Below, piece by piece: positions 1 through 64,000 of a DNA stretch of 64,000 nt. How positions within the stretch are numbered: position 1 is the first letter of the stretch; every line of letters begins with the position of its first letter. The translations under genes and the position numbers were made by a program. The notes under the pieces were generated by a model that was not told where the DNA came from, made no database searches, and saw only the letters and a program-made list of their open reading frames with translations. Source of the DNA: Porphyra umbilicalis (taxonomy: Eukaryota; Rhodophyta; Bangiophyceae; Bangiales; Bangiaceae); NCBI GenBank assembly GCA_002049455.2, contig KV918761.1:248001-312000 (forward strand), in the 5' to 3' direction.

Positions 1-59
1 TGAAACGCCGCATCTGGAGTGGGCAGATCGCATCTCACAGCGATCGCAAGGAAGTTTCG

Positions 60-545
60 GATTCCAGGCACGTGCGTGCAATGCCATGGCCTTCAGGGCT
101 GTGGCGCGCTCGGCGACGCATCGATACCGGGCACGCCGGCCGGCTCCATGGCCGCGAACACGCATGGGGGCACGTGCAGCCACGTAGCCGTAGCGCGGGG
201 GGCACGGGGCGGGGAAAGGGGTGGCGCCGCCGCCACCGCAGCGGCGGCAGCCCGCTGGCGTGGCGAAACGCCCACGGGCGGGGCCGTCACCCCGCCACGC
301 AGCGCACCTGTGCGCGGCGGGCAGGGCGGCCGACACGGCTGACGGGCGGGCGGGTGGGATCGACCGCCGCGCGACGGGGCACCTGTAACCGCACCGGTAG
401 ATGGCGTCAGCAACCGCCGACCCGCCGCCGCAACAGAAGCCGGCGCGCAGGCACGATCACCCTCGGGGCATCTGGGCGCTTCGATCCCCGGAAGTCGCTG
501 CGCGCGGTCGCCGCGCACAACTCGGGGCGGTGGCGGGGGGCAGGG
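60..545 (+). repeat. dispersed repeat, copy 1
   Basis: Starts at ATTCCAGGCACGTG and matches the segment at 1349-1742 over nearly its whole length, with many substitutions and several indels. Shared blocks include the CCTTCAGGGC..GTGGCGCGC start, the AGAAGCCGGCGCGCAGGCA middle and the GTCGCCGCGC..AACTCGGGG end. It is probably an old non-autonomous transposon fragment. No terminal repeats or target duplication were found. Confidence 0.7.
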
Positions 546-935
546 GGGCAGGCGCCGTCCGGGCTCTGTGATACCTGTGGCAGGACAGTCCTTCTCAGCC
601 ACGTTACGCCATTCGCTTTTGGCGTCATCGCGACCCTTTCAACGTCGACACGCCTCTGATCCCTGAGGACTCGAATGCAGACTGCCACCTCTGAAACGGA
701 GAGCAAGTCCCGTGATCTAAGTACATGTGTGCATCACTACACTTTGATAGCACCCTGTCCTGAAGGCCAGGGAACACAGCGCGCCTGCTGCGTTGCCGCA
801 ACCACGCAAGCGGGCCCCGCCGATGAGGATTCGCCTCATCGCAGTCACGTGGCCGCACGACATGATCCGAAGAGAGCTCTCGTCCAGTCATTCGTGTCAG
901 ATGCAGGGCCGCCCAACAGGATTTTTACTTTCCCA

Positions 936-986
936 GCACGTTCACGTGTGCGAGATGTTTCAAAAATCTCGCACACGTGAACGTGC
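936..986. repeat. perfect 21-bp hairpin containing CACGTG
   Basis: Left arm 936-956 and right arm 966-986 are exact reverse complements, separated by a 9-nt loop. Each arm contains the palindrome CACGTG (E-box/G-box core). The structure could be a small foldback element, a protein-binding dyad or an RNA hairpin. No gene close by shows which. Confidence 0.85.
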
Positions 987-1348
987 TCGGCCCGGATCGG
1001 CCCGAATCGGCCCGTTTCGGCCCGTTTCGGACGGTAAGTCCGTTCGTGTGCGGGTCACCCGATCAATCCAATATCGTCCAAACTGGTCGACGTGATTGGG
1101 GCGTGATTGGAACGTCGCGTTCCCATTGGCTAGCACGCACTTGTGCACGCCGTGCACGCGTCGTTAAGACAGACCCTGACCAATCATACGACCATGGCAT
1201 CTCAGATCCGGGACACATCACCTCCTAAATCGAGCAACAGCCACCATGCAGATGCGTGGAAAGAACTCATTTTTTCTCATGCGAACCGATACCAATCAAA
1301 GACTCAATGCGGCATACTCTTGGTCACAAGGAGAAAATTACCCTACAA

Positions 1349-1742
1349 TTCCAGGCACGTGAGTGCAATACCCTGGCCTTCAGGGCGGTGGCGCGCTTGG
1401 CGACGCATCGAAACCGGGCACGCCGGCCGACTCCATAGCCGCGAGCGCGCATAAAGGCACTTACAGCCACGTTGCCGTGGCCGGGGAAGCGTGGGGCTGG
1501 GAAAAGGGTGCCGCCGCCGGCACCGCAGCGGCGGCGGCTCGCCGGCGTCGCGCGAAGCCGACGGGAGGGGCCTTCACTCCGCCGCGCAGCGCACCTGTTA
1601 CCGCGCCGCTAGATGGCAGGCCGACGGGCGCCGCATCAGAAGCCGGCGCGCAGGCAGGATCACCCGCGGGTCATCGCGGGCGCGTTCAACCCCCACAGTC
1701 GCTGCGCACGGTCGCCGCGCCCAACTCGGGGTGGCGGGAGGT
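1349..1742 (+). repeat. dispersed repeat, copy 2
   Basis: Diverged direct copy of the 60-545 repeat, shorter by several deletions. It begins at the same ATTCCAGGCACGTG motif and ends at the same AACTCGGGGTGG motif. Both copies lie in the same orientation about 1.3 kb apart, so this is either a tandem remnant or two independent insertions. Confidence 0.7.
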
Positions 1743-2257
1743 GGTACGCACGCCTAGTTAAGGGCCAGTGTACCTGCTCTTCTAGGTTTTCAACAGGGTT
1801 GTCGCACCGGGTTGGCTGGTGCTTCAAATGGGACAGCTCATTGGCCGAAAAGGTAAGAGCAATCCCAACAATGTCGATTATCGTAAAATTATGGACCACT
1901 TGTCCCCACGTGTCTAACGTGGCACCATATGCGGAAACTAGCACCACCGACAACGTCCCGTATGCGGAACTTCCGCAAACGGGCCAGAAACGAATTACAG
2001 CGCCGAGATAAGTCCAACCGGATAACCCAGAGGTCAGTTCGGAGGCAGTCGCGAATCAAGGGTGGGCGTCCTCATATAAGCCAGATGTGGGGACGTCAGA
2101 GGCCGATTACCGACCGGTCCGAACGGGGCCGGCCCGTTTTAGGCGAAATGGAGCGCTGTCACTGGCTCAGGAGAGCTCCGAGACGATCGTGATGGTCACC
2201 ACGTGTGACACTCTTGATCGCACCCTCTGGTTTTGGCGCTGGGCCGTCAGCGGCCCG

Positions 2258-2303
2258 GGTGATTCGTGCCCATCACGCGGTGGTGATTCGTGCCCATCAC
2301 GCG
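2258..2303. repeat. 24-bp tandem duplication, each unit a dyad
   Basis: Two copies of GGTGATTCGTGCCCATCACGCG at 2258-2279 and 2282-2303. Each carries the inverted pair GTGAT..ATCAC. It could be a paired regulatory site or a simple duplication. No function is assigned. Confidence 0.75.
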
Positions 2304-3040
2304 ACCGATCCCGGTCAAATATCAGCCAGCCAAGAACTAGTCATCGGTTGACAACGCAGGCGAGTGGCGTACGTTTCGCTGCCGAGTATCGATCAGTGCA
2401 ACCAAAATGTTGGACGTAGGGGCCGGACAGGAGCTCTCACTCCAGACCACCATCCGACACAGCCTCGTTCGAGGCCGCATAACGAGCCGGAGAAACACCA
2501 GCAGGACTACTCTTGCAAGCGTGCCGCGTGCTGTCAACTGACGAGATTCGCGTGCACTGCATGACGGCCCCGTGGAGGCCGGTCGCTCCCAACGCGTCGC
2601 CACGTTGTGTCATGCGGCTGACGGACCTGTTTCTGCTTGTAGTGGCTGATCGCCTCTGGGTGGCCGATCGGGTCGAGAGCTTCGCTTCCTGGCCACCAGG
2701 GCGCGCAGGAGGGCGCGCAGGAGGGGGTGCCCCCCGCTGTACTCCACTGAACAGGGCTCATTGGCCAGGTGGAGGGCGGGTCGCGCTCGACGCACCCTCA
2801 TCACAGTGTCCAAATTGTGGGGGTGGCGGTGACAGGGGGCACCACCTGTCCAGGACGTCTGGGCACGGTATATGCACCGTGAGCCGGCTGGCACCGGGAG
2901 CGCGACGCGCACCGCGCGACGCACGCCGACGTCGTGTGCTCGACGACGTGCTCCCGTCGTGGGCACCGTCTTCTTCCCTCTCTCATTTTCCCGTCATCAT
3001 CCCGCTTTGAGTTTTCCGGCCCGCGCCGGGCCCGGGGATC

Positions 3041-4547
3041 ATGTACGAAGATGTAGCTGAGGATGAGCTGCAAATGGCCGTCGTGCTTGGGGCTCGGCAC
3101 CCTCTCTGTGCGCCGTGCGCTTCTCTCGGTGCGAGCCGCACGCTTGCGCAAGCGCGTTGAAGGCTCCCGTCCAGGCCGTCGCCCGAACCGGCCTCGCGAT
3201 TTTGACCTAGGTGCGCATGCCATTCTGCGAAATTACTTTGGGGTGGACGGGGCGCCACCGTTCTACGGCGAAGACGCGTTTTAGGAGCGTTTCCGCCTGC
3301 CACGGCCGGTTTTCAACCGTCTGTTCCGAGCTGTTTGCAACGAGCCCATGTGGAGGCGCACTGTCAACGCCACCGGTCGCCTGCAGGCCCATGCCATTCA
3401 GAAGGTGTCTGCCGCGTTGAGGGTGCTTGGGTATGGAGAGCCCTTTGACCGCGCTGACGAGTACTGTCGTCTTTCCCGCTCCACCATTGATATGTACACC
3501 CGCCGCCTGACGCACTTTATTATTGACAAGTGGGAACCGACGTACCTGCGGTGTCCCAATGCCAAGGAGCTGGAGCACATCCTCACGCGCAACGCGGCCC
3601 GCGGCATGCCGGGCTGCATGGGCTCTGTCGACTGCACCCACTGGACGTGGGGCAAGTGCCCAACAGCCCTCGCCGGGCAGTACAAGGACCGCAACGGCAA
3701 GATCTCGGTAGTGATTGAGACGGTGTGTGACGAGGACCTGTACATCTGGCACATGTTTTTGGGGTGCCCGGGCGCCTACAACGACAAGAACGTGCTAGCC
3801 GCGACGCCGCTGATGCTGGACGTTAACGATGGAACGTGGCCACCGAGGATCTAAAACTACACACTGAACGGCCGCTCTCGTCGATTGCTTTTCTACGCGG
3901 CCGACCAAGGCTACCCCCGATACGCTATTTTTGCGAAGCCCTACTCCAAGCCCGACACGCCTCGACGAAAGGTGTACAACCGCCTGCAGGAGGCGTTGCG
4001 CAAGAACGCGGAGCGCCTGTACGCGGTGTGGTGGTCGCGATGGTTTATCACCAAGTACCCGGAACGCTACATGACGCTGCCGCGCCTCATCAAAACGGCC
4101 AAAGCAGTGGCCATCCTCCACAACATGGCCGTGGAATACCTGCGGCACGGCTTTATTGCATCAAAGCGCATGGCGGCGGCGGCGGCGGTACGCGGCGCGA
4201 GGAGCGGACGTCAAGACGGTGACGATCAAGGTGCCAGTGGAGATGGGACGGCCATTGTCAAGGACGATGGGCCAACCTGTGGCTCTGTATGGGGCGCACC
4301 TGTGCCTGATTCTGACGGTCGAGGCAATGACCATCGTGGCTGTGAAGACGCCCCGATGGGAACGGCGAGGTACATGCAAATGGCCGAGAAAGAGGCTAAG
4401 GACACGCAAGAGCACTTCTCCTTGCTCCATGACTTGGCAGAGCACGTGCGGGCCGACCGCGGCAGCCTCTTAGCCCCGTACTTGCGACTGCCAGATGTAG
4501 GTGGGTTGAGCGAGGGATTAAGTCGGGCTGAGGACGTGCTTCGTTGA
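3041..4547 (+). pseudogene. PIF/Harbinger-type DDE transposase, broken
   Basis: The encoded enzyme would cut and paste a PIF/Harbinger DNA transposon in the nucleus. The main frame from 3063 reads GSRPGRRPNRPRDFDLG, a basic motif I associate with algal and oomycete members, then the catalytic core: GSVDCTHW (first Asp, about 3625), GAYNDKNVL (second Asp, about 3780) and ERLYAVWW (Glu, about 4010), followed by AILHNMAVE. This matches the plant transposon protein family. Two in-frame stops break it, TAG 3282-3284 and TAA 3852-3854. A better amino end (ATG 3041, MYEDVAEDELQMAVVLG) lies in another frame, so a frameshift near 3100 is likely. The Gly/Asp/Ala-rich tail ends at TGA 4545-4547. The convergent Myb/SANT-like gene at 5806-8163 is its expected partner. 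The family call is firm; the copy is inactive. Confidence 0.9.
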
Positions 4548-5805
4548 GGGGAAGGCGCCGTGGATCAAAGTTCTTTTTTTTTTCCTGCTGGGCAGGGTTT
4601 TTTTTCTTTAGAAGCACTCGCCCTACGGTTACATTATGCGCGTGATCGGTCTATCAGCTGACCATGGGCGGGTACCATCTATATTTGTTGACTATGGATG
4701 GTTTGCGTACAGATAATGCATTGATTATCTCTTGTTGACTGTGTTGCGAGCCTGTGCGCCCGTGAAACGTGTACTGCGCGGTAGTCATTGAAAGCTAGCA
4801 CCCACCCTTTCACTTCCTACCGCGCTCCTTGGGCCTCAAGGTGCACCCTTCATGTCCTGGCGACTGTGAACCAACGATGCTAAGCCTCGCTCTCACAACA
4901 TTCACACCGGGGTCTCGGTCAGAGCGAGTCACAGTGACGGCCATGGCTGTTGTTGTACGAGCCACCACTTGCGCGCTGTTGATGATAAGGCGATTCAGCA
5001 CATTCGATAAAAAACAAAGGTGGATTCCAGATGTGCCATCCTGTCCCGTACATGTATTTGCTGCTTACACAGCGAAATCTGCACGCGTGGGCAGACAGCA
5101 TGGCATGCAAGAATGAACTGTATAGTTTATCTCTAGAAGTACCGCAAGGTCCATCAAAATAGTCCCTAACCCCGAACTAGGCATGTTTGCATCAGCAAGC
5201 TACATCGGACGCCAGCACCAAGGTGAATTTTGTTGACTTGGCCGAGCAGCTGGAGCTGGAGCCAGCTCTGCTCTCAAGGACCTGAATATTCGCGGTTCTC
5301 TTGTTCATCTTGTCGTGCGTCTTGCGACCGATGTGCACACCATAGAGGTGGTCACGTCGAGGCAGGCTAAGCATCAATGTCACAGCTGATAAGGAAAAAA
5401 TACCCGTGACGGGAAAAAAAAACCTTTTCTCATGGAAGCGTGCATGTCATGTGCCGTACAAAGCAATCACCAAGAAAAAAGAAAAGCACAGCTACATCGC
5501 CGATCATCAAGCTTGGCCAAGTCGATGGCCATCAAGACACAAGTCAAGCAAACAGAGCAACTGAGCAAAAAGAGAGCACACATACACAGTCCATCATCAA
5601 GGTTGGCCATGTCCATGGCCATCAAAGCACAGTTCAAGCAACCAGAGCAACAGGATACGCACGCAATCAGTCGGTCCATGATGCCAGTTGCAGGTCCATG
5701 TTCTTGGCACAGAAACCAGCGGCCCAGAAGCCAGCGACCGTCCGCCTCGGGCTCCTCCTCGTCGTCACCGCCGCTACTAGAGTCTCTACCGTCTGTCCAG
5801 TTGTT
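4548..5805. other. spacer between the two Harbinger genes
   Basis: AT-richer than its surroundings, with poly-T runs just after the transposase (about 4570-4610). No convincing gene. Two 90-bp direct repeats lie at 5502-5656. Open frames over 5432-6025 on the + strand are low-complexity shadows of the repeats and of the opposite-strand gene. No terminal inverted repeats of the transposon were identified. Confidence 0.5.
5502..5656. repeat. two 90-bp direct repeats
   Basis: The motif ATCATCAAG(C/G)TTGGCCA followed by ATGGCCATCAA and CA(A/G)AGCA(A/T) occurs at 5502 and again at 5592, so the unit is 90 bp with scattered substitutions. It lies just downstream of the Myb-like gene stop on the - strand. 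Confidence 0.7.
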
Positions 5806-8163
5806 TCAGTCCATAGTGTCCAAGATGCGTGGGTCAACATCAAAGCCGGCGGCGTTGGCCATCTCCTCAAAGCGCCGCCGCTTGGTTGTCTGCGCAGCGC
5901 GGCCTCGAGCCAGTGCCACACGGCGTCGAGGCGGCAGCGGGGGACGGGCACCAGAGACGCTGGCGCTCAAGTCGACACGTCTGGGGTCTTGTGCATTGGC
6001 TCCTTTCTCCCCTGCTAGGGGCTAACCATCCTCGGCTCCCTTCCATGCTTGGGGCTCACCATCGTCGCCTGCCGTGCCATGCACCACGCTCCCGACGTTT
6101 CTATCGTTGCCGGTAGTTATGGCTTGCGACGAGATCAGGTCCGCGGCCATGCGTGCGGCCTCAATAGTTGTCCTCGGCGGCGACACCGTCGGCGGAGGCG
6201 GCGGGGACGTGCCGTGGTCTGCAGCGTGGTCTGCGGCGCAGGTACGATGCCTGCGATGAAGGGGGGGGGCGTCGTCTGTGTCGTTGCCAGACTCGGAGAC
6301 CGTCTCCTCCTCCTCGTCGGTGGATGAAACACGCCCACTGTGGCGTCCTCTACGCCCAAGTTGAACCCCACTGCGGCGACCACCGCCGCGACCACGGTCA
6401 CCTCGGCCGCCATTGGCAGGTACCTCAGCGCATCGACCGCCACTCCGAGCTCCGCGCTCGCGTCCAACAAAGGCCCCACGCCCTCGGCCACGCCCTCCGC
6501 GGCTGTCCCTTGGGGCGACGGCTTCGGCCGCAGCCGTGGCCGCGTCCATCTGTCGTTGCAATACCGCCTCCTCATCATGGTCGGGTGCGTTGGCGTTGCC
6601 CGCGGGGGGGGCACGGCCATCAGCATCGTGCAACCGACGTCTCATCTCGCGCTCCCACCACTGACGCCCCTCGACCGAGTTGGCAGCGGCAGGGGAAGAC
6701 CAGAAGGCAATGTCGGCGCGATCAGCAGCCGACCGGGCCAACGCGTTTAGCGCCACAGTGCTGGAGAAGGACTCACTCTGCAGGAAAGCCTCCATGCGGG
6801 AAGCTGCCTTGGCGGCCGTTTTTCCGACAGGCCGTTCTTGAAACACGCTCCTCTTGCGTTGTTGCCGGCCCCGCGCGTACGTAGAGCTACTTGGCCACAT
6901 GCTCAGGTACTCGTCCTTGTCCGTCAGGCCGTCCAGAGGGTCCTCGTCACACAGCTCTGCACCGGATGCACCGTGCGCGCCTGAAGGGCGGTGCGACCCT
7001 CGCATGGCCGCCACAGTAGCCGCGCCACTAAAGCGGTCCAGCCGTCGCGAGATCCTCCAGTAGGGAAGCGGAGGGCACTTGAGCGTTGCGACGACCTCGG
7101 CTTTGAAGCCCTCGTAGGGGCTGAGGCCGCTTCACTTGGGCACGGTGGCGTTGATTATGTCCGCAGGCGTCGGGTTTCCCGTGAGCTTGGCGTTGAGAAC
7201 AGACATGTACATGTTCTTAAAGCTTTCCACCATGGGGAAGATGTTGTACTTGAGCTCCTTGTCAATGGCCAGCGTTAAGCGCGCGCGTCGTCGGTCCACA
7301 TGCGGCAGAGAGTCAGGCAGCCGAGCGCGGAACCGACCGCAGTAGTCGCTCTTGAAGGTCTCCATGCGCTGGTCCGTTCCAACCTCGGAGTTGAGAGTTG
7401 CCTCCACGTAGACCCCGCAAAGCACCTCGCGCTCGTCGCGGCTGCTACGGAAACAGCCTTCACGGCTCCGAGGTCCCCGCCACCGTCGTTTTCCAGTTCA
7501 CGCTCAGTGTCGGCATCGGCCATGTCGCCAGGCCGCCAAGGTGCCGCGTCGACAGAGCAGGATGAGAGAGCGTCATCGCCGCCGTCTGCGCCGGCGCGCC
7601 TCAGCGTGGCCGCGTGCGCGGCCACAAGTGTAGCGCGAAGAGCAGTCAGGGGAGCGTCACCAGCCTCAGAGGGTGAATCAATCTCTGATCGTCAGGTGAC
7701 GTGCGCTTGAAGGGCTGGGGAGTGCACGCTGCGAAAGGTTGAGAGCACAGGAGTCCACCTCACAGCACGAGTAGGGCGCAAGCCTCCCGTCGTTGGGACG
7801 CGAGCATGGTTGCCGACGGGGTCTTGACGGACTGGCTCCTTTTCTGCCGCCTGCTCCGGCCCGGCGCCGTGCTCCGTGTTTCACACCGACGGGGCCGGCA
7901 CGTTCGTCGGCAGAAATAGGGGGGGTAGTTGATGAAGACAGGCGCACAGGAGGGGGGGATGGTGATGACGGGCGCACACGGGGGGGCGTTGGTGTCGGAG
8001 GGCGTACAGGGGATATCAAATCAATATTGTCATCGTCAAGGCCAGAGGATAGGGGGGGGGTGGCGTCGGAGCCGGCCATGCTTTGGCCGCAATGAATTGG
8101 TAAGGGGGAGGGTTTGGCGTCGCTGTTTGGGAGAGGGGAGGGGTTGGCGTCGGTGTCGGCCAT
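5806..8163 (-). pseudogene. Harbinger Myb/SANT-like partner protein, interrupted
   Basis: Second protein of PIF/Harbinger transposons; in studied members it binds DNA and helps bring the transposase into the nucleus. From ATG 8163 the frame gives a Pro/Ser-rich start with a basic patch (KHGARRRAG). The SANT-like domain begins at about 7440 with SRDEREVLCGVYVEATL and continues through VGTDQRMETFKSDYCGRF and LTGNPTPADIINATVP to PYEGFKAEVVATLKC. RPVGKTAAKAA (about 6840) is a motif typical of the NAM-associated/Myb-like transposon proteins. The tail is Arg/Gly-rich, then KRRRFEEMANAAGFDV and a TGA at 5806-5808. One frame spans it, with stops TGA 7132-7134 and TAG 6022-6024. A ~310-bp foreign block (7438-7751) sits between the first part and the SANT-like domain. 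The family call is good; the exact start is inferred. Confidence 0.8.
7438..7751. repeat. ~310-bp block duplicated at 21206-21519, copy 1
   Basis: About 97% identical, by eye, to 21206-21519 and in the same orientation. Identity starts at GCGGCTGCTACGGAAACAG and ends at GAGAGCACAGGA. On the - strand it encodes the start of another gene (MADADTERELENDGGGDLG), complete at 21 kb but cut off here where the Myb-like domain begins. Its placement inside the Myb-like gene suggests insertion or ectopic recombination. No terminal inverted repeat or target duplication is evident. Confidence 0.9.
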
Positions 8164-8214
8164 ATCTTGGCCGTCTCGTAATGGATCTTGGTCGGGGTCT
8201 TGGTCCTGACGGAG

Positions 8215-8710
8215 TGTAGCGGTTCTAAGCACCACCACGTTGGTTTGTCGTCTGGCCGAAGTGACCTCTTGATCAGCTCGGTCCGTCGAAGGAACTGCCC
8301 CGGAAATCGACCCACAGCCCAGCCTTCCCCCAACGGGAGGAGAGGATCACGGCAAAGCCCAGGGGGGAATCGTAGTCCAAAGCACAGTTGGTTTTATCAA
8401 ACGGCGACGGGGACGGCGTCCCCGCTGTCAATAAACCCCTCCCAAACCGAACGCCGGTGGCCAAAGTAGCCACCCCAAATGCGCCAAACAGATAAGTCCC
8501 TCCAAAGCGAAAAGTTCAAACAAGTAGTAGGGGGGCTGGGAAAACCACTTGGGAAAAGCCCCGCCCCCGACCGAATCCAATCTCCCCGAGATCTGGACAG
8601 GTCATTCCCTTGCTGGCCCGGATCGGGATATTTTGGGACGGCCCCCGGGGGTGTGCTGTCCACAGCTGAGGGGCCACGCCCCTTCCAACTGGGGACCCCC
8701 GACCGCCACA
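8215..8710 (-). repeat. element A 3' LTR
   Basis: 496 bp, TGTAGCGG..CCGCCACA on the + strand; it is the downstream LTR because the element codes on the - strand. It matches 16554-17050 except for about a dozen substitutions and one single-base indel. The TSD CGGAG lies at 8210-8214. Confidence 0.97.
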
Positions 8711-9042
8711 CAGCCCCCTCGTCGCGTGACGTGGCGTCCCTGCCCGTCCCGCGACGACCCCTGAGGAGGGGGTTCCAGCCCGGCCCCCCGGCCGGGTGCC
8801 GGCCACAACCGCCACCCCCCCCCCCCCCCCCGATCCTCGCCCCAGAGGGGTTGTCGAGGTCGGTCCGCGGACTGGATCGGCCCCACGCCACACCAGCGTG
8901 GCGTGGCGCGCGGCCCGCACCGGTGTCTCGCGGCCCCCACACCCCCCGTGACGCACGTTGGCCCCACCCCTCCCCGTGGGCCCACACGCACACCCCGGTC
9001 TCACCCCCCCACCCACACAGGCAACTCCACGACTCCTCCACG

Positions 9043-9440
9043 CCACCCCACGACGTCACCCTCCGCGCTCGTTGCGACGCGGTGTTCGCCGACTCGTTCC
9101 TCCGCCCACCCCACGACGTAACCCTCCGCGCTCGTTGCGACGCGGTGTTCGCCGACTCGTTCCTCCGCCCACCCCACGACGTGCCGTCCACCCCTCCCCC
9201 GTGGCGCCCGCCGCTCCTTGCTTCTGTCGGCCCGCGGGGGTTCCCCCCCCCCTTCGCCACACTCAACTCCGCGGCTCCTCCCCACCACCCCGCGACGTAA
9301 CCCATCCGCGCTGGTTGCGACGCGGTGCTCGCCGACTCGTTCCTCCTCCCACCCCACGACGTGCCGTCCACCCCCCCCCCGTGGTGCCCGTCGCTTCTTG
9401 CTTCTTGCTTCTGTGGGTCCTCGGGGGGTCCCCCCCGCCC
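9043..9440. repeat. nested tandem repeats in element A
   Basis: A 63-bp unit beginning CCCCACGACGT, with GCTCGTTGCGACGCGGTG inside, repeats at about 9048, 9111 and 9174, and again with changes at about 9290. A longer unit containing GTGCCGTCCACC recurs at 9181 and 9361, a period near 180 bp. C-runs up to about 16 nt lie nearby (8815-8830). The open frames over it are repeat artefacts. Confidence 0.8.
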
Positions 9441-9567
9441 CCCCCCTCCTCCTCCACCGCGAGGTTGCCCCCACCACCCTCGTCGGACCGAGGACCCGGC
9501 GGCCCCCCCCCGACAACAAGGTGTCCGCGTCTGCGTCGTCCTCCGCGATGGCCGACAAGAAGAGGAG

Positions 9568-10179
9568 ATGGCGTCCTCCACCGCCGTGGGCCCCCTACCC
9601 GTGTTGTCTGACCCGTCGACGTGGGCGCCGGCGTGGGGGCGCGAGGAGGCCCGCATGGGCGAAGCCGACACGCTGACCCGCGCGACGTTCCAAGGCGTCG
9701 ACTCGGTGCGCCCCGCCAACCCGTTCGCCAAGCACATCGCGGCCAGGTCGCACGCCCTCGTACCGTCCCTCGACGACCGAGCCTCGTCGATCACCGTGTT
9801 GCGGCGTAGCCGCGAGGTGGGGTACCGTCATTCTCACGTCGGCTTCATGGACGACGCCCCCGGGGACTCGCCGTGGGTGCCGACCTTCGCCTACATCTTG
9901 ACGTCTCCCCCGTTCATCGGGGCGTCCGGCAAGGAAGACCCCACGACGGTTCAGTCGACGACCGCCCGCAACCTCCACCGGGGCGGACTCACAGGCCACC
10001 TCGTCGCCCGTCATCGAGCGGAGTCCCTAAGTTGTGCCACCGCGAAGCGCGCGCCCTTGAACCTGTCGACTCCCGCGTGGTGCTACGGGGTGGGGGTCCC
10101 ATACGGCAGCATGGCGGAACTCCCGTGGGCCCCCGTGGACAAGACGGACGACCTCTACGCGGGGCGGCATACCCCGTAG
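9568..10179 (+). CDS. element A antisense ORF, unknown product
   Basis: 203 codons on the strand opposite gag-pol, between pol and the 3' LTR. It starts at ATG 9568 (MASSTAVGPLPVLSD) and reads as ordinary mixed-composition protein (FAKHIAARSHALVPS, VPTFAYILTSPPFIG) to a TAG at 10179. I recognise no domain, signal peptide or membrane segment. A second ATG at 9548 in another frame (MADKKRRW) suggests that the true amino end may have been lost to a frameshift. Element B carries an antisense ORF in the same position, but I see no sequence similarity between the two. Antisense ORFs here are known in some plant Ty3/gypsy lineages. Coding status is inferred from composition and position. Confidence 0.5.
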   Translation: MASSTAVGPLPVLSDPSTWAPAWGREEARMGEADTLTRATFQGVDSVRPANPFAKHIAARSHALVPSLDDRASSITVLRRSREVGYRHSHVGFMDDAPGDSPWVPTFAYILTSPPFIGASGKEDPTTVQSTTARNLHRGGLTGHLVARHRAESLSCATAKRAPLNLSTPAWCYGVGVPYGSMAELPWAPVDKTDDLYAGRHTP

Positions 10180-10655
10180 GCCATCCCTTGTATGGAGTGG
10201 GCCCGCCTCGAGGTGCCGCTGAACAAGGGGAGGATGAAAGACGACGGGAGAGAGGGTACCACCCCACAGGGTTGTAGTAGCTCAGAGTGTAGAAGGTGTC
10301 GTTGCGTCGACGGTGCCGGTCGGCGCGTCAGCGACCAGTAAACCCCGCGTATGACATTTGCATACCCCTCGCGAGAGCGCCCCTTGTACCCCGAACCGAA
10401 TCCCGATCCCACCTTGCGATCCGCCTCCTGACAGATCCGCACGGGTCAGCCGGCCCGATCCGCCCCCTCAGAACACGTCCTCGATGCCCGATCAATTTGG
10501 CCCGACGACACGGCCACGGGAAGGGCCACGATCCCGCCGCGCGACAGTGATGGTCACCACAACGGCCACGTGGCTCCGACTGGGACACGTGTAGTAAACT
10601 AAAATCGGCCACGATTCGGAACTTGAAAATCCACGTGTCCCACATGGAAATCGAC
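10180..10655. other. element A, gap between pol and antisense ORF
   Basis: 476 bp between two converging reading frames, the natural place for overlapping 3' ends. No coding signal on either strand, and no terminator or polyadenylation motif could be assigned. Confidence 0.5.
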
Positions 10656-13600
10656 TTAGGCGAGGAAGTCGACGACCGACCCGGCTTCTTCGACTCGTAG
10701 GCCCACACGCCGCATATACTGGTGCACCTTACGTTGGTCGAATCGACTGGCCAACTCGAGGGTGTCCTCCTCGGGGTGGTACCCCCACCAGCGGGTCCAC
10801 AGGCGTAGCGTGCCGTCGTCCGCGACTTCGTGGCCCACGAAGGCCTCCCAGACGAACTCCTTGCCCGTGTGTTGATGCCCCTCGGGGACCACGATGTCTT
10901 GGGGCACCCCGAGGTTCTGCAGGAGCGTCTGCGGATCCCCCGGTGGGCCCGGCGCCGCCGTCACGTGGTCGCTGCTTACCGTCTCAGGGTACCCGCCGAT
11001 GTCCAGCGAGAACGTGCCTTCCCCCCGGGACAACACCTTGTACGGTCCGGCCGCGCGGCTCCCGAGCTTATACTTGGTCCGCGCGTGGCCATCGACGAAC
11101 ACCCAGTCCCCCGCGTGGACGTCCTTGTTGACCGGTCGTACGCGGGCGTCGTAGTTCCTCCTGTACCGCCGCTGTGCCAGCGTGAGGGACTTACGCACGT
11201 TGTGGATTAGGTTCCGTAGCCGCGCTCGGATGCCCTCGCGGACGGATCGTGGGCTGCCGTCCGTCTCCTCGGGTGCCGGGGAGCCGACGAGGCGTTCCAC
11301 GGAGAGGCTCCGCACACGCTCGGGGTTGACAAACTCGAGGGGCGCCACCCCGGTGCTCTGCTGCGGTCGGCTATTGTAGGCCAACGTCAGCATCGACACC
11401 AACTCGTCCCATCGGTCTTGGTGGTCCTCGACGTACGTCCGCAACTGGCCCACGATGGTCCGGCTGTAGCGTTCCACTTGGCCGTTCGTCTGCGGGTGGT
11501 ACGTCGTGGAGTACCGGTTGGAGATCCCGAGGAGCGAGCAAACCCCTTGGAAGTACGTGGAACGGAACTGGGGGCCATTGTCGGAAACACCGTCGCCGGG
11601 GGTCCATAGGCCGCCACCCAATAGTCCAAAAAGGCCGCCGCGATGGATTCCGCGTCGATCCGCTGAAGGGGGATGGCCCGCGTCATCTTGGAGAAGCGCT
11701 CCACGATGACCAACAGGTGTTCGTTCCCCGCCTCGGTTCGGGGGAGGGGACCGAGCAGATCCATACACAGGTCCATCAGCGGCTCCGTCGGGGGGAATGT
11801 CTTGAGGTAGTTCGTTTTCCGTCGCTTGCCGACGCGGTTCCGTGCGCACTGCACGCAGTTCGCCACGAAGGCGTAGACGTCCACCACCATACACTCCCAA
11901 TAAAACCATCGTCGCATCGACGTGTACATCTTGTTGGCCCCCGGATGCCCGGCTTGCGGAGGGTAGTGCTCCCGCATCATCACCCCGTAGCGCAAGTGGG
12001 TCGGCACGTAGACTTGCGTGGCCCCGTTCAACGGCGCCGTGCGCACCAACAGGCCGTTCGAGTCCTCGCGGAACCGCGACTTGTCGTTGCTGTCCATCGC
12101 CGCGCGGACCTCCTTGCACCGTCCGTCCTCCGCCTACCCCTCGAGGAGCTCGGCGAGCGTTAGGGGGCCTAGGAGTCCCCCCTTGGTCTCCGGCGGTAAC
12201 TGCCACGCGGCCGACGAGTTGGGCAACGCCAGACAAGGTACCGCGTCGGGTATCGCCCCCTCGTCTCCCGCGGGTGTTGAGATGCGTGACATCGTGTCCG
12301 CCGCGTGGTGTGACGCCCCGGGGCGTGTCTGTACCACGTAGTCGAACACCGCCAGTCGCAACCGCCACCGCGCCAGCCTCCCGTGAGCCCCGTCCATATG
12401 CAGCATCCACTTGAGCGCCGCGTGGCCCGTGCGCACCGTGAAGCGGGTCCCCTCGACGTAGGGGCGGAGAAGGAGGGACGCCCACACAACCGCGAGGCAC
12501 TCCCGCTCCGTCGTACTGTAGTTTCACTCCGCCGCGTTGAGGGAGCGGCTCCAATAGCCAACGGGCCGCGTGGATTGGTCGGGTTGTTCTTGTAAAAGCA
12601 CCGCGCCGACCTGCCCCGCGCTTGCGTCCGTGTCCAACGTGTAGGTCCCTTGTCGCCTCGGCAGGGCGAGGATGGGGGCCTCCGTGAGTCGCCTCTTGAG
12701 TTCCTTGAATGCCCCCAGGGCCTCGTCGGACAGCGTCCCCCACCGGTCGGGCCTCTTGGAACTTGTCATGGCGGCCAACGGCCGCGCCACTTGGGCGTAG
12801 TCCTTGACGAATCTCCGATACACGTTGCACATCCCGAGGAAGCTACGTAGGTCCTTCTTGCACCGCGGGGGAGACGCCTCCTTGAGTCCGCGGATGTTCT
12901 TGTCTTGTACCTTCAGCTCCCCCCGGCCCACGATATGGCCCAAATACTCCACCTCCTCTTGGAACAAGTGGCACTTCTTGGCCTTCAGGGAGACACCTGC
13001 GCCGCGTAGCGCCGTGAAGACCTCCCGGAGGTGTTCCACGTGTTCCCCCGCCGTCTGCGAGAAGACGATGATGTCGTCGAGGTACACGAGGCAGCTCTTC
13101 CACTTGAGTCCCCCGAGGATCATGTCGATGGCCCGTTGGAAGGTCGCCGGGGCATTGGACAGCCCGAAGGGAAGGCGGATGTAGCGGTAGGCGCCCTCGT
13201 GGCAAACGAAGGTCGTCTTGTCCCGGTCCTCGTCCGCCACGGGGATCTGCCAATACCCCGAGTTGCAGTCGAGCGTCGAAAACACCTTGGCGTCCCCGAG
13301 GAAGTCAATACAATCGTCCATTCGAGGCAACGGGTACACATCCCGCACCGTGACCTCGTTAAGCCGGCGGTAATCCACACAGAACCGCACTGTCCCGTCG
13401 GGTTTCGGAACCAGAACCACAGGGAAGGCCCACTCGGCGCTTGAGGGCTCGATAACCCCGAGGTCCCGCTGGCGTTGCACCTCCTTGGCGATGATGTCCC
13501 TCGAAGCGTGGCTCGCCTAATAGGGTTGGGCCCGTCGTGGCCGTGCCCCGAGGGTCACCTCGATCCGGTGCGGGGTGACGTCGACCTTGCCGAGTTGCCC

Positions 13601-14566
13601 CGCCCATAGCGCCTTGTACTCCTCGAGGAGGTCGTCCACGTCACCACGAAGCGTGTCGGGGACGCCCTCCCAGTGGACCTCCGGCTTGGGATACGTCTTG
13701 TCCGGCGGGTGAGGTGGAGGTTGTCCCTCGTCGATCCTCTCTTCGGCTTGCCGCCCCGTCTTGAACTACTCGTCGGGCTTGTCAGGGGGGTCCGCCCCCA
13801 TCGTTAGGACCGCCCCCGGTTCCTCCTCCTCCTCGACGACGTGCAGCGGTCCGTTGTAGGCCGTCGCGGTTCCGATGACATACCCCTTCGTTAGGTGCAC
13901 CGGCACGTCCCCGATGTTCGTCAGGTAGAGGGACCGCGGGGTGTTGGGGGAGAACTCCGCGACCGCGTTGTGCAACAGTACCTTCCGTCGGCTCATTTTG
14001 ACGGGGCGTTCCCTTACCAGGTGGACCCCCTTGACGTTGCAGCACCCTTGGACCGCCTGGATGCACCGCGGGCCGACGGTTCCCCCTTGCCGAAGCCGGA
14101 TAGCCCCAGCTTGGGCCTTCGGCTTGTTTCCTCGGCGAGGGGGCGCGGGCCGCGTGTTCCCCGTCCAGCTCCGCGTCGCCACCGTGGACGTGCCGTCGTC
14201 CCACTTGATCGTCTGCGTCTTGGAGGAGATGGTGTCCACGTAGTTGCGCTGGAAGTCCCACCCGAGGATGAGCGGTACCGACAATGCCTTGACCACGAGG
14301 AACTCGTACTCCATAGCGGCACCCCCGACGTACATCGTCAGCGACACCTCCGCGTTCACCTTGAGCAGCTGCCCCGAGGCGTCACTCACTTGCGTCCGGG
14401 GTGGCGCCCGCGATGCATACTCGGTCCATCCTTCGGGCAACATGTCCGCGCGGATCACACTTGGCCCAGCGCCAGTGTCGACCACCGCCCTTGTAGGGAC
14501 CGGGGTCTGCCACGGCGCCAACTGGTACGACGCGCTAATCTCAAAATTTTCTTTCCGTAGTAGCAA
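10656..14566 (-). pseudogene. pol: element A Pol (PR-RT-RH-IN-chromodomain), broken
   Basis: Polyprotein for replication and integration. One frame runs from about 14566 to about 11590: aspartic protease AVVDTGAGPSVI (about 14475); reverse transcriptase FCVDYRRLN, FSTLD, LVYLDDIIVFS (about 13080); RNase H YTLDTDASAGQVG; and the integrase zinc-finger HPGANKMY..CVQCARN. A frameshift near 11590 moves the rest (VSDNGPQF, NGQVERYSRT) into another frame, which ends in a chromodomain-like WTRWWGYHPEEDTLE and a TAA at 10656. In-frame stops: TAG 13766, TAG 13517, TGA 12524, TAG 12134 (lowest coordinates). The RNase H motif normally reading (T/A)DH is TGH here (VRTGHAAL), so a catalytic Asp is lost. 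Clearly defective. Confidence 0.95.
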
Positions 14567-14733
14567 CAGCGTCCCCTTGAACCGCGGGCGGTATCGCCCG
14601 CGACGGCAGGGGCAGCGGGCCGGGACAGGTCACGTCGCGGTTACCCCAGGGGAGGCAAACGTGACGTGGCGGGGGGCAACCGGGGAGTTGGGGCGGACAG
14701 GGGAGATGGAGGGGGATGGCGATGCCATCCCCC

Positions 14734-16410
14734 CTAGGCGTTTCCCGCCCCGCGGCGCCCCTTGGCCGGGGTTGCTACGGGCGGGGCGTCCCCCCCCTCC
14801 GTCCTCGTTGCCTCCGCGTCGCCCAACAGGTCGTCCCACACCAGGGCCACGACGGAGGTGCGATCCGAGGGGGCGCCCGCCCCCGCGTTCCTCTGTCGAA
14901 GGAAGGTGCTCCGCGCGGCCTTCACGAGGTCCCGCTGTTTGTCCGTCAGAATCTTGCAATCAGGGACTCGGTGGCCACGCGTCCAACACATGTAGCACAG
15001 CGGGGGACCCGTCGGGGCCTCCCGCCGAGCATAGGGCGCTCCCCCAGCCGTGCGGAACCCCGGGGTACCCGACGGCAGCACCGCGACCGTGTTGTACGTC
15101 GCCGTGTCATCCTCCTCCCACGAGGAGTAGAGTTGGTTGACCGAGAGGCCTCGGGGACCCGTCGACGTCTGTCCCTTCCGCGACGATCCCCCGGGTGACC
15201 CCCGGCCGGCCAACGCCATGACGTCCTTGGCGGCCCGATATTTTCCCGCCACGTAGGTCGACAACTGCTGGTAGCTTCGTTGCGCCGAGTTGTACATGAA
15301 GGCGTCCGTCCGTAGATACTCCGGTAGGCCTTGGATCAGCATCTGTTTCATCGTCCCCTCGGAGTGGATGTTGCCGCAAAGCTCCGCGAGGCTCCGTAGA
15401 CGTGCCGCGAAGGCATCCACCCCCTCGTTGTCCACGAGCGCAGCCCGGCTAAACTTGACCTGCGCCAGCCCCAAAGCGTGCGGCTCCGCGTAGGTCGACA
15501 ACAGCCAATTGACCGCCGCGGGAAAGGATCCAAGCGAGCCCCGTCCGCCCGCGATATCCGACCCCGGTAGGTTCCGAGTGAACCGCGTCTCAGCGTCGCC
15601 AGCGAGGAAGTTGGGAATTAGGTACAAACCCATCCCCTCGGACACGTCGTTGTCATCGCAGGCCTTGACGAACTCTCGGAGCCACGAGAAGACCTTGAGG
15701 GGTTCCTTCCCGTTGAGTATCGGGGTCCCCCCGAAGGAGAACTTCATATTCTTGGCCGTCCGTCCCATCTTGCGGGCCTGCGACGCCCCGTAGGTCGAGT
15801 GACGGTTCCGTAGGCGGTACGATCGGTAGTCCAGGACGCCCGCGAAGCGATCGTCCGGGCACTCGAGGACCGCCAACTTGCCGGACCCCACCTTGCGCCC
15901 CACGTGGTCGTCGTCGTTGTCGGTTGTCGCCGGCGACGGCGAGGAAGATGAAGACGACGACGACGACGAGGGACTACGGTGACGCCGTGACTTCCCTTTG
16001 CTGCGGCTCTTCCGCGTGTCCACTGGAGAACCTCGGCGGGGGGCATCTCGAGCAGAGCCCGCGGGGCTCGCCGCGATGACCCGAGAAACGTCGGCCAATA
16101 ACGACTCGCGGAACGTCGACAGCGCCGTGTCCAGATCGGCCATCGCTAAAGGCGTCGCCGGATCACGATCTTGATCCACCAATCCCGTCCGTTCGTCGAG
16201 ACGTCTAGGGAGGAAGGCACCGGCCCCCGGTGGTACCTGACGAACCGTTTCGCCCACGAGGTCCGCCAATGGCCGAGGCGGAGTGAAGGGAATCCCTGAT
16301 CCGGCCGCGGATCCCCCTGTTGCAGCGACCGCTGGGGTCACCGCGGATGTACCCGCCGGCATACCGCTAGCGATCGCGTTCGACTTAGGCATGTCGGACG
16401 GCGACGCCAT
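14734..16410 (-). CDS. gag: element A Gag
   Basis: Structural protein that would package element RNA into cytoplasmic particles. From ATG 16410 (MASPSDMPK) there are 558 residues with no internal stop. A Ser/Arg-rich linker (poly-Ser at about 15930-15975) is followed by a retrotransposon Gag core (KVFSWLREFVKAC and FPAAVNWLLSTYAE) and one CCHC zinc knuckle, CYMCWTRGHRVPDC (about 14990). Element B has the matching AVNWLLSKYA core. An upstream in-frame extension to 16521 exists, but it overlaps the leader and starts with a non-ATG codon. The TAG at 14734-14736 separates Gag from pol, which lies in another frame. Confidence 0.93.
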   Translation of the reverse strand: MASPSDMPKSNAIASGMPAGTSAVTPAVAATGGSAAGSGIPFTPPRPLADLVGETVRQVPPGAGAFLPRRLDERTGLVDQDRDPATPLAMADLDTALSTFRESLLADVSRVIAASPAGSARDAPRRGSPVDTRKSRSKGKSRRHRSPSSSSSSSSSSPSPATTDNDDDHVGRKVGSGKLAVLECPDDRFAGVLDYRSYRLRNRHSTYGASQARKMGRTAKNMKFSFGGTPILNGKEPLKVFSWLREFVKACDDNDVSEGMGLYLIPNFLAGDAETRFTRNLPGSDIAGGRGSLGSFPAAVNWLLSTYAEPHALGLAQVKFSRAALVDNEGVDAFAARLRSLAELCGNIHSEGTMKQMLIQGLPEYLRTDAFMYNSAQRSYQQLSTYVAGKYRAAKDVMALAGRGSPGGSSRKGQTSTGPRGLSVNQLYSSWEEDDTATYNTVAVLPSGTPGFRTAGGAPYARREAPTGPPLCYMCWTRGHRVPDCKILTDKQRDLVKAARSTFLRQRNAGAGAPSDRTSVVALVWDDLLGDAEATRTEGGDAPPVATPAKGRRGAGNA

Positions 16411-16529
16411 CGTAGTGGCCGGACGGTAATCGACGACAGACCGACGCGGAGATCCACGTCGCCTTGAACTCACAAACCAACAGACGATCGGGGAACCGGC
16501 TACCCAGTACGGGCGTGGCAACGGCCGGA

Positions 16530-16548
16530 ATCCCCTGCTGCTCCACCA
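16530..16548 (-). promoter_or_regulatory. element A primer-binding site
   Basis: Five bases inside the 5' LTR, the coding strand reads TGGTGGAGCAGCAGGGGAT, starting with TGG as expected for pairing to a tRNA CCA end. The same 19 bases occur at the same place in element B. The complement folds as a tRNA 3' half: T-loop end ATC, T-stem CCCTG, acceptor CTGCTCC, discriminator A, CCA. The tRNA species is not identified. Confidence 0.85.
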
Positions 16549-16553
16549 GAAAT

Positions 16554-17050
16554 TGTAGCGGTTCTAAGCACCACCACGTTGGTTCGTCGTCTGGCCGAAG
16601 TGACCTCTTGATCAGCTCGGTCCGTCGAAGGAACTGCCCCGGAAATCGACCCACAGCCCAGCCTTCCCCCAACGGGAGGAGAGGATCACGGCAAAGCCCA
16701 GGGGGGAATCGTAGTCCAAAGCACAGTTGGTTTTATCAAACGGCGACGGGGACGGCGTCCCCGCTGTCAATAAACCCCACCCAACCCGAATGCCGGTGGC
16801 CAAAGTAGCCACCCCAAATGCGCCAAACAGATAAATCCCTCCAAAGCGAAAAGTTCAAACAAGTAGTAGGGGGGCTGGGAAAACCACTTGGGAAAAGCCC
16901 CGCCCCCGACCGAATCCAATCTCCCCGAGATCTGGACAGGTCATTCCCTTGCTGGCCCGGATCGGGATATTTTGGGACGGCCCCCGGGGGTGTGCTGTAC
17001 ACAGCTGAGGGGCCACGCCCCTTCGAATTGTCAGACCCCCGACCGCCACA
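16554..17050 (-). repeat. element A 5' LTR
   Basis: 497 bp, the promoter-side LTR of the - strand element. TSD CGGAG follows at 17051-17055. The gag start codon lies about 145 bp inside it. I could not assign a TATA box or transcription start with confidence. Confidence 0.97.
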
Positions 17051-17151
17051 CGGAGGTCTCAAACGTAGTTGTGTCCTTGCGCTTGACCCTTGTGTGGCAA
17101 AGTGGCGCCGTGCACACTGCCACGGCCTAGCGCGAGAGGGCCGAGAAAGCG

Positions 17152-17946
17152 TTACAGTCGGCGGCGGGGGGGGAGCGGTCCCAACTGCTGCGGCTCCCAC
17201 CACTCGGGCGGCTGCGTGTTGTTGGCGTCAATCCAGCGCAGGCCGCGCACGCCGTTCGCTTCCGGCCACGTCTCCCCTTGCACCCAACGCAGTGGCACCT
17301 TAGCCTCGGCGGCCGCGCACTTGTTCGCCTCGACACGCACGCACGCCTCCCACTCAACGTGATGCACCCAGCCAATCTCGTCCGGGGGCGTCTCGACGAT
17401 AGGCGGTGACGCCCACGCGCAAGGAAACCACGGGGGACAGGTAGAATGGTCCGGTCCGACGGTCATGGCCGGTCGGAACACGTAGCAAAGGCGACGATGA
17501 GCGCGCCGCTCCGCCGTGCGGCTCAAGTAGCCGCCCGTGCTGCCAACCCAGCGCCTTCCCCAGCCTGAATGAGCAGAAGGCCTGCGCGCCCATGGGCACG
17601 GGCACTCCTCAGGGCAGATGGAGACGTTGGATCTCACGCTCTGCGCGCGCTTGCACTCAGTGCAGATGCTCTTGAGGCCGCGTTGGAGCTGGGCCTTGGT
17701 GATGCCACGCGCCGGAGGCCCATGGCCCGGCCGCGGCGTGTAGGCGAGGGTGTCCTTCTCAGCAGGCTCAGACGGCCCCGCGCGAGAGCTCTAGCCCGAT
17801 GGCGGCGACGCGGGGGGCATCGAGCAGGCGGGGGCCGTAGGCGACGAGTTGGCGTGCGATGAGGAGCCGGAGAGGGGTGCAGAGTCGGCTGGGGGTGTCG
17901 AATACAAGTCGGGCGTCTCAGCTGGCGCGGCAGGCGAGTCCGGCAT
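17152..17946 (-). pseudogene. unknown Cys/Trp-rich protein, one internal TAG
   Basis: I do not recognise this family. From ATG 17946 (MPDSPAAPAETPDLY, start context ACCATG) the frame stays open for 264 codons to TAG 17152 except for one in-frame TAG at 17791-17793. After the stop it reads SSRAGPSEPAEKDTLAY, then a cysteine cluster ICTECKRAQ..SICPEECPCPW that could bind zinc, and a Trp-rich end (IGWVHHVEWEACV, PPEWWEPQQLGPLPP). The half after the stop is the more protein-like. Its 3' end lies 100 bp from element A. It could be a transposon gene or a host gene fragment. Confidence 0.5.
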
Positions 17947-20213
17947 GGTAGTGCCGCTGCGAGCGCAACGTAGCAACGCAGCAACGCGAGACAAAGCGTC
18001 ACCTTGTGCCGGGCACCGACGGACGCCCAGATCGCGCGCTATCCGACACGAGCGAAGAAGACGTAGTTGGTCGAGAAGCCGTGTGGAAACTAGTCGGTCG
18101 CAAGCCGCCGTAGACACTGCCCCCACCCAACTCAAACCAGGTCAATGCGTCAGAAGTGGGAACGTCGCGCAGGGGTGAGGGTGTGCACGGCATGCGTGCG
18201 CGTGATTGCACGAGAGGGTGGGTACGGCGGCGGCAGCGCAAACGGAACGAGTCCCCAGGCATGCGCGATCCGTCACGCGCTCTTTGCGTTGGCGAGCGCG
18301 GGGAGGGGAGAGGCGTCGATGGCCAACGGGGCGCGGATGGCGAAGGGGCGCACAAAAAGGCCACCAGCCCAGCTGACACCACACCCCCTCGCACAGTACC
18401 CTGCGAGAGGGCCCAGGCGCGCCCCCAATCACGAAGTTTTACGTGTGGCCCGGAAGCAGGCACTCAAAGACAGGCCAACACCAGGGCCATGAGAGCCATG
18501 ACGTCTGACTGTTGGATTGTGGAGACCAAGTGCATTGCAAAAAACGCCGCCTAGAGCTTGTGCAGGCGTCGCCGAGGGTCAGCCGTGTGCGAATCAGTCT
18601 TCTAACCAATCGAAAATCGGCTGGCATGAGACGCTCGCTGGCGCAGCTGGAGTGTCTCGGGGTGCAGCCCTGCGCATGCCCCACCTGTCAACTAGTCGCA
18701 GGCACGGGAGAGACGCGGCACTATATACATGGTTCCCGGCCTCGCGCACCGAGCCCCTCGCGCCGCGCGTATGTCTACGTATTGAGTGCGAGGACGCCCA
18801 ATAGAGAAGCACGCCTGCATTTGGTTCGCCCTCTCCCCAATCGGGCAGAGACGATCAGGACCAATCAGCTGCGACCCTGTATGAGGAGCGCCGCACCTCA
18901 ACAAACCTCGCTTCCGACGAGATATATGAGATGGGCACTTGCCACAGAGAAACGACGGACGATTCGCGGAAGGTAACAGTGTGACACTACCGCGCCTTGC
19001 AAAGTGCTCTCATGACGCACGCATCCTGGCGACGTGGCTGTCGATCAGCCGGCGGGACGACAGCAAAGATACGGAAGTCACGTCGGCCACTGCATTGCCG
19101 CCCACTGATTGGGTACGGAAAAGTATACGTGTCCGTGCCAGGGGCTGGTCGTGACGCAGTTCCCCCTCTCGGCCGGGGCCACGGCTCTGCGAGCCCTTTT
19201 ACATATGTCGCCATGGCGACGCCCCAGAGTGTAATCTGGTGCGACGTATCCTCTGGCCGTGCACGAGACCTCTTCTCCAATAGATGAGCTTCGCGCGTCC
19301 ACAGGCAGATTTGTGGTTGAGATCACATGATGCTGATTACTGATTGGTTAATTGCACCATTGGATCCGGGGACAATTTCTCAGCGTAATGCGATCTCCTG
19401 CGATCTTGATCAACACGTCGACCCAAGCGACCTCATAGCCACCCATTGACTGGGCCACTCCTGGCTTTCTGCTGTCTTTCTCCCATGAGCCTCTCGGAGC
19501 GTCACGGCCGCGCCGAAAGCCGCTACAGAGTCGTGCCAGGCCGATGCGTCTAGCTCCAACTCGCGCACTCCTACTCACGTCACGCGTTCTGGTCTTCTTC
19601 TACATGACCGTGGCCGCCTTTGATGGTTGCCTGGGCCACCCGGGTCAGAAATGGGAGCTGAACAAGTACATTGGGCCTGAGAAGAAGGATACGTCTGGAA
19701 TAAAGCAGTGGCATGCGTCCGCCCGCCCCCGTCAGCTGCGCAAAGCCTGCTGTGGCACTACCATTGCAACGTGCGGGAGGGAGCGGCGCGCTGCCAGCTG
19801 CGTCAATCATATATATTGTTCCTGCTATGTACCTTGTCGTGATGCTTGCTATCTGCGCGCCCCTCTCGGCCGTCGGATTTGGTGCCTACGGGACAAAGAG
19901 GAACTGAGAAACATTGACAGACGCAAGCTGCTTGTCGGAGCAGCGGCTTTGTCACTACCACTTGACGTCAACACGCACACTAGCATTCAATCTGAGACGA
20001 TATGGACGAACGAGCTCGCGGAGCCTGTACGGGCCCTTTCGCTCCTCCCCCACAAACTTACTCATCGTCCGACATGAAATGCAGATAAACAAAACGATTA
20101 ACATGGCGGCCTGCCATGGGCCCTCGTGGGCGGCCCGGCGAGGGCTTCCATCTCTCAAACGTCAGCAAGCCGTCTTCATGGCAAAGTAATCCAGTGCATA
20201 GAGCCCCTCTGCC
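17947..20213. other. region without a convincing gene
   Basis: Scattered short frames only. TATA-like strings occur at about 18722 (CTATATACA) and 19807 (CATATATATTG). A 177-codon frame at 19544-20077 (+) begins with a hydrophobic stretch (RALLLTSRVLVFFYMTVAAF) that would resemble a signal peptide, but the rest is Cys/Arg-rich and not convincing. I see no repeats above background. Confidence 0.4.
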
Positions 20214-21289
20214 CTACACAGCCTCTCCCGCGTGACCCAGCAGTTCCTCGGAAGGCTCGTCCACACTCTCGGCCGTGTTCTGGGCCAGGTTGAGTTTGGC
20301 ACGGTCGCCGGCCATCGTCACGCCGACAACGCCAATGTCGTCGTCATCGTCCTCGTCAGATGCCGCTACGCTTGAGGCCGCACCGGCCTTGTGCGTATCA
20401 CCAACTGGGGCAGAAACAGCCCGCCACTCACTTGATCGCTATTAATGTCGTCCAAGGCCGTGTCACACGCCGCGGCCCAGCGAAGCGCACCCCAGTAGGT
20501 CTTGCCTGTCCGCCACAGGTGCTTGAGCACAAAATGAAACGTGCTCGTCATGAGGATGTCGCGCGAGCGATCGTCGATGGTAACGGCCTGGAGGTGGGCC
20601 AACTGAGCCTCAAGAGGCGCCGCGACGGTGCCAATGTCGTTCACGGCCTTCATGACCGCCTCGAACTGGGCGACCGTGTATCCCTTGTCCGACGCCAGCT
20701 CGGCCGCCTCAATCTGCTGGGCCGTCATGCAACCCGCGTCGTCGTCATTTTCAGCGGCAGTGGCTCAGACGGCCGCGCCTGCGGCCGCTTCGCGCTTCAC
20801 TTTGACCTTTTTTCCATGCACGTCGTCTCCGTTCGACAGACCGTCGGCGGCCTTCCGCTTGGTCCCGGTGCCGGCCTCGTCAGAGGTCGCCGCGCTCCCC
20901 CCCTTACTCTTCGTGTCACCCTCACACACAGGGCTCGAGACTGCAGGGGTGGCCTGGTTCTTGTTTCCGGTGCCGGCCTCGTCGGAGGCCGCCGCGCCTC
21001 TCTCCTTGAGCCTCGAGCCGCTGACAGGGCGGCAGCCTGTCGTGGCGCCGCCCTTGACGTTAGTGGCCTCGTTGAAGGCCAAAAGCTCTTCATCGTGCGC
21101 CGTGTCGCGCGCTTCGCGACCATCGACTTGGCTAGCATTGTTAGAGGCCTGTCGGCCACAAGTATCCTCCTCTTGAACGAGGACGTCGTGGGCGGCTGCT
21201 ACGGCGGCTGCTACGGAAACAGCCTTCACGGCTCCGAGGTCCCCGCCACCGTCGTTTTCCAGTTCACGCTCAGTGTCGGCATCGGCCAT
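20214..21289 (-). pseudogene. unknown nuclear-type protein, one internal TGA
   Basis: Not recognised. From ATG 21289 (MADADTERELENDGGGDLG) the frame has an acidic, low-complexity start with two degenerate copies of ASDEAGTG, then a basic patch KRKAADG..KKVKVKRE that looks like a nuclear localisation signal. TGA at 20765-20767 interrupts it. The same frame resumes with a helical-looking segment (QIEAAELASDKGYTVAQFEA, LMTSTFHFVLKHLW) up to about 20432. A donor-like CAA/GTGAGT at 20431 precedes a switch of frame to AASDEDDDDDIGVVGV and a TAG at 20214-20216. The switch could be a very short intron (about 44 nt) or a frameshift. The first ~310 bp recur at 7438-7751. Confidence 0.5.
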
Positions 21290-21519
21290 GTCGCCAGGCC
21301 GCCAAGGTGCCGCGTCGACAGCGCAGGATGAGGGAGCGTCATCGCCGCCGTCTGCGCCGGCGCGCCTCAGCGTGGCCGCGTGCGCGGCCACAAGTGTAGC
21401 GCGAAGAGCAGTCAGGGGAGCGTCACCAGCCTCAGAGGGTGAATCAATCTCTGATCGTCAGGTGACGTGCGCTCGAAGGGCCGGGCAGTGCACGCTGCAA
21501 AAGGTTGAGAGCACAGGAC
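21206..21519. repeat. ~310-bp block duplicated at 7438-7751, copy 2
   Basis: Here the block is the natural 5' end of the gene at 20214-21289: it holds the upstream region, the ATG and the first ~28 codons. Identity stops inside a short direct repeat, GTAGCAGCCGC, present twice here on the coding strand, which may mark the recombination point. Confidence 0.9.
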
Positions 21520-22921
21520 GACGACGCAGCTGGAGAGCTTGCACAGACGGTTGGCGTCGGCCGTGCTTAAAGCAACCGCCGGCCGACCGCCCCCCTCGTC
21601 AGCGACCCCGTGAAGACGCCCAGTGTCACAGTGCCCGCTCCCCACTGAACGCGCTGGGGCGCGTTGGCAGACAGCAACGCCGCGCGGGCCAAGAAAACAG
21701 TGGCCCGACGGTCTTGCATAGAGACGTTCACCTGAGCCTGCCTTTAGGCCATGTCAGTCCAACACAGGCCCTTTGACGACTTTCGCACCGCGCCAGGACC
21801 CTCCTCCAATGCAGGTCGCACAAGGTTTCCAACAATCAAACCGTCTGCCCAGCGGGACGTTGCCACCCTCAATTGTGTCACACGTGCCGAGCCCTCAGTG
21901 GATTCCCCCTTCTTTATGGAGAGGCTAGTGAGGTACCTCTCCAGTCCCCCCGCAACGTCTCATTGGTGGCCGTGCGCTGCGGCTCACGCAACGCTGCAGG
22001 GCCGCCCAGCATCGTACTCGGTGATGGCACCTCAATGAACGAGTCGGGCGGCTGGCTAGTTGGAATCCAGTGCACAGGATGGCACTCCCCAAACGCCCAC
22101 GACTTGATTTGAAAAAATAACGCATGACACGGATCAAAGATTTTGTGTCCAGGTAGGTTCTGTGATGTTCGAGTCTGATTGGCCGCTCACAACTGGTCCC
22201 GAGTTTTGAAACGCTACACTGATCTCTCGTTAATGTCGCCACGCTCTGCGGTCCGCCTCCAACCATAGATATGTGCTCTCAGTTGTGCTTCGCGACGGAC
22301 CGCAGCCGCGATACGTCTCTCTCTTGATGGTGTGTGATCTCGTCAACCGATCGCAGCGGTCCATGTGGCCCCACCACCGACGACACAGTGGTGACACCTC
22401 GATTACTGGGCCGTGCGCCGTATTCGGGTGTTCTCACGCCGTCGACCGCCTTCCTTCAATACCCCCTCCAGTAACAGCAAAGTGCCTGTGTCCATCCAGA
22501 CAACTCCCTCGGGGCTACGTCGTCTCTCGCCTCTCCGTGCTTTGTCTGGTACAGCTATAGCCGCATCAAAGACCTGCTTGCTCCCCCTCACTCGGAGCCT
22601 TCTGTCTTCTTTCCCTTCACCCCAGGAGATACGAGAGAGCGCAGTGTGTTCTGCTCAGCTCATGCGCGCGCACTGCGACAATCATATTGCAACCTCTTCG
22701 GAACACAAAAAAACTGTAGGGTGGAAGATCACATTCACTGCAGACACGTCACTCGCCCCACCGCTCGTTTCTCACCCGCCTACCGCCTCTTCCGCACCCA
22801 GCACGAACGAAGAAAAGGAACACAATGTGATACATGCGGCCCGGCATGAAAACCCTCCACAGGCCTGGAAAAGGCCCGTATCTTGGCGCAGAGCAGCTTG
22901 GCAGTCGCTTTTGGCTTTTTC
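21520..22921. other. region without a convincing gene
   Basis: Contains only short or low-complexity frames; the longest is a Ser/Pro-rich 170-codon frame at 22413-22925 (+). A direct AATCAAA/TTGATT-rich patch lies at 21830-21850. No repeat, RNA gene or transposon terminus was identified. Confidence 0.4.
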
Positions 22922-23944
22922 CTAGGCCACGTTCTTCTCAACCTTGACCGTATTGTGAGCTTGGCGCTTGGGAGCGGCGGCGTCACCGTCGGCACTGCGC
23001 TTGACCGCACTGCTGGCCTAGTTCAAGGCCATGCCGCCTCTCACACCAGGACTCTCCGGCGAGGCGCCGTCCCAAAACTCCAGGTCGGCACTTGAAAGGC
23101 TGTTAAACTCCTTGCACTTGGACCCTAGCGCGAACGTGTCGTTGGCCGCCCCGACGCTGCTCACTTCTGGCGTTCCTGGAGAGTAGAGGAAGACCTCCTC
23201 CACCGTCGGCAAGCCGTGCTTGCACTTGATGTCAGAGAAGCTTTGGGCCTGGTCGGAGGCCGTCGGTTCCGCCATGGAGCTGCTGCCCGAGGCCTCGTTC
23301 GGCGCGTCATAGTCGGCCTCGTCCGAGGCCGCCGCCATGCCCATACGAATCGCCTCCGCTAATCGGCGACGGTGCTTTGCCGCCTTGGCCTGCTGGGCCA
23401 GGACGGCCGGGAGACGACGGGCCCCCTCACGTGCCGCGGCCTGGGCACGCTCGAGCGCGGCCGCGCGGGCGGCCGAGGCCGCTTCGTCCATGGCGATTAC
23501 AGAGAAGCGGCGAGCGTGGGAGGGATCCTCACCTGGGAGGACGACTTGCAGGGCGTGCCAGTGCATGAACCGATGCTCGGCCCTGATAAGGCCGCGGTGA
23601 TAGATACACCCAATGTCGCTCGTCCCGAGTTCCGGGACTCCGTCAGCAACCCTCAGGTTGTGCTCGCTGCGTTCCAAACGTCGGAGCGACCGCAATTGCC
23701 GCCACCCCAGTGCGAGTGCATCCAGTGTGAGTGCGTGCCACAGGTCCCCACGTTCGCTTTTGGCGGGGAGAGACGTCACGGCCGGGACCTGGTTCCAAAT
23801 GAGCTCGGCTGTGGGGCCGCCGACACCGTCATCGGCGCTGCACGTGCCCTGCCCTGAGTGGCTTTTCAAGCCGCGGTACGTCGCTCCGGCAGAGCTTCGC
23901 GCTCCGCCTGGCAACGTAGTCCGTGCCTGCGCTTCCGAGATCAA
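22922..23944 (-). pseudogene. unknown Ala-rich protein, one internal TAG
   Basis: Not recognised. The frame enters at 23944 after a stop, with no ATG at its beginning, so an upstream exon or a lost start is likely. It reads GDLWHALTLDALALGWRQL, LGTSDIGCIYHRGLIRAEHR and FMHWHALQVVLPG, then an Ala/Arg-rich probable coiled coil (ARAAALERAQAAAREGAR), then TVEEVFLYSPGTPEVSS. TAG at 23018-23020 interrupts it. The frame continues with a basic tail (AVKRSADGDAAAPKRQ..KVEKNVA) to TAG 22922-22924. This tail resembles the KRKAADG..KKVKVKRE patch of the 20214-21289 gene, so the two may be paralogues or share a nuclear-localisation module. Confidence 0.5.
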
Positions 23945-25492
23945 ATCAGGTCAAACGTGTCACCGTTCTGACCACCGCGCTGCACAGGATTAGCCCTGAG
24001 ACACGTGGTGATAATGAAACTGGCATCTATTCGAGTGACGATTGCCTCCATGACCGCAAATGTAGGCCAGATTCTGTTCGCAATAGGCTTCGTGTCACAG
24101 TTTTTCGCAACGATCGGGCTACGATCGCCCATGCACACAGCTGCGATTGCCCATCGACACGCGACGGGCGCGGCAGAGTCAACTGGGGCGTCTGGCACGG
24201 TTGAGTTCGGAAGGCCACAACCATCAACACGCGCTCTCATTTCCGCTTATAAAAATGATGTAGCCTACCCTTTTTTTGACAAGTACATGGCCGCTGTCAG
24301 CATCAGTTCGGAAAGGCTCGACGCCAGTTCGACACCCAATCAAACAACTACACGTTTGCTTACGCGGCGCTCTTAAATAGTTTGGAAGCGGCTCGATGCG
24401 GACATTGTTGGCGTTGCTCTAAGTGTCAGATCAGGCTTCTACTTTCCCGCGCAGAATGCAACGTGGACAATGACCTGGTGCCAGAAGCAAGGAACGTCGG
24501 ACAGGCTCCACCTGACCCTTGCTCAGGCGTAAGGGGGAGTCGCCGGCTCCCGAGAGAAGCAAGACTTGGAGCTCCCCCTGTACCAGCCAACGCAAACAGG
24601 GTGTGCAGAGCACGATTCTGCCGGAAAAAATAGGCCTTGACCAATTCCTACCGACATGCCGGCCGGTTATAGGCAGGAAAGCTCACCAGGTAGAGCTCGT
24701 GGCCTATCTTCTCTCTCGCCAGCGTTTTTGCTACTCCATCTCCGTAATACTCCAGAGGCACCCTGTAGCTGCCATTTTTCCGCACAAGCGCTCCAAACTG
24801 ACACCTACAGTCGTCGCTATGGGGATTCCTCTTCGGAACTTCTTGACACATCCCCGATGCCAAGTGGTATGGGGTTGCATGGGCCGTTTCAGTGGACATG
24901 TGCGGCCGTGACGGAGCGGGGAGCGGTGAGTACATTTTTCTCATGATGACATTTATCGAGGATGTCTTCTCCAACCACCCCTTCCCCACCTGTATTGCGC
25001 CCTACTGCACTCGCAACACACCCAGACCTCACTTACGACTGGCCTTCATCAGCTTCCGCCATAGTGTGTCCCCCCATAGAAAGACAGCAACCGCACGGTG
25101 ATGACAAAGGCGTCATGCAAGTACCTGCAGGCAACAGGATCGACGAAGCACGAACAAGACGTGATCCGCCCCGGATCACGTTTTGGACCGCTGCTGATCC
25201 CTTTGGATCAACAGGCCCTCTCACAGAGCCTGCACAGGCCTCTGAAAATTGGGTCGCGACCCGTCGCTTGCACGACTCACGTCTTCGGAGAGCTGCTGAT
25301 CCACTGGCGTCAGAAGGTGCTCTCGCCAGGGTTGTCAGCGTTTGGTTTGGTTTGCCAAACATGAACGTAATTCAACCTGATTCACTTGAACGCTGGAGCG
25401 TTCAGGTTGAATGCAACATGTCAAAGGGCATACTTGTTCCGCGTAATACTTAGTATGCCACGTTTAATGTAGTCGAGAGTGTGCTTGGGGAA
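23945..25492. other. region without a convincing gene
   Basis: No plausible protein. A nested palindrome lies at 25369-25411. A 12-bp palindrome GGGTCGCGACCC at about 25252-25263 recurs beyond the other end of element B (36563-36574). The TSD of element B is at 25493-25497. Confidence 0.5.
25369..25411. repeat. nested palindrome
   Basis: ATTCAACCTGA (25369-25379) pairs with TCAGGTTGAAT (25401-25411). Inside, TGAACGCT (25386-25393) pairs with AGCGTTCA (25396-25403). The two stems overlap by three bases, so they are alternative folds. Possibly a small foldback element. Confidence 0.75.
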
Positions 25493-25497
25493 GTCGG

Positions 25498-25882
25498 TGT
25501 AGCAGATCTCTGCTACCAATCGGCAATTAGCCACGAGTAGCCCCCTTGACTGGCCGAATCCACGGATGTGTGTGACTCGGCTTGTGGCACGCCCTTTGGG
25601 GGGTTACTTCCGCATTGTTTATTTTTTATTGCTTGCCTGTCTTATCTGTCTGCCGGCACTCATTACGATCGCTTGATCGGATGATCGATCGACCAGTGCC
25701 GTTGCTTGTATTAAACCACCGTGGGTCCGGGGTCGCCGTCGTGGGCACCACCCGGCTCCCCATCGGATGCCCTTCAACAAAAGGTCTTTTTCCTCGCCGC
25801 GACGGCGATAGAACTCGCTTTATTGCTTGGCTACGGTCGGTCTCAGTACACTGGTAATTGAACTAACGTTGTTAATACCACA
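25498..25882 (+). repeat. element B 5' LTR
   Basis: 385 bp. It opens with the dyad TAGCAGATCTCTGCTA and contains CGATCG/GATCGATCGACC palindromes at about 25665-25693. The other LTR matches it except at about eight positions. Confidence 0.97.
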
Positions 25883-25884
25883 TT

Positions 25885-25903
25885 TGGTGGAGCAGCAGGG
25901 GAT
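25885..25903 (+). promoter_or_regulatory. element B primer-binding site
   Basis: TGGTGGAGCAGCAGGGGAT begins two bases after the 5' LTR. It is identical over 19 bases to the element A site, which marks the primer tRNA shared by both elements. Confidence 0.87.
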
Positions 25904-26112
25904 ACCCTCGCCTTCATCGTGCCTCGCGGCACGGTGTCCCCGAGAACTTTCTCTCTACCTCGTGGCATTTTGACGGTGTCGATACGGTCGCTTGGCGCGC
26001 GGGGCGTAAGCCATCGACTTGTGGGCGTGGTGCCGGGGGCATCACGGTTGAGATCTCCGACGTTGGCGCGCAGGGCGTAAGCCATGTCGGAACACTTTGT
26101 TCAGGTCCCAGT

Positions 26113-27760
26113 ATGTCTACTGGTGGTACCGGCGGCACTCGGCGAGCCAGAGACGGCAAGTTGCCATCTGGCTACCGGCCGCCGGGCGGGGGACAAGGCA
26201 CTCCTGCCGCCTCCGACGCCCCAACGGACGATGCTCCAACTCCTCCCATCCCTGCGGATCAAGCCGCCTCTGGGCAGATGCAGGTGGTGGAAAGCCTGAA
26301 GGCGGCCGTTGAAGCTCTTCAGCGACGCCTAACGGCCCAAAAACAGACTAACGAGTCTCTGGCGCGAGCCAATGACAAGTTGGTCGACGACGTCGAGGCC
26401 CCGCGCAATGTTGACTCCCATGGGGAGGAACGCCGTGTGGTTAAGTCTCGCCGCCAGTCGGGCGCCAAGACCAAGGACGTCAAGAAGACGTGCAAGGTGA
26501 TTAAGGACAAGTCCGTCCGCAAGGACGCTCCGGCTAACGCCGCGCTTTCCTCATCTTCCGACGATTCCGCTTCTGGGTCAAGCCCGACGTCGTCAGACGA
26601 CGACAACCCCGACGCGACGGACACGTCCTCTTCGGACGATGGCCACGGGTCCCTACACCCGCCGTCGCCCCCAAGTGGGTCCTCGCCGAGCAACAGCTCG
26701 AGCGAGTCGGACGCGGCCGCGCGCAAGCGCCCCGCGAACCCCACCAAACGGAAGGAGCGACTTGAAGAAGCCGATAGGATCAAGGTGATCCGCCCGGCTA
26801 ATAGCCGCTTCAAGACACTCCTGGACTACAGGACGTACTTCCTGATCCGCCGTCAACAGACGTATACGCCTAAAGAGGCACAGCGGTCGCACCGTCTCAA
26901 CAAACGTTTGGACGGAGCGTTCCATGGGCAACATCCATTCACGGGAGCCCTGCCCTTGGGCATCTTCACGTTCTTGACGACCTTTCGCCGCGCGTGCGAT
27001 GCGGCTGGGCTGACGCATGGTCAAGCCCTTCCGCTTATGGTCTTTCGACTAGCCGGCAACGCCAAGATGGCCTTCTCCGGCGCGCTTAACAGCACCCTCG
27101 GACGTAAGCGTTACGCCATCCGTACCTACGGAGATGCCGTCAACTGGCTTCTTTCTAAGTATGCGACACACGCAACTATGGCCAACGCCTATCAAGACAT
27201 CATTACGATGAAGCAACAAGACAACGAGGCGCCCACGGCCTTTGGTCATCGCGTGGAAACGCAATGCGACCTCCTGAACGGTTTGTTCGAAATCCAAGAC
27301 GTTAAGGACGTCTTCATCACTGGTCTTTCAGACCTTGTGCAAGCGCACGTACGGGTACTGAACGACCAGTTCCCCGACCGAACCCTGTCTGAGACGGTCG
27401 CTACCGCCCAGATGTATTGGGATGGTACGAACAAGTTGCGTTTGCAACTCAAGATGACCCGCCCAACGGCGATCAAAATCGCTTACGCGACACAAGACCA
27501 GCGGACGACGACGGAACGACCGTTCACACCGGTTCGCACCCCGCCGCCCCCCTCGGGCCGCCGTCCCTCAAGCCAATCGGGCTGACATCTGTTACAACTG
27601 TAACAAGCCGGGGCACTTCGCCGCACAGTGTGCCGAGCCTTATCGCCCTCGCGAGCGTCGGCAACCGCCTATCGGCGTTCATGCCCTTGCCGACGGTAAC
27701 GTCGAGGAAGACGAGGTCGAGCATCCGGCCGACGCCGTGGACGACTCGAAAAACGTCTAG
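26113..27760 (+). pseudogene. gag: element B Gag, frameshifted before the zinc knuckle
   Basis: From ATG 26113 (MSTGGTGG) a Ser/Asp-rich linker leads to a Gag core (FTFLTTFRRACDAAG, GDAVNWLLSKYA, DVFITGLSDLVQ) and ends at TGA 27583-27585 after SGRRPSSQSG. From 27581, in another frame, comes ICYNCNKPGHFAAQCAEP, a CX2CX4HX4C knuckle, then an acidic tail to TAG 27758-27760. One indel in the C-rich run at about 27540-27580 would join the two; programmed frameshifting is a less likely option. Element A encodes the knuckle in the Gag frame, which supports a mutation here. Confidence 0.9.
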
Positions 27761-30700
27761 GCCGGGTGCCCAACTTGGGGTTGCCCGGCGGAACGCGAAA
27801 GCGTACGGTGACAAGACTCTTACGTCCTGCCCTTCGGCACTATGAGATCGCAGCCACGTTAGGCCCATGCCTGCGCGTAATGCGAAGTTGCCGCCCTGTC
27901 TTTGACACGGGCGCCGGGGTGAACATAGTGCGAATTAGTGTTCTCCCTTCGAACTGGATGGCTTACGCCGAAGAGCTGACTACGCTTCCGCGCATCCGGG
28001 ATGCAAACAACAATCGTGTTGTGACGAAGTATGCGATACATCTATATGTAGACACTGGAGGTGTGCGTCTATTTGACAGATTCCTCGTTGCCGACAAATT
28101 GTCAGTCCCGTGCATTCTTGGCACTGAGTTCATTGAACAAAACATCGGGGGCATTCTGCCGCGCTTGCGCAAGATCGTCTGGCAAGAGCACGTGCGATGC
28201 ACGGAATAGCAACCTCGGCCAACGCCGATCTTAGCTTGTCTTAACGACAGCGCGTGGGACCGCCACTGGCAAGATAAACCCGCTTGGGTTCGAGCCTGCA
28301 AACAGGTGCGTGTCAACGGACACAAGGAGGAGTGGATCATGGCCACATGCGAAACGCCTGGCATGGTTACCATCACACCGAACATTCGGTTGTGCCGACA
28401 CAAGTCCATGGCAGTCGCCCGCGGCATCGCCATCGTCAAACCGGACGAACCATTCCTGGTCAAGTTATGCAACTTCGGCAAGGACCAAGTCATTGTTCGC
28501 AAGAACTCTACCTTGGGGTTTGCAGAACCCTACCAAGGGCCGATGCTTTCCGCCGTCTTGGATGACAACACCCCAAAGGGTGGAACCGAAAACGCATCGG
28601 ACGACGCGAGTCGGGACCCACTCGAGGATCTCGACTTCAGTGGGGCACCCGAGTACCTGCACAAGCAGATTCGAGACATGCTGAAGACGCATTCGGCTAT
28701 GTGGGATGGAACCCTTGGCGTCATCCGTGCTACGGAGCACGCCATCGTCACTCCTCCCGACGCTCTGCCCATACGGGCCCAACCCTACCGAACCGGGCCG
28801 TTCAAACGGCAGATCATCGCTGATCAGATCAACAAGATGTTGAAGCTCAACGTCATTGCCCCTAGCCATAGTTCTTGGGCAAGCCCCGTGGTAATTGTAC
28901 CAAAGAAGAACGGCAAAGCCCGATTCTGTGTCGACTATCGTCGGTTAGACAACATCACCAAGAAGGATGCTTATCCCTTGCCTCGGATGGAGGACTGCCT
29001 CGACTCCTTGGGAGATGCCCAGGTGTCCACGTCTCTCGACTGCACCGCAGGGTACTGGCAAGTACCCCTACGCAAGGAAGACCAAGAGCAGACAGCGTTC
29101 ACAACGCATTGTGGTATATACCACTGGTTATCCATGCCGTTCGGCTTGACAAGCGCGCCCGCTACCTTTCAGCGCGCGTTGGATATTATGCTCTCGGGTT
29201 TGAAGTGGCAGATATGCCTCGTCTACTTAGACGATGTCATCATCTTCTCCGCAAACGCGAAACAACACGTCAAAGACGTTGACACGGTTCTTCACCGTCT
29301 CCGCGAAGCCGGGGTCACCCTCAACTTGGAAAAGTGCACGTGGTTCTCCGATGAGGTCGAGTACCTAGGACACATTGTCCGCCCCGGGCAACTGCACGTG
29401 CACAACAAGAACGTGGATGCTCTGAAGCATGCCAAGTTCCCAACCACAAAGACTCAGCTGAAAAGCTTCTTGGGCATGTGCAACGTCTATCGACGGTTTG
29501 TCAAAGACTTTTCCGAACGAGCAAAGCCCCTGAATGCCCTGACTAGGGCCGAGATCCCACCGGATTTACCACCACCGACGGACGTGGCTATCGCCGCCTT
29601 CAAGGACCTTCGCAACACACTGTTGTGCCCACCGGTACTTGCCTTGCCGAACGCCAATCGGAAACTCGCCGTTGACGTGGACGCATGCGCCGACCAAGTT
29701 GGTTGTACCCTCCTCCAAGAGGAGCCGGGCGAACTGCTTCACTTTGTCGGGTATTGGAGCCGAGGACTCACTGCTGCAGAGCAAAACTACTCCACCACGG
29801 AGCGAGAATGCCTCGGCGTCGTGTGGGCTGTCCTCAAGTTGAGGCACTTCCTCGACGGACAACGGTTCCTCATCCGAGCGGATCACCAAGCACTTAGCTG
29901 GATCTACAGCACGACCGACTCAAGCGGACGCTTGATGCGATGGCGACTTCGCCTTTCCGAATACACATTCGATATGGTTTATAAACCAGGTGCATCGCAC
30001 CACTTGCCCGACTTCCTGTCGCGCGCCTCTACGGTGGCTCCGCCAGAAGATATCCATGATGATATACCCTGTCTGGCATTGGCCGAGACGGCCAACGGCT
30101 TAAGAGCGGGGAGGTACACGGGTACCGACACACCGGAACCGGTGGAGTTCGACGATGTTGTCGAAGCACAACAAACAGACGACTTTTGCGTCGAGATGTC
30201 CACTCGCGTGGAGCGCGGAACGGCCAAGGCCTTCTTCCGCGATGAGCACCACGCTCTGTACCGCCGTGCGCCTTACGGCAATCAACTGGTTATTCCAAAG
30301 TCGCTACGCGAAGGCGTGTTGACCCTTGAGCACCACGCAACCGTGGCCGCCCATCCTGGTATGAACCGGATGTACTACATAATGCGTAAGGCATACTACT
30401 GGCCTTCAATGGTGACGGATATTCATTCGACCATCACCAAATGCACAACTTGTGCGCAAAACCGCCTCGCCTTGCGGCGACACACCACGCCCTTGACCCT
30501 GTTCCAGGCTACCGAGCCTCTCACGGAGCTATCCGTTGACATCTTTGGGCCCATCCCGGCCTCCAAGAAGGGCAACCGCTTCATCTTGGTTATCACCGAC
30601 CGCTTCGCCAAGCTCACCAAGTGCGTCGCCTTGCGGCGAATCACGGTCATGTCAGAGGCGTCAGCCATCATCGACGCGTGGGTGTCAGCCTACGGGCCAC

Positions 30701-31815
30701 CGGACCGGATCCTATCGGACCAAGGGCCCCAGTTCATGTCGAACTTCTTCATCGTTGTGATGAAAATGCTTGGCATTGAAACGGTTCGAACCACGGCGTA
30801 TCATCCCCAAACCAATGGGCAAGTTGAACGGTACAACCGTACCATGGCTACGCAGCTGCGACACTACGTCGCCGACGACTCATTACGATGGGATGAGCTA
30901 CTCCCGGTGATCACCATGGCGTATAATAGCCGACCACATCGGTCGACGGGCATCGCCCCATTTGAGCTCGTTATCCCAAGGCGGATCCCGAACCTCACGG
31001 TTCGCAACGTGCGCCCGGGCACTCCGCTTACCAATAAGGGAACGCTCAAGGATGGGTCACCCCTAGCTCTCAAGCGCGAGTTCATGGCCCGCCTGCGCAA
31101 GCAGATCCCCATCGTGGTCGAGGCCTTGCGTAAGACGCAACAGCGTTACAAACGTAACTTCGACCATCGGGTCGCAACCCGCAATGCGGACGTCAAGATC
31201 GGCGACTACGTATACACGACCAACCACGATCGGCAAAACAAGCTGCAAAGCAAAGCCATTGGACCCTTCGTGGTCGTCGACGCGGACGCGGACGCCTCCA
31301 CGTTTGTCATTGACATTGACGGCGAGGAGAAACGCGTCAGCAGTGACCATGTCACCCCAGCTCCTCGTCCAACGACGACGGACACCGTTCCACACCCCTT
31401 GCTAGATGGTCTAGACCAACGCAAGTCAACCCCGGCAACTGCTGATGAGTATGTGATCGACAAACTCCTAGGCTTACGCCAGACGGGTGACAGCTATAGC
31501 GCTAAGGTGCGCTGGTTCGACTACGGGTCGAAAGACGACACCTGGGAACCCCTGTAGAACCTCCCCCGCAACCTGGTGGTGCGTTTCCTTCGACAGAAGA
31601 AGAAGCATGTACCGGGGTACGAGTGGCAAACGCCAACGCGACGAAGTCGCCGACAGGCCGGGCTCACAACCGTGGCCAACATCGTCATGGACTCCACGTG
31701 GATACCCACTATCCAACATGTCCATGTTACCGGTGACGGAGTTATCCATGCCGATGTCTCTTGGACAGATTCAAGTACCGACGTTGCAATTAAGGAAGTA
31801 ATTCCTGTGGCGTGA
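27761..31815 (+). pseudogene. pol: element B Pol (PR-RT-RH-IN-chromodomain), two TAGs
   Basis: One frame runs from about 27761 to TGA 31813-31815, broken only by TAG 28207-28209 (after the protease) and TAG 31555-31557 (inside the chromodomain). Protease: PVFDTGAGVNIV. Reverse transcriptase: FCVDYRRLD, TSLDCTAGYW, LVYLDDVIIFS (about 29230). RNase H: VDVDACADQVG, TTERE, IRADHQALSW, all acidic residues kept. Integrase: zinc finger HHATVAAHPGMNRM..CTTCAQ, then LSVDIFGP, ILSDQGPQF and NGQVERYNRT as the DDE triad. The chromodomain KVRWFDYGSKDDTWEPL continues after the TAG with NLPRNLVVRFLRQKKK, which shows that the frame past the stop belongs to the protein. Apart from the stops the catalytic set is intact. 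Confidence 0.95.
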
Positions 31816-31836
31816 CTCAAGTCCACTCTGCCGTCC

Positions 31837-32229
31837 ATGACGCGCAACTTTGCGTATGATCCCCAACTTGCCTTGCGGCATTTCTCTCGGCTGAACCGTG
31901 TTTACGGCCCGTATACATATGAGTGGCCGAAATCCGCACAGGCGACACTCATCAGGAGCGATCCCCCCGTACCAGTGCTCCCCAACTGGCTTCTGGTACC
32001 TCCGGTGCAACACTTGGACTCCGTCCTTCGATGCTTGGTAACGACCACAGAAGAAGCATCCGTGGTAATACCACAATGGACCAACACCAGTTGGTACGCT
32101 ACTGCCATACGTGCATGTTTCGAGTCCAAAGTGCTTTTATCAGCAGACTCAAGGGATACAAATCCCACAACATGGGCCATGATGGCCTGCCACTTCCTTC
32201 ATCGCTATGACGATAAACAGAAAAACTGA
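31837..32229 (+). CDS. small ORF after pol, RNase H-like end resembling DIRS elements
   Basis: 130 codons in the pol frame, 21 nt past the pol TGA, starting MTRNFAYDPQ. Its core, SRLNRVYGPYTYEWPKSAQ..NWLLVPPVQHLDSVLR..ASVVIPQWTNTSWY, follows a pattern I associate with the carboxy part of the RNase H domain of DIRS-type retroelements (..hTvDRFAs..N..WL.PP..P.W...W), with the usual Asp replaced by Glu (YEW). That match is from memory and tentative. It could be an acquired second RNase H, a 3' part of pol separated by a stop, or an unrelated protein. No element A counterpart was seen. Confidence 0.45.
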   Translation: MTRNFAYDPQLALRHFSRLNRVYGPYTYEWPKSAQATLIRSDPPVPVLPNWLLVPPVQHLDSVLRCLVTTTEEASVVIPQWTNTSWYATAIRACFESKVLLSADSRDTNPTTWAMMACHFLHRYDDKQKN

Positions 32230-32373
32230 AAAGTGGATACAAACCTGTCAAACGACAAACAATAACAAGACGAAGAAACATCAACACCCTGAAAAGGCGT
32301 AAGACCCCGACATTGTCAACCCCACCCTCCCCCACCGGGATCAACCGAGCAAGTCACTGAACAGTGAACCTCG

Positions 32374-34332
32374 CTACTCCTCGTCGTCACGACGACGCGA
32401 GTCCCGGCGGGAATCGCGGCTCGTGCCAACACTGGCCGCCGACTCCTGCGAGACACTACGCGCACGCGTGTTGCACGCCGAGTGCGGAACCCCCGTCGAC
32501 GGGCCTCCGCCCTCGTGGGTCCGACGACCAAGGATGCTCTGCGCGTTGAAGCGCGCCGGCGCGGCCTCCTCCTCTGGCTGGATAGCCTCGAGGTGCTGGG
32601 CGAAGCGCCCGTAGTTGGCCTCGCCGTCAACGGCGCGAGCCACGGCCTGTCCAATAATGGACAAAGCCGACTCGACACCCCGTCCGTCCGCGCGCTCAAC
32701 AGCGGTACGCAAGCCTGCGATCTGCTCGACCCAGGCGCTAGCCACCGCCGACAAGGCTGCCCCGCGGGGCGCGCGAACGCGTACATCGCGCGCGCGTGCC
32801 GCCCCAAACAAGGCAACCGTCGCGGTGGACGACGCGCGGGTCGGCCAAGTGGCATCCACCGACCGGGGCGGAGATGGCGAGCGATCGTGCCGCGGTGAAC
32901 GCGGGCGGTAGCGGCCCTCGCGGGCGTCGCAAACGGCGTGAACCCAGGTCCGACGACCACGACGCCACACCCCGGGATGGTTCGAAGCAATTCGAGCCAT
33001 CGGGAGTGGCGCGTTCGGGTCCAACGCCCAGTCGAAATCGACATAAGGGTGGCGAAGGCAAAAGCCGTACTCCTTGGTCGGGTCGACCAGGACCCGCACC
33101 TGACGGGCTTCCCCGGAGTCGCGGTCGCGCCAGACGACGTCCTTAAGGACCTCCCGCCAGGGAAGCGCCGTCACGGCTTGACGCATCTTGCCGTACAAGA
33201 CGTACTTGGCCTCGCCGTCGGGCGCGTCCTTCAACTTGGACGTATCCAACGCGTCGAAATGACGAAGCGTCTTCGTGTCCAAGTGGACGAAGAGCTTGTC
33301 CTCCTGCAGGGTGTGGACCCACGCAGCAACAAAGTTGCAGTAGTACTCGGAGTACACCTCCTGCCAGACGGAGCTGTAGGCGTTGCGCAACGCATCCGCC
33401 ATGTACGACACCACCACGGGGGTCGCCACCCACAACCCCGTGTGAGGCTCCCAGTCCGGGATAGGCGGAGGCCAACGGGACAAGTCGAACGCCCGTGGTG
33501 CACGGAGAAATCCAGCCGCCCACGCGGTGGGCATCAACTCGCGACCGCGAAAGAAGCGCGTGTCAGCGGCCCGACGGTGGTCGGATGGGAGCATCGGCAG
33601 CCGAAAGGGGTTCGGCAACCCGGTGACCCGCGGACTGCGGTCATCCTCGACGTTGTCGTTCTCCTCGTGCTTCACCAGCGCGAGCTGCTCGAGGTACTGC
33701 TCCAGACCGGAGTCGTGCCCGAACGGGACCGAAAGGTCCTCGGCGAGAGCCCGCTTGAGGAAGACGGCCTTCGGCCAATTGCGCAGCAAGCGGCAAAACG
33801 AGTTGGCCGCCGCCACGATCGACTCTGTACCCTTCACAGGGAACATAAGCGCATTGACGTACACCAAACGGTGGAACGGGTGCAAGGGCAGTTGGTACCG
33901 CACGACCTCGTTGCAAAACGACATCACCTCATATACACGACGCTGAGGTCCCTGGTTCCCAAAGTACGGGTCCCGGTGGACCTCGGCCACGCGGTCGCCC
34001 GCGTGGTCCGGCAACCCGGCTTGCGCCATCACGTCGATGAAGTCGGGCAACGCCTCGTAGTGCGCGTAAACACGGCGCGTGTGCGCACGAGCGCGGTTGC
34101 GTACGCACATCTCGTACAGACGGTTGCCGGCGACTCGCGGGACCCCAATGACCACCTCCACAGGGTTGGCGTGCACGTAGTACGAGCCGCGAGGCCGAAA
34201 CTGGCGCAAGACCTCTGAGTCCGCGGAGCAATCCACTTCCGAATGGCCACCCGCAGCGGCATGCGCCCCGTCGATGGCCCCACCGCCACCGGCAACGCCG
34301 ACGTCCACCGCCATCGCGGCTGAATCCGCCAT
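32374..34332 (-). CDS. element B antisense ORF (~650 aa), unknown product
   Basis: An uninterrupted 652-codon frame opposite to gag-pol, between pol and the 3' LTR, from ATG 34332 (MADSAAMAVDVGVAG). The same frame is open further up to 34749, but only across 30-bp repeats encoding (A/S)PAATAARA. The protein has no low-complexity bias in its middle: RPRGSYYVHANPVEVVIGVP, VYAHYEALPDFIDVMAQAG, YQLPLHPFHRLVYVNALMFP, WQEVYSEYYCNFVAAWVHTL and YGFCLRHPYVDFDWALDP, then a Ser/Arg-rich tail ending RRDSRRRDDEE. I recognise no domain; YSEYYCNFVAAW is not long enough for a confident membrane span. Being intact while pol is broken, it deserves notice. Confidence 0.7.
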   Translation of the reverse strand: MADSAAMAVDVGVAGGGGAIDGAHAAAGGHSEVDCSADSEVLRQFRPRGSYYVHANPVEVVIGVPRVAGNRLYEMCVRNRARAHTRRVYAHYEALPDFIDVMAQAGLPDHAGDRVAEVHRDPYFGNQGPQRRVYEVMSFCNEVVRYQLPLHPFHRLVYVNALMFPVKGTESIVAAANSFCRLLRNWPKAVFLKRALAEDLSVPFGHDSGLEQYLEQLALVKHEENDNVEDDRSPRVTGLPNPFRLPMLPSDHRRAADTRFFRGRELMPTAWAAGFLRAPRAFDLSRWPPPIPDWEPHTGLWVATPVVVSYMADALRNAYSSVWQEVYSEYYCNFVAAWVHTLQEDKLFVHLDTKTLRHFDALDTSKLKDAPDGEAKYVLYGKMRQAVTALPWREVLKDVVWRDRDSGEARQVRVLVDPTKEYGFCLRHPYVDFDWALDPNAPLPMARIASNHPGVWRRGRRTWVHAVCDAREGRYRPRSPRHDRSPSPPRSVDATWPTRASSTATVALFGAARARDVRVRAPRGAALSAVASAWVEQIAGLRTAVERADGRGVESALSIIGQAVARAVDGEANYGRFAQHLEAIQPEEEAAPARFNAQSILGRRTHEGGGPSTGVPHSACNTRARSVSQESAASVGTSRDSRRDSRRRDDEE

Positions 34333-34370
34333 CGTGTTGGCCGTCCGGGGGGTGTTTACCGTCGCTGTCG

Positions 34371-34672
34371 CCGCCGGGCTTGCCGCCCTCGCCTCCGTCG
34401 CCGCCGGGCTTGCCGCGCTTTCCGCCCTTGCCGCAGCGCTTGCCGCCCTTGCCGCCGTCGCCGCCGGGCTTGCCGCCCTTGTCGCCGTCGCCGCCGGGCT
34501 TGCCGCCCTTGCCGCCGTCGCCGCCGGGCTTGCCGCGCTTGCCGCCGTCGCCGCCGGGATTGCCGCCCTTGCCGCCGTCGCCGCCGGGCTTGCCGCGCTT
34601 GACGCCCTTGCCGCAGCGCTTGCCGCCCTTGCCGCCGTAGCCGCCGGGCTTGCCGCCCTTGCCGCCGTGCGC
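34371..34672. repeat. 30-bp tandem repeats upstream of the antisense ORF
   Basis: About ten units of GCCGGGCTTGCCGC(C/G)CTTGCC type, period 30 bp, so all three frames on each strand stay open and give Ala-, Pro- or Gly/Lys-rich peptides. They may be 5' leader or an extended amino end of the antisense ORF. Confidence 0.85.
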
Positions 34673-34829
34673 GCCGCCCCCCCCACCCCACGCAAACCCA
34701 CACTCACCGGGCCCACCACCTCGCGGTGTGCCACCTTGCGGCGGCGCACCCCTACTCAACCTTGCCGTTAGGCAGCGACCTGTGCGCGAGCACGAAGGCA
34801 CGGGATGGCCCCGTGCCGATACAACGCGG

Positions 34830-35100
34830 ACCCGCACCCCGGCTTCCGCCGTGTCGTCGGGGGAGTCAGCACCCCGACGAGGGCGGCGCCTGCCGTCACG
34901 ACGACCACCACCCAGCTGGTGCTGCCCCGCGCGCACGCCTCGGTGCTAACCGGCCTGGAGGTGTGAACCCCACCCCCACGCTCGGCACCACGGACCCGCG
35001 TCCCGGCTTTCGCCGTGTCGTCGGGGTAGTCAAACCCCCGACGAAGGAGGCGCCACTCGGCGCCGACGAAGGTTGCCCCAACACGTGTTGCACGACGCAC
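34830..35100. repeat. ~162-bp direct duplication near the element B 3' end
   Basis: The segment ACCCGC(A/G)(C/T)CCCGGCTT(C/T)CGCC with GTGTCGTCGGGG and CCCGACGA(G/A)GG(C/A)GGCGCC occurs at about 34830 and again at about 34992. 34673-35455 otherwise shows no gene and would contain any promoter for the antisense ORF. Confidence 0.7.
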
Positions 35101-35455
35101 CCACGCACCAACGGGTCTTAACCCCGACGCTCGTCGCCTGTCAACCGGCCGTCTGGCCACCACGCCGACGCCGACGCCGACTCGCCTGCGAGAACGCGCG
35201 TACGCGCAAGCGCCGGTCGAACCCACAGCGTCAGCTGCCCGCCACCCACGCCCACGCGTGTGTGGCGGGACGGTCGCGACTGACGACGGCGAACCGCCAC
35301 CTCCCCCCCATCGGGACTGGGCGGCGCGCTCCCCACACGGCTCCCGCCGCCTGGGCGGCTGCGCCCGCGCGGGCCTGTAAGGGGCCGCGATCGCCTAATC
35401 GGGTTTCACCATCCTCGGATCTCACCGGGACGGTTCGAATCTCGCGTTGGAGGTA

Positions 35456-35840
35456 TGTAGCATATCTCTGCTACCAATTGGCAATTAGCCACGAGTAGCC
35501 CCCTTGACTGGCCGAATCCACGGATGTGTGTGACTCGGCTTGTGGCACGCCCTTTGGGGGGTTACTTCCGCATTGTTTATTTTTTATTGCTTGCCTGTCT
35601 TATCTGTCTGTCGGCACTCATTACGATCGCTTGATCGGATGATCGATCGACCAGTGCCGTTGCTTGTATTAAACCACCGTGGGTCCGGGGTCGCCGTCGT
35701 GGGCACTACCCGGCTCCCCATTGGATGCCCTTCAACAAAAGGTCTTTTTCCTCGCCGCGACGGCGATAGAACTCGCTTTATTGCTTGGCTACGGTCGGTC
35801 TCAGTACACTGGTAATTGAACTAACTTTATTGATACCACA
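35456..35840 (+). repeat. element B 3' LTR
   Basis: 385 bp, TGTAGCATAT..GATACCACA, followed directly by the TSD GTCGG at 35841-35845. The sequence before it (GTTGGAGGTA) is only weakly purine-rich as a plus-strand primer site. Confidence 0.97.
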
Positions 35841-35845
35841 GTCGG

Positions 35846-38553
35846 GTTGTCTGACTCGAGCTCCATCGAGTTGAGTCGCCAAGCCGATGTAGCGTGCGCA
35901 AAGCAGGCCTGCTGCAGTCCCAGCGACAGAGCCCTGCTTGCCTGCCCCACCACCGCGACATAATCCAAACGAATGGTACGAGCCGACGCCAGGGCGACGA
36001 TGTTGCCAACCGCCTGGGCCTCCGCGCAGTAACGGAGACGGGGGGACCAAACAGAAAGGACCGAACACCGATACGTGTAGACGGGGCGTTGAGGGCGAGA
36101 GGATGCCCCTTTGAACGAGAAGCAGCTTGCTGCACTCCACGCAATCCTGGGTGCAACCACGACCCATCCATCCTCCAGCCAAAAAGGCTATGATTCACGC
36201 TCACGTTGACAGCAGATAAATCGATCTACGTACTCAGCGCCTCGGGTGCTACACAGCCGATTGGCAACAGTTGACATGAAGAAGGGTCTGGGAGCAGAAC
36301 TCTCAGCGCGCCTGACCTGCAGGGGGTATGGCAACGAGGCAGTCAGAGCGGCCGCACAGCGCCGAACCACCTGGCTGATCAATTTGAAGTGGTCAACGAA
36401 AGCTCCTGTCTGCCCAGGCAATTAGTCATAAATACAACCAAGTCGTTTGTCGTTTGGTTTGGTTCGCTTCTTGAAATCAACCTGATTCATCGAACCATCT
36501 GTAGATTCAACATAAACTTACAACCCTGGCTCTCGCAGAGGCTACGGAGGCCTCCGAAAGTTGGGTCGCGACCCAATTTTCTACGGTCCACTGGATTTCT
36601 AACACGTCGCTGTGGAGCTTTCGAAACGACTGTGTAATGCTCAGACCCAGAAGAGCAGGCTTAACTTGGGGATAGAGCTGTCTGGGAAACCCAAATCGCA
36701 TTACAGCCTCTGGAACGTGCTTCCCAGAGGGAGTGCCTGGAACCGAGCAATCTGGCCGATCGCTGCGATGCTTATCGAGGTCCTGACGGCAAATCGAGGC
36801 GAAAGCTGATGATCGCACATCGATCGCAGATGATCGTCCACTCGTACGTAACGAGATGCTCGCTAATCTCGGACGACTGCCCTAACAACGTGAAGGCTAA
36901 GCGACGACCGGGGTTGATGTCAAGGAATGAGGTGGTGACTTGAATTAAATGCGCTCGGCCAGCAAACCCTTCTGCAAAGACAAAATGCGTTCGCAGAAGG
37001 GGTCGATTGTGCTCGTCGGAGTGTACTTCTCGGCGTGGTTGCGTCTTCGAAACGTACGAGCGGTTGTGGCGACACAACCCCAGCGTGCCTGCCGATATCG
37101 GCCACGAGCCACGCAATCCTCGAAGTCTTTTGCCCTCGTCGCATTCGCCCTCGAGTATGGCGTGGGGCGGTGGTGCTTCGTTTAGCGGGGGTGACGCTGA
37201 TGTCGCTTGCATGGCGGGGGGGGGGGTCGTGCCCGCAGTAGAGAAGGCGTGAGCACCGCCACCTCCGCCAGCGTGTTGGTGGGCGGTGTCAGTCGGCGCG
37301 GAGCTGGCTCTCACATGCTGTTGCTCGCGTGCTTGCGAGCATGGGTGAATAGAGAAAACGATCTGCGTTCCAGTTCAATAGGAGCACCGATCACAGCCGT
37401 GCGCAGAGACATACCTGACAAGCGACGGCGGCGGCCACGCCGCCCGCCACCCTATCATCCCCCACCACCCGCTCCGTCGTGCGCGGACAGGCATCGGCCG
37501 GCGCGTGCCATAGGCGACAGCCGCGTGTATAACGTGCGTGCTGCTCATTGAGCATAAATGCGGGACCGTCGCGGCTGCCACGGAGCGACCGACGACAGCC
37601 ACCGCCCACTGGCAGGCCTTGCGAGATGTCTCGTATTTCCCCGCTCTCACGCGGCCGGCGCGGCGCCGTGATTGCGGTGGCCACACAACGGCGGCGACGT
37701 CGGAGCCGCCAAAAGTCGCCCTACTGCCATTCGACAGCCGATCTTGGAGCGAGGGGCAATCGTGGGGGAGGCGGAGCGTAAAGCAGCATGCCATGACGAC
37801 ACGGCGCCGAAATGTGCGCGGGAACCTTCCCTGTGCCCGGCAGCACCAGCGTTGGGATGGCCATGCGCGTCTTGGCACCGCCGTTTCATCCTACCACCCC
37901 CACGCCCCTCCATGCCGCCTCCGCCGCTTTCCTGCCTCACGCAACATCGCCTTCCTGCGCGCCGCCCACCGCCTGCTCGTCCGAAGAGCCGAAACAGGAA
38001 GGTGCCAGCCGTGGACGCGGCCCCGCCGCCGGTGACGGCGGCTGCCGACACCAGACGATTACCGCGCTGGCGTCACCCGTTCTGAGAACATGTGGTGACG
38101 ACCGTCACGCTGGAGAGTGCTGGGGCCCCCTTGCGTCTGCTGCCAGACGCATCTTCTCCCAAGAAGCTCGCGGCTCTCCACATGGACTACGGTCCACGAA
38201 TACCGACGTACTATTGAGAAATCAGATATGGGCCTCTTTCGTACATGTGAATTCCATCCCATGAGAACTCGAACACTAATCACACCTTCAAATCACAATA
38301 CAAATCGCAATCACGCATCAGATATGGGCTTGATTGCCGGCCGGCGTGCGGCGTGTAGTACGCCAACACCGCGCATCCAGCTCAAGTGGCCGCGATCGCA
38401 GTGGCCCACAAGGCATGGCACTACGTCAAGATGTAAGGGACAAGTGGCAACACAAGTGCGATGCAGAAAAAGAACATTTGCTTACAGAAACAAGCCAGGG
38501 GAGTACCGAGGATACATGCCAAACGCATCAAGGAACAGAAAGAGCAATCTCGT
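35846..38553. other. region without a convincing gene
   Basis: Several weak frames. The most protein-like is 36772-37314 (-), ending LDINPGRRLAFTLLGQSSEI..TYEWTIICDRCAI, with no recognisable domain. At 36556-36581 there is a near-perfect palindrome centred on TTGGGTCGCGACCCAA (36561-36576). 37500-38050 is GC-rich with overlapping low-complexity frames on both strands. No RNA gene was found. Confidence 0.4.
36556..36581. repeat. 26-bp near-perfect palindrome
   Basis: GAAA-G-TTGGGTCGCGACCCAA-T-TTTC: the 16-bp core (36561-36576) is perfectly self-complementary and the flanks pair as well. The GCCTC(C/T)GAAA(A/G)TTGGGTCGCGACCC string also occurs at about 25236-25263 on the other side of element B. 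Confidence 0.8.
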
Positions 38554-40958
38554 CTACAATTCAGAAATAATAGGACAACGAGCACGCAGATAGGGCCCGT
38601 CAGGGACACAGCCACTGCACAAGCAGTTTGGCACAGGCAGGCCGACCACCGACTCTGCACCAAACCGAGAGATTAGCTGACGGTTGATGCAGCCACGCGA
38701 CTGCAGGAGGGACTGCACGTCCCTCAGAACATCAAGATCCTCTGCGATGTCCTCCTGCAAGATGTCAACAAGACGCCTCGGCCAGCGGCCTTGCTCGATA
38801 ATGGCCAGGACCTCAAGCGGGACGACGTCGCTATAGTCCTCGCTCTTGTCGACGACCAAAACAACTTCGTGGCACATCTCTTTGACAGCGCCATGGACAG
38901 CCGAAGGTCCCGCCGAACCTTGATCCAGGAAGGGAGAATCCCGACAAACAGCGCGAACGTCAAACCTGGCAATCTGCGGCCTGCTTGCCCCACGGCGCCG
39001 TAGCTGCGGCATGACGTGCTTCGTCCACAACGCCTGCGCATCTTCAGAGAGATCAGCAAATCCGGCCATGAGGTTCTTGTCCGGCCGCACAGCGATTCGG
39101 CAAGGCACATTGGGCCCAGCCCTTGTCGCTCCCAGCCGCTGTAGACAGGCCAGGACACGGCTCACTTGCTTCGGTCCGACGCCTGCAGCGCGGAAGTCGG
39201 CGACGTGCATGAACGATGTTTTGCCAGTCGCGGCCGTGTGTTCGATGATTCTGTTGAACAGAGTTGAAGACTCACTCTCGGTCATCTTGTTCTCGTTGGT
39301 GACATGACGGACCCCACCCGAGTCGCAAGGGTTGAAAAAACATACGCAAACAGCTTGAAGGCCATCACGGCCAGCTCTACCAAACTGTTGAGAAAACTCT
39401 GACACGGAGCTCGCACCTCCCTGTTTCGCCCGAGTGGATCAAACAGCAGCCAGGCCGCAGGGGCCAGGCCGCGATAGGCGCAATCAGTCGTCAAACGGAT
39501 AAAAGAATCCAACCCAGCAATCACACAGTGTACCAAGTGAGAAGTATAATTGACAAACAGAACTACGAAGGAGTCGTTAGTGGTCAGAACATAGCAAGCC
39601 CGAAGGGGTGCACGAACAAGAGCCACACATGATAACAGGTGCGACAACCACAACAAGGAGCGTCGGCCGTGCGTACAAAGTGAAGCACCGCTCGCACATG
39701 GGCACAATTCACGCCCATTCCAAACGCAATGGTGGCTACCACCACGATCCCCGTGTTCGTGGCGAAATGATGCTCCGTCGCCGCCCGATCTTCCAGACCG
39801 GCATGGTACACAAGTACGTCAAGAGGCTCATCGCGCGAACTGCCGTGGCGCGCAAGAGCCTCCGCGGCGCATCGGAGCTCCGCACCAACACGCGCCGCTT
39901 CAGACCGGGACGACGTGAAGACAACCATGTTGCCACCGGCAGCCCGGCAGCAAACGGCCAGCTGAAAAGCATAAGCAACACGCTGAGCGTGCTCAAGGTC
40001 AGCGCGGCACTGCTCCACGCGATGAGAGCGCCCAAAAGCGTACGCAGCGTTACGGTCAATGTCACGAATGACCAGATTGCGCCGCAGGAATGGACCGCGA
40101 TGAACGACCAGAGGTTTGTTGATGTGGAGAGCGTCCTGAAGAGCAGAGACTTGAGCAAGCGGCACCGTCGCGGATAGGGCCAGCCGGCGGCAGCAACCGA
40201 AGCGCGACGCAGCTCGGGAAAGGTCCGGGCGCCAGCGAGCCCACGAGTCAAAGAGGTGCGCCTCGTCGAAGGCAAGGAGGCAAATGCCCATGGTGTTGAT
40301 CACCCCTAGCAGCGCAGGGTTATTGACCATGGCCTCAGGGGACGCAACAAGGATGACTAGCTGTCGCGAGGTTACCGTTGCATGATTCCGCGTGCGCTCA
40401 AGCTCAGTAGAGGAACCAAGGAGTCCGGCGCAGTCCAGTCCAGCGGCGTGGAAAGTCTTGACGTGCTGCCGACCGATGCTGTTCAGTGGCGTCAGCAGCA
40501 CGGTCAGCCACCGCCTACGACTGCGCAGCAGCAACGCTGCAATACCGACTACAACGGTCTGCAAACCACAAGTAACAAGACCTCATTGAACGGAGCAGCA
40601 AAAGCACATCAGTAAGGGAATCCAATCGCGGGAACATGCCCTTCCAGCGAAAAAAAAAGATGCCACCAGGACCCGCTCGCGGCGAATGTCTTGACTTGCC
40701 TTGTCCAGTGCCCACAACTGACAAGACGCCGACATTGGGATTGTTCTTGTCCACGACGGAGACAATGGCCTCGAGTTGGCCTTGCCGGAAGTCCTCGTGC
40801 TCAAAACGGCTGCGCAGCAGGCCATAGGCAGCCGCCCGTACTGCCGCCTTGTCCATATTGCCGCAGCTTCTGGCAGTCGTGCACTCAACCAAAGAAGATG
40901 ACAGCCCCACAGCGTCCCTTCTTCCAGTGGGGCGCTTGACGACAGGCGCTGCGGACAT
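38554..40958 (-). CDS. RecQ-family DNA helicase, three exons
   Basis: ATP-dependent 3'-5' DNA helicase of superfamily 2. Exon 1 (ATG 40958 to about 40696) ends in FRQGQLEAIV..VVGTGQGK, the RecQ Q-motif and Walker A. Exon 2 (40558-39677) holds the DEAH box FDEAHLFDSW, ALSATVP (motif III), NMVVFTSSRSEAA and VVVATIAFGMGVNCAHVR (motif V). Exon 3 (39420-38554) starts GGASSVSEFSQQFGRAGRDG, motif VI with its arginines. Intron 2 (39676-39421) is GT-AG and joins codons exactly in phase. Intron 1 is less clear: GT at 40695 and AG at 40559 leave one base too few, so an unusual junction or a 1-nt loss must be assumed. A winged-helix region after motif VI is plausible but not certain. The gene lies on the same strand as, and downstream of, the recombinase at 41410. 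Confidence 0.87.
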
Positions 40959-41409
40959 ATCATCGTAAATGGGAGCCTCGGCGACTTTGAACCGCCTTGC
41001 TTTGGCACAACTCAGCACAACTTTCGACCATCTAATTGCACATGCATTAAAAACCACAGTATGAACTTAATGCACAATTTGAGGTTTCGCTTCAGAACTG
41101 TCAGGTCAATTTGAGGTAGCAGTATGGTTCACTGAGATCTGCACATCCAATATTTATCATGCTAAATCTACTGCATACGATGACAGATGTAGTGGGACGT
41201 ACTGTTTTGCCCTCTTGTCGTGCTCAGAGCTGTTGTTCATGTCTACCAAATTCGCTTCCCGTTCACGCTTCATGTCCTATTGACCCCTAGAGCGTGTAGT
41301 GACCCAGCACATCCTACAGACACACGTTTTGCTGAGGAAGTACGTCAAAGATTGCTTTACGACCGGGAAAACGCGGGAAAAAACGGCATGGTACACGGGT
41401 GGCCCCCGA
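40959..41409. other. spacer between RecQ and recombinase genes
   Basis: About 450 bp, AT-richer than its neighbours, with no open frame of interest. It would hold the RecQ promoter, if the gene has its own, and the recombinase 3' end. Confidence 0.5.
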
Positions 41410-42921
41410 TCAGTCCGACCGAGCGACCTGCTTTGGCAGCGGCCCTACCTCAATCCCCAGCTCTTGTAGCACCCCAGCCTTCACCTCTCCTCGTTGTGAA
41501 ATTACATCAGCCAAGGCCGCTTGCGCCGTAGTGTACGTGTATCGCTTCTCCAATCGATTGCTTGCTTGCACATACGCAAAATACGCCGAGAACGTCTGCC
41601 AGTGACCGCGCTCCTTGATCTCTTGGTCAGGAACGCCAAGAAGACGGTAGAGCTGCACGCCGCCGCGCTTGAAGGAGTGCGTACCGAGAAACCGGTAAGA
41701 GTCCACCCCTGCTTCATCGAAGGCATCACGCAAATCGTTGAGAAACGCTCCATCCTTCAAGGGCGTGCGCGGGTCCATCTCGTACGCGTCACGACCGACA
41801 TTCTTGAAGTTCACAAAAAGGGGACCCGCTAGCTCCCCGCGCTTCAGCAGGTACATGGCAAGGGCGAGGACAGGGTCAACCCCAGGATCACCAGCGAGAC
41901 CCGGGCCGCCTTCCAAATAGTAACGATGCCCAGTCAGGGAGTTCTTGGTACCCTGCAAGATGTTGATTCGAAACATGGGGTTCCCAAACACGTCCTCGGT
42001 GAGCAAAACATTCTCGCGCCTGAGATGAACAGAGTACAAGATACCAGCATTCAAGTGGGCATCACATGCCAGGGACAGCGTAGTGGTAGTCCGCCACGCT
42101 TGTGTCACTTGCGAGTTAGAGATATCATGACAACACACCAGTGCTCGAAGTCGGACGACCCCGACCGTACGTGCGTCGATGAAAAAGAGCCAAAAAAAAA
42201 CTGGCACAAGACACCCAACGTACTGGATCTTTGTAACCTCATCAATCCGCATGAGGTTGAACGTCGCGACCATCATGGCCGCAAACTGGCAAATCCTTGC
42301 AGGGGCAACATCGTCTTCGTCCTTGATGTAGTTATCGTAGTAAGCACACATATGCCCGCACTCTAACGCGTCGATTGCAACAGGGACACGGCCTTGCGCT
42401 GCGAGCGCGGCCTTATGGGCGCGCTTACACTTGACGACGTCATCGCTGTAGTTTGGGTTGCCATTGACATACGTGTCCCGCATGCCCACCTTGCCGGTTG
42501 ACCACTGTCCCGAGCAGCCCAGCTCCTTGAAGAACAGCGTCATCTGAGCGGAGACATGCTTTGCCATCTACAGTCCGAGCCGGAAGTTCTTCGTCCGGTA
42601 CTTGTAGAAGTTTGCGACATGCGCAGCGGTGGTTGACGTCACAAGAAAAGGGTCCACACCTACGCGAGCACAAAACGCGACGTAGTCGGCGCGCATCGCC
42701 TTGTGAACTTGAGCGCTGCTGTCGGATCGCATTGCCTCCTCGGTCTCCTTGGCAAGTTCCACGGCATCGTACGATGATGATGCCGGCACGTGCTCAAGCC
42801 AAGCATCGCGGCGAGCCGCACTGGTGCGGTTGTCACGCGTGTTGGCAAGGCGACCGATCGCGAAAGGGGGAAGATCCGAACTTGTCGGCACCGCTGTCGA
42901 CGAATTGGTGGAGGATGCCAT
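41410..42921 (-). pseudogene. tyrosine recombinase, one internal TAG
   Basis: Site-specific recombinase of the tyrosine class, as in Crypton-type elements. From ATG 42921 the frame runs 503 codons to TGA 41410, broken by TAG 42568-42570. The first part is a helical core-binding domain (VHKAMRADYVAFCARVGVDP, AAHVANFYKYR). After the stop comes the catalytic domain: NLMRIDEVTKIQ (first Arg), LRRENVLLTEDVFGNPMFRI, GTHSFKRGGVQLYRLLG (His box, with Lys where HxxR normally has Arg, followed by Arg), KERGHWQTFSAYFAYVQ (His/Trp box and candidate nucleophile Tyr). A T-rich stretch (about 42195) followed by a divergent segment could be a retained in-frame intron. The TAG is followed directly by ATG, so the catalytic domain alone could start there. 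RecQ lies just downstream. Confidence 0.85.
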
Positions 42922-43362
42922 GGTTGCCGTTCACGGCAGCCCGCACAGGCCGCTGCGGCGAGTGTCCGCGCACGAGCGGAAGATGGCTGCACGGAGCGAA
43001 TACTGGAACGGCGACAGCACTGCGAGCAAGGTAAAGGGGCGAAACACAGCCTCACCGCCCAAATAATAGCCGTGTATGCGGCTGGCAGAGGCATTGCCCA
43101 ACGCATTGAAGATTCCCAACAAGTATGAGAATCGGTAAACAATTGGACGTACAATCGTACATTGGGATTTCCTTGCTGTCTGACTCAGGCAGAGCGCTCC
43201 TCTTCGTCTGATTGGCCAGTATCGCCAGCCGCCGCGCACCGTCGTGCTTTTTTAGGACATAAGCGTTTCTGAGACGAGGGTCCAGCTGTCGTTGAGGATG
43301 CAACACAGTCCCCAACCTACGTGCCTCCCACCTGGAAGCTCCTCCAGCTTGGCCAACGAGCA
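42922..43362. promoter_or_regulatory. divergent intergenic region
   Basis: 440 bp between the recombinase start (- strand) and the gene at 43363 (+ strand), the expected place for a shared or back-to-back promoter. No TATA box or operator-like dyad could be assigned. Confidence 0.35.
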
Positions 43363-44295
43363 ATGATGCAAGGTGAAGCCTCATCGTGTGCTGCGTCAGA
43401 CCCGGCATCCTCTTCAACGAGACAAGATGCCCGGCCTGACCCGCCGCTCCGTTCTGAACGACGTTATGACGTGGCATCTGCGCGCCCTCATCTTCCGCTG
43501 ACAGCAGCTATCAACCCATTGCACCGCGCCTTCGTCCCAAGGCAGCTGCCCGAAAACCTCGACGGTCACCTGCGCTTCCCAAGAGCGCTCGCCGCAAACG
43601 GAGCCCAGATGCCCCCCACTCGCGTCGCCAAGGCACTTTGTGACGCAATCAAGAACAAGATCGGGCAATTCGAGGTCAACCATCGCCGTGGAGCGGCACG
43701 TCGTAGGCTTCCAGCGCAGATGACTATGTCCGCCAAGGTCTTAGCCGCAGTAGTCTATGGAAACCCGTCCGACCAGCCCTCTGACAAGCAGAACGGCATC
43801 TGTTCGCTCCCGCTGTCGAGCGTCGAAAACACGCCGGCATCACCTCCTACAACAGACCAGGGCACCCTTTGTTTTCATTGCCGCCAGCCATCTGCTGGAA
43901 GCTCACTGCCAATTCGAGCGCCAGTCAAGATTCAAGTGAAGCCGTTCACGCTGCCCCCGCTACCGAAGGACTGGGACAAGATGCTGGATGCCGTCCAGGA
44001 CTCCTGGGAGAGTGGGCTCAACGGCTCCCCGGCGCTCAAGACTCTCGTATGCGGGTCGACCACACGGGTTGCTATGGCATCCAACAAGCAATTGTTTGGG
44101 CGGGGGTGTTCTTCCATGCTGTCCAAGCGCGGGGCAATCGCTAATGCGGCCACAAGATACGGTGGCTGGAGCGCTTTGCGTGTTGTTCTCCGTCGGGAGC
44201 GAGCTGCCCGTGAGAGTTGCGGTGCGTCGTTTCCTTACAACGAAGTGCACAAGTATTGTGCGGCACTTGCCTCGCGGTCGGACTCCGGATCTTAG
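43363..44295 (+). CDS. unknown protein divergent from the recombinase
   Basis: 310 codons from ATG 43363 (MMQGEASSCAAS) to TAG 44293-44295 without internal stops. Middle: RVAKALCDAIKNKIGQFEVN and a basic RRGAARRRLPAQ. A CFHC pair (about 43872) could be half of a metal site. The carboxy half is the most regular: VKIQVKPFTLPPLPKDWDKM, ALKTLVCGSTTRVAMASNKQ and GGWSALRVVLRRERAAR. No family is recognised. Its place next to the recombinase and RecQ suggests an accessory protein of the same element. A T-rich stretch ending TTTTTTCAG at about 44378 could be an acceptor for a further exon. Confidence 0.5.
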   Translation: MMQGEASSCAASDPASSSTRQDARPDPPLRSERRYDVASARPHLPLTAAINPLHRAFVPRQLPENLDGHLRFPRALAANGAQMPPTRVAKALCDAIKNKIGQFEVNHRRGAARRRLPAQMTMSAKVLAAVVYGNPSDQPSDKQNGICSLPLSSVENTPASPPTTDQGTLCFHCRQPSAGSSLPIRAPVKIQVKPFTLPPLPKDWDKMLDAVQDSWESGLNGSPALKTLVCGSTTRVAMASNKQLFGRGCSSMLSKRGAIANAATRYGGWSALRVVLRRERAARESCGASFPYNEVHKYCAALASRSDSGS

Positions 44296-45187
44296 GCACT
44301 TGGTAGAGGTCGCGTTCACGTGTGGCGTATGTAGTCCCATGTTCATCTGTCTGTTTCTCTATTTTTTCAGACCCGGGAGACTGACGTGTGCTCCAGCTTG
44401 GGCCTGTGAAGCAGAAACGATTCCATGGGAGGCTGGCCCAGTTTGTGGGCCGGCGACGAGGCCAGCATGTGGGTGAATCTCGGAAGTGCATTGCTGCGAT
44501 TGACCTTTCTAGTACTGTTTCACAATATGATCTACAATTAGACATAGAGATTAGAAACTTCATCAACGGTTCAATTAGCTTCTCTCATTCAAAACCATAC
44601 TGAAAGTGTATACACATCGTGTCGGTTTCGAAGACAGTGTATACACATCGTGTCGGTCTCGGCCTGAGTATTTGCAAGTACAATTAGATGCCGGATTGCA
44701 GGGCACGTTTGGTGCTCTGCTCGCTCGGGTGTTGCGTCGTTGCCGCCCTTTCGAAGGGCACGCTGCTGGAGCACCTCGTGACGCGAGTACCCGACGCGCT
44801 GTTTACTGGCCTGTGCGCAGCTCTTCTTTGTTGGGGTGCTCCAACAGAGTCGCATTTGGTCTGAGTCATAAATCTGATTGTGGTTTGCCGCAAGGTGCTT
44901 CGTGCTGCATCCCTTCTTCATGGTACGTGCTTTCCACACGATGAGGCCATCTGTTTGACATCTTGCTGCGTGATGTTTTTTCCCGCGTGTGCACGCAATG
45001 TTGTTTTTGCGCGTCTATTACAGTGTTTGTGCTGTTATTCTGTGACCATGGACGCTATGGCAACACATATTTTCCGTTGGAAGATTTTCGTGCTTACAAG
45101 TGCGCGCTTGTTCGTCTGTTCTAACCACTGTATATCTGCCGGGATCTATCCTCTTCTCGTTTCTTTGTGTACGTTGCTTGTCAAAAG
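44296..45187. other. region without a gene; short direct repeat
   Basis: No coding signal. The 22-bp string starting AGTGTATACACATCG occurs at 44605-44626 and 44636-44657 (period 31 bp) and contains the palindrome GTGTATACAC. 44940-45187 is T-rich and likely the 5' region of the next gene. Confidence 0.6.
44605..44657 (+). repeat. tandem 22-bp motif with GTGTATACAC palindrome
   Basis: Two exact copies spaced 31 bp apart, each carrying the 10-bp palindrome GTGTATACAC, followed by ATCGTGTCGGT. Short paired sites of this kind could be recombinase or regulator binding sites; they lie about 300 bp beyond the end of the gene next to the tyrosine recombinase. Confidence 0.8.
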
Positions 45188-47755
45188 ATGCCTGCCGGCC
45201 GATCTTCTGGAGGTGCCGCAGGGGCGGCGTCCGACAGCGCCGCACCAAAGAGTAAGAAGACCAAGATGACACGGATGGAGCTGAGAGCTTCACGGGTGGA
45301 TGCTACAAAGAAGGCGCAAGCAACTCGGAAGCGCAACCTGCAGTTCAAAGCCAACGAGCCAACTTCGAGGCAAGGTCGCAAGCGCGCTCGCGGGAAGGCT
45401 ACTAAGGCTACCAGCGAGGAGCTGAGCGAGGTGTTTGGTAGCGACGCCGGTACTGCCGACGGCTGCTCCGACGAGGATGGCGCCAGCGACGACGGCAAAG
45501 CTACGAACGGGACTGCTGATGGCAGCCCCGCCGGGAGCAGCAACAACACCACGGCGCCCACCGCGCCGCCGCGCGCGCTGCCGCCGTCCGCTGCTGGTGG
45601 CAGCCCCGCCGGGAGCGGCAACAACACCACGGCGCCCACCGCGCCGCCGCGCGCGCTGCCGCCGTCCGCTGCTGATGGCAGCCCCGCCGGGAGCGGCAAC
45701 AACACCACGGCGCCCACCGTGCCGCCGCGCGCGCTCCCGCCGTCCGCTGCTGGTGGCAGCCCCGCCGGGAGCTGCAACAACACCACGGCGCCCACCGCGC
45801 CGCCGCGCGCGCTGCCGCCGTCCGCGGGGCCTGCGGGGACCTGCCGCGTCGACGGCGGCGGCACCTCACCGCACGGCACCAACACTACGGCGGCCGTTGC
45901 GCCAGCTTGCGCGTTGCAGCCGCTCACGGCGCCTACCGGATCCGGCCGTGTCGTGGGGGGCCTCAATACGACGCTCGGCAACGAGACGGCGGACCCTACC
46001 TCTTCACCGCACGCGTCGCCGCCGGACATGGCGCTGGCCGGATCTGGTGGAAACGTCCAAGTGGTCGCCACGCTGCTGCCCGCTGTAGTGCCATACGCAA
46101 GGGGAAATTGCGCTGCCCGAAGCACGGGCGGAGCCTACGTTTGCGGCAACCCGCGTTCACCTTCTCGAAGAGATCAGGACACTGTTGCTTGCACTCTGGA
46201 GGCTGCGTCTGCGGCTGTGAACGACACGTTGCAACACGACGACGCCCCGTCGCCGTCCCTGACGGGCTTTGCCGGCGCAATCGCCGGTCTTGGTGCGTCT
46301 GACCTAAAAGACGCGCGCGCAATGCCCGGTGCAAACCCTGACCTGCTGCCCTCTTTCGATGGCGGTCCCATCAATGAAGCCGACGAGCAAGACGGACCCA
46401 TTTTTCCTGGTGAGGAGTTCTTATACGACGGCTCGGAGGGGGGCGGCGGCGACACATCGGCTGCACGCTCGCGCCCTGGTGGTGGTAAGGCAGTTTCGGC
46501 GGTCTCAGAAGCCACTGACAGCGCTCATGAGAGTGCTCCGTCCCGGTTCCCTTGGGTGCCAGACGCTGCGCTGCAGCAGAAGTACGCGGCTGAGCGCCGC
46601 GCATGGCGCGCTTGCTTCGCCGATTGGGGCGTGTCTTAGGAGGACGACCTCCATGCTGAGGTGGTGGAGCTGTTTACAAGAGCGAAAGACATTTCTCCGT
46701 CCTACATCGTCCACTACGCGTCCGCCAAGGTAATGTCCGACGCACCGGCGACTCGCAGTGGCGTCCAAGACTGGTTCTCATGCCTGCTGAACGCCACAAT
46801 GCAGGGTGTTCCTGCGGCGGCGGAGCAGCCGCTGTGCCGCGTGCGCCGAGCTCATGTGCTGACGGTCATCACGGCGGCTTATGCTACATACGGATTCAAC
46901 CTGCCAGAGTCTGGCAACGCTCGACCGGACGCGCTTTCTGTCGGACGATGCAACGACGTGGACAGCCTGGTACATGCCTCGGACGGGTACGCGAGCTTGC
47001 CCACGTTGCCACTTGCCGTTGCGCCTGGCCAACGACCGGCTGCCGATGCTCCGCGGGCTCAAGTCGCCCGCGAAGACCCCGCTCAGACGCACAAGAAAAG
47101 CGGCAAGTCGGTGGGCGCGTCGAAGGCCGAAATGGGCCGTGCAGATGGCGCTGCCGAAGCTGGCAGCTTGGAAAGCAAGGGGCGGCACGACCGGACGATG
47201 GTCCGCATGATGACGGCGGTCGGCATCATGCTGACATACTTCAACCCGGAGACGAAGAAGTGGCCTTCCGTCCATGACGTCTTCATGCGTATGCCATCAA
47301 ACATCCTCAAGGGCATGTCCGAGGCCTCCATCGGGCTGATGGTGTCGTCCTGGCGGTGGGCGCGCAGAGGCAACAAGGGTCGCGAGATGCGGACGTATGA
47401 CCAGCGACACATCTTTGCAATGACAAAGCCGGGCGTGATGACGGATGCCGACGCCCTGCAGTACGTCGTCGAGCTGCACGCGGTCATGATGGGCGACCGC
47501 TTTTGGCGCTACAAGCATATCACGCGCATTTCTGGGTCTGTTGCCATTCCCTGGGAGGAGTGGCTGGCGGAGGCTGAGTCATGGGTACCATCGCTAGACG
47601 CCGACCAAGCTGGCCTGCCGCGTCCCCCTCCCCCACCACATGAGCGAGAAGCCGAGATGTTAGCATTTGCTGCTGAAAGGAAGGAAGCCCCGGCGACGAA
47701 TGAACGAGATAAACTTGCACTGTTATCTGTACGCAAAAAGACTCCCTCTTCGTAA
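45188..47755 (+). pseudogene. unknown ~850-codon protein, one internal TAG
   Basis: Family not recognised. From ATG 45188 (MPAGRSSGGAAG) a basic start (SKKTKMTRMELR, RQGRKRARGKATK) is followed by four 26-residue repeats (GSPAGSGNNTTAPT type), a low-complexity middle and an acidic stretch. The conserved-looking part begins near 46540: YAAERRAWRACFADWGVS, then TAG 46637-46639, then EDDLHAEVVELF, SYIVHYASAKV, VQDWFSCLLNA and AAYATYGFNLP. A second block reads MVRMMTAVGIMLTYFNPE, VHDVFMRMPSNILKGM and GLMVSSWRWARRGNKGRE. It ends at TAA 47753. The segment around the TAG is clearly related to the carboxy part of the Ulp1 gene at 57665-59536, so the frame across the stop belongs to one protein. A transposon origin is likely but unproven. 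Confidence 0.65.
45521..45832 (+). repeat. four 78-bp (26-codon) tandem repeats
   Basis: Units start GGCAGCCCCGCCGGGAGC at 45521, 45599, 45677 and 45755. They keep the reading frame and encode GSPAGS(S/G/C)NNTTAPT(A/V)PPRA plus LPPSA. Near identity between units points to recent expansion. Confidence 0.95.
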
Positions 47756-49895
47756 GACAACAATCGCGGGACTCTCCCATCGCCGCCATCCTCAACAGCT
47801 TTATAATGGGGGCGGGCGGTGGTGCACCGCATCGCCCCCCCCACCACCCAAGAGAATACAAACTGACTGCCTGTCAACACTACCGACTCCCTCACACCCC
47901 ATTCCAGCATCCCCTGGCTCCGACGGCGACAATGACACTGCCGCCACCTCAGACACTTCACTCTCCCCACCGCACGGCCGCCACCTCTGGAGCCACCGTT
48001 TCCGGCCCTCGGCTCCTGTCGAGGCCGACGTGTCGCCCTCCGCCACCAGCCCGCCGTCGTAGTGATCCCGGCCAATCAGCCCCCTTCCGAAAGCGCCCGC
48101 CGGTTGCTTGGGTAGCGTCGACGGCTGACGCCGAAGCGGCGTCGACGGCCGCCGCCGCCGCATCAGCGGCCGCCGCCGCCTGCAGCAATCACAGGTGGGG
48201 GTGGTGGGCGGGGGCAGAGCCGCCGCCGCCAATTTCACATCCCACCTCCCGGGGGCCCACGGACCACTTGGCTGCGTTAACCCGCGTTCTTTCCTTGGCT
48301 TGGTCCCGCACGCCCAGGCCGCGTGCGTACACAATTCACAAGCAGCGGTCGAGAAGAAGAGCCCTCCAGCTCGTCGGGACGCAGTCCGACACGCATGAGG
48401 AGTGCACCAACGGTGTCCAGCTGCGTCACTAGTACCGGAAACGGGCAGTCGTCCTCTTGCAACGAGACGGCGGGCATTGGAAGTCCGCCGACGCCGGGCA
48501 TCGGCGGCCGGCGGACGCCCCTCATCGCACCAGCCGCGCCGCCGGCGCAGCGGGGAGCCACCGAGGCGAGAGAGCAACGGGCAACAGCGGCCGCGGCGTC
48601 TTGCCAACGGGCGGCGGCTGACAGCCTGGCACAGGAACCCAGAAGAATGGGCAGCCGCCGGCGGGGGAGAAGGCTCACGGCAGCGTGAGGCTCGATGGCT
48701 CGAATGACGGGACAAACCCGGTATGAGAGAGCCGACCGTCGCCACCCAGAGAGGCCGGGGGAACGAGCAAATCGGTACCTGCCGTGGCGCGGCGGCGGCA
48801 CCCGACAATTGTTAGGAGAGGAGCCAGATCCCCCGACAGAGGCATTGCGACTCGGCAATCAGATGGCCTGACCCAGGTGGAATCAATATATTTTTGTCAT
48901 ATGAAGATAAGCATTCAATCGATATCTGGGACGCTCATGGCGAGAGCCGCAGGGCCGTCCGACCGTGCAGACTCGAGCTACAGTCTTCCTCAAAGGCTGT
49001 CCACCCTTTTCGTCGCCTGACGAATCCTCAAGTAGCCCTGTTTTTTCGTGCAGAAGATGGCCGAATCGCCCTTCCTGCCAGTGCAATGATGTCTCATGTC
49101 TATGCAGGGGTGCATAGTAAAGGAAGCTACAGGAATGGAGAAAGACTGTACCTGGACAAGGCCGCATACAGAATATACGTATCCTGCAATCGAGTGATCC
49201 ACATTTGGAGGTAAAATAGTTATACTCAATCGAACCAGCTCTTCGACACATATTTTATCGATGTCATTCGATTTGGAATACTAATTGCCCATCGTCTGGT
49301 GCTTTGCGGTGGGGCGGCGGAACGCGGGCGACCTGCCACGTCTTTCAGCCTAGTTTCTGTGCGTGACAGTCCCAGCGGAATCGGTATATTTGGTTGGCTG
49401 GTCGGTGAGCCGCTGACGACGCAGCTGAAAGAGGTGGCCAGTCACTCTTCTCAAATCGACGTCGAGGCGCGGCCCATCCCTTCGTGGCAATGACGCTCAG
49501 TTTTTTGAAGAAGCGGACAGGGCATACGTCTCTGACAGGGCAGCGGGCGCTGTTTTCTCGAGCCAGCCAAACTCAGTGGACGGCCGTGAGCAGGCCAGGT
49601 CGTCAGCTTTCGTTAGAATCCCCATCGGGGGGGTGCTCGGTGGGCGTCGAAGCCCATCGAATCGGGTGTCCGGTTGGAACTGATGGGGCTTGGATGGGGA
49701 CATTGCCAGGGGAACACCGATGCCATATTTGCGCGCCCTGCGCATCCAAGAGGGGGGACTGCCAACCGCATCGGCAACAGTGCCCTGCGCGTCCCCGTTT
49801 CGTGATGGTGAGGACTGCCGACGGCGCCGGGAACGGCGCCCTGCGCGTCCAAGGGGGGGACTGCCGACGGCACCGGGAGGGTAGAATGACACTCG
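47756..49895. other. region without a convincing gene
   Basis: GC-rich with overlapping low-complexity frames on both strands over 47800-48860. A frame at 48277-48858 (-) contains the protein-like VLVTQLDTVGALLMRVGL, but I cannot support a gene. 48880-49300 is AT-richer and empty. 49740-49885 is about 1.4 units of the 102-bp satellite that resumes at 54380. Confidence 0.45.
49740..49885 (+). repeat. 102-bp satellite fragment left of the inverted repeat
   Basis: Contains GTGCCCTGCGCGTCCCCG, GGACTGCCGACGGCGCCGGG and CTGCGCGTCCAAGGGGGG in the same order and orientation as the array at 54380-55240. The inverted repeat therefore separates two parts of one satellite. Confidence 0.85.
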
Positions 49896-51573
49896 ATTTC
49901 TCGCACCTCTTTTCGACAGTGTGAAGGCGGGGGAGGTGCGAGTACCTCAGCTGGCTCCAATCGACGTTTCTCTCACCCTCGAATGGGTCCTTCGGCCCAG
50001 ACAAGGTCCACGCCCGAGAGCCTGTCTGGCTGTGGAGTTGTCACCCCTCCATTTACTTGCTGCGCGGGTTTGCCCAGTGTCCTTATCGCCAGCGGCCCTA
50101 TTCCTGCCCCTCCCGTTGGGATTGCCCATCCCCCAGACCAGCTGCCCGGCACCAGCGCCCCCGCCACCGCCCGCCGCCCCCGCCGCCGGCCGCCCCCCCC
50201 CCTACGGGCGCCGCCCCCGCCGCCGGCCGCCCTCCCCCCCTACGGGCACCACCCCCCCTCTACGGGCGCCGCCCCCGCCGCCGGCCGCCGCCCCCGCCAC
50301 CGCCCGCCGCCCCCGCCACCGCCCGCCGCCCCCGCCGCCGGCCACCGCCCCCGCCGCCGGCCGCCGCCCCAGCCGCCGGCCGCCGCCACCGCCGCCGGCC
50401 GCCGCCCCAGCCGCCGGCCGCCGCCCCCTCCGCCGGCCGCCGGCCGCCGCCCCCGCCGCCGGCCGCCGCCCCCGCCCCCGACGCCCCCGCCGCCGGCCGC
50501 CGCCCCCGCCGCCTGCCGCCGCCCCCGCCGCCGCCCGCCGGCCGCCGCCCCCGCCGCCGCCCGCCGTCCCCGGTGCTGGCACCAGCGGCGGTGCCGCCCC
50601 CGCTGCCTGCCGCCGCCCCCCCCGGCTGACAGTGTTGGCACCGCCCCCGCCGCCAGCCGCCGCCCCCCCTCCTGGCGGCGGCGGCGCCGCCCCCGTTGCC
50701 TGCCGCCGCCCCCCCGGCTGGCAGCGGCGGCACCGCCCCCGCTGCCTGCCGCCGCCCCCCCGGCTGGCGGCGGCGGCGCCGCCCCCGCTGCCTGCCGCCG
50801 CCCCCCCGGCTGGCAGCGGCGGCACCGCCCCCGCTGCCTGCCGCCGCCTCCCCTGCTGGTGACGGCGGCGCCGCCGCCCGCGCTGCCTGCCGTGGCCCCC
50901 CCTGCTGGCGGTGGCGGCGGCGGCGCCCTCGCCGCCTCCCTGCTGGCGCCGCCCCCGCCCGTGCCGCCTGCCTCCGCCCCACCTGCTGGCGACGGCGGCG
51001 CGGCCGCCCCCGCTGCCTGCCGCCGCCCCCGCTCGTGCCGCCTGCCGCCGCCCCTCCTGCTGGCGACGCCGGCGCCGCCGCCCCCGCTGCCTGCCGTGGC
51101 CCCCGCTCGTGCCGCCTGCCGCCGCCCCACCTGCTGGCGACGCCGGCGCCGCCGCCCCCGCTGCCTGCCGTGGCCCCCCCTGCTGGCGACGGCGGCGGCG
51201 CCGCCCTCGCCGCCTCCCTGCTGGCGCCGCCCCCGCCCGTGCCGCCTGCTGCCGCCCCACCTGCTGGCGACGGCGGCGCCGCCGCCCCTGCCGCGTGCCG
51301 CCGCCCCCTCCGCCGGCCTCTGCCCCCGCTGCCGGCCACCGCTCCCGCCCTTGGTGGCTTCCCCCGCCGCTTGCCGCCCCGCCCGCCGCTGGTGCCGCCC
51401 TCGCCGGTGGTCGGTGGCGGCGACGACCCCGGCGCGTGTGCGGCGGGCAGGAGGGCGGGCCGTCGGTGGCGGGTGGCGCGGGTGGCGGGTATTGTGGTGG
51501 ACGGTCGGCGGCCGTCGGGTGTGGGTGGGGCGACTGGTGGTGGTGGCTGGCGGTGGGAGTAGCGGGTGGCGCT
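49896..51573 (+). repeat. giant inverted repeat, left arm
   Basis: 1678 bp, nearly perfect reverse complement of 52678-54353. The outer ~270 bp are mixed sequence (ATTTCTCGCACCTC start). The rest is a GC-extreme tract of GCCGCCGCCCCCGCC, GGCCGCCG and CTGCCTGCCG motifs, itself internally repetitive. All six frames are open over long distances, so the large Pro/Ala/Gly/Arg frames here are not evidence for proteins. The inner end is GTGGCGCT at 51573. A few internal blocks differ between the arms. Confidence 0.95.
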
Positions 51574-52677
51574 GAATGTCGTCGTCGGTGGAGTATGCTG
51601 GTGACGCACCCGCCCATATCTTTTTGTGAGTCACGGCAACCTGTGTGCAGGGTCTTACGGGACTTTCAGCGAGGGCCTATAGTGCTTTGGCTGCACTCCG
51701 CCTCCGCAAGGAACTCGCACGTATGATATGGAGGTGGGTGAGTTGGCTGAGTGCAGACCACGATGTGAGCATCCCACGACCTTCCTTGTGGTTCTTTGTT
51801 GCCTCTTTTGAGTGTATGGGATGTACAAAGGCCAATGGACACACCAAGTTGGCCAGCAGTCTGGCAGGGAACCATAGGGAGGTAGCGGCATATCTGGTCG
51901 GTATGAACTTGGAAGAGCAAGAAAAGTATGAAGGAGACGTCGGTACACTTAGCGACCTACTTTTCCGTTCCCAGGACCCTTCAATGCACCAGGAACGGTT
52001 CTTTCTGAAAAAGTGATGTTTTGGTCGAGTTCGCCCCAGACGTGCCATATGCTTCTCTTCTTGATTGACCAGATGCAAGTGGGAAACACGGCGGTGACTC
52101 GACCACACTGTTTCCCACAAAACTTGACCAGAACGGGCAAGGGTACTGTAGGAGGTATGTAGTGCCTTATTTTCTTGCAAGAAGACATGCAAACCTGTTG
52201 TAGGCAGCAAGAGAAGCGCAAGGTCTCCACCCACTGGATTGAGCAGTGTCAGAGGCAATACATAATCCACTGGACTGGACAGTGTCAGTCTCGATCTGCC
52301 GAGCACACTGGATCTGAAACCTTGTCAGAGGGGGTCCATTCAAATTGCTTGGTGGAGGCATCTCCAGTATGCTCTGCCTCCGTGCCCCCCTCAGCTGTTT
52401 GCCAGGACGGCCACAACTACCGTAGTCAGCACCGACCTTCGCTGCCCTCCCCCACCGCTGTTGCCTCCCCTCACCGCTGCTGCCTCTCCCCACCATTGCG
52501 GCCTCCCCTCCCCGGTGCTGCCTCCCCCTCAGCTGCTCCATCCTTCCACGCTGCTGAATCCCCACCGCTGCTGCCCCCTCCCACCGCTGTTCCTATGCCA
52601 CCACCAGGGGTCGATCCCCCTCACCACCGCAGGAACCCCCATACTGCCAAGGGTGTCCACCACAGGCGCCCGCCTCA
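51574..52677. other. spacer of the giant inverted repeat
   Basis: 1104 bp of unique sequence. 51645-52016 (+) is an open frame of 123 codons (AAYLVGMNLEEQEKYEGDVG) without recognisable domain. 52380-52640 is a CT-rich tract (CACCGCTGCTGCC-type motifs). Its presence as single-copy DNA makes a simple assembly foldback less likely. Confidence 0.6.
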
Positions 52678-54353
52678 AGCGCCACCGGCTACTCCCACCG
52701 CCAGCCACCACCACCAGTCGCCCCACCCACACCCGACGGCCGCCGACCGTCCACCACAATACCCGCCACCCGCGCCACCCGCCACCGACGGCCCGCCCTC
52801 CTGCCCGCCGCACACGCGCCGGGGTCGTCGCCGCCACCGACCACCGGCGAGGGCGGCACCAGCGGCGGGCGGGGCGGCAAGCGGCGGGGGAAGCCACCAA
52901 GGGCGGGAGCGGTGGCCGGCAGCGGGGGCAGAGGCCGGCGGAGGGGGCGGCGGCACGCGGCAGGGGCGGCGGCGCCGCCGTCGCCAGCAGGTGGGGCGGC
53001 AGCAGGCGGCACGGGCGGGGGCGGCGCCAGCAGGGAGGCGGCGAGGGCGGCGCCGCCGCCGTCGCCAGCAGGGGGGGCCACGGCAGGCAGCGGGGGCGGC
53101 GGCGCCGGCGTCGCCAGCAGGTGGGGCGGCGGCAGGCGGCACGAGCGGGGGCCACGGCAGGCAGCGGGGGCGGCGGCGCCGGCGTCGCCAGCAGGAGGGG
53201 CGGCGGCAGGCGGCACGAGCGGGGGCGGCGGCAGGCAGCGGGGGCGGCCGCGCCGCCGTCGCCAGCAGGTGGGGCGGAGGCAGGCGGCACGGGCGGGGGC
53301 GGCGCCAGCAGGGAGGCGGCGAGGGCGCCGCCGCCGCCACCGCCAGCAGGGGGGCCACGGCAGGCAGCGCGGGCGGCGGCGCCGCCGTCACCAGCAGGGG
53401 AGGCGGCGGCAGGCAGCGGGGGCGGTGCCGCCGCTGCCAGCCGGGGGGCGGCGGCAGGCAGCGGGGGCGGCGCCGCCGCCGCCAGCCGGGGGGGCGGCGG
53501 CAGGCAGCGGGGGCGGTGCCGCCGCTGCCAGCCGGGGGGGCGGCGGCAGGCAACGGGGGCGGCGCCGCCGCCGCCAGGAGGGGGGGCGGCGGCTGGCGGC
53601 GGGGGCGGTGCCAACACTGTCAGCCGGGGGGGGCGGCGGCAGGCAGCGGGGGCGGCACCGCCGCTGGTGCCAGCACCGGGGACGGCGGGCGGCGGCGGGG
53701 GCGGCGGCCGGCGGGCGGCGGCGGGGGCGGCGGCAGGCGGCGGGGGCGGCGGCCGGCGGCGGGGGCGTCGGGGGCGGGGGCGGCGGCCGGCGGCGGGGGC
53801 GGCGGCCGGCGGCCGGCGGAGGGGGCGGCGGCCGGCGGCTGGGGCGGCGGCCGGCGGCGGTGGCGGCGGCCGGCGGCTGGGGCGGCGGCCGGCGGCGGGG
53901 GCGGTGGCCGGCGGCGGGGGCGGCGGGCGGTGGCGGGGGCGGCGGGCGGTGGCGGGGGCGGCGGCCGGCGGCGGGGGCGGCGCCCGTAGAGGGGGGGTGG
54001 TGCCCGTAGGGGGGGAGGGCGGCCGGCGGCGGGGGCGGCGCCCGTAGGGGGGGGGGCGGCCGGCGGCGGGGGCGGCGGGCGGTGGCGGGGGCGCTGGTGC
54101 CGGGCAGCTGGTCTGGGGGATGGGCAATCCCAACGGGAGGGGCAGGAATAGGGCCGCTGGCGATAAGGACACTGGGCAAACCCGCGCAGCAAGTAAATGG
54201 AGGGGTGACAACTCCACAGCCAGACAGGCTCTCGGGCGTGGACCTTGTCTGGGCCGAAGGACCCATTCGAGGGTGAGAGAAACGTCGATTTGAGCCAGCT
54301 GAGGTACTCGCACCTCCCCCGCCTTCACACTGTCGAAAAGAGGTGCGAGAAAT
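52678..54353 (-). repeat. giant inverted repeat, right arm
   Basis: 1676 bp, reverse complement of 49896-51573; inner end AGCGCCACC at 52678, outer end GAGAAAT at 54353. Just outside, both sides show TGACA within a few bases (read outward to inward), so the homology may extend past a small indel. No target duplication is obvious. Confidence 0.95.
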
Positions 54354-54379
54354 TTGTCAGGACCGGAGTGTCTTTCTAT

Positions 54380-55240
54380 ATACGCACCGGCAACGGTGCC
54401 CTGCGCGTCCCGTTTCGTGATGGTAAGGACTGCCGACGGCGCTGGTAACGGCACCCTGCGCGTCCGAGGGGGGGGACTGCCGACGGCTCCGGCAACGGTG
54501 CCCTGTGCGTTTCCGCTTTGTGTTGGTTTGGACTGCCGACGGCGCCGGTAACGGCGCCCCGCGCGTCCGAGGGGGGGACTGCCAACCGCACCGGCAACGG
54601 TGCCCTGCGCGTCCCCGTCTTGTGTTGGTAAGGACTGCCGACGGCGCCGGGAACGGCGCCCTGCGCGTCCAAGGGGGGGGACTGCCGACGGCACCGGCAA
54701 CGGTGCCCTGTGCGTTTTCGCTTTGTGTTGGTTTGGACTGCCGACGGCGCCGGTAACGGCGCCCTGCGCGTCGAAGGGGGGGACTGCCGACGGCACCTGC
54801 AACGGTGCCCTGCGCGTCCCCGTCTTGTGTTTGTGAGGACTGCCGACGGCGCCGGGAACGGCGCCCTGTGCGTCCAAGCAGGGGACTGCCGATGATACCG
54901 GCAACGGTGCCCTGCGCGTCCCCGTTTTGTGGTGGTGAGGACCGCCGACGGCGCCGGTAACGGCGCCCTGCGCGTCCAAGGGGGGGGACTGCCGACGGCA
55001 CCTGCAACGGTGCCCTGGGCGTCCCCGTTTCGTGTTTGTGAGGACTGCCGACGGCGCCGGGAACGGCGCCCTGTGCGTCCCACGGAGGGGAAAGCCAACG
55101 GCCCCAACAGCGGTGCCCTGTGCGTTTCCGCTTTGTGTTGGTTTGGACTGCCGACTGCGCCAGGAATGGCGCCGTACGCGTCCTAGGCGGGGACTGCCGA
55201 CGGCACCGACAACGATGCCTTGCGCGTCCAATTGGGGTGG
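54380..55240 (+). repeat. satellite array, 102-bp unit
   Basis: About 8 units; CAAC(G/A)GTGCCCTG recurs at 54391, 54493, 54595, 54698, 54800, 54902, 55005 and 55105. Each unit is two related halves built on GGACTGCCGACGGC(G/A)CCGG followed by GC(G/A)CCCTGCGCGTCC. The halves contain dyads such as GGCGCCGGTAACGGCGCC. Open frames over it are artefacts. Confidence 0.93.
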
Positions 55241-55389
55241 ACGGGTGTCAAGCGCTTGGTGCGGACGTGTTGCCTTGGTCACTTCCATAGCCCAGTCGCG
55301 CGGGGTGCATGGGTCCGGAGCGGTCAGTGCATGAGTGTTCGCTGGCGGATTACCGTAGCCTGGCGTGAAGGGGTAGTTGGGTAAGGTGC

Positions 55390-57140
55390 GTTTAGTGCGG
55401 TGGTGTTGGCTTGCGGTCATCCGCAGCCCAGCCTCGGGGTCGGATGAGTGCGGAGCGCTTTGTGCCGGAGTGCTGTTTGGAGATTTTCCGCAGCCTAGCC
55501 TGGGCGGGTGGATGGGTACGGAGCGTTTGCCTCATGGGTGTTAGCTCGTCGATGGCCGCATCCCAGCATGAGATGGATGCGTGCGGAGCACGTGGTGCGT
55601 GTGTGTTGGCTCGAGGTTGTCCGCAGCCTAGCCTGGGGGGGGTGATCGGGGCGGAGCGTTTGGTGCGGAGGTATTGGCTGGCGGTTGTCTGCAGCTCAGC
55701 CTGGGCAGGTGGATGGGAGCGGAGGGTTTTCTCCATGGGTGTTGGCTTGCGATTTACCGCAGCCCAGCCTGGGGGGGTGGCTGGGTGCGGAGCGTTTGGT
55801 GCGGGGGTTTCGGCTGGCGGTGCTCTGCAGCATAGAATTGGGTGGGTGGCTGAAGCTGTAGCGTTTGGTGTGGGGGTTTCGGCTCGGGGTGATTTGCAGC
55901 CCAGCCTTGAATGGACGAGTGCGGAGCGTTTTGTGCGGGGGTGTTGTCTCGCGGCCGCGCCTGCGGGGGTGGATGGGTACCAAGCGCTTGGTACGGGTGT
56001 GTTGGCTCGCAAAATACCGCAGCCTAGCCTGTGGGGGTGGACCGGTGCGGAGCGCTTGGTGCGGGGGTCTTGGCTTTTGACCTAGCCTGGGGGGGTGAAT
56101 GGGTGCGTAGCGCTTGGCGCGGCGGTGGTGGCTGGCGGTTGTCCGCATCCTAGCCCCTGGGCGATGGATGGGTGCCGAACGTTTGCGATGGGGCTGAGGG
56201 GGCGGTCGCGGGCGGCTACGGCTCCGTAGCCCTGGGATTCTGCGTTGTGAGACGATGGGGAGGTAGTGGATTGCGGCTCCCGCCGCAGCCTCGATGAGGG
56301 AGTTTGTTTCGCATGGGCGCTGGGGGGGTGATGGCTTGCGGCTGCAGCCCCGGCGTATCTCTGGGGACATGGCGTTGCTTTGGGACTGGTGGGGTGATGG
56401 CTTGCGGCCTCGGCCAGAGCCTGGGCGGGGGGGGGGGGGTCTGCAAGGGGGCTGAGGGGACGGTAGCTGGCGGCTGACGCCGTTGCCCAGCCCTGGGAAC
56501 TTGTGTTGTGAGAGGATGAGGGGGTGGTGGCTTGCGGCTTCGGCCGCAGCCTAGCCGAGGGGGGTAGTTTTGCAAGATGGGCTGGGGGGGTGGTGGCCTG
56601 CGGCCGCGGCCGCAGCCTAGCCCAGGGGACATTGCTTTGCTTTGGGTCTGGGGGGGTGGTCGCTTGCAGCCTTGGCCGCAGCCTTGCGTCGGAGGGACGT
56701 TCTGCAAGGGGACTGAGGCTATGATGGCCTGCGGCTGCGGCCGCAGCCTAGCCCGGGGAACAGTCCTTCTTGGGAGATTGGGACGTGGTGGCTTGTGGCT
56801 TCGGCCGGAGCCTAGCTGAGGGGGCGTGTTTTGCACGCGGGCTGGGCGGGGGGTGGCTCGCGGCTGCGGCCGCAGTCAACCCCTGGGAGCTTGTGATTCC
56901 TTTGTTCTGGGCTGGAAATGACTAGCGCCAACGGCCGCAGCCTAGCTCGGGGAGTGTTCTTAGCTTGAGGGCTCGTGGGGTCGTGGTATGCGGCCTCGGC
57001 CGCAGCCCTGCCGAGGGGGGTTGCTTTGCAGCGTGGCTGATGAGGTGGTGGCTCGCGGCAGCGGCCACGGCCTAGCCCGGCGAGTTCGTTTTGCATGAAT
57101 TCTCGGCAGATATAGGCTGGCGGCTGCAGCCCGTTAAAGG
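55390..57140 (+). repeat. satellite array, ~66-bp unit
   Basis: About 26 diverged units built on CCGCAGCCTAGCC followed by a G-run and a T/G-rich half. Spacing is about 67 bp over 55390-56160 and about 65 bp over 56190-57130, where the core becomes CGGCCGCAGCCTAGCC. The two halves look like two subfamilies of one satellite. No gene. Confidence 0.92.
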
Positions 57141-57410
57141 GGTCAAGTCGGGCGGGCTCGGTCGCTTTTGTGTTCGTGGAGTCGGTTGCGGCCGGCAGCT
57201 TCTGAAGCCGAGGCCGGCCTGGTGGTCATGAACTTCTGTCCCATGAGCGTTGTATGCCCGTGCCGAAGTCGCTGTTGTGCTTGCTTGCGGGGTTGCTTGA
57301 GTGAGACTGACTGCACCTTGAATTCCTTTCCGGCGCCGCAACGCCAACACTCGCGGGCCCACGAATCCACGCGACGTATCTCGGCTCAGCCCCTCGGGAC
57401 CTGCCGTGGG
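57141..57410. other. non-coding stretch after the satellite
   Basis: About 270 bp of mixed sequence between the satellite and the small frame at 57411. Nothing recognised. Confidence 0.5.
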
Positions 57411-57635
57411 CTAGGCTGTGGCGACAGCCGCAACGCCAACTAGTTTCTCCTTCGGCAATGTGGCTGTCCACGAAGCCCCTGTCCGGGCTTCGCGATGACT
57501 GACCTCCTCAGCGGCGGCATCCTCCACCGCAGCTTGCTCGTCGGCAGCCTGAGCTGGTGCACGCGCCTCTTTTCCGACGGCTGCCAACTCGGCAGTCGAT
57601 GCACCGCTGTTATCACGATCCCTAGGTGCTACCAT
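57411..57635 (-). CDS. possible 3' exon of the Ulp1 gene or small ORF
   Basis: A 74-codon frame reading VAPRDRDNSGASTAELAAVG, Ala/Glu-rich, then TGASWTATLPKEKLVGVAAV and a stop at 57411. It lies just past the Ulp1 gene, on the same strand, after a T-rich ACACTAG that looks like an acceptor (about 57665), but I could not join it to the protease in phase. Function unknown. Confidence 0.35.
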   Translation of the reverse strand: MVAPRDRDNSGASTAELAAVGKEARAPAQAADEQAAVEDAAAEEVSHREARTGASWTATLPKEKLVGVAAVATA

Positions 57636-57664
57636 GGACGCCCGATACGGCGCGCTTCTTCATG

Positions 57665-59536
57665 CTAGTGTAATAAAGAATGAGCATTAAAAAAGCGACA
57701 GACACACCGGGCAACCGTGAGAAGCCGAGTTCTCGACGCCTGGACACCGGGCATTGGATTACCGTGAAACGCGTACGCAGAACAAAACACACCGTGCACG
57801 CGGGAGCGCATCACACGAGAGATACCACCAATCGGTCCGTCTCGCTCACTTCTCGCATGCCCGTGTCCCGGTCCCATGTTCAGCACATCCACAAACCATG
57901 GCTTAAGGCCGTCACGGTCCACAGGAGGGCACCACTTGGCGACGCCCGAGGCGTAGTGGGTGATGAACGACGGCAATAAGGCGTCGCATGCAGAGAAGAT
58001 GGCGACCAAGTCGTGCGCCACATTTGGTTCGTAGTCGAGACGCCATGTCTTGAATGCGGAGAGCCATGCAGCCGCAGCGGCGTCCTCCTTACTCAAGCGC
58101 CGTCTCTTTGTCTGTTTCGCCCACGTAGGTTCTTGCCTCTTTAAAGGGGCAGCACCGAACCCATGCGGGCGAGTGAGGAGCCGGAGACCAGCGGCTTGGC
58201 CGTCTGCAGCAGAGGGCGGCGCCTGGGCCGATGCAGCAGCAATCTTCCCGTCGGGCAGGCCGGGTGGAGCCGCGGCAAGCAAGGACGAGAGAGCTGCGCC
58301 GGAAGAAGGGTTCGACGGTTGAGGGATGCTCGAGGATGTCTGGACGACCACCACTGGTGTAGGCGGTGCATTGACGGCGACAGCACAGGTCTTGCCGAAC
58401 GAGGAGCTCACATCTTCTGGGATCTTGCCCAACGCAGGGGAGCAAGTCGCATCGAGCGGTGACCCCGCTGTCGCGGCCGCCACAATCGCGGCGCTTAGTA
58501 GAGGCGCGTCTAGTGTCGGCTTGATCTTGATCTTGAGCTGCCGAGGCGGCCGTCTGCGAGCTGCCGCTGCAATGTGGCGTGCTTCCAGCGCGTCACAAAT
58601 GGCGCGAAGCTCCTCACGGGACTTGAGGACGAATGCAGACCTCCACGCAGACCTCCCCGCCGCACCCGAGCATAGTAGAGCACAACGGTCCTCCACAGAG
58701 CACTTGAAAAATGAGGAAAAAAAGGACAAAACATACATACCACAGTCGACGGTGGCCCCCTGTTGAAGCACCAAGGGGTAGACGACGGAAAGGCAAGAAG
58801 AGATCCACCGTGCCGGTAGCGCATCGGTCTCGACAGCCAGCTTCTCAAGTGCCACAGCATGAACCAAACTAAATATCTCGTCACGCACGCGAGAGTACGT
58901 GGAGGCCCTGTAACCGCCAAGTGAGTTGAGGAATTCCAGTGTGGCAACAGGCTGACGCGTATGCGCCACACATCCATCTGCAGCCACCCTCATAGCTCTC
59001 TCCAGGCGGAAAGCATTAGACAACACAGCACACTGCCAGTGGTTCCCCTCACAAAAAAAAAACACCCATGTGAAATAGTCAAACACATTGACACCCTGCG
59101 TCATCGCGAGCACCCCGGCAGGCCCGCGCTCACGTAGCAGCTTTGAAAAGACGCTACAAAGCACAAGACAGCCTCAGGAGTCGCTCGACGAGAGCTCCTC
59201 TTGCCAGATGTAGCGAGCAAGAGCGTCAATGACACCATCACGCGCCTCTTGACCAGCGTCCAAACTCCGGACATCCGCCCGAGAGACCTGGATGCCAGTG
59301 TAGGGGCCTCGAGAGTACACAAAGGCGACTTCGCCGCCGTCATCAACCGCGTCCTGGGCCACAGCGGGAGAACCGGCGCTGGCCGCATCCGGCAGCTGCG
59401 AGGCTCCTGCCACGCCGCCGTCGTCAACCGCGTCCTGGGCCACAGCAGGAGGCCCAGCGCAGTTCGCATCCGGCAGCTGCGAGGCACCGGGGTCCGAGAC
59501 GTCACGACGAGGCAGCGCGCCTCTCCGAGTGTGCAT
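57665..59536 (-). pseudogene. Ulp1-type cysteine protease fused to an unknown domain
   Basis: Ulp1-like (C48) peptidases cut SUMO-type conjugates and are often carried by large eukaryotic DNA transposons. From ATG 59536 (MHTRRGALPRRDV) two 27-codon repeats (GASQLPDA..AQDAVDDGG) come first, then TGA 59174-59176. The same frame continues with LCSVFSKLLRERG and the protease: EGNHWQCAVL (His, about 59040), FLNSLGG where family members usually have an Asp, and QQGATVDCGMYVLSF (Cys, about 58743). A Pro/Ala-rich linker leads to a carboxy domain KTWRLDYEPN..IFSACDALLPSFITHYASGVAK..WFVDVLN..AYAFHG, related to the 45188-47755 protein. The frame ends at TAG 57665; GTGTGT near 57705 and ACACTAG at the end could instead be an intron. 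The Asn for Asp and the TGA suggest decay. Confidence 0.75.
59333..59494. repeat. two 81-bp tandem repeats
   Basis: GCCGCCGTC(A/G)TCAACCGCG begins at 59333 and again at 59414. The unit is 81 bp (27 codons) and keeps the Ulp1 gene frame. Confidence 0.9.
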
Positions 59537-60333
59537 GGTGACGGGCTGGAGCTTGGGCGTGGGAGAGGTGGACAGCAATGATGGCGCGACCACCGAGACG
59601 TTGGCGGCACATGAGCGCAGGCTGGAACGAGGGGCCCGAAAAAGAGGACGTTAAGACAGTCGTTTTTCTGCCTGCAGAGCACACACAGGACAATCACATT
59701 TTGGAATCAACCTGCGTATATATGGTTCACTTGTGTGTATCCAATTTTGTTGCTTCAAACAATGGTGTCATGGAAAGTATAATCTAGAAGACATGTTAAA
59801 TGTACAATTGTATATCGAACTGTTAATGACAACACGATGTGTGCGGCACAAGATCTTCGAATAATCAACATATCTATCGAAGTCCACCGTTAAGGATTTG
59901 AAAGTTTGTCATCCATGGTCAGGTGGCCGTTCAAAGGGGGTCGATACAAATACATTTGGCCAGAACAAGTACTTGTGGCGAGGTGAGACATACGCCTCTC
60001 AGAGCGATCTCCGTGACCAGGTGCCGACGAGCTGTGATTTCACCTCTCTACCGCTGGACTGGTCTGCCATGGCATTAGCCCGATCTTTTCCCCACACCAC
60101 AAGCATCCGCTCAGCGGGCTCCCGCCGCCCTTTCTTGAGATCGGCTGCTGCCGTCAACGGGCGGGCACTTGGAGGTCGTGTCTGGTTTTCCTCCCCACCT
60201 CCATAATTGGTTTTGTATCCACGAACACCCGCGCTTGAGCTGCACATCTGGCGCAAGGGCGCCCGGTGACGGAGGACGCCCGGTAACGCGCTCGGTGGCT
60301 GCAGAGTCCGCTGTGGTGCACACCACGGCGACC
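59537..60333. other. divergent region between Ulp1 gene and 60334 gene
   Basis: AT-rich centre (59700-59960) without coding signal. It probably holds promoters for both divergent genes. No clear TATA box or dyad is assigned. Confidence 0.45.
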
Positions 60334-61758
60334 ATGAAGCCTGTGCCGCACGACGCAGACGTCAACACTGCCGTGGCGGATCCCGCCTCGGCCAACCAAG
60401 TGGCGCATCCGGCCACCATGCTCGACCCGGTGGCGCCACCCGGCATTGGTGTCAATCTGCCGGGGGCACGACCCGCCTCAACCCATCTGCAGGCTGCCGC
60501 CTCTACCTCCGCCGCCGTTCCGCCGCTTCCGGGAGGCGGCGCCCTCTCAATGCCAGCCCGCGGCATCGTGCGCCGCCGTCGGCACACCCTGGGTGGTGCC
60601 GCTGGCCTTCGGGCCCGCTGCTACAGAGCGGGCCGCGGCCAACCCGACACTCGCGGCACCGCTGGCGCCATTTCTTCCATCGTCTGCCACCTTGCGGTCA
60701 CGGGGGAAGAGCATGCGACAGAGTGCAGGCAGGCGGCGGACGCCACCCGAGTTGTGTCCCTCCCCAGGGCGGCCTCTCAAGCAACCGTGTCGGTGGCACA
60801 TCAGGTTTTCCACTCGGCTCTGCAGGCGGCCACCGCTGAGCCAGGTCACATGTCCGCTGACGTACGTGCCGCTTGTAGCGCGGCGGGCGCCGCTGATGTT
60901 AGGGCTGGTGCGGCTGGTACTGGCCCCAGCGCCGCTGGTGGTGGGACGGGCGCCGGTGGCAGTGAATCGGGTGCTGCTGGCGATTGCGCGGGCGCCGCCA
61001 TTGGTGAGGCATGCGCCACTGGTGGTCGGGCGGGTGCCGTTGCTCCTCACCCTAGCGCCGCTGGTGGTGGGGCGGGTGCCGGTGGCAGTGAATGGGATGC
61101 TACTGGCGGTTCCGCCGCTGTTCGTAGGGCGTGCCCCGCTGGTGGTGGGGCGAGTGGCACCTCCTACCCTGAGGGGTCGATCGTCCACTTGCAGCGCCTC
61201 TTTGTCTTGTCTCCGCGCGGCCCGGTCGTGCCGGCGGGCCTCGACGCTGTCGTCAAGGCCGTGTGGCCGCCTGGGTATTCTCCGGCGCAGTGCACGCCGT
61301 ATTTTCTTCCCGACGGCACTCAGTCGAGCACACAGTGTCTCTGCGCTCGTGAGGCCGTGCCACAGTCAGTGGTCACGCTGGACTACGCCGCGGACAGGCG
61401 CACGGTGTATTTTTCTGTGGCCACCATGGAGCGCCTCCTGTCCATCACGCGGGACTCGCTGCCGTCGTACTCCCCAATGTTCGCTGTTCGGCACGACAAG
61501 CTGATGCTTGACGTGGCCAAGCCTGAGGGGTTCTGCGTGAGCGCCTGCTGGCTGGCCGCACAGTTTGAGGACTACCTGCTCCCTGTCGGCTGCATGCTGT
61601 CAAAAGACATGCTTTTCCGCTCGATACTGTATAGCCAAGTTTTGCATTTCTGGACGTCGGTGTACGAGCGTACCAAGCTGCACTGTCCCACCCACCGGGG
61701 GAGGGCGGACATGTCGGGCGAGGATATGATGGTGCAGCCCCATGCGTGCTTTGCGTAA
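60334..61758 (+). CDS. unknown protein with Ala/Gly-rich first half
   Basis: 474 codons from ATG 60334 (MKPVPHDADVNTAV) to TAA 61756 without internal stops. Residues to about 285 are Ala/Gly/Thr-rich and include a ~129-bp repeat (SAAGGG(T/A)GAGGSE at about 60930 and 61060). From about 61165 the composition becomes regular: GSIVHLQRLFVLSPRGPVVP, VKAVWPPGYSPAQCTPYFLP, VVTLDYAADRRTVYFSVATM, MFAVRHDKLMLDVAKPEGFC and LFRSILYSQVLHFWTSVYER. I recognise no family. It is divergent from the Ulp1 gene, so both may belong to one large element. This is one of the few frames here that is intact. Confidence 0.6.
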   Translation: MKPVPHDADVNTAVADPASANQVAHPATMLDPVAPPGIGVNLPGARPASTHLQAAASTSAAVPPLPGGGALSMPARGIVRRRRHTLGGAAGLRARCYRAGRGQPDTRGTAGAISSIVCHLAVTGEEHATECRQAADATRVVSLPRAASQATVSVAHQVFHSALQAATAEPGHMSADVRAACSAAGAADVRAGAAGTGPSAAGGGTGAGGSESGAAGDCAGAAIGEACATGGRAGAVAPHPSAAGGGAGAGGSEWDATGGSAAVRRACPAGGGASGTSYPEGSIVHLQRLFVLSPRGPVVPAGLDAVVKAVWPPGYSPAQCTPYFLPDGTQSSTQCLCAREAVPQSVVTLDYAADRRTVYFSVATMERLLSITRDSLPSYSPMFAVRHDKLMLDVAKPEGFCVSACWLAAQFEDYLLPVGCMLSKDMLFRSILYSQVLHFWTSVYERTKLHCPTHRGRADMSGEDMMVQPHACFA

Positions 61759-61959
61759 TGCCTACCACTTGGAAGTTTTCTCTGCTTTTGTTTGCACATA
61801 GTTTGCGTCTCGGACTGGTACAAGAAAAGAACCTGTTTGGCGGGCTGATACGGCACGAGTGGTCTCACGGCGCTTCGCCCATGTTGCCCTAGAACCGCTG
61901 TGCGCCACAAGAAAGAGGCATAGAGAGATGTAGGGGTCTCTTCGCTGAAGTAAAACATT

Positions 61960-62097
61960 TACAGCCGTTCTCCCAAAAATCCCGCACTCCAACAGTTGCA
62001 AAACAGTTCCAAATCGGCCTCTACGACCTCGCAGAGGCCGATTCGGAAAGCTATCTTGTAGCAAATGGAGTGCGAAAATTTTCGAAGAACGGCTGTA
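61960..62097. repeat. 138-bp foldback (MITE-like) element
   Basis: TACAGCCGTTCT (61960-61971) pairs with 62086-62097, CGCACTCCA (61983-61991) with 62066-62074 and AATCGGCCTC (62012-62021) with 62034-62043. The whole segment therefore folds as one long imperfect hairpin with a 12-nt loop. Confidence 0.85.
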
Positions 62098-62099
62098 GC

Positions 62100-62729
62100 A
62101 TGGTGCGTGTCCCAAAAATGAGACATGCGCGTTCTCTGAAGGACTGACACATCACTGCACGGGGGCAGGCGGCGTGGGGTACGAGAAAATTCTCGACTGG
62201 CCTCCATGGAAAGAGCCTCTCCCGACGCGTTCTTGGCTGACAACTCCTTAATACCCGCCTGTAGGCCCTGTTCTGTGGACCTCTCAGATAGCCCCGATCT
62301 TGGAGCCAGTCTTTTTCAGGTTCTTGGGGTTAAAGGTTTGCAACGCCAAAGCTCATGTGCTAACTGGAGCTTCGATGAGGGGTGTCCCATATCGTGTTTT
62401 CCTCACAGGGGGCTACATGGGGGTCTTTTTCACGTTTTGATTGGTAATGTGGTGCCCTTTTCTTCGTGCAAGAATTGTCAGCACATGACTGCTCTAGTAT
62501 CTGTGCATTTGATTGGCCCGCGTGATCGTCACCTGTCGAAGTTGCAATGAATGACACTTTCCCCCATGACACGTCAGGATGTGCCGCCTCTGCTCACACT
62601 GTCAGGGGCTGTTCTGGCAGCATAGTGGGACCGAGTGGGTCACATTACATTATCGGACCGTTGCAGACGGCCAGTGGGCCGAGAAAAAAAGAAAAACCCG
62701 CGATGTCTCATTTTTGGGACACGCACCAT
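62100..62729. mobile_element. putative 630-bp non-autonomous element with 27-bp inverted ends
   Basis: 62100-62126 (ATGGTGCGTGTCCCAAAAA..) is the exact reverse complement of 62703-62729. The GTCCCAAAA core resembles terminal repeats of some Tc1/mariner elements, from general knowledge. AGC flanks both outer ends and could be a 3-bp target duplication; the TA expected for mariner is not symmetric. No transposase inside. Confidence 0.6.
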
Positions 62730-63016
62730 AGCCAGGTCTTCGTCTGGCCCGGCGAGTTCGGAAAAAACATCGCGTATAGCAGCAATGGTCCATGACGCAC
62801 ATGTTCGTGGGACACTGCACATCAGACATGTGCTCCCATTTGCAGCATGCTCACGATCGCGTACCTCCCTGACACCACTTGCTGTTCCCCGTCCGTCAGA
62901 CCCCACGGGAAACTCGTCACCGTGAGGAGCCGAATGATTGGTTTGCGAGCTGTGCGGCGAAAGACGCAGTGTAAGAGAGACACCCTCTGGGCTTGCAGCA
63001 CAATCGCGCTGCGCCT

Positions 63017-63094
63017 GCTCGCAGAGTAAGCGCGCAGCGCCGGCTCGCAGAGTACGCGCGCAGCGCCGGCTCGCAGAGTAAGCGCGCAGCGCCG
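63017..63094. repeat. three 26-bp tandem units
   Basis: GCTCGCAGAGTA(A/C)GCGCGCA begins at 63017, 63043 and 63069, period 26 bp, ending in GCGCCG. Confidence 0.95.
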
Positions 63095-63683
63095 AGGTCG
63101 AAAGGTGGCCGTGGGAAGCGTAGCGTAAAAGCGACGGCCCGCAATTGTCTAAAAATGGGCTTGACACACGTCGACAGTTCACTTCTCTGACAGAGGCTGA
63201 CGTACCGCGCGCCGCGGCACTGTTTGCCACAAACGTAGTAGGAGGGAGTACGAGTGGCAGCCACCACTTCATTTTCGTGGCGTGCACCTGCGGCCCGTAG
63301 GGACTACCTGCTGTCTGTTGTGCCACACCAGCGGCCCTTCAATCTCATGTCAGTCCGATGTGAGTTGACAGGCCCTGATTCTGTCCAAACCACAGTTCTA
63401 ATTGAATGTTGCATTTCTAACTCGACCTGTCAATTACACTGTCAAACAGCATCTTCAAGCTTGGAACAGTAATCTGCGTGCACGTGGACGGCTGGGCACC
63501 ATCACTCACCCTGTCCTGTCCCTGCCTGTTTGCGGTCCTTCACACCGTCGTTATCTCTCTCCCGACTCTCTTTTGACGAAGGTCGCTCATCTGTTTTTCT
63601 CTACAAGCGTACATTCTGTCCTCCTCTGCCACATCCTTGCCGCTTGGCACTCTTCTTTCTAGTTCACCATCTCTGGAGCCACC

Positions 63684-64000
63684 ATGTGCGCGGACGCCGG
63701 TGCCCCACTGGTTTCTACCAGCGCGGCGGGCACCATGCCCGCTATAGGCAAGGCCAAGCGCAAGCGCAGCAAGAAGCACAAGCGCGGGAGCTCCTCCAAC
63801 AAGAGCCGCCACGAAGTTGTAGGTGAGGATCAAGCAGGTCAAGTGACGGCTGCCGTTGGTCGTTCGGGCGGCTCGGCGGCGGCAGCTGCTGTGACGCCTG
63901 CGGCGGCGCCGCGCGAAGCGACATCGGGGCGGGCGGCGCCCGCGACGGAGCAATCACCTACGTATGGACGTGCTGGCTCCTCGCTGCGGACGCAAAAATC
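63684..64000 (+). CDS. start of an unknown basic protein, cut by window end
   Basis: From ATG 63684 (context CCACCATGT, MCADAGAPLVSTSAAG) the frame is open for 105 codons to the window end. It has a strongly basic cluster KAKRKRSKKHKRG, a likely nuclear localisation signal, then Ala-rich sequence. The layout (short start, basic cluster, low-complexity Ala/Gly/Ser run) is like the beginning of the 45188 gene. The CT-rich stretch before it would suit a 5' leader. Function unknown. Confidence 0.6.
   Translation, partial: MCADAGAPLVSTSAAGTMPAIGKAKRKRSKKHKRGSSSNKSRHEVVGEDQAGQVTAAVGRSGGSAAAAAVTPAAAPREATSGRAAPATEQSPTYGRAGSSLRTQK

What the first reader, a model, noticed from the sequence alone, without database searches (positions are those of the whole stretch)
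38554..44295. Tyrosine recombinase next to a RecQ helicase: a possible new mobile element
Seen: a recombinase with recognisable Arg, His-box, His/Trp and Tyr positions (41410-42921) lies on the same strand just upstream of a RecQ helicase (38554-40958), with a divergent unknown gene (43363-44295) and a paired palindromic motif at 44605-44657. Known: Crypton elements are tyrosine-recombinase DNA transposons; a dedicated RecQ is not a standard component as far as I know. Inference: these may form one element in which the helicase helps process or copy the circular intermediate.
Basis: partly seen in the sequence, partly recalled or inferred. Interest (0 to 1): 0.8.

Follow-up and report, generated by a model that had tools for sequence, protein, structure and literature searches.

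The report
Mobile element carrying recombinase and RecQ
In what is probably a red seaweed genome, a DNA cut-and-join enzyme (tyrosine recombinase) and a DNA-unwinding enzyme (RecQ) travel together with other genes as one large mobile DNA element, a pairing I did not find described.

Summary
The window lies in an 83.8-Mb eukaryotic genome, probably a Bangiales red alga. Of 27 loci of this tyrosine recombinase (YR) clade, 25 have a RecQ downstream on the same strand (23 within 3 kb) and 24 have the 43321 gene upstream on the opposite strand. YR and RecQ diverge in step (r = 0.98, 22 loci), and both look constrained between subfamilies (dN/dS 0.04-0.25, dS saturated).

Fourteen copies share one sharp end past RecQ, mostly ...TAACCCCCAG or ...TATCCCCAAG, followed by 10 kinds of flank; NTA follows in 13 of 14. 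In the window the end is base 36665. Copies C108 and C41 have different flanks, yet their genes keep the same order and spacing for about 32 kb. The far end was not found. The window copy is decayed.

Best reading: a giant DNA element integrated by a Cre-like YR at a short core, with RecQ as a stable component. RecQ's role is inference. I found no YR-plus-RecQ element in nine literature searches. New variant of a known kind.

The parts
36665..64000 (-). Part of the mobile element that lies in the window. Near end at 36665 (last bases on the minus strand ...CTCTATCCCCAAG); it continues beyond 64000 to at least C1:313727; far end not found
   Evidence: Shared end in 14 copies with 10 kinds of flank, position in the window. 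C77 matches at 94-98% in the stretches compared; 54594-57000 was not compared with C77 except for its tandem repeats
38554..40958 (-). RecQ helicase gene in exon-like pieces
41410..42921 (-). Tyrosine recombinase gene, split by TAG at 42568-42570, with a probable intron
43321..44295 (+). gene1, unknown, divergent from YR; near 24 of 27 clade loci
   Evidence: no Pfam, NCBIfam or PHROGs match
44606..44656 (+). Two exact copies of a 20-mer containing GTGTATACAC, 31 bases apart, between gene1 and gene2; function unknown
45167..47755 (+). gene2, unknown, with a repetitive N-terminal part; one in-frame stop in the window copy, a 914-residue open frame in C77
49896..54353 (.). Nested insertion with 1.68-kb inverted repeats (99.8% alike), absent from C411, present in C77 in altered form
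54384..57084 (.). Tandem repeats (102-bp and other units) inside the unit shared by C1, C77 and C411
57665..59164 (-). C48 (Ulp1)-like peptidase gene; relatives lie within 45 kb of 15 of 27 clade loci
   Evidence: PF02902 E = 0.0057, 17.0 bits, below the cut-off of 20.7

Best explanation
This is a decayed copy of a large DNA mobile element: at least 27 kb in the window (nested insertion included), about 32 kb from the near end to the C48-like gene in copies C41 and C108. Its core is RecQ and YR, read towards the near end, then gene1 and gene2, mostly read the other way. Shown: dispersal of that core over 27 loci, long co-divergence of YR and RecQ, constraint between subfamilies, and one sharp end joined to different flanks at a short core (CAG, then NTA). 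Inferred: the Cre-like YR excises or copies out the element, probably as a circle, and joins it to targets at the short core, with some preference for the ends of a 1.28-kb repeat. Least certain: RecQ works on the YR's own intermediate, by branch migration of the Holliday junction or by unwinding it for replication, so that copy number can rise.
For: RecQ same-strand downstream at 25 of 27 clade loci against 2 of 26 loci of more distant YRs; chance 0.0007 per locus within 3 kb. gene1 at 24 of 27, gene2 at 19 of 27, C48-like gene at 15 of 27. Mantel r = 0.983, 0 of 5000 permutations as high, 22 loci. dN/dS between subfamilies 0.04-0.11 (YR) and 0.10-0.25 (RecQ); within subfamilies 0.36-0.68. 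Sharp end in 14 copies, 10 kinds of flank, NTA in 13 of 14; a genome search ends at the same base or within 4 in 13 further copies. C108 and C41: different flanks, C48-like gene at 31.7 and 31.9 kb from the end. Cre-like fold and catalytic residues. A metagenome protein holds a YR C-terminus and a RecQ part in one frame, 84-87% like subfamily B.
Confidence: 0.83

Rival explanations
1. The YR element is smaller (RecQ, YR, gene1, gene2), and the C48-like gene and the oxygenase-like gene beyond it belong to another mobile element or to decayed remains that lie next to it.
For: 6 of the 20 C48-like loci typed lie away from clade YRs; C32 and C463 hold the right-hand part without YR or RecQ matches; the C48-like gene is in the YR's orientation in C1, C77 and C46 but opposite in 12 others.
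Against: C108 and C41 have different flanks at the same exact end, yet gene order and spacing agree out to the C48-like gene; 15 of 27 loci have it within 45 kb.
Confidence: 0.3
2. The whole is the remains of an integrated large DNA virus or polinton-like virus with a YR integrase.
For: Size, a YR and a C48-like protease; YRs are known in polinton-like viruses (PMC12220804, passages).
Against: No relative found for the YR in two scans of viral contigs; no virion gene among the window proteins scanned. Capsid and polymerase families were not searched in the genome.
Confidence: 0.1
3. The 1.28-kb repeat inserts at the ends of YR elements, so that its junctions say nothing about the YR's target choice.
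For: The repeat abuts the same end in C77, C411 and C119, in C177 with its other end, and as a remnant in the window copy.
Against: C77 and C411 part right behind the repeat, as for two different repeat copies used as targets; seven other flank kinds at the same base are not the repeat, apart from 7 bases in C110 being like it.
Confidence: 0.25
4. YR and RecQ are unrelated neighbours, brought together by chance or by segmental duplication.
For: C429 and C355 share 90 bases of flank at 100%, and C1, C77 and C411 share long stretches, so some copies are duplicates or alleles.
Against: 25 of 27 loci, co-divergence, and 10 kinds of flank at one exact end.
Confidence: 0.02

Closest known systems
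Crypton DNA transposons (CryptonF, CryptonS)
   Same: YR as the likely transposition enzyme, a short terminal core expected (4-6 bp direct repeats), a C48 peptidase gene in some oomycete Cryptons (PMC3212892, passages)
   Different: RecQ, gene1 and gene2 are added, size is at least 27-32 kb; the words helicase and RecQ do not occur in that paper's text; only one end seen here; no tree made
Academ and KolobokH transposons (RecQ-carrying)
   Same: A mobile element carries its own RecQ (PMC9587614 and PMC3627910, passages)
   Different: Those use DDD/E transposases; here the neighbour is a YR
Fungal Starships
   Same: Giant elements moved by a YR (recalled; two papers not held)
   Different: Their captain belongs to DUF3435 (recalled), which Pfam did not report here at E up to 10; here the YR lies second from the near end and reads outward, and a RecQ accompanies it
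Subtelomeric RecQ repeats of fungi
   Same: RecQ genes repeated in the genome (PMC4522978, passages)
   Different: Those are linked to telomeres; here copies lie inside contigs as well as near contig ends and are tied to a YR
Polinton-like viruses with YR
   Same: YR and size range (PMC12220804, passages)
   Different: No virion gene seen in the proteins scanned

Membership tests
Tyrosine recombinases | Arg, Lys, His, Trp/His and nucleophile Tyr | tested here: met
   Conserved in 24-26 copies; His-Trp distance 26 and Trp-Tyr 9 as in Cre (Cre numbers recalled)
Tyrosine recombinases | Second Arg of the HxxR box | tested here: not met
   Lys in 24 of 26 copies, Thr in 2; an Arg follows it in 25 of 26
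Tyrosine recombinases | Two-domain fold | tested here: inconclusive
RecQ helicases | Helicase core with similarity to RecQ | tested here: met
   PDB RecQ chains at E = 2.9e-14 and below the cut of 0.001 for 38 sequences; RecQ homologues at about 30% identity
RecQ helicases | Intact motifs 0 to VI in each copy | tested here: inconclusive
   Motifs 0, II, V and VI mostly present; motif I poor in many copies, pieces missing in C233, C264, C29
Crypton | Short direct repeats at both ends | tested here: inconclusive
   One end only; NTA follows it in 13 of 14 copies
Crypton | Membership in the Crypton YR clade | not tested
   No tree made
Starship | DUF3435 captain | tested here: inconclusive
   No Pfam report of it for P0001-P0004 at E up to 10; remote relatives can be missed
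Academ or Kolobok | DDE-type transposase in the element | tested here: inconclusive
   No such Pfam match in the window proteins scanned; the element was not read in full
Polinton-like or other DNA virus | Capsid, packaging ATPase or viral polymerase gene | not tested
   No genome search with these families was made

The most novel reading that the evidence does not exclude
A distinct superfamily of giant YR DNA elements in Bangiales red algae, over 30 kb, whose engine is a Cre-like recombinase with a dedicated RecQ, two companion proteins and a C48 peptidase. RecQ turns the recombinase's Holliday-junction intermediate into a replicating one, so that a conservative recombinase achieves copy-and-paste transposition.
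Probability: 0.25. Interest if true: 0.87.

Novelty: new variant of a known kind. Interest (0 to 1): 0.74.

Why it matters
How a conservative tyrosine recombinase raises its copy number in eukaryotic genomes is little understood. A helicase kept beside the recombinase through deep divergence is a concrete candidate for that step and can be tested. RecQ genes in DDD/E transposons (Academ, KolobokH) suggest that mobile elements recruited this helicase more than once. The element also adds a giant, multi-gene YR element outside fungi, with genes of no family that I could name.

Tried and rejected
The palindromic pair as an element end: rejected, it is internal. The flank shared by C1 and C411 (window 36528 leftwards) as part of the element: rejected, it is a repeat ending CAGGG...CCCTG that each copy carries with its own apparent target duplication, read by eye. 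The 1.28-kb block in C77 and C411 as the element's end: rejected, it is a dispersed repeat with 15 other near-full-length copies among the 40 of 240 candidates scored. L080:1727 as the far end: not accepted, because a dispersed repeat begins there. First structure model, pLDDT 39: discarded. Viral-contig scans: no relative. NCBIfam and PHROGs: no match for five proteins. Outside RecQ relatives: two metagenome proteins at 59 and 64%, then RecQs at about 30%; no named algal neighbour, so the pairing in Pyropia is untested. Absence in print rests on searches only, in an open-licence library.

Rows dropped or merged by hand: 81 YR matches to 53 loci, 46 RecQ matches to 41 rows, the C48-like matches to 20 loci; weaker C48-like matches were left out. 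In one search, loci with too little of either gene were left out (22 kept).

Full report
Setting. The window is C1:248001-312000 of an unnamed 83.8-Mb genome in 665 contigs. The only named relative of the YR is a Pyropia yezoensis protein (P0006; Bangiales), so the host is probably a red alga of that order. This was not tested further. The YR, the RecQ and the divergent gene exist as described.

Do the parts travel together? I searched the genome with YR (81 matches), RecQ (46), gene1 (34), gene2 (29) and the C48-like gene (51), merged matches by hand and tabulated neighbours. Among 27 loci with 44% identity or more, 25 have RecQ downstream on the same strand: 23 within 3 kb, C10 and C119 at 12-13 kb, C387 and C2 without. 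24 of 27 have gene1 upstream on the opposite strand; of the misses (C233, C275, C48), the last two begin at a contig end. gene2 lies near 19 of 27 (16 opposite, 3 same strand) and a C48-like gene near 15 of 27 (two of them, on C75, share one gene). Among 26 loci of more distant YRs, 2 (C7, C281) have a same-strand RecQ within 20 kb. Chance gives 0.0007 per locus within 3 kb.

For how long? In 22 loci with enough sequence, YR and RecQ distances correlate at r = 0.983, and 0 of 5000 permutations reach it. Near-identical copies inflate this, but distances between lineages agree too. Between subfamilies dN/dS is 0.04-0.11 for YR and 0.10-0.25 for RecQ with saturated dS; within subfamilies, for the four genes, 0.36-0.68. 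This fits proteins selected while mobile and decaying after insertion.

The end. Subfamily B copies C177 and C383 are 98.7% identical up to ...CTCTAACCCCCAG and then part. A search with this region stops at that base, or within 4 of it, in 13 other copies of subfamilies B and C. I read the junction of 14 copies of three subfamilies: 9 of subfamilies B and C end ...TAACCCCCAG, C119 ends ...TAACCCGCAG and the four of subfamily A end ...TATCCCCAAG. Flanks are of 10 kinds, and NTA follows in 13 of 14 (C119 has TTC). C429 and C355 share a flank. C77, C411, C119 and, for 32 bases, the window are followed by the left end of a 1.28-kb dispersed repeat, C177 by its other end. In the window the last element base is 36665.

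Size. C108 and C41 have different flanks, but gene order and spacing agree from the end to the C48-like gene, 31.7 and 31.9 kb, with a second gene1-gene2 pair in both. Their DNA was compared over 5.6 kb only (97.2%). C1 and C77 match at 94-98% in the stretches compared, from the near end to L080:1727, that is C1:313727; part of 54594-57000 was not compared. The far end was not reached. An oxygenase-like gene at L080:71-1063 (by a recalled motif only; no family match) also lies beside gene2 in C123.

This copy. It has a TAG in YR, a stop in gene2 and an inverted-repeat insertion at 49896-54353. An LTR retrotransposon at 25498-35840 with GTCGG duplications lies in the flank, outside the element.

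Mechanism and standing. Shown: a multi-gene mobile unit, one sharp end, a short preferred core, RecQ as a stable and constrained member. Inferred: integration by the YR, through a circle. Least certain: RecQ on the Holliday junction or in replication, to which I give about one chance in three. Elements with RecQ and a DDD/E transposase are known (PMC9587614 and PMC3627910, passages), and Cryptons with a C48 peptidase are known (PMC3212892, passages). I found no YR-plus-RecQ element in the nine searches listed. A metagenome protein with a YR end and a RecQ part in one frame (P0004) shows the pairing in a second source of unknown organism. I call this a new variant of a known kind.

Noticed in passing
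window 25498-35840: LTR retrotransposon with 385-bp LTRs (98% alike), TSD GTCGG, RT, RNase H, integrase and gag matches; C411's copy of the surrounding repeat lacks it.
   Followed up: partly
window 8215-17051 and 7438-21518: Two further pairs of direct repeats (98%), one inside the other, with an aspartyl protease match between them: probably nested LTR retrotransposons.
   Followed up: no
window 49896-54353: Insertion with 1.68-kb inverted repeats 99.8% alike, GC-rich, absent from C411.
   Followed up: partly
window 48979-49152: A stretch of about 174 bases with many dispersed copies at 84-93% identity.
   Followed up: no
window 62100-62731: A 630-base repeat with short inverted ends and dozens of copies at about 96%, absent from the C32 copy of this region.
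   Followed up: no
L070:1475-2753: A 1.28-kb dispersed repeat whose ends resemble the YR element's end (CCWAGTTAAG); YR elements sit at either end of it.
   Followed up: partly
C41 and C108, upstream of YR (L025, L019): Foldback sequence around TCGGCCTCTGCGGCGTCGTAGAGGCCGA, absent from C84; similar cores at window 62013 and in the 1.28-kb repeat.
   Followed up: no
L080:71-1063 (C1:312071-313063): Gene with an HxD...H...R pattern like 2OG-Fe(II) oxygenases (recalled motif, no family match); 71 matches in the genome, one beside gene2 in C123.
   Followed up: partly
G000 C463:18174-24005 and C463:38179-45342: Two copies of the right-hand part about 20 kb apart, without YR or RecQ matches on that contig.
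   Followed up: no
C119:42783-59668: A 386-base direct repeat, 100% alike, splits YR from RecQ by about 12 kb: probably a recent LTR retrotransposon.
   Followed up: no
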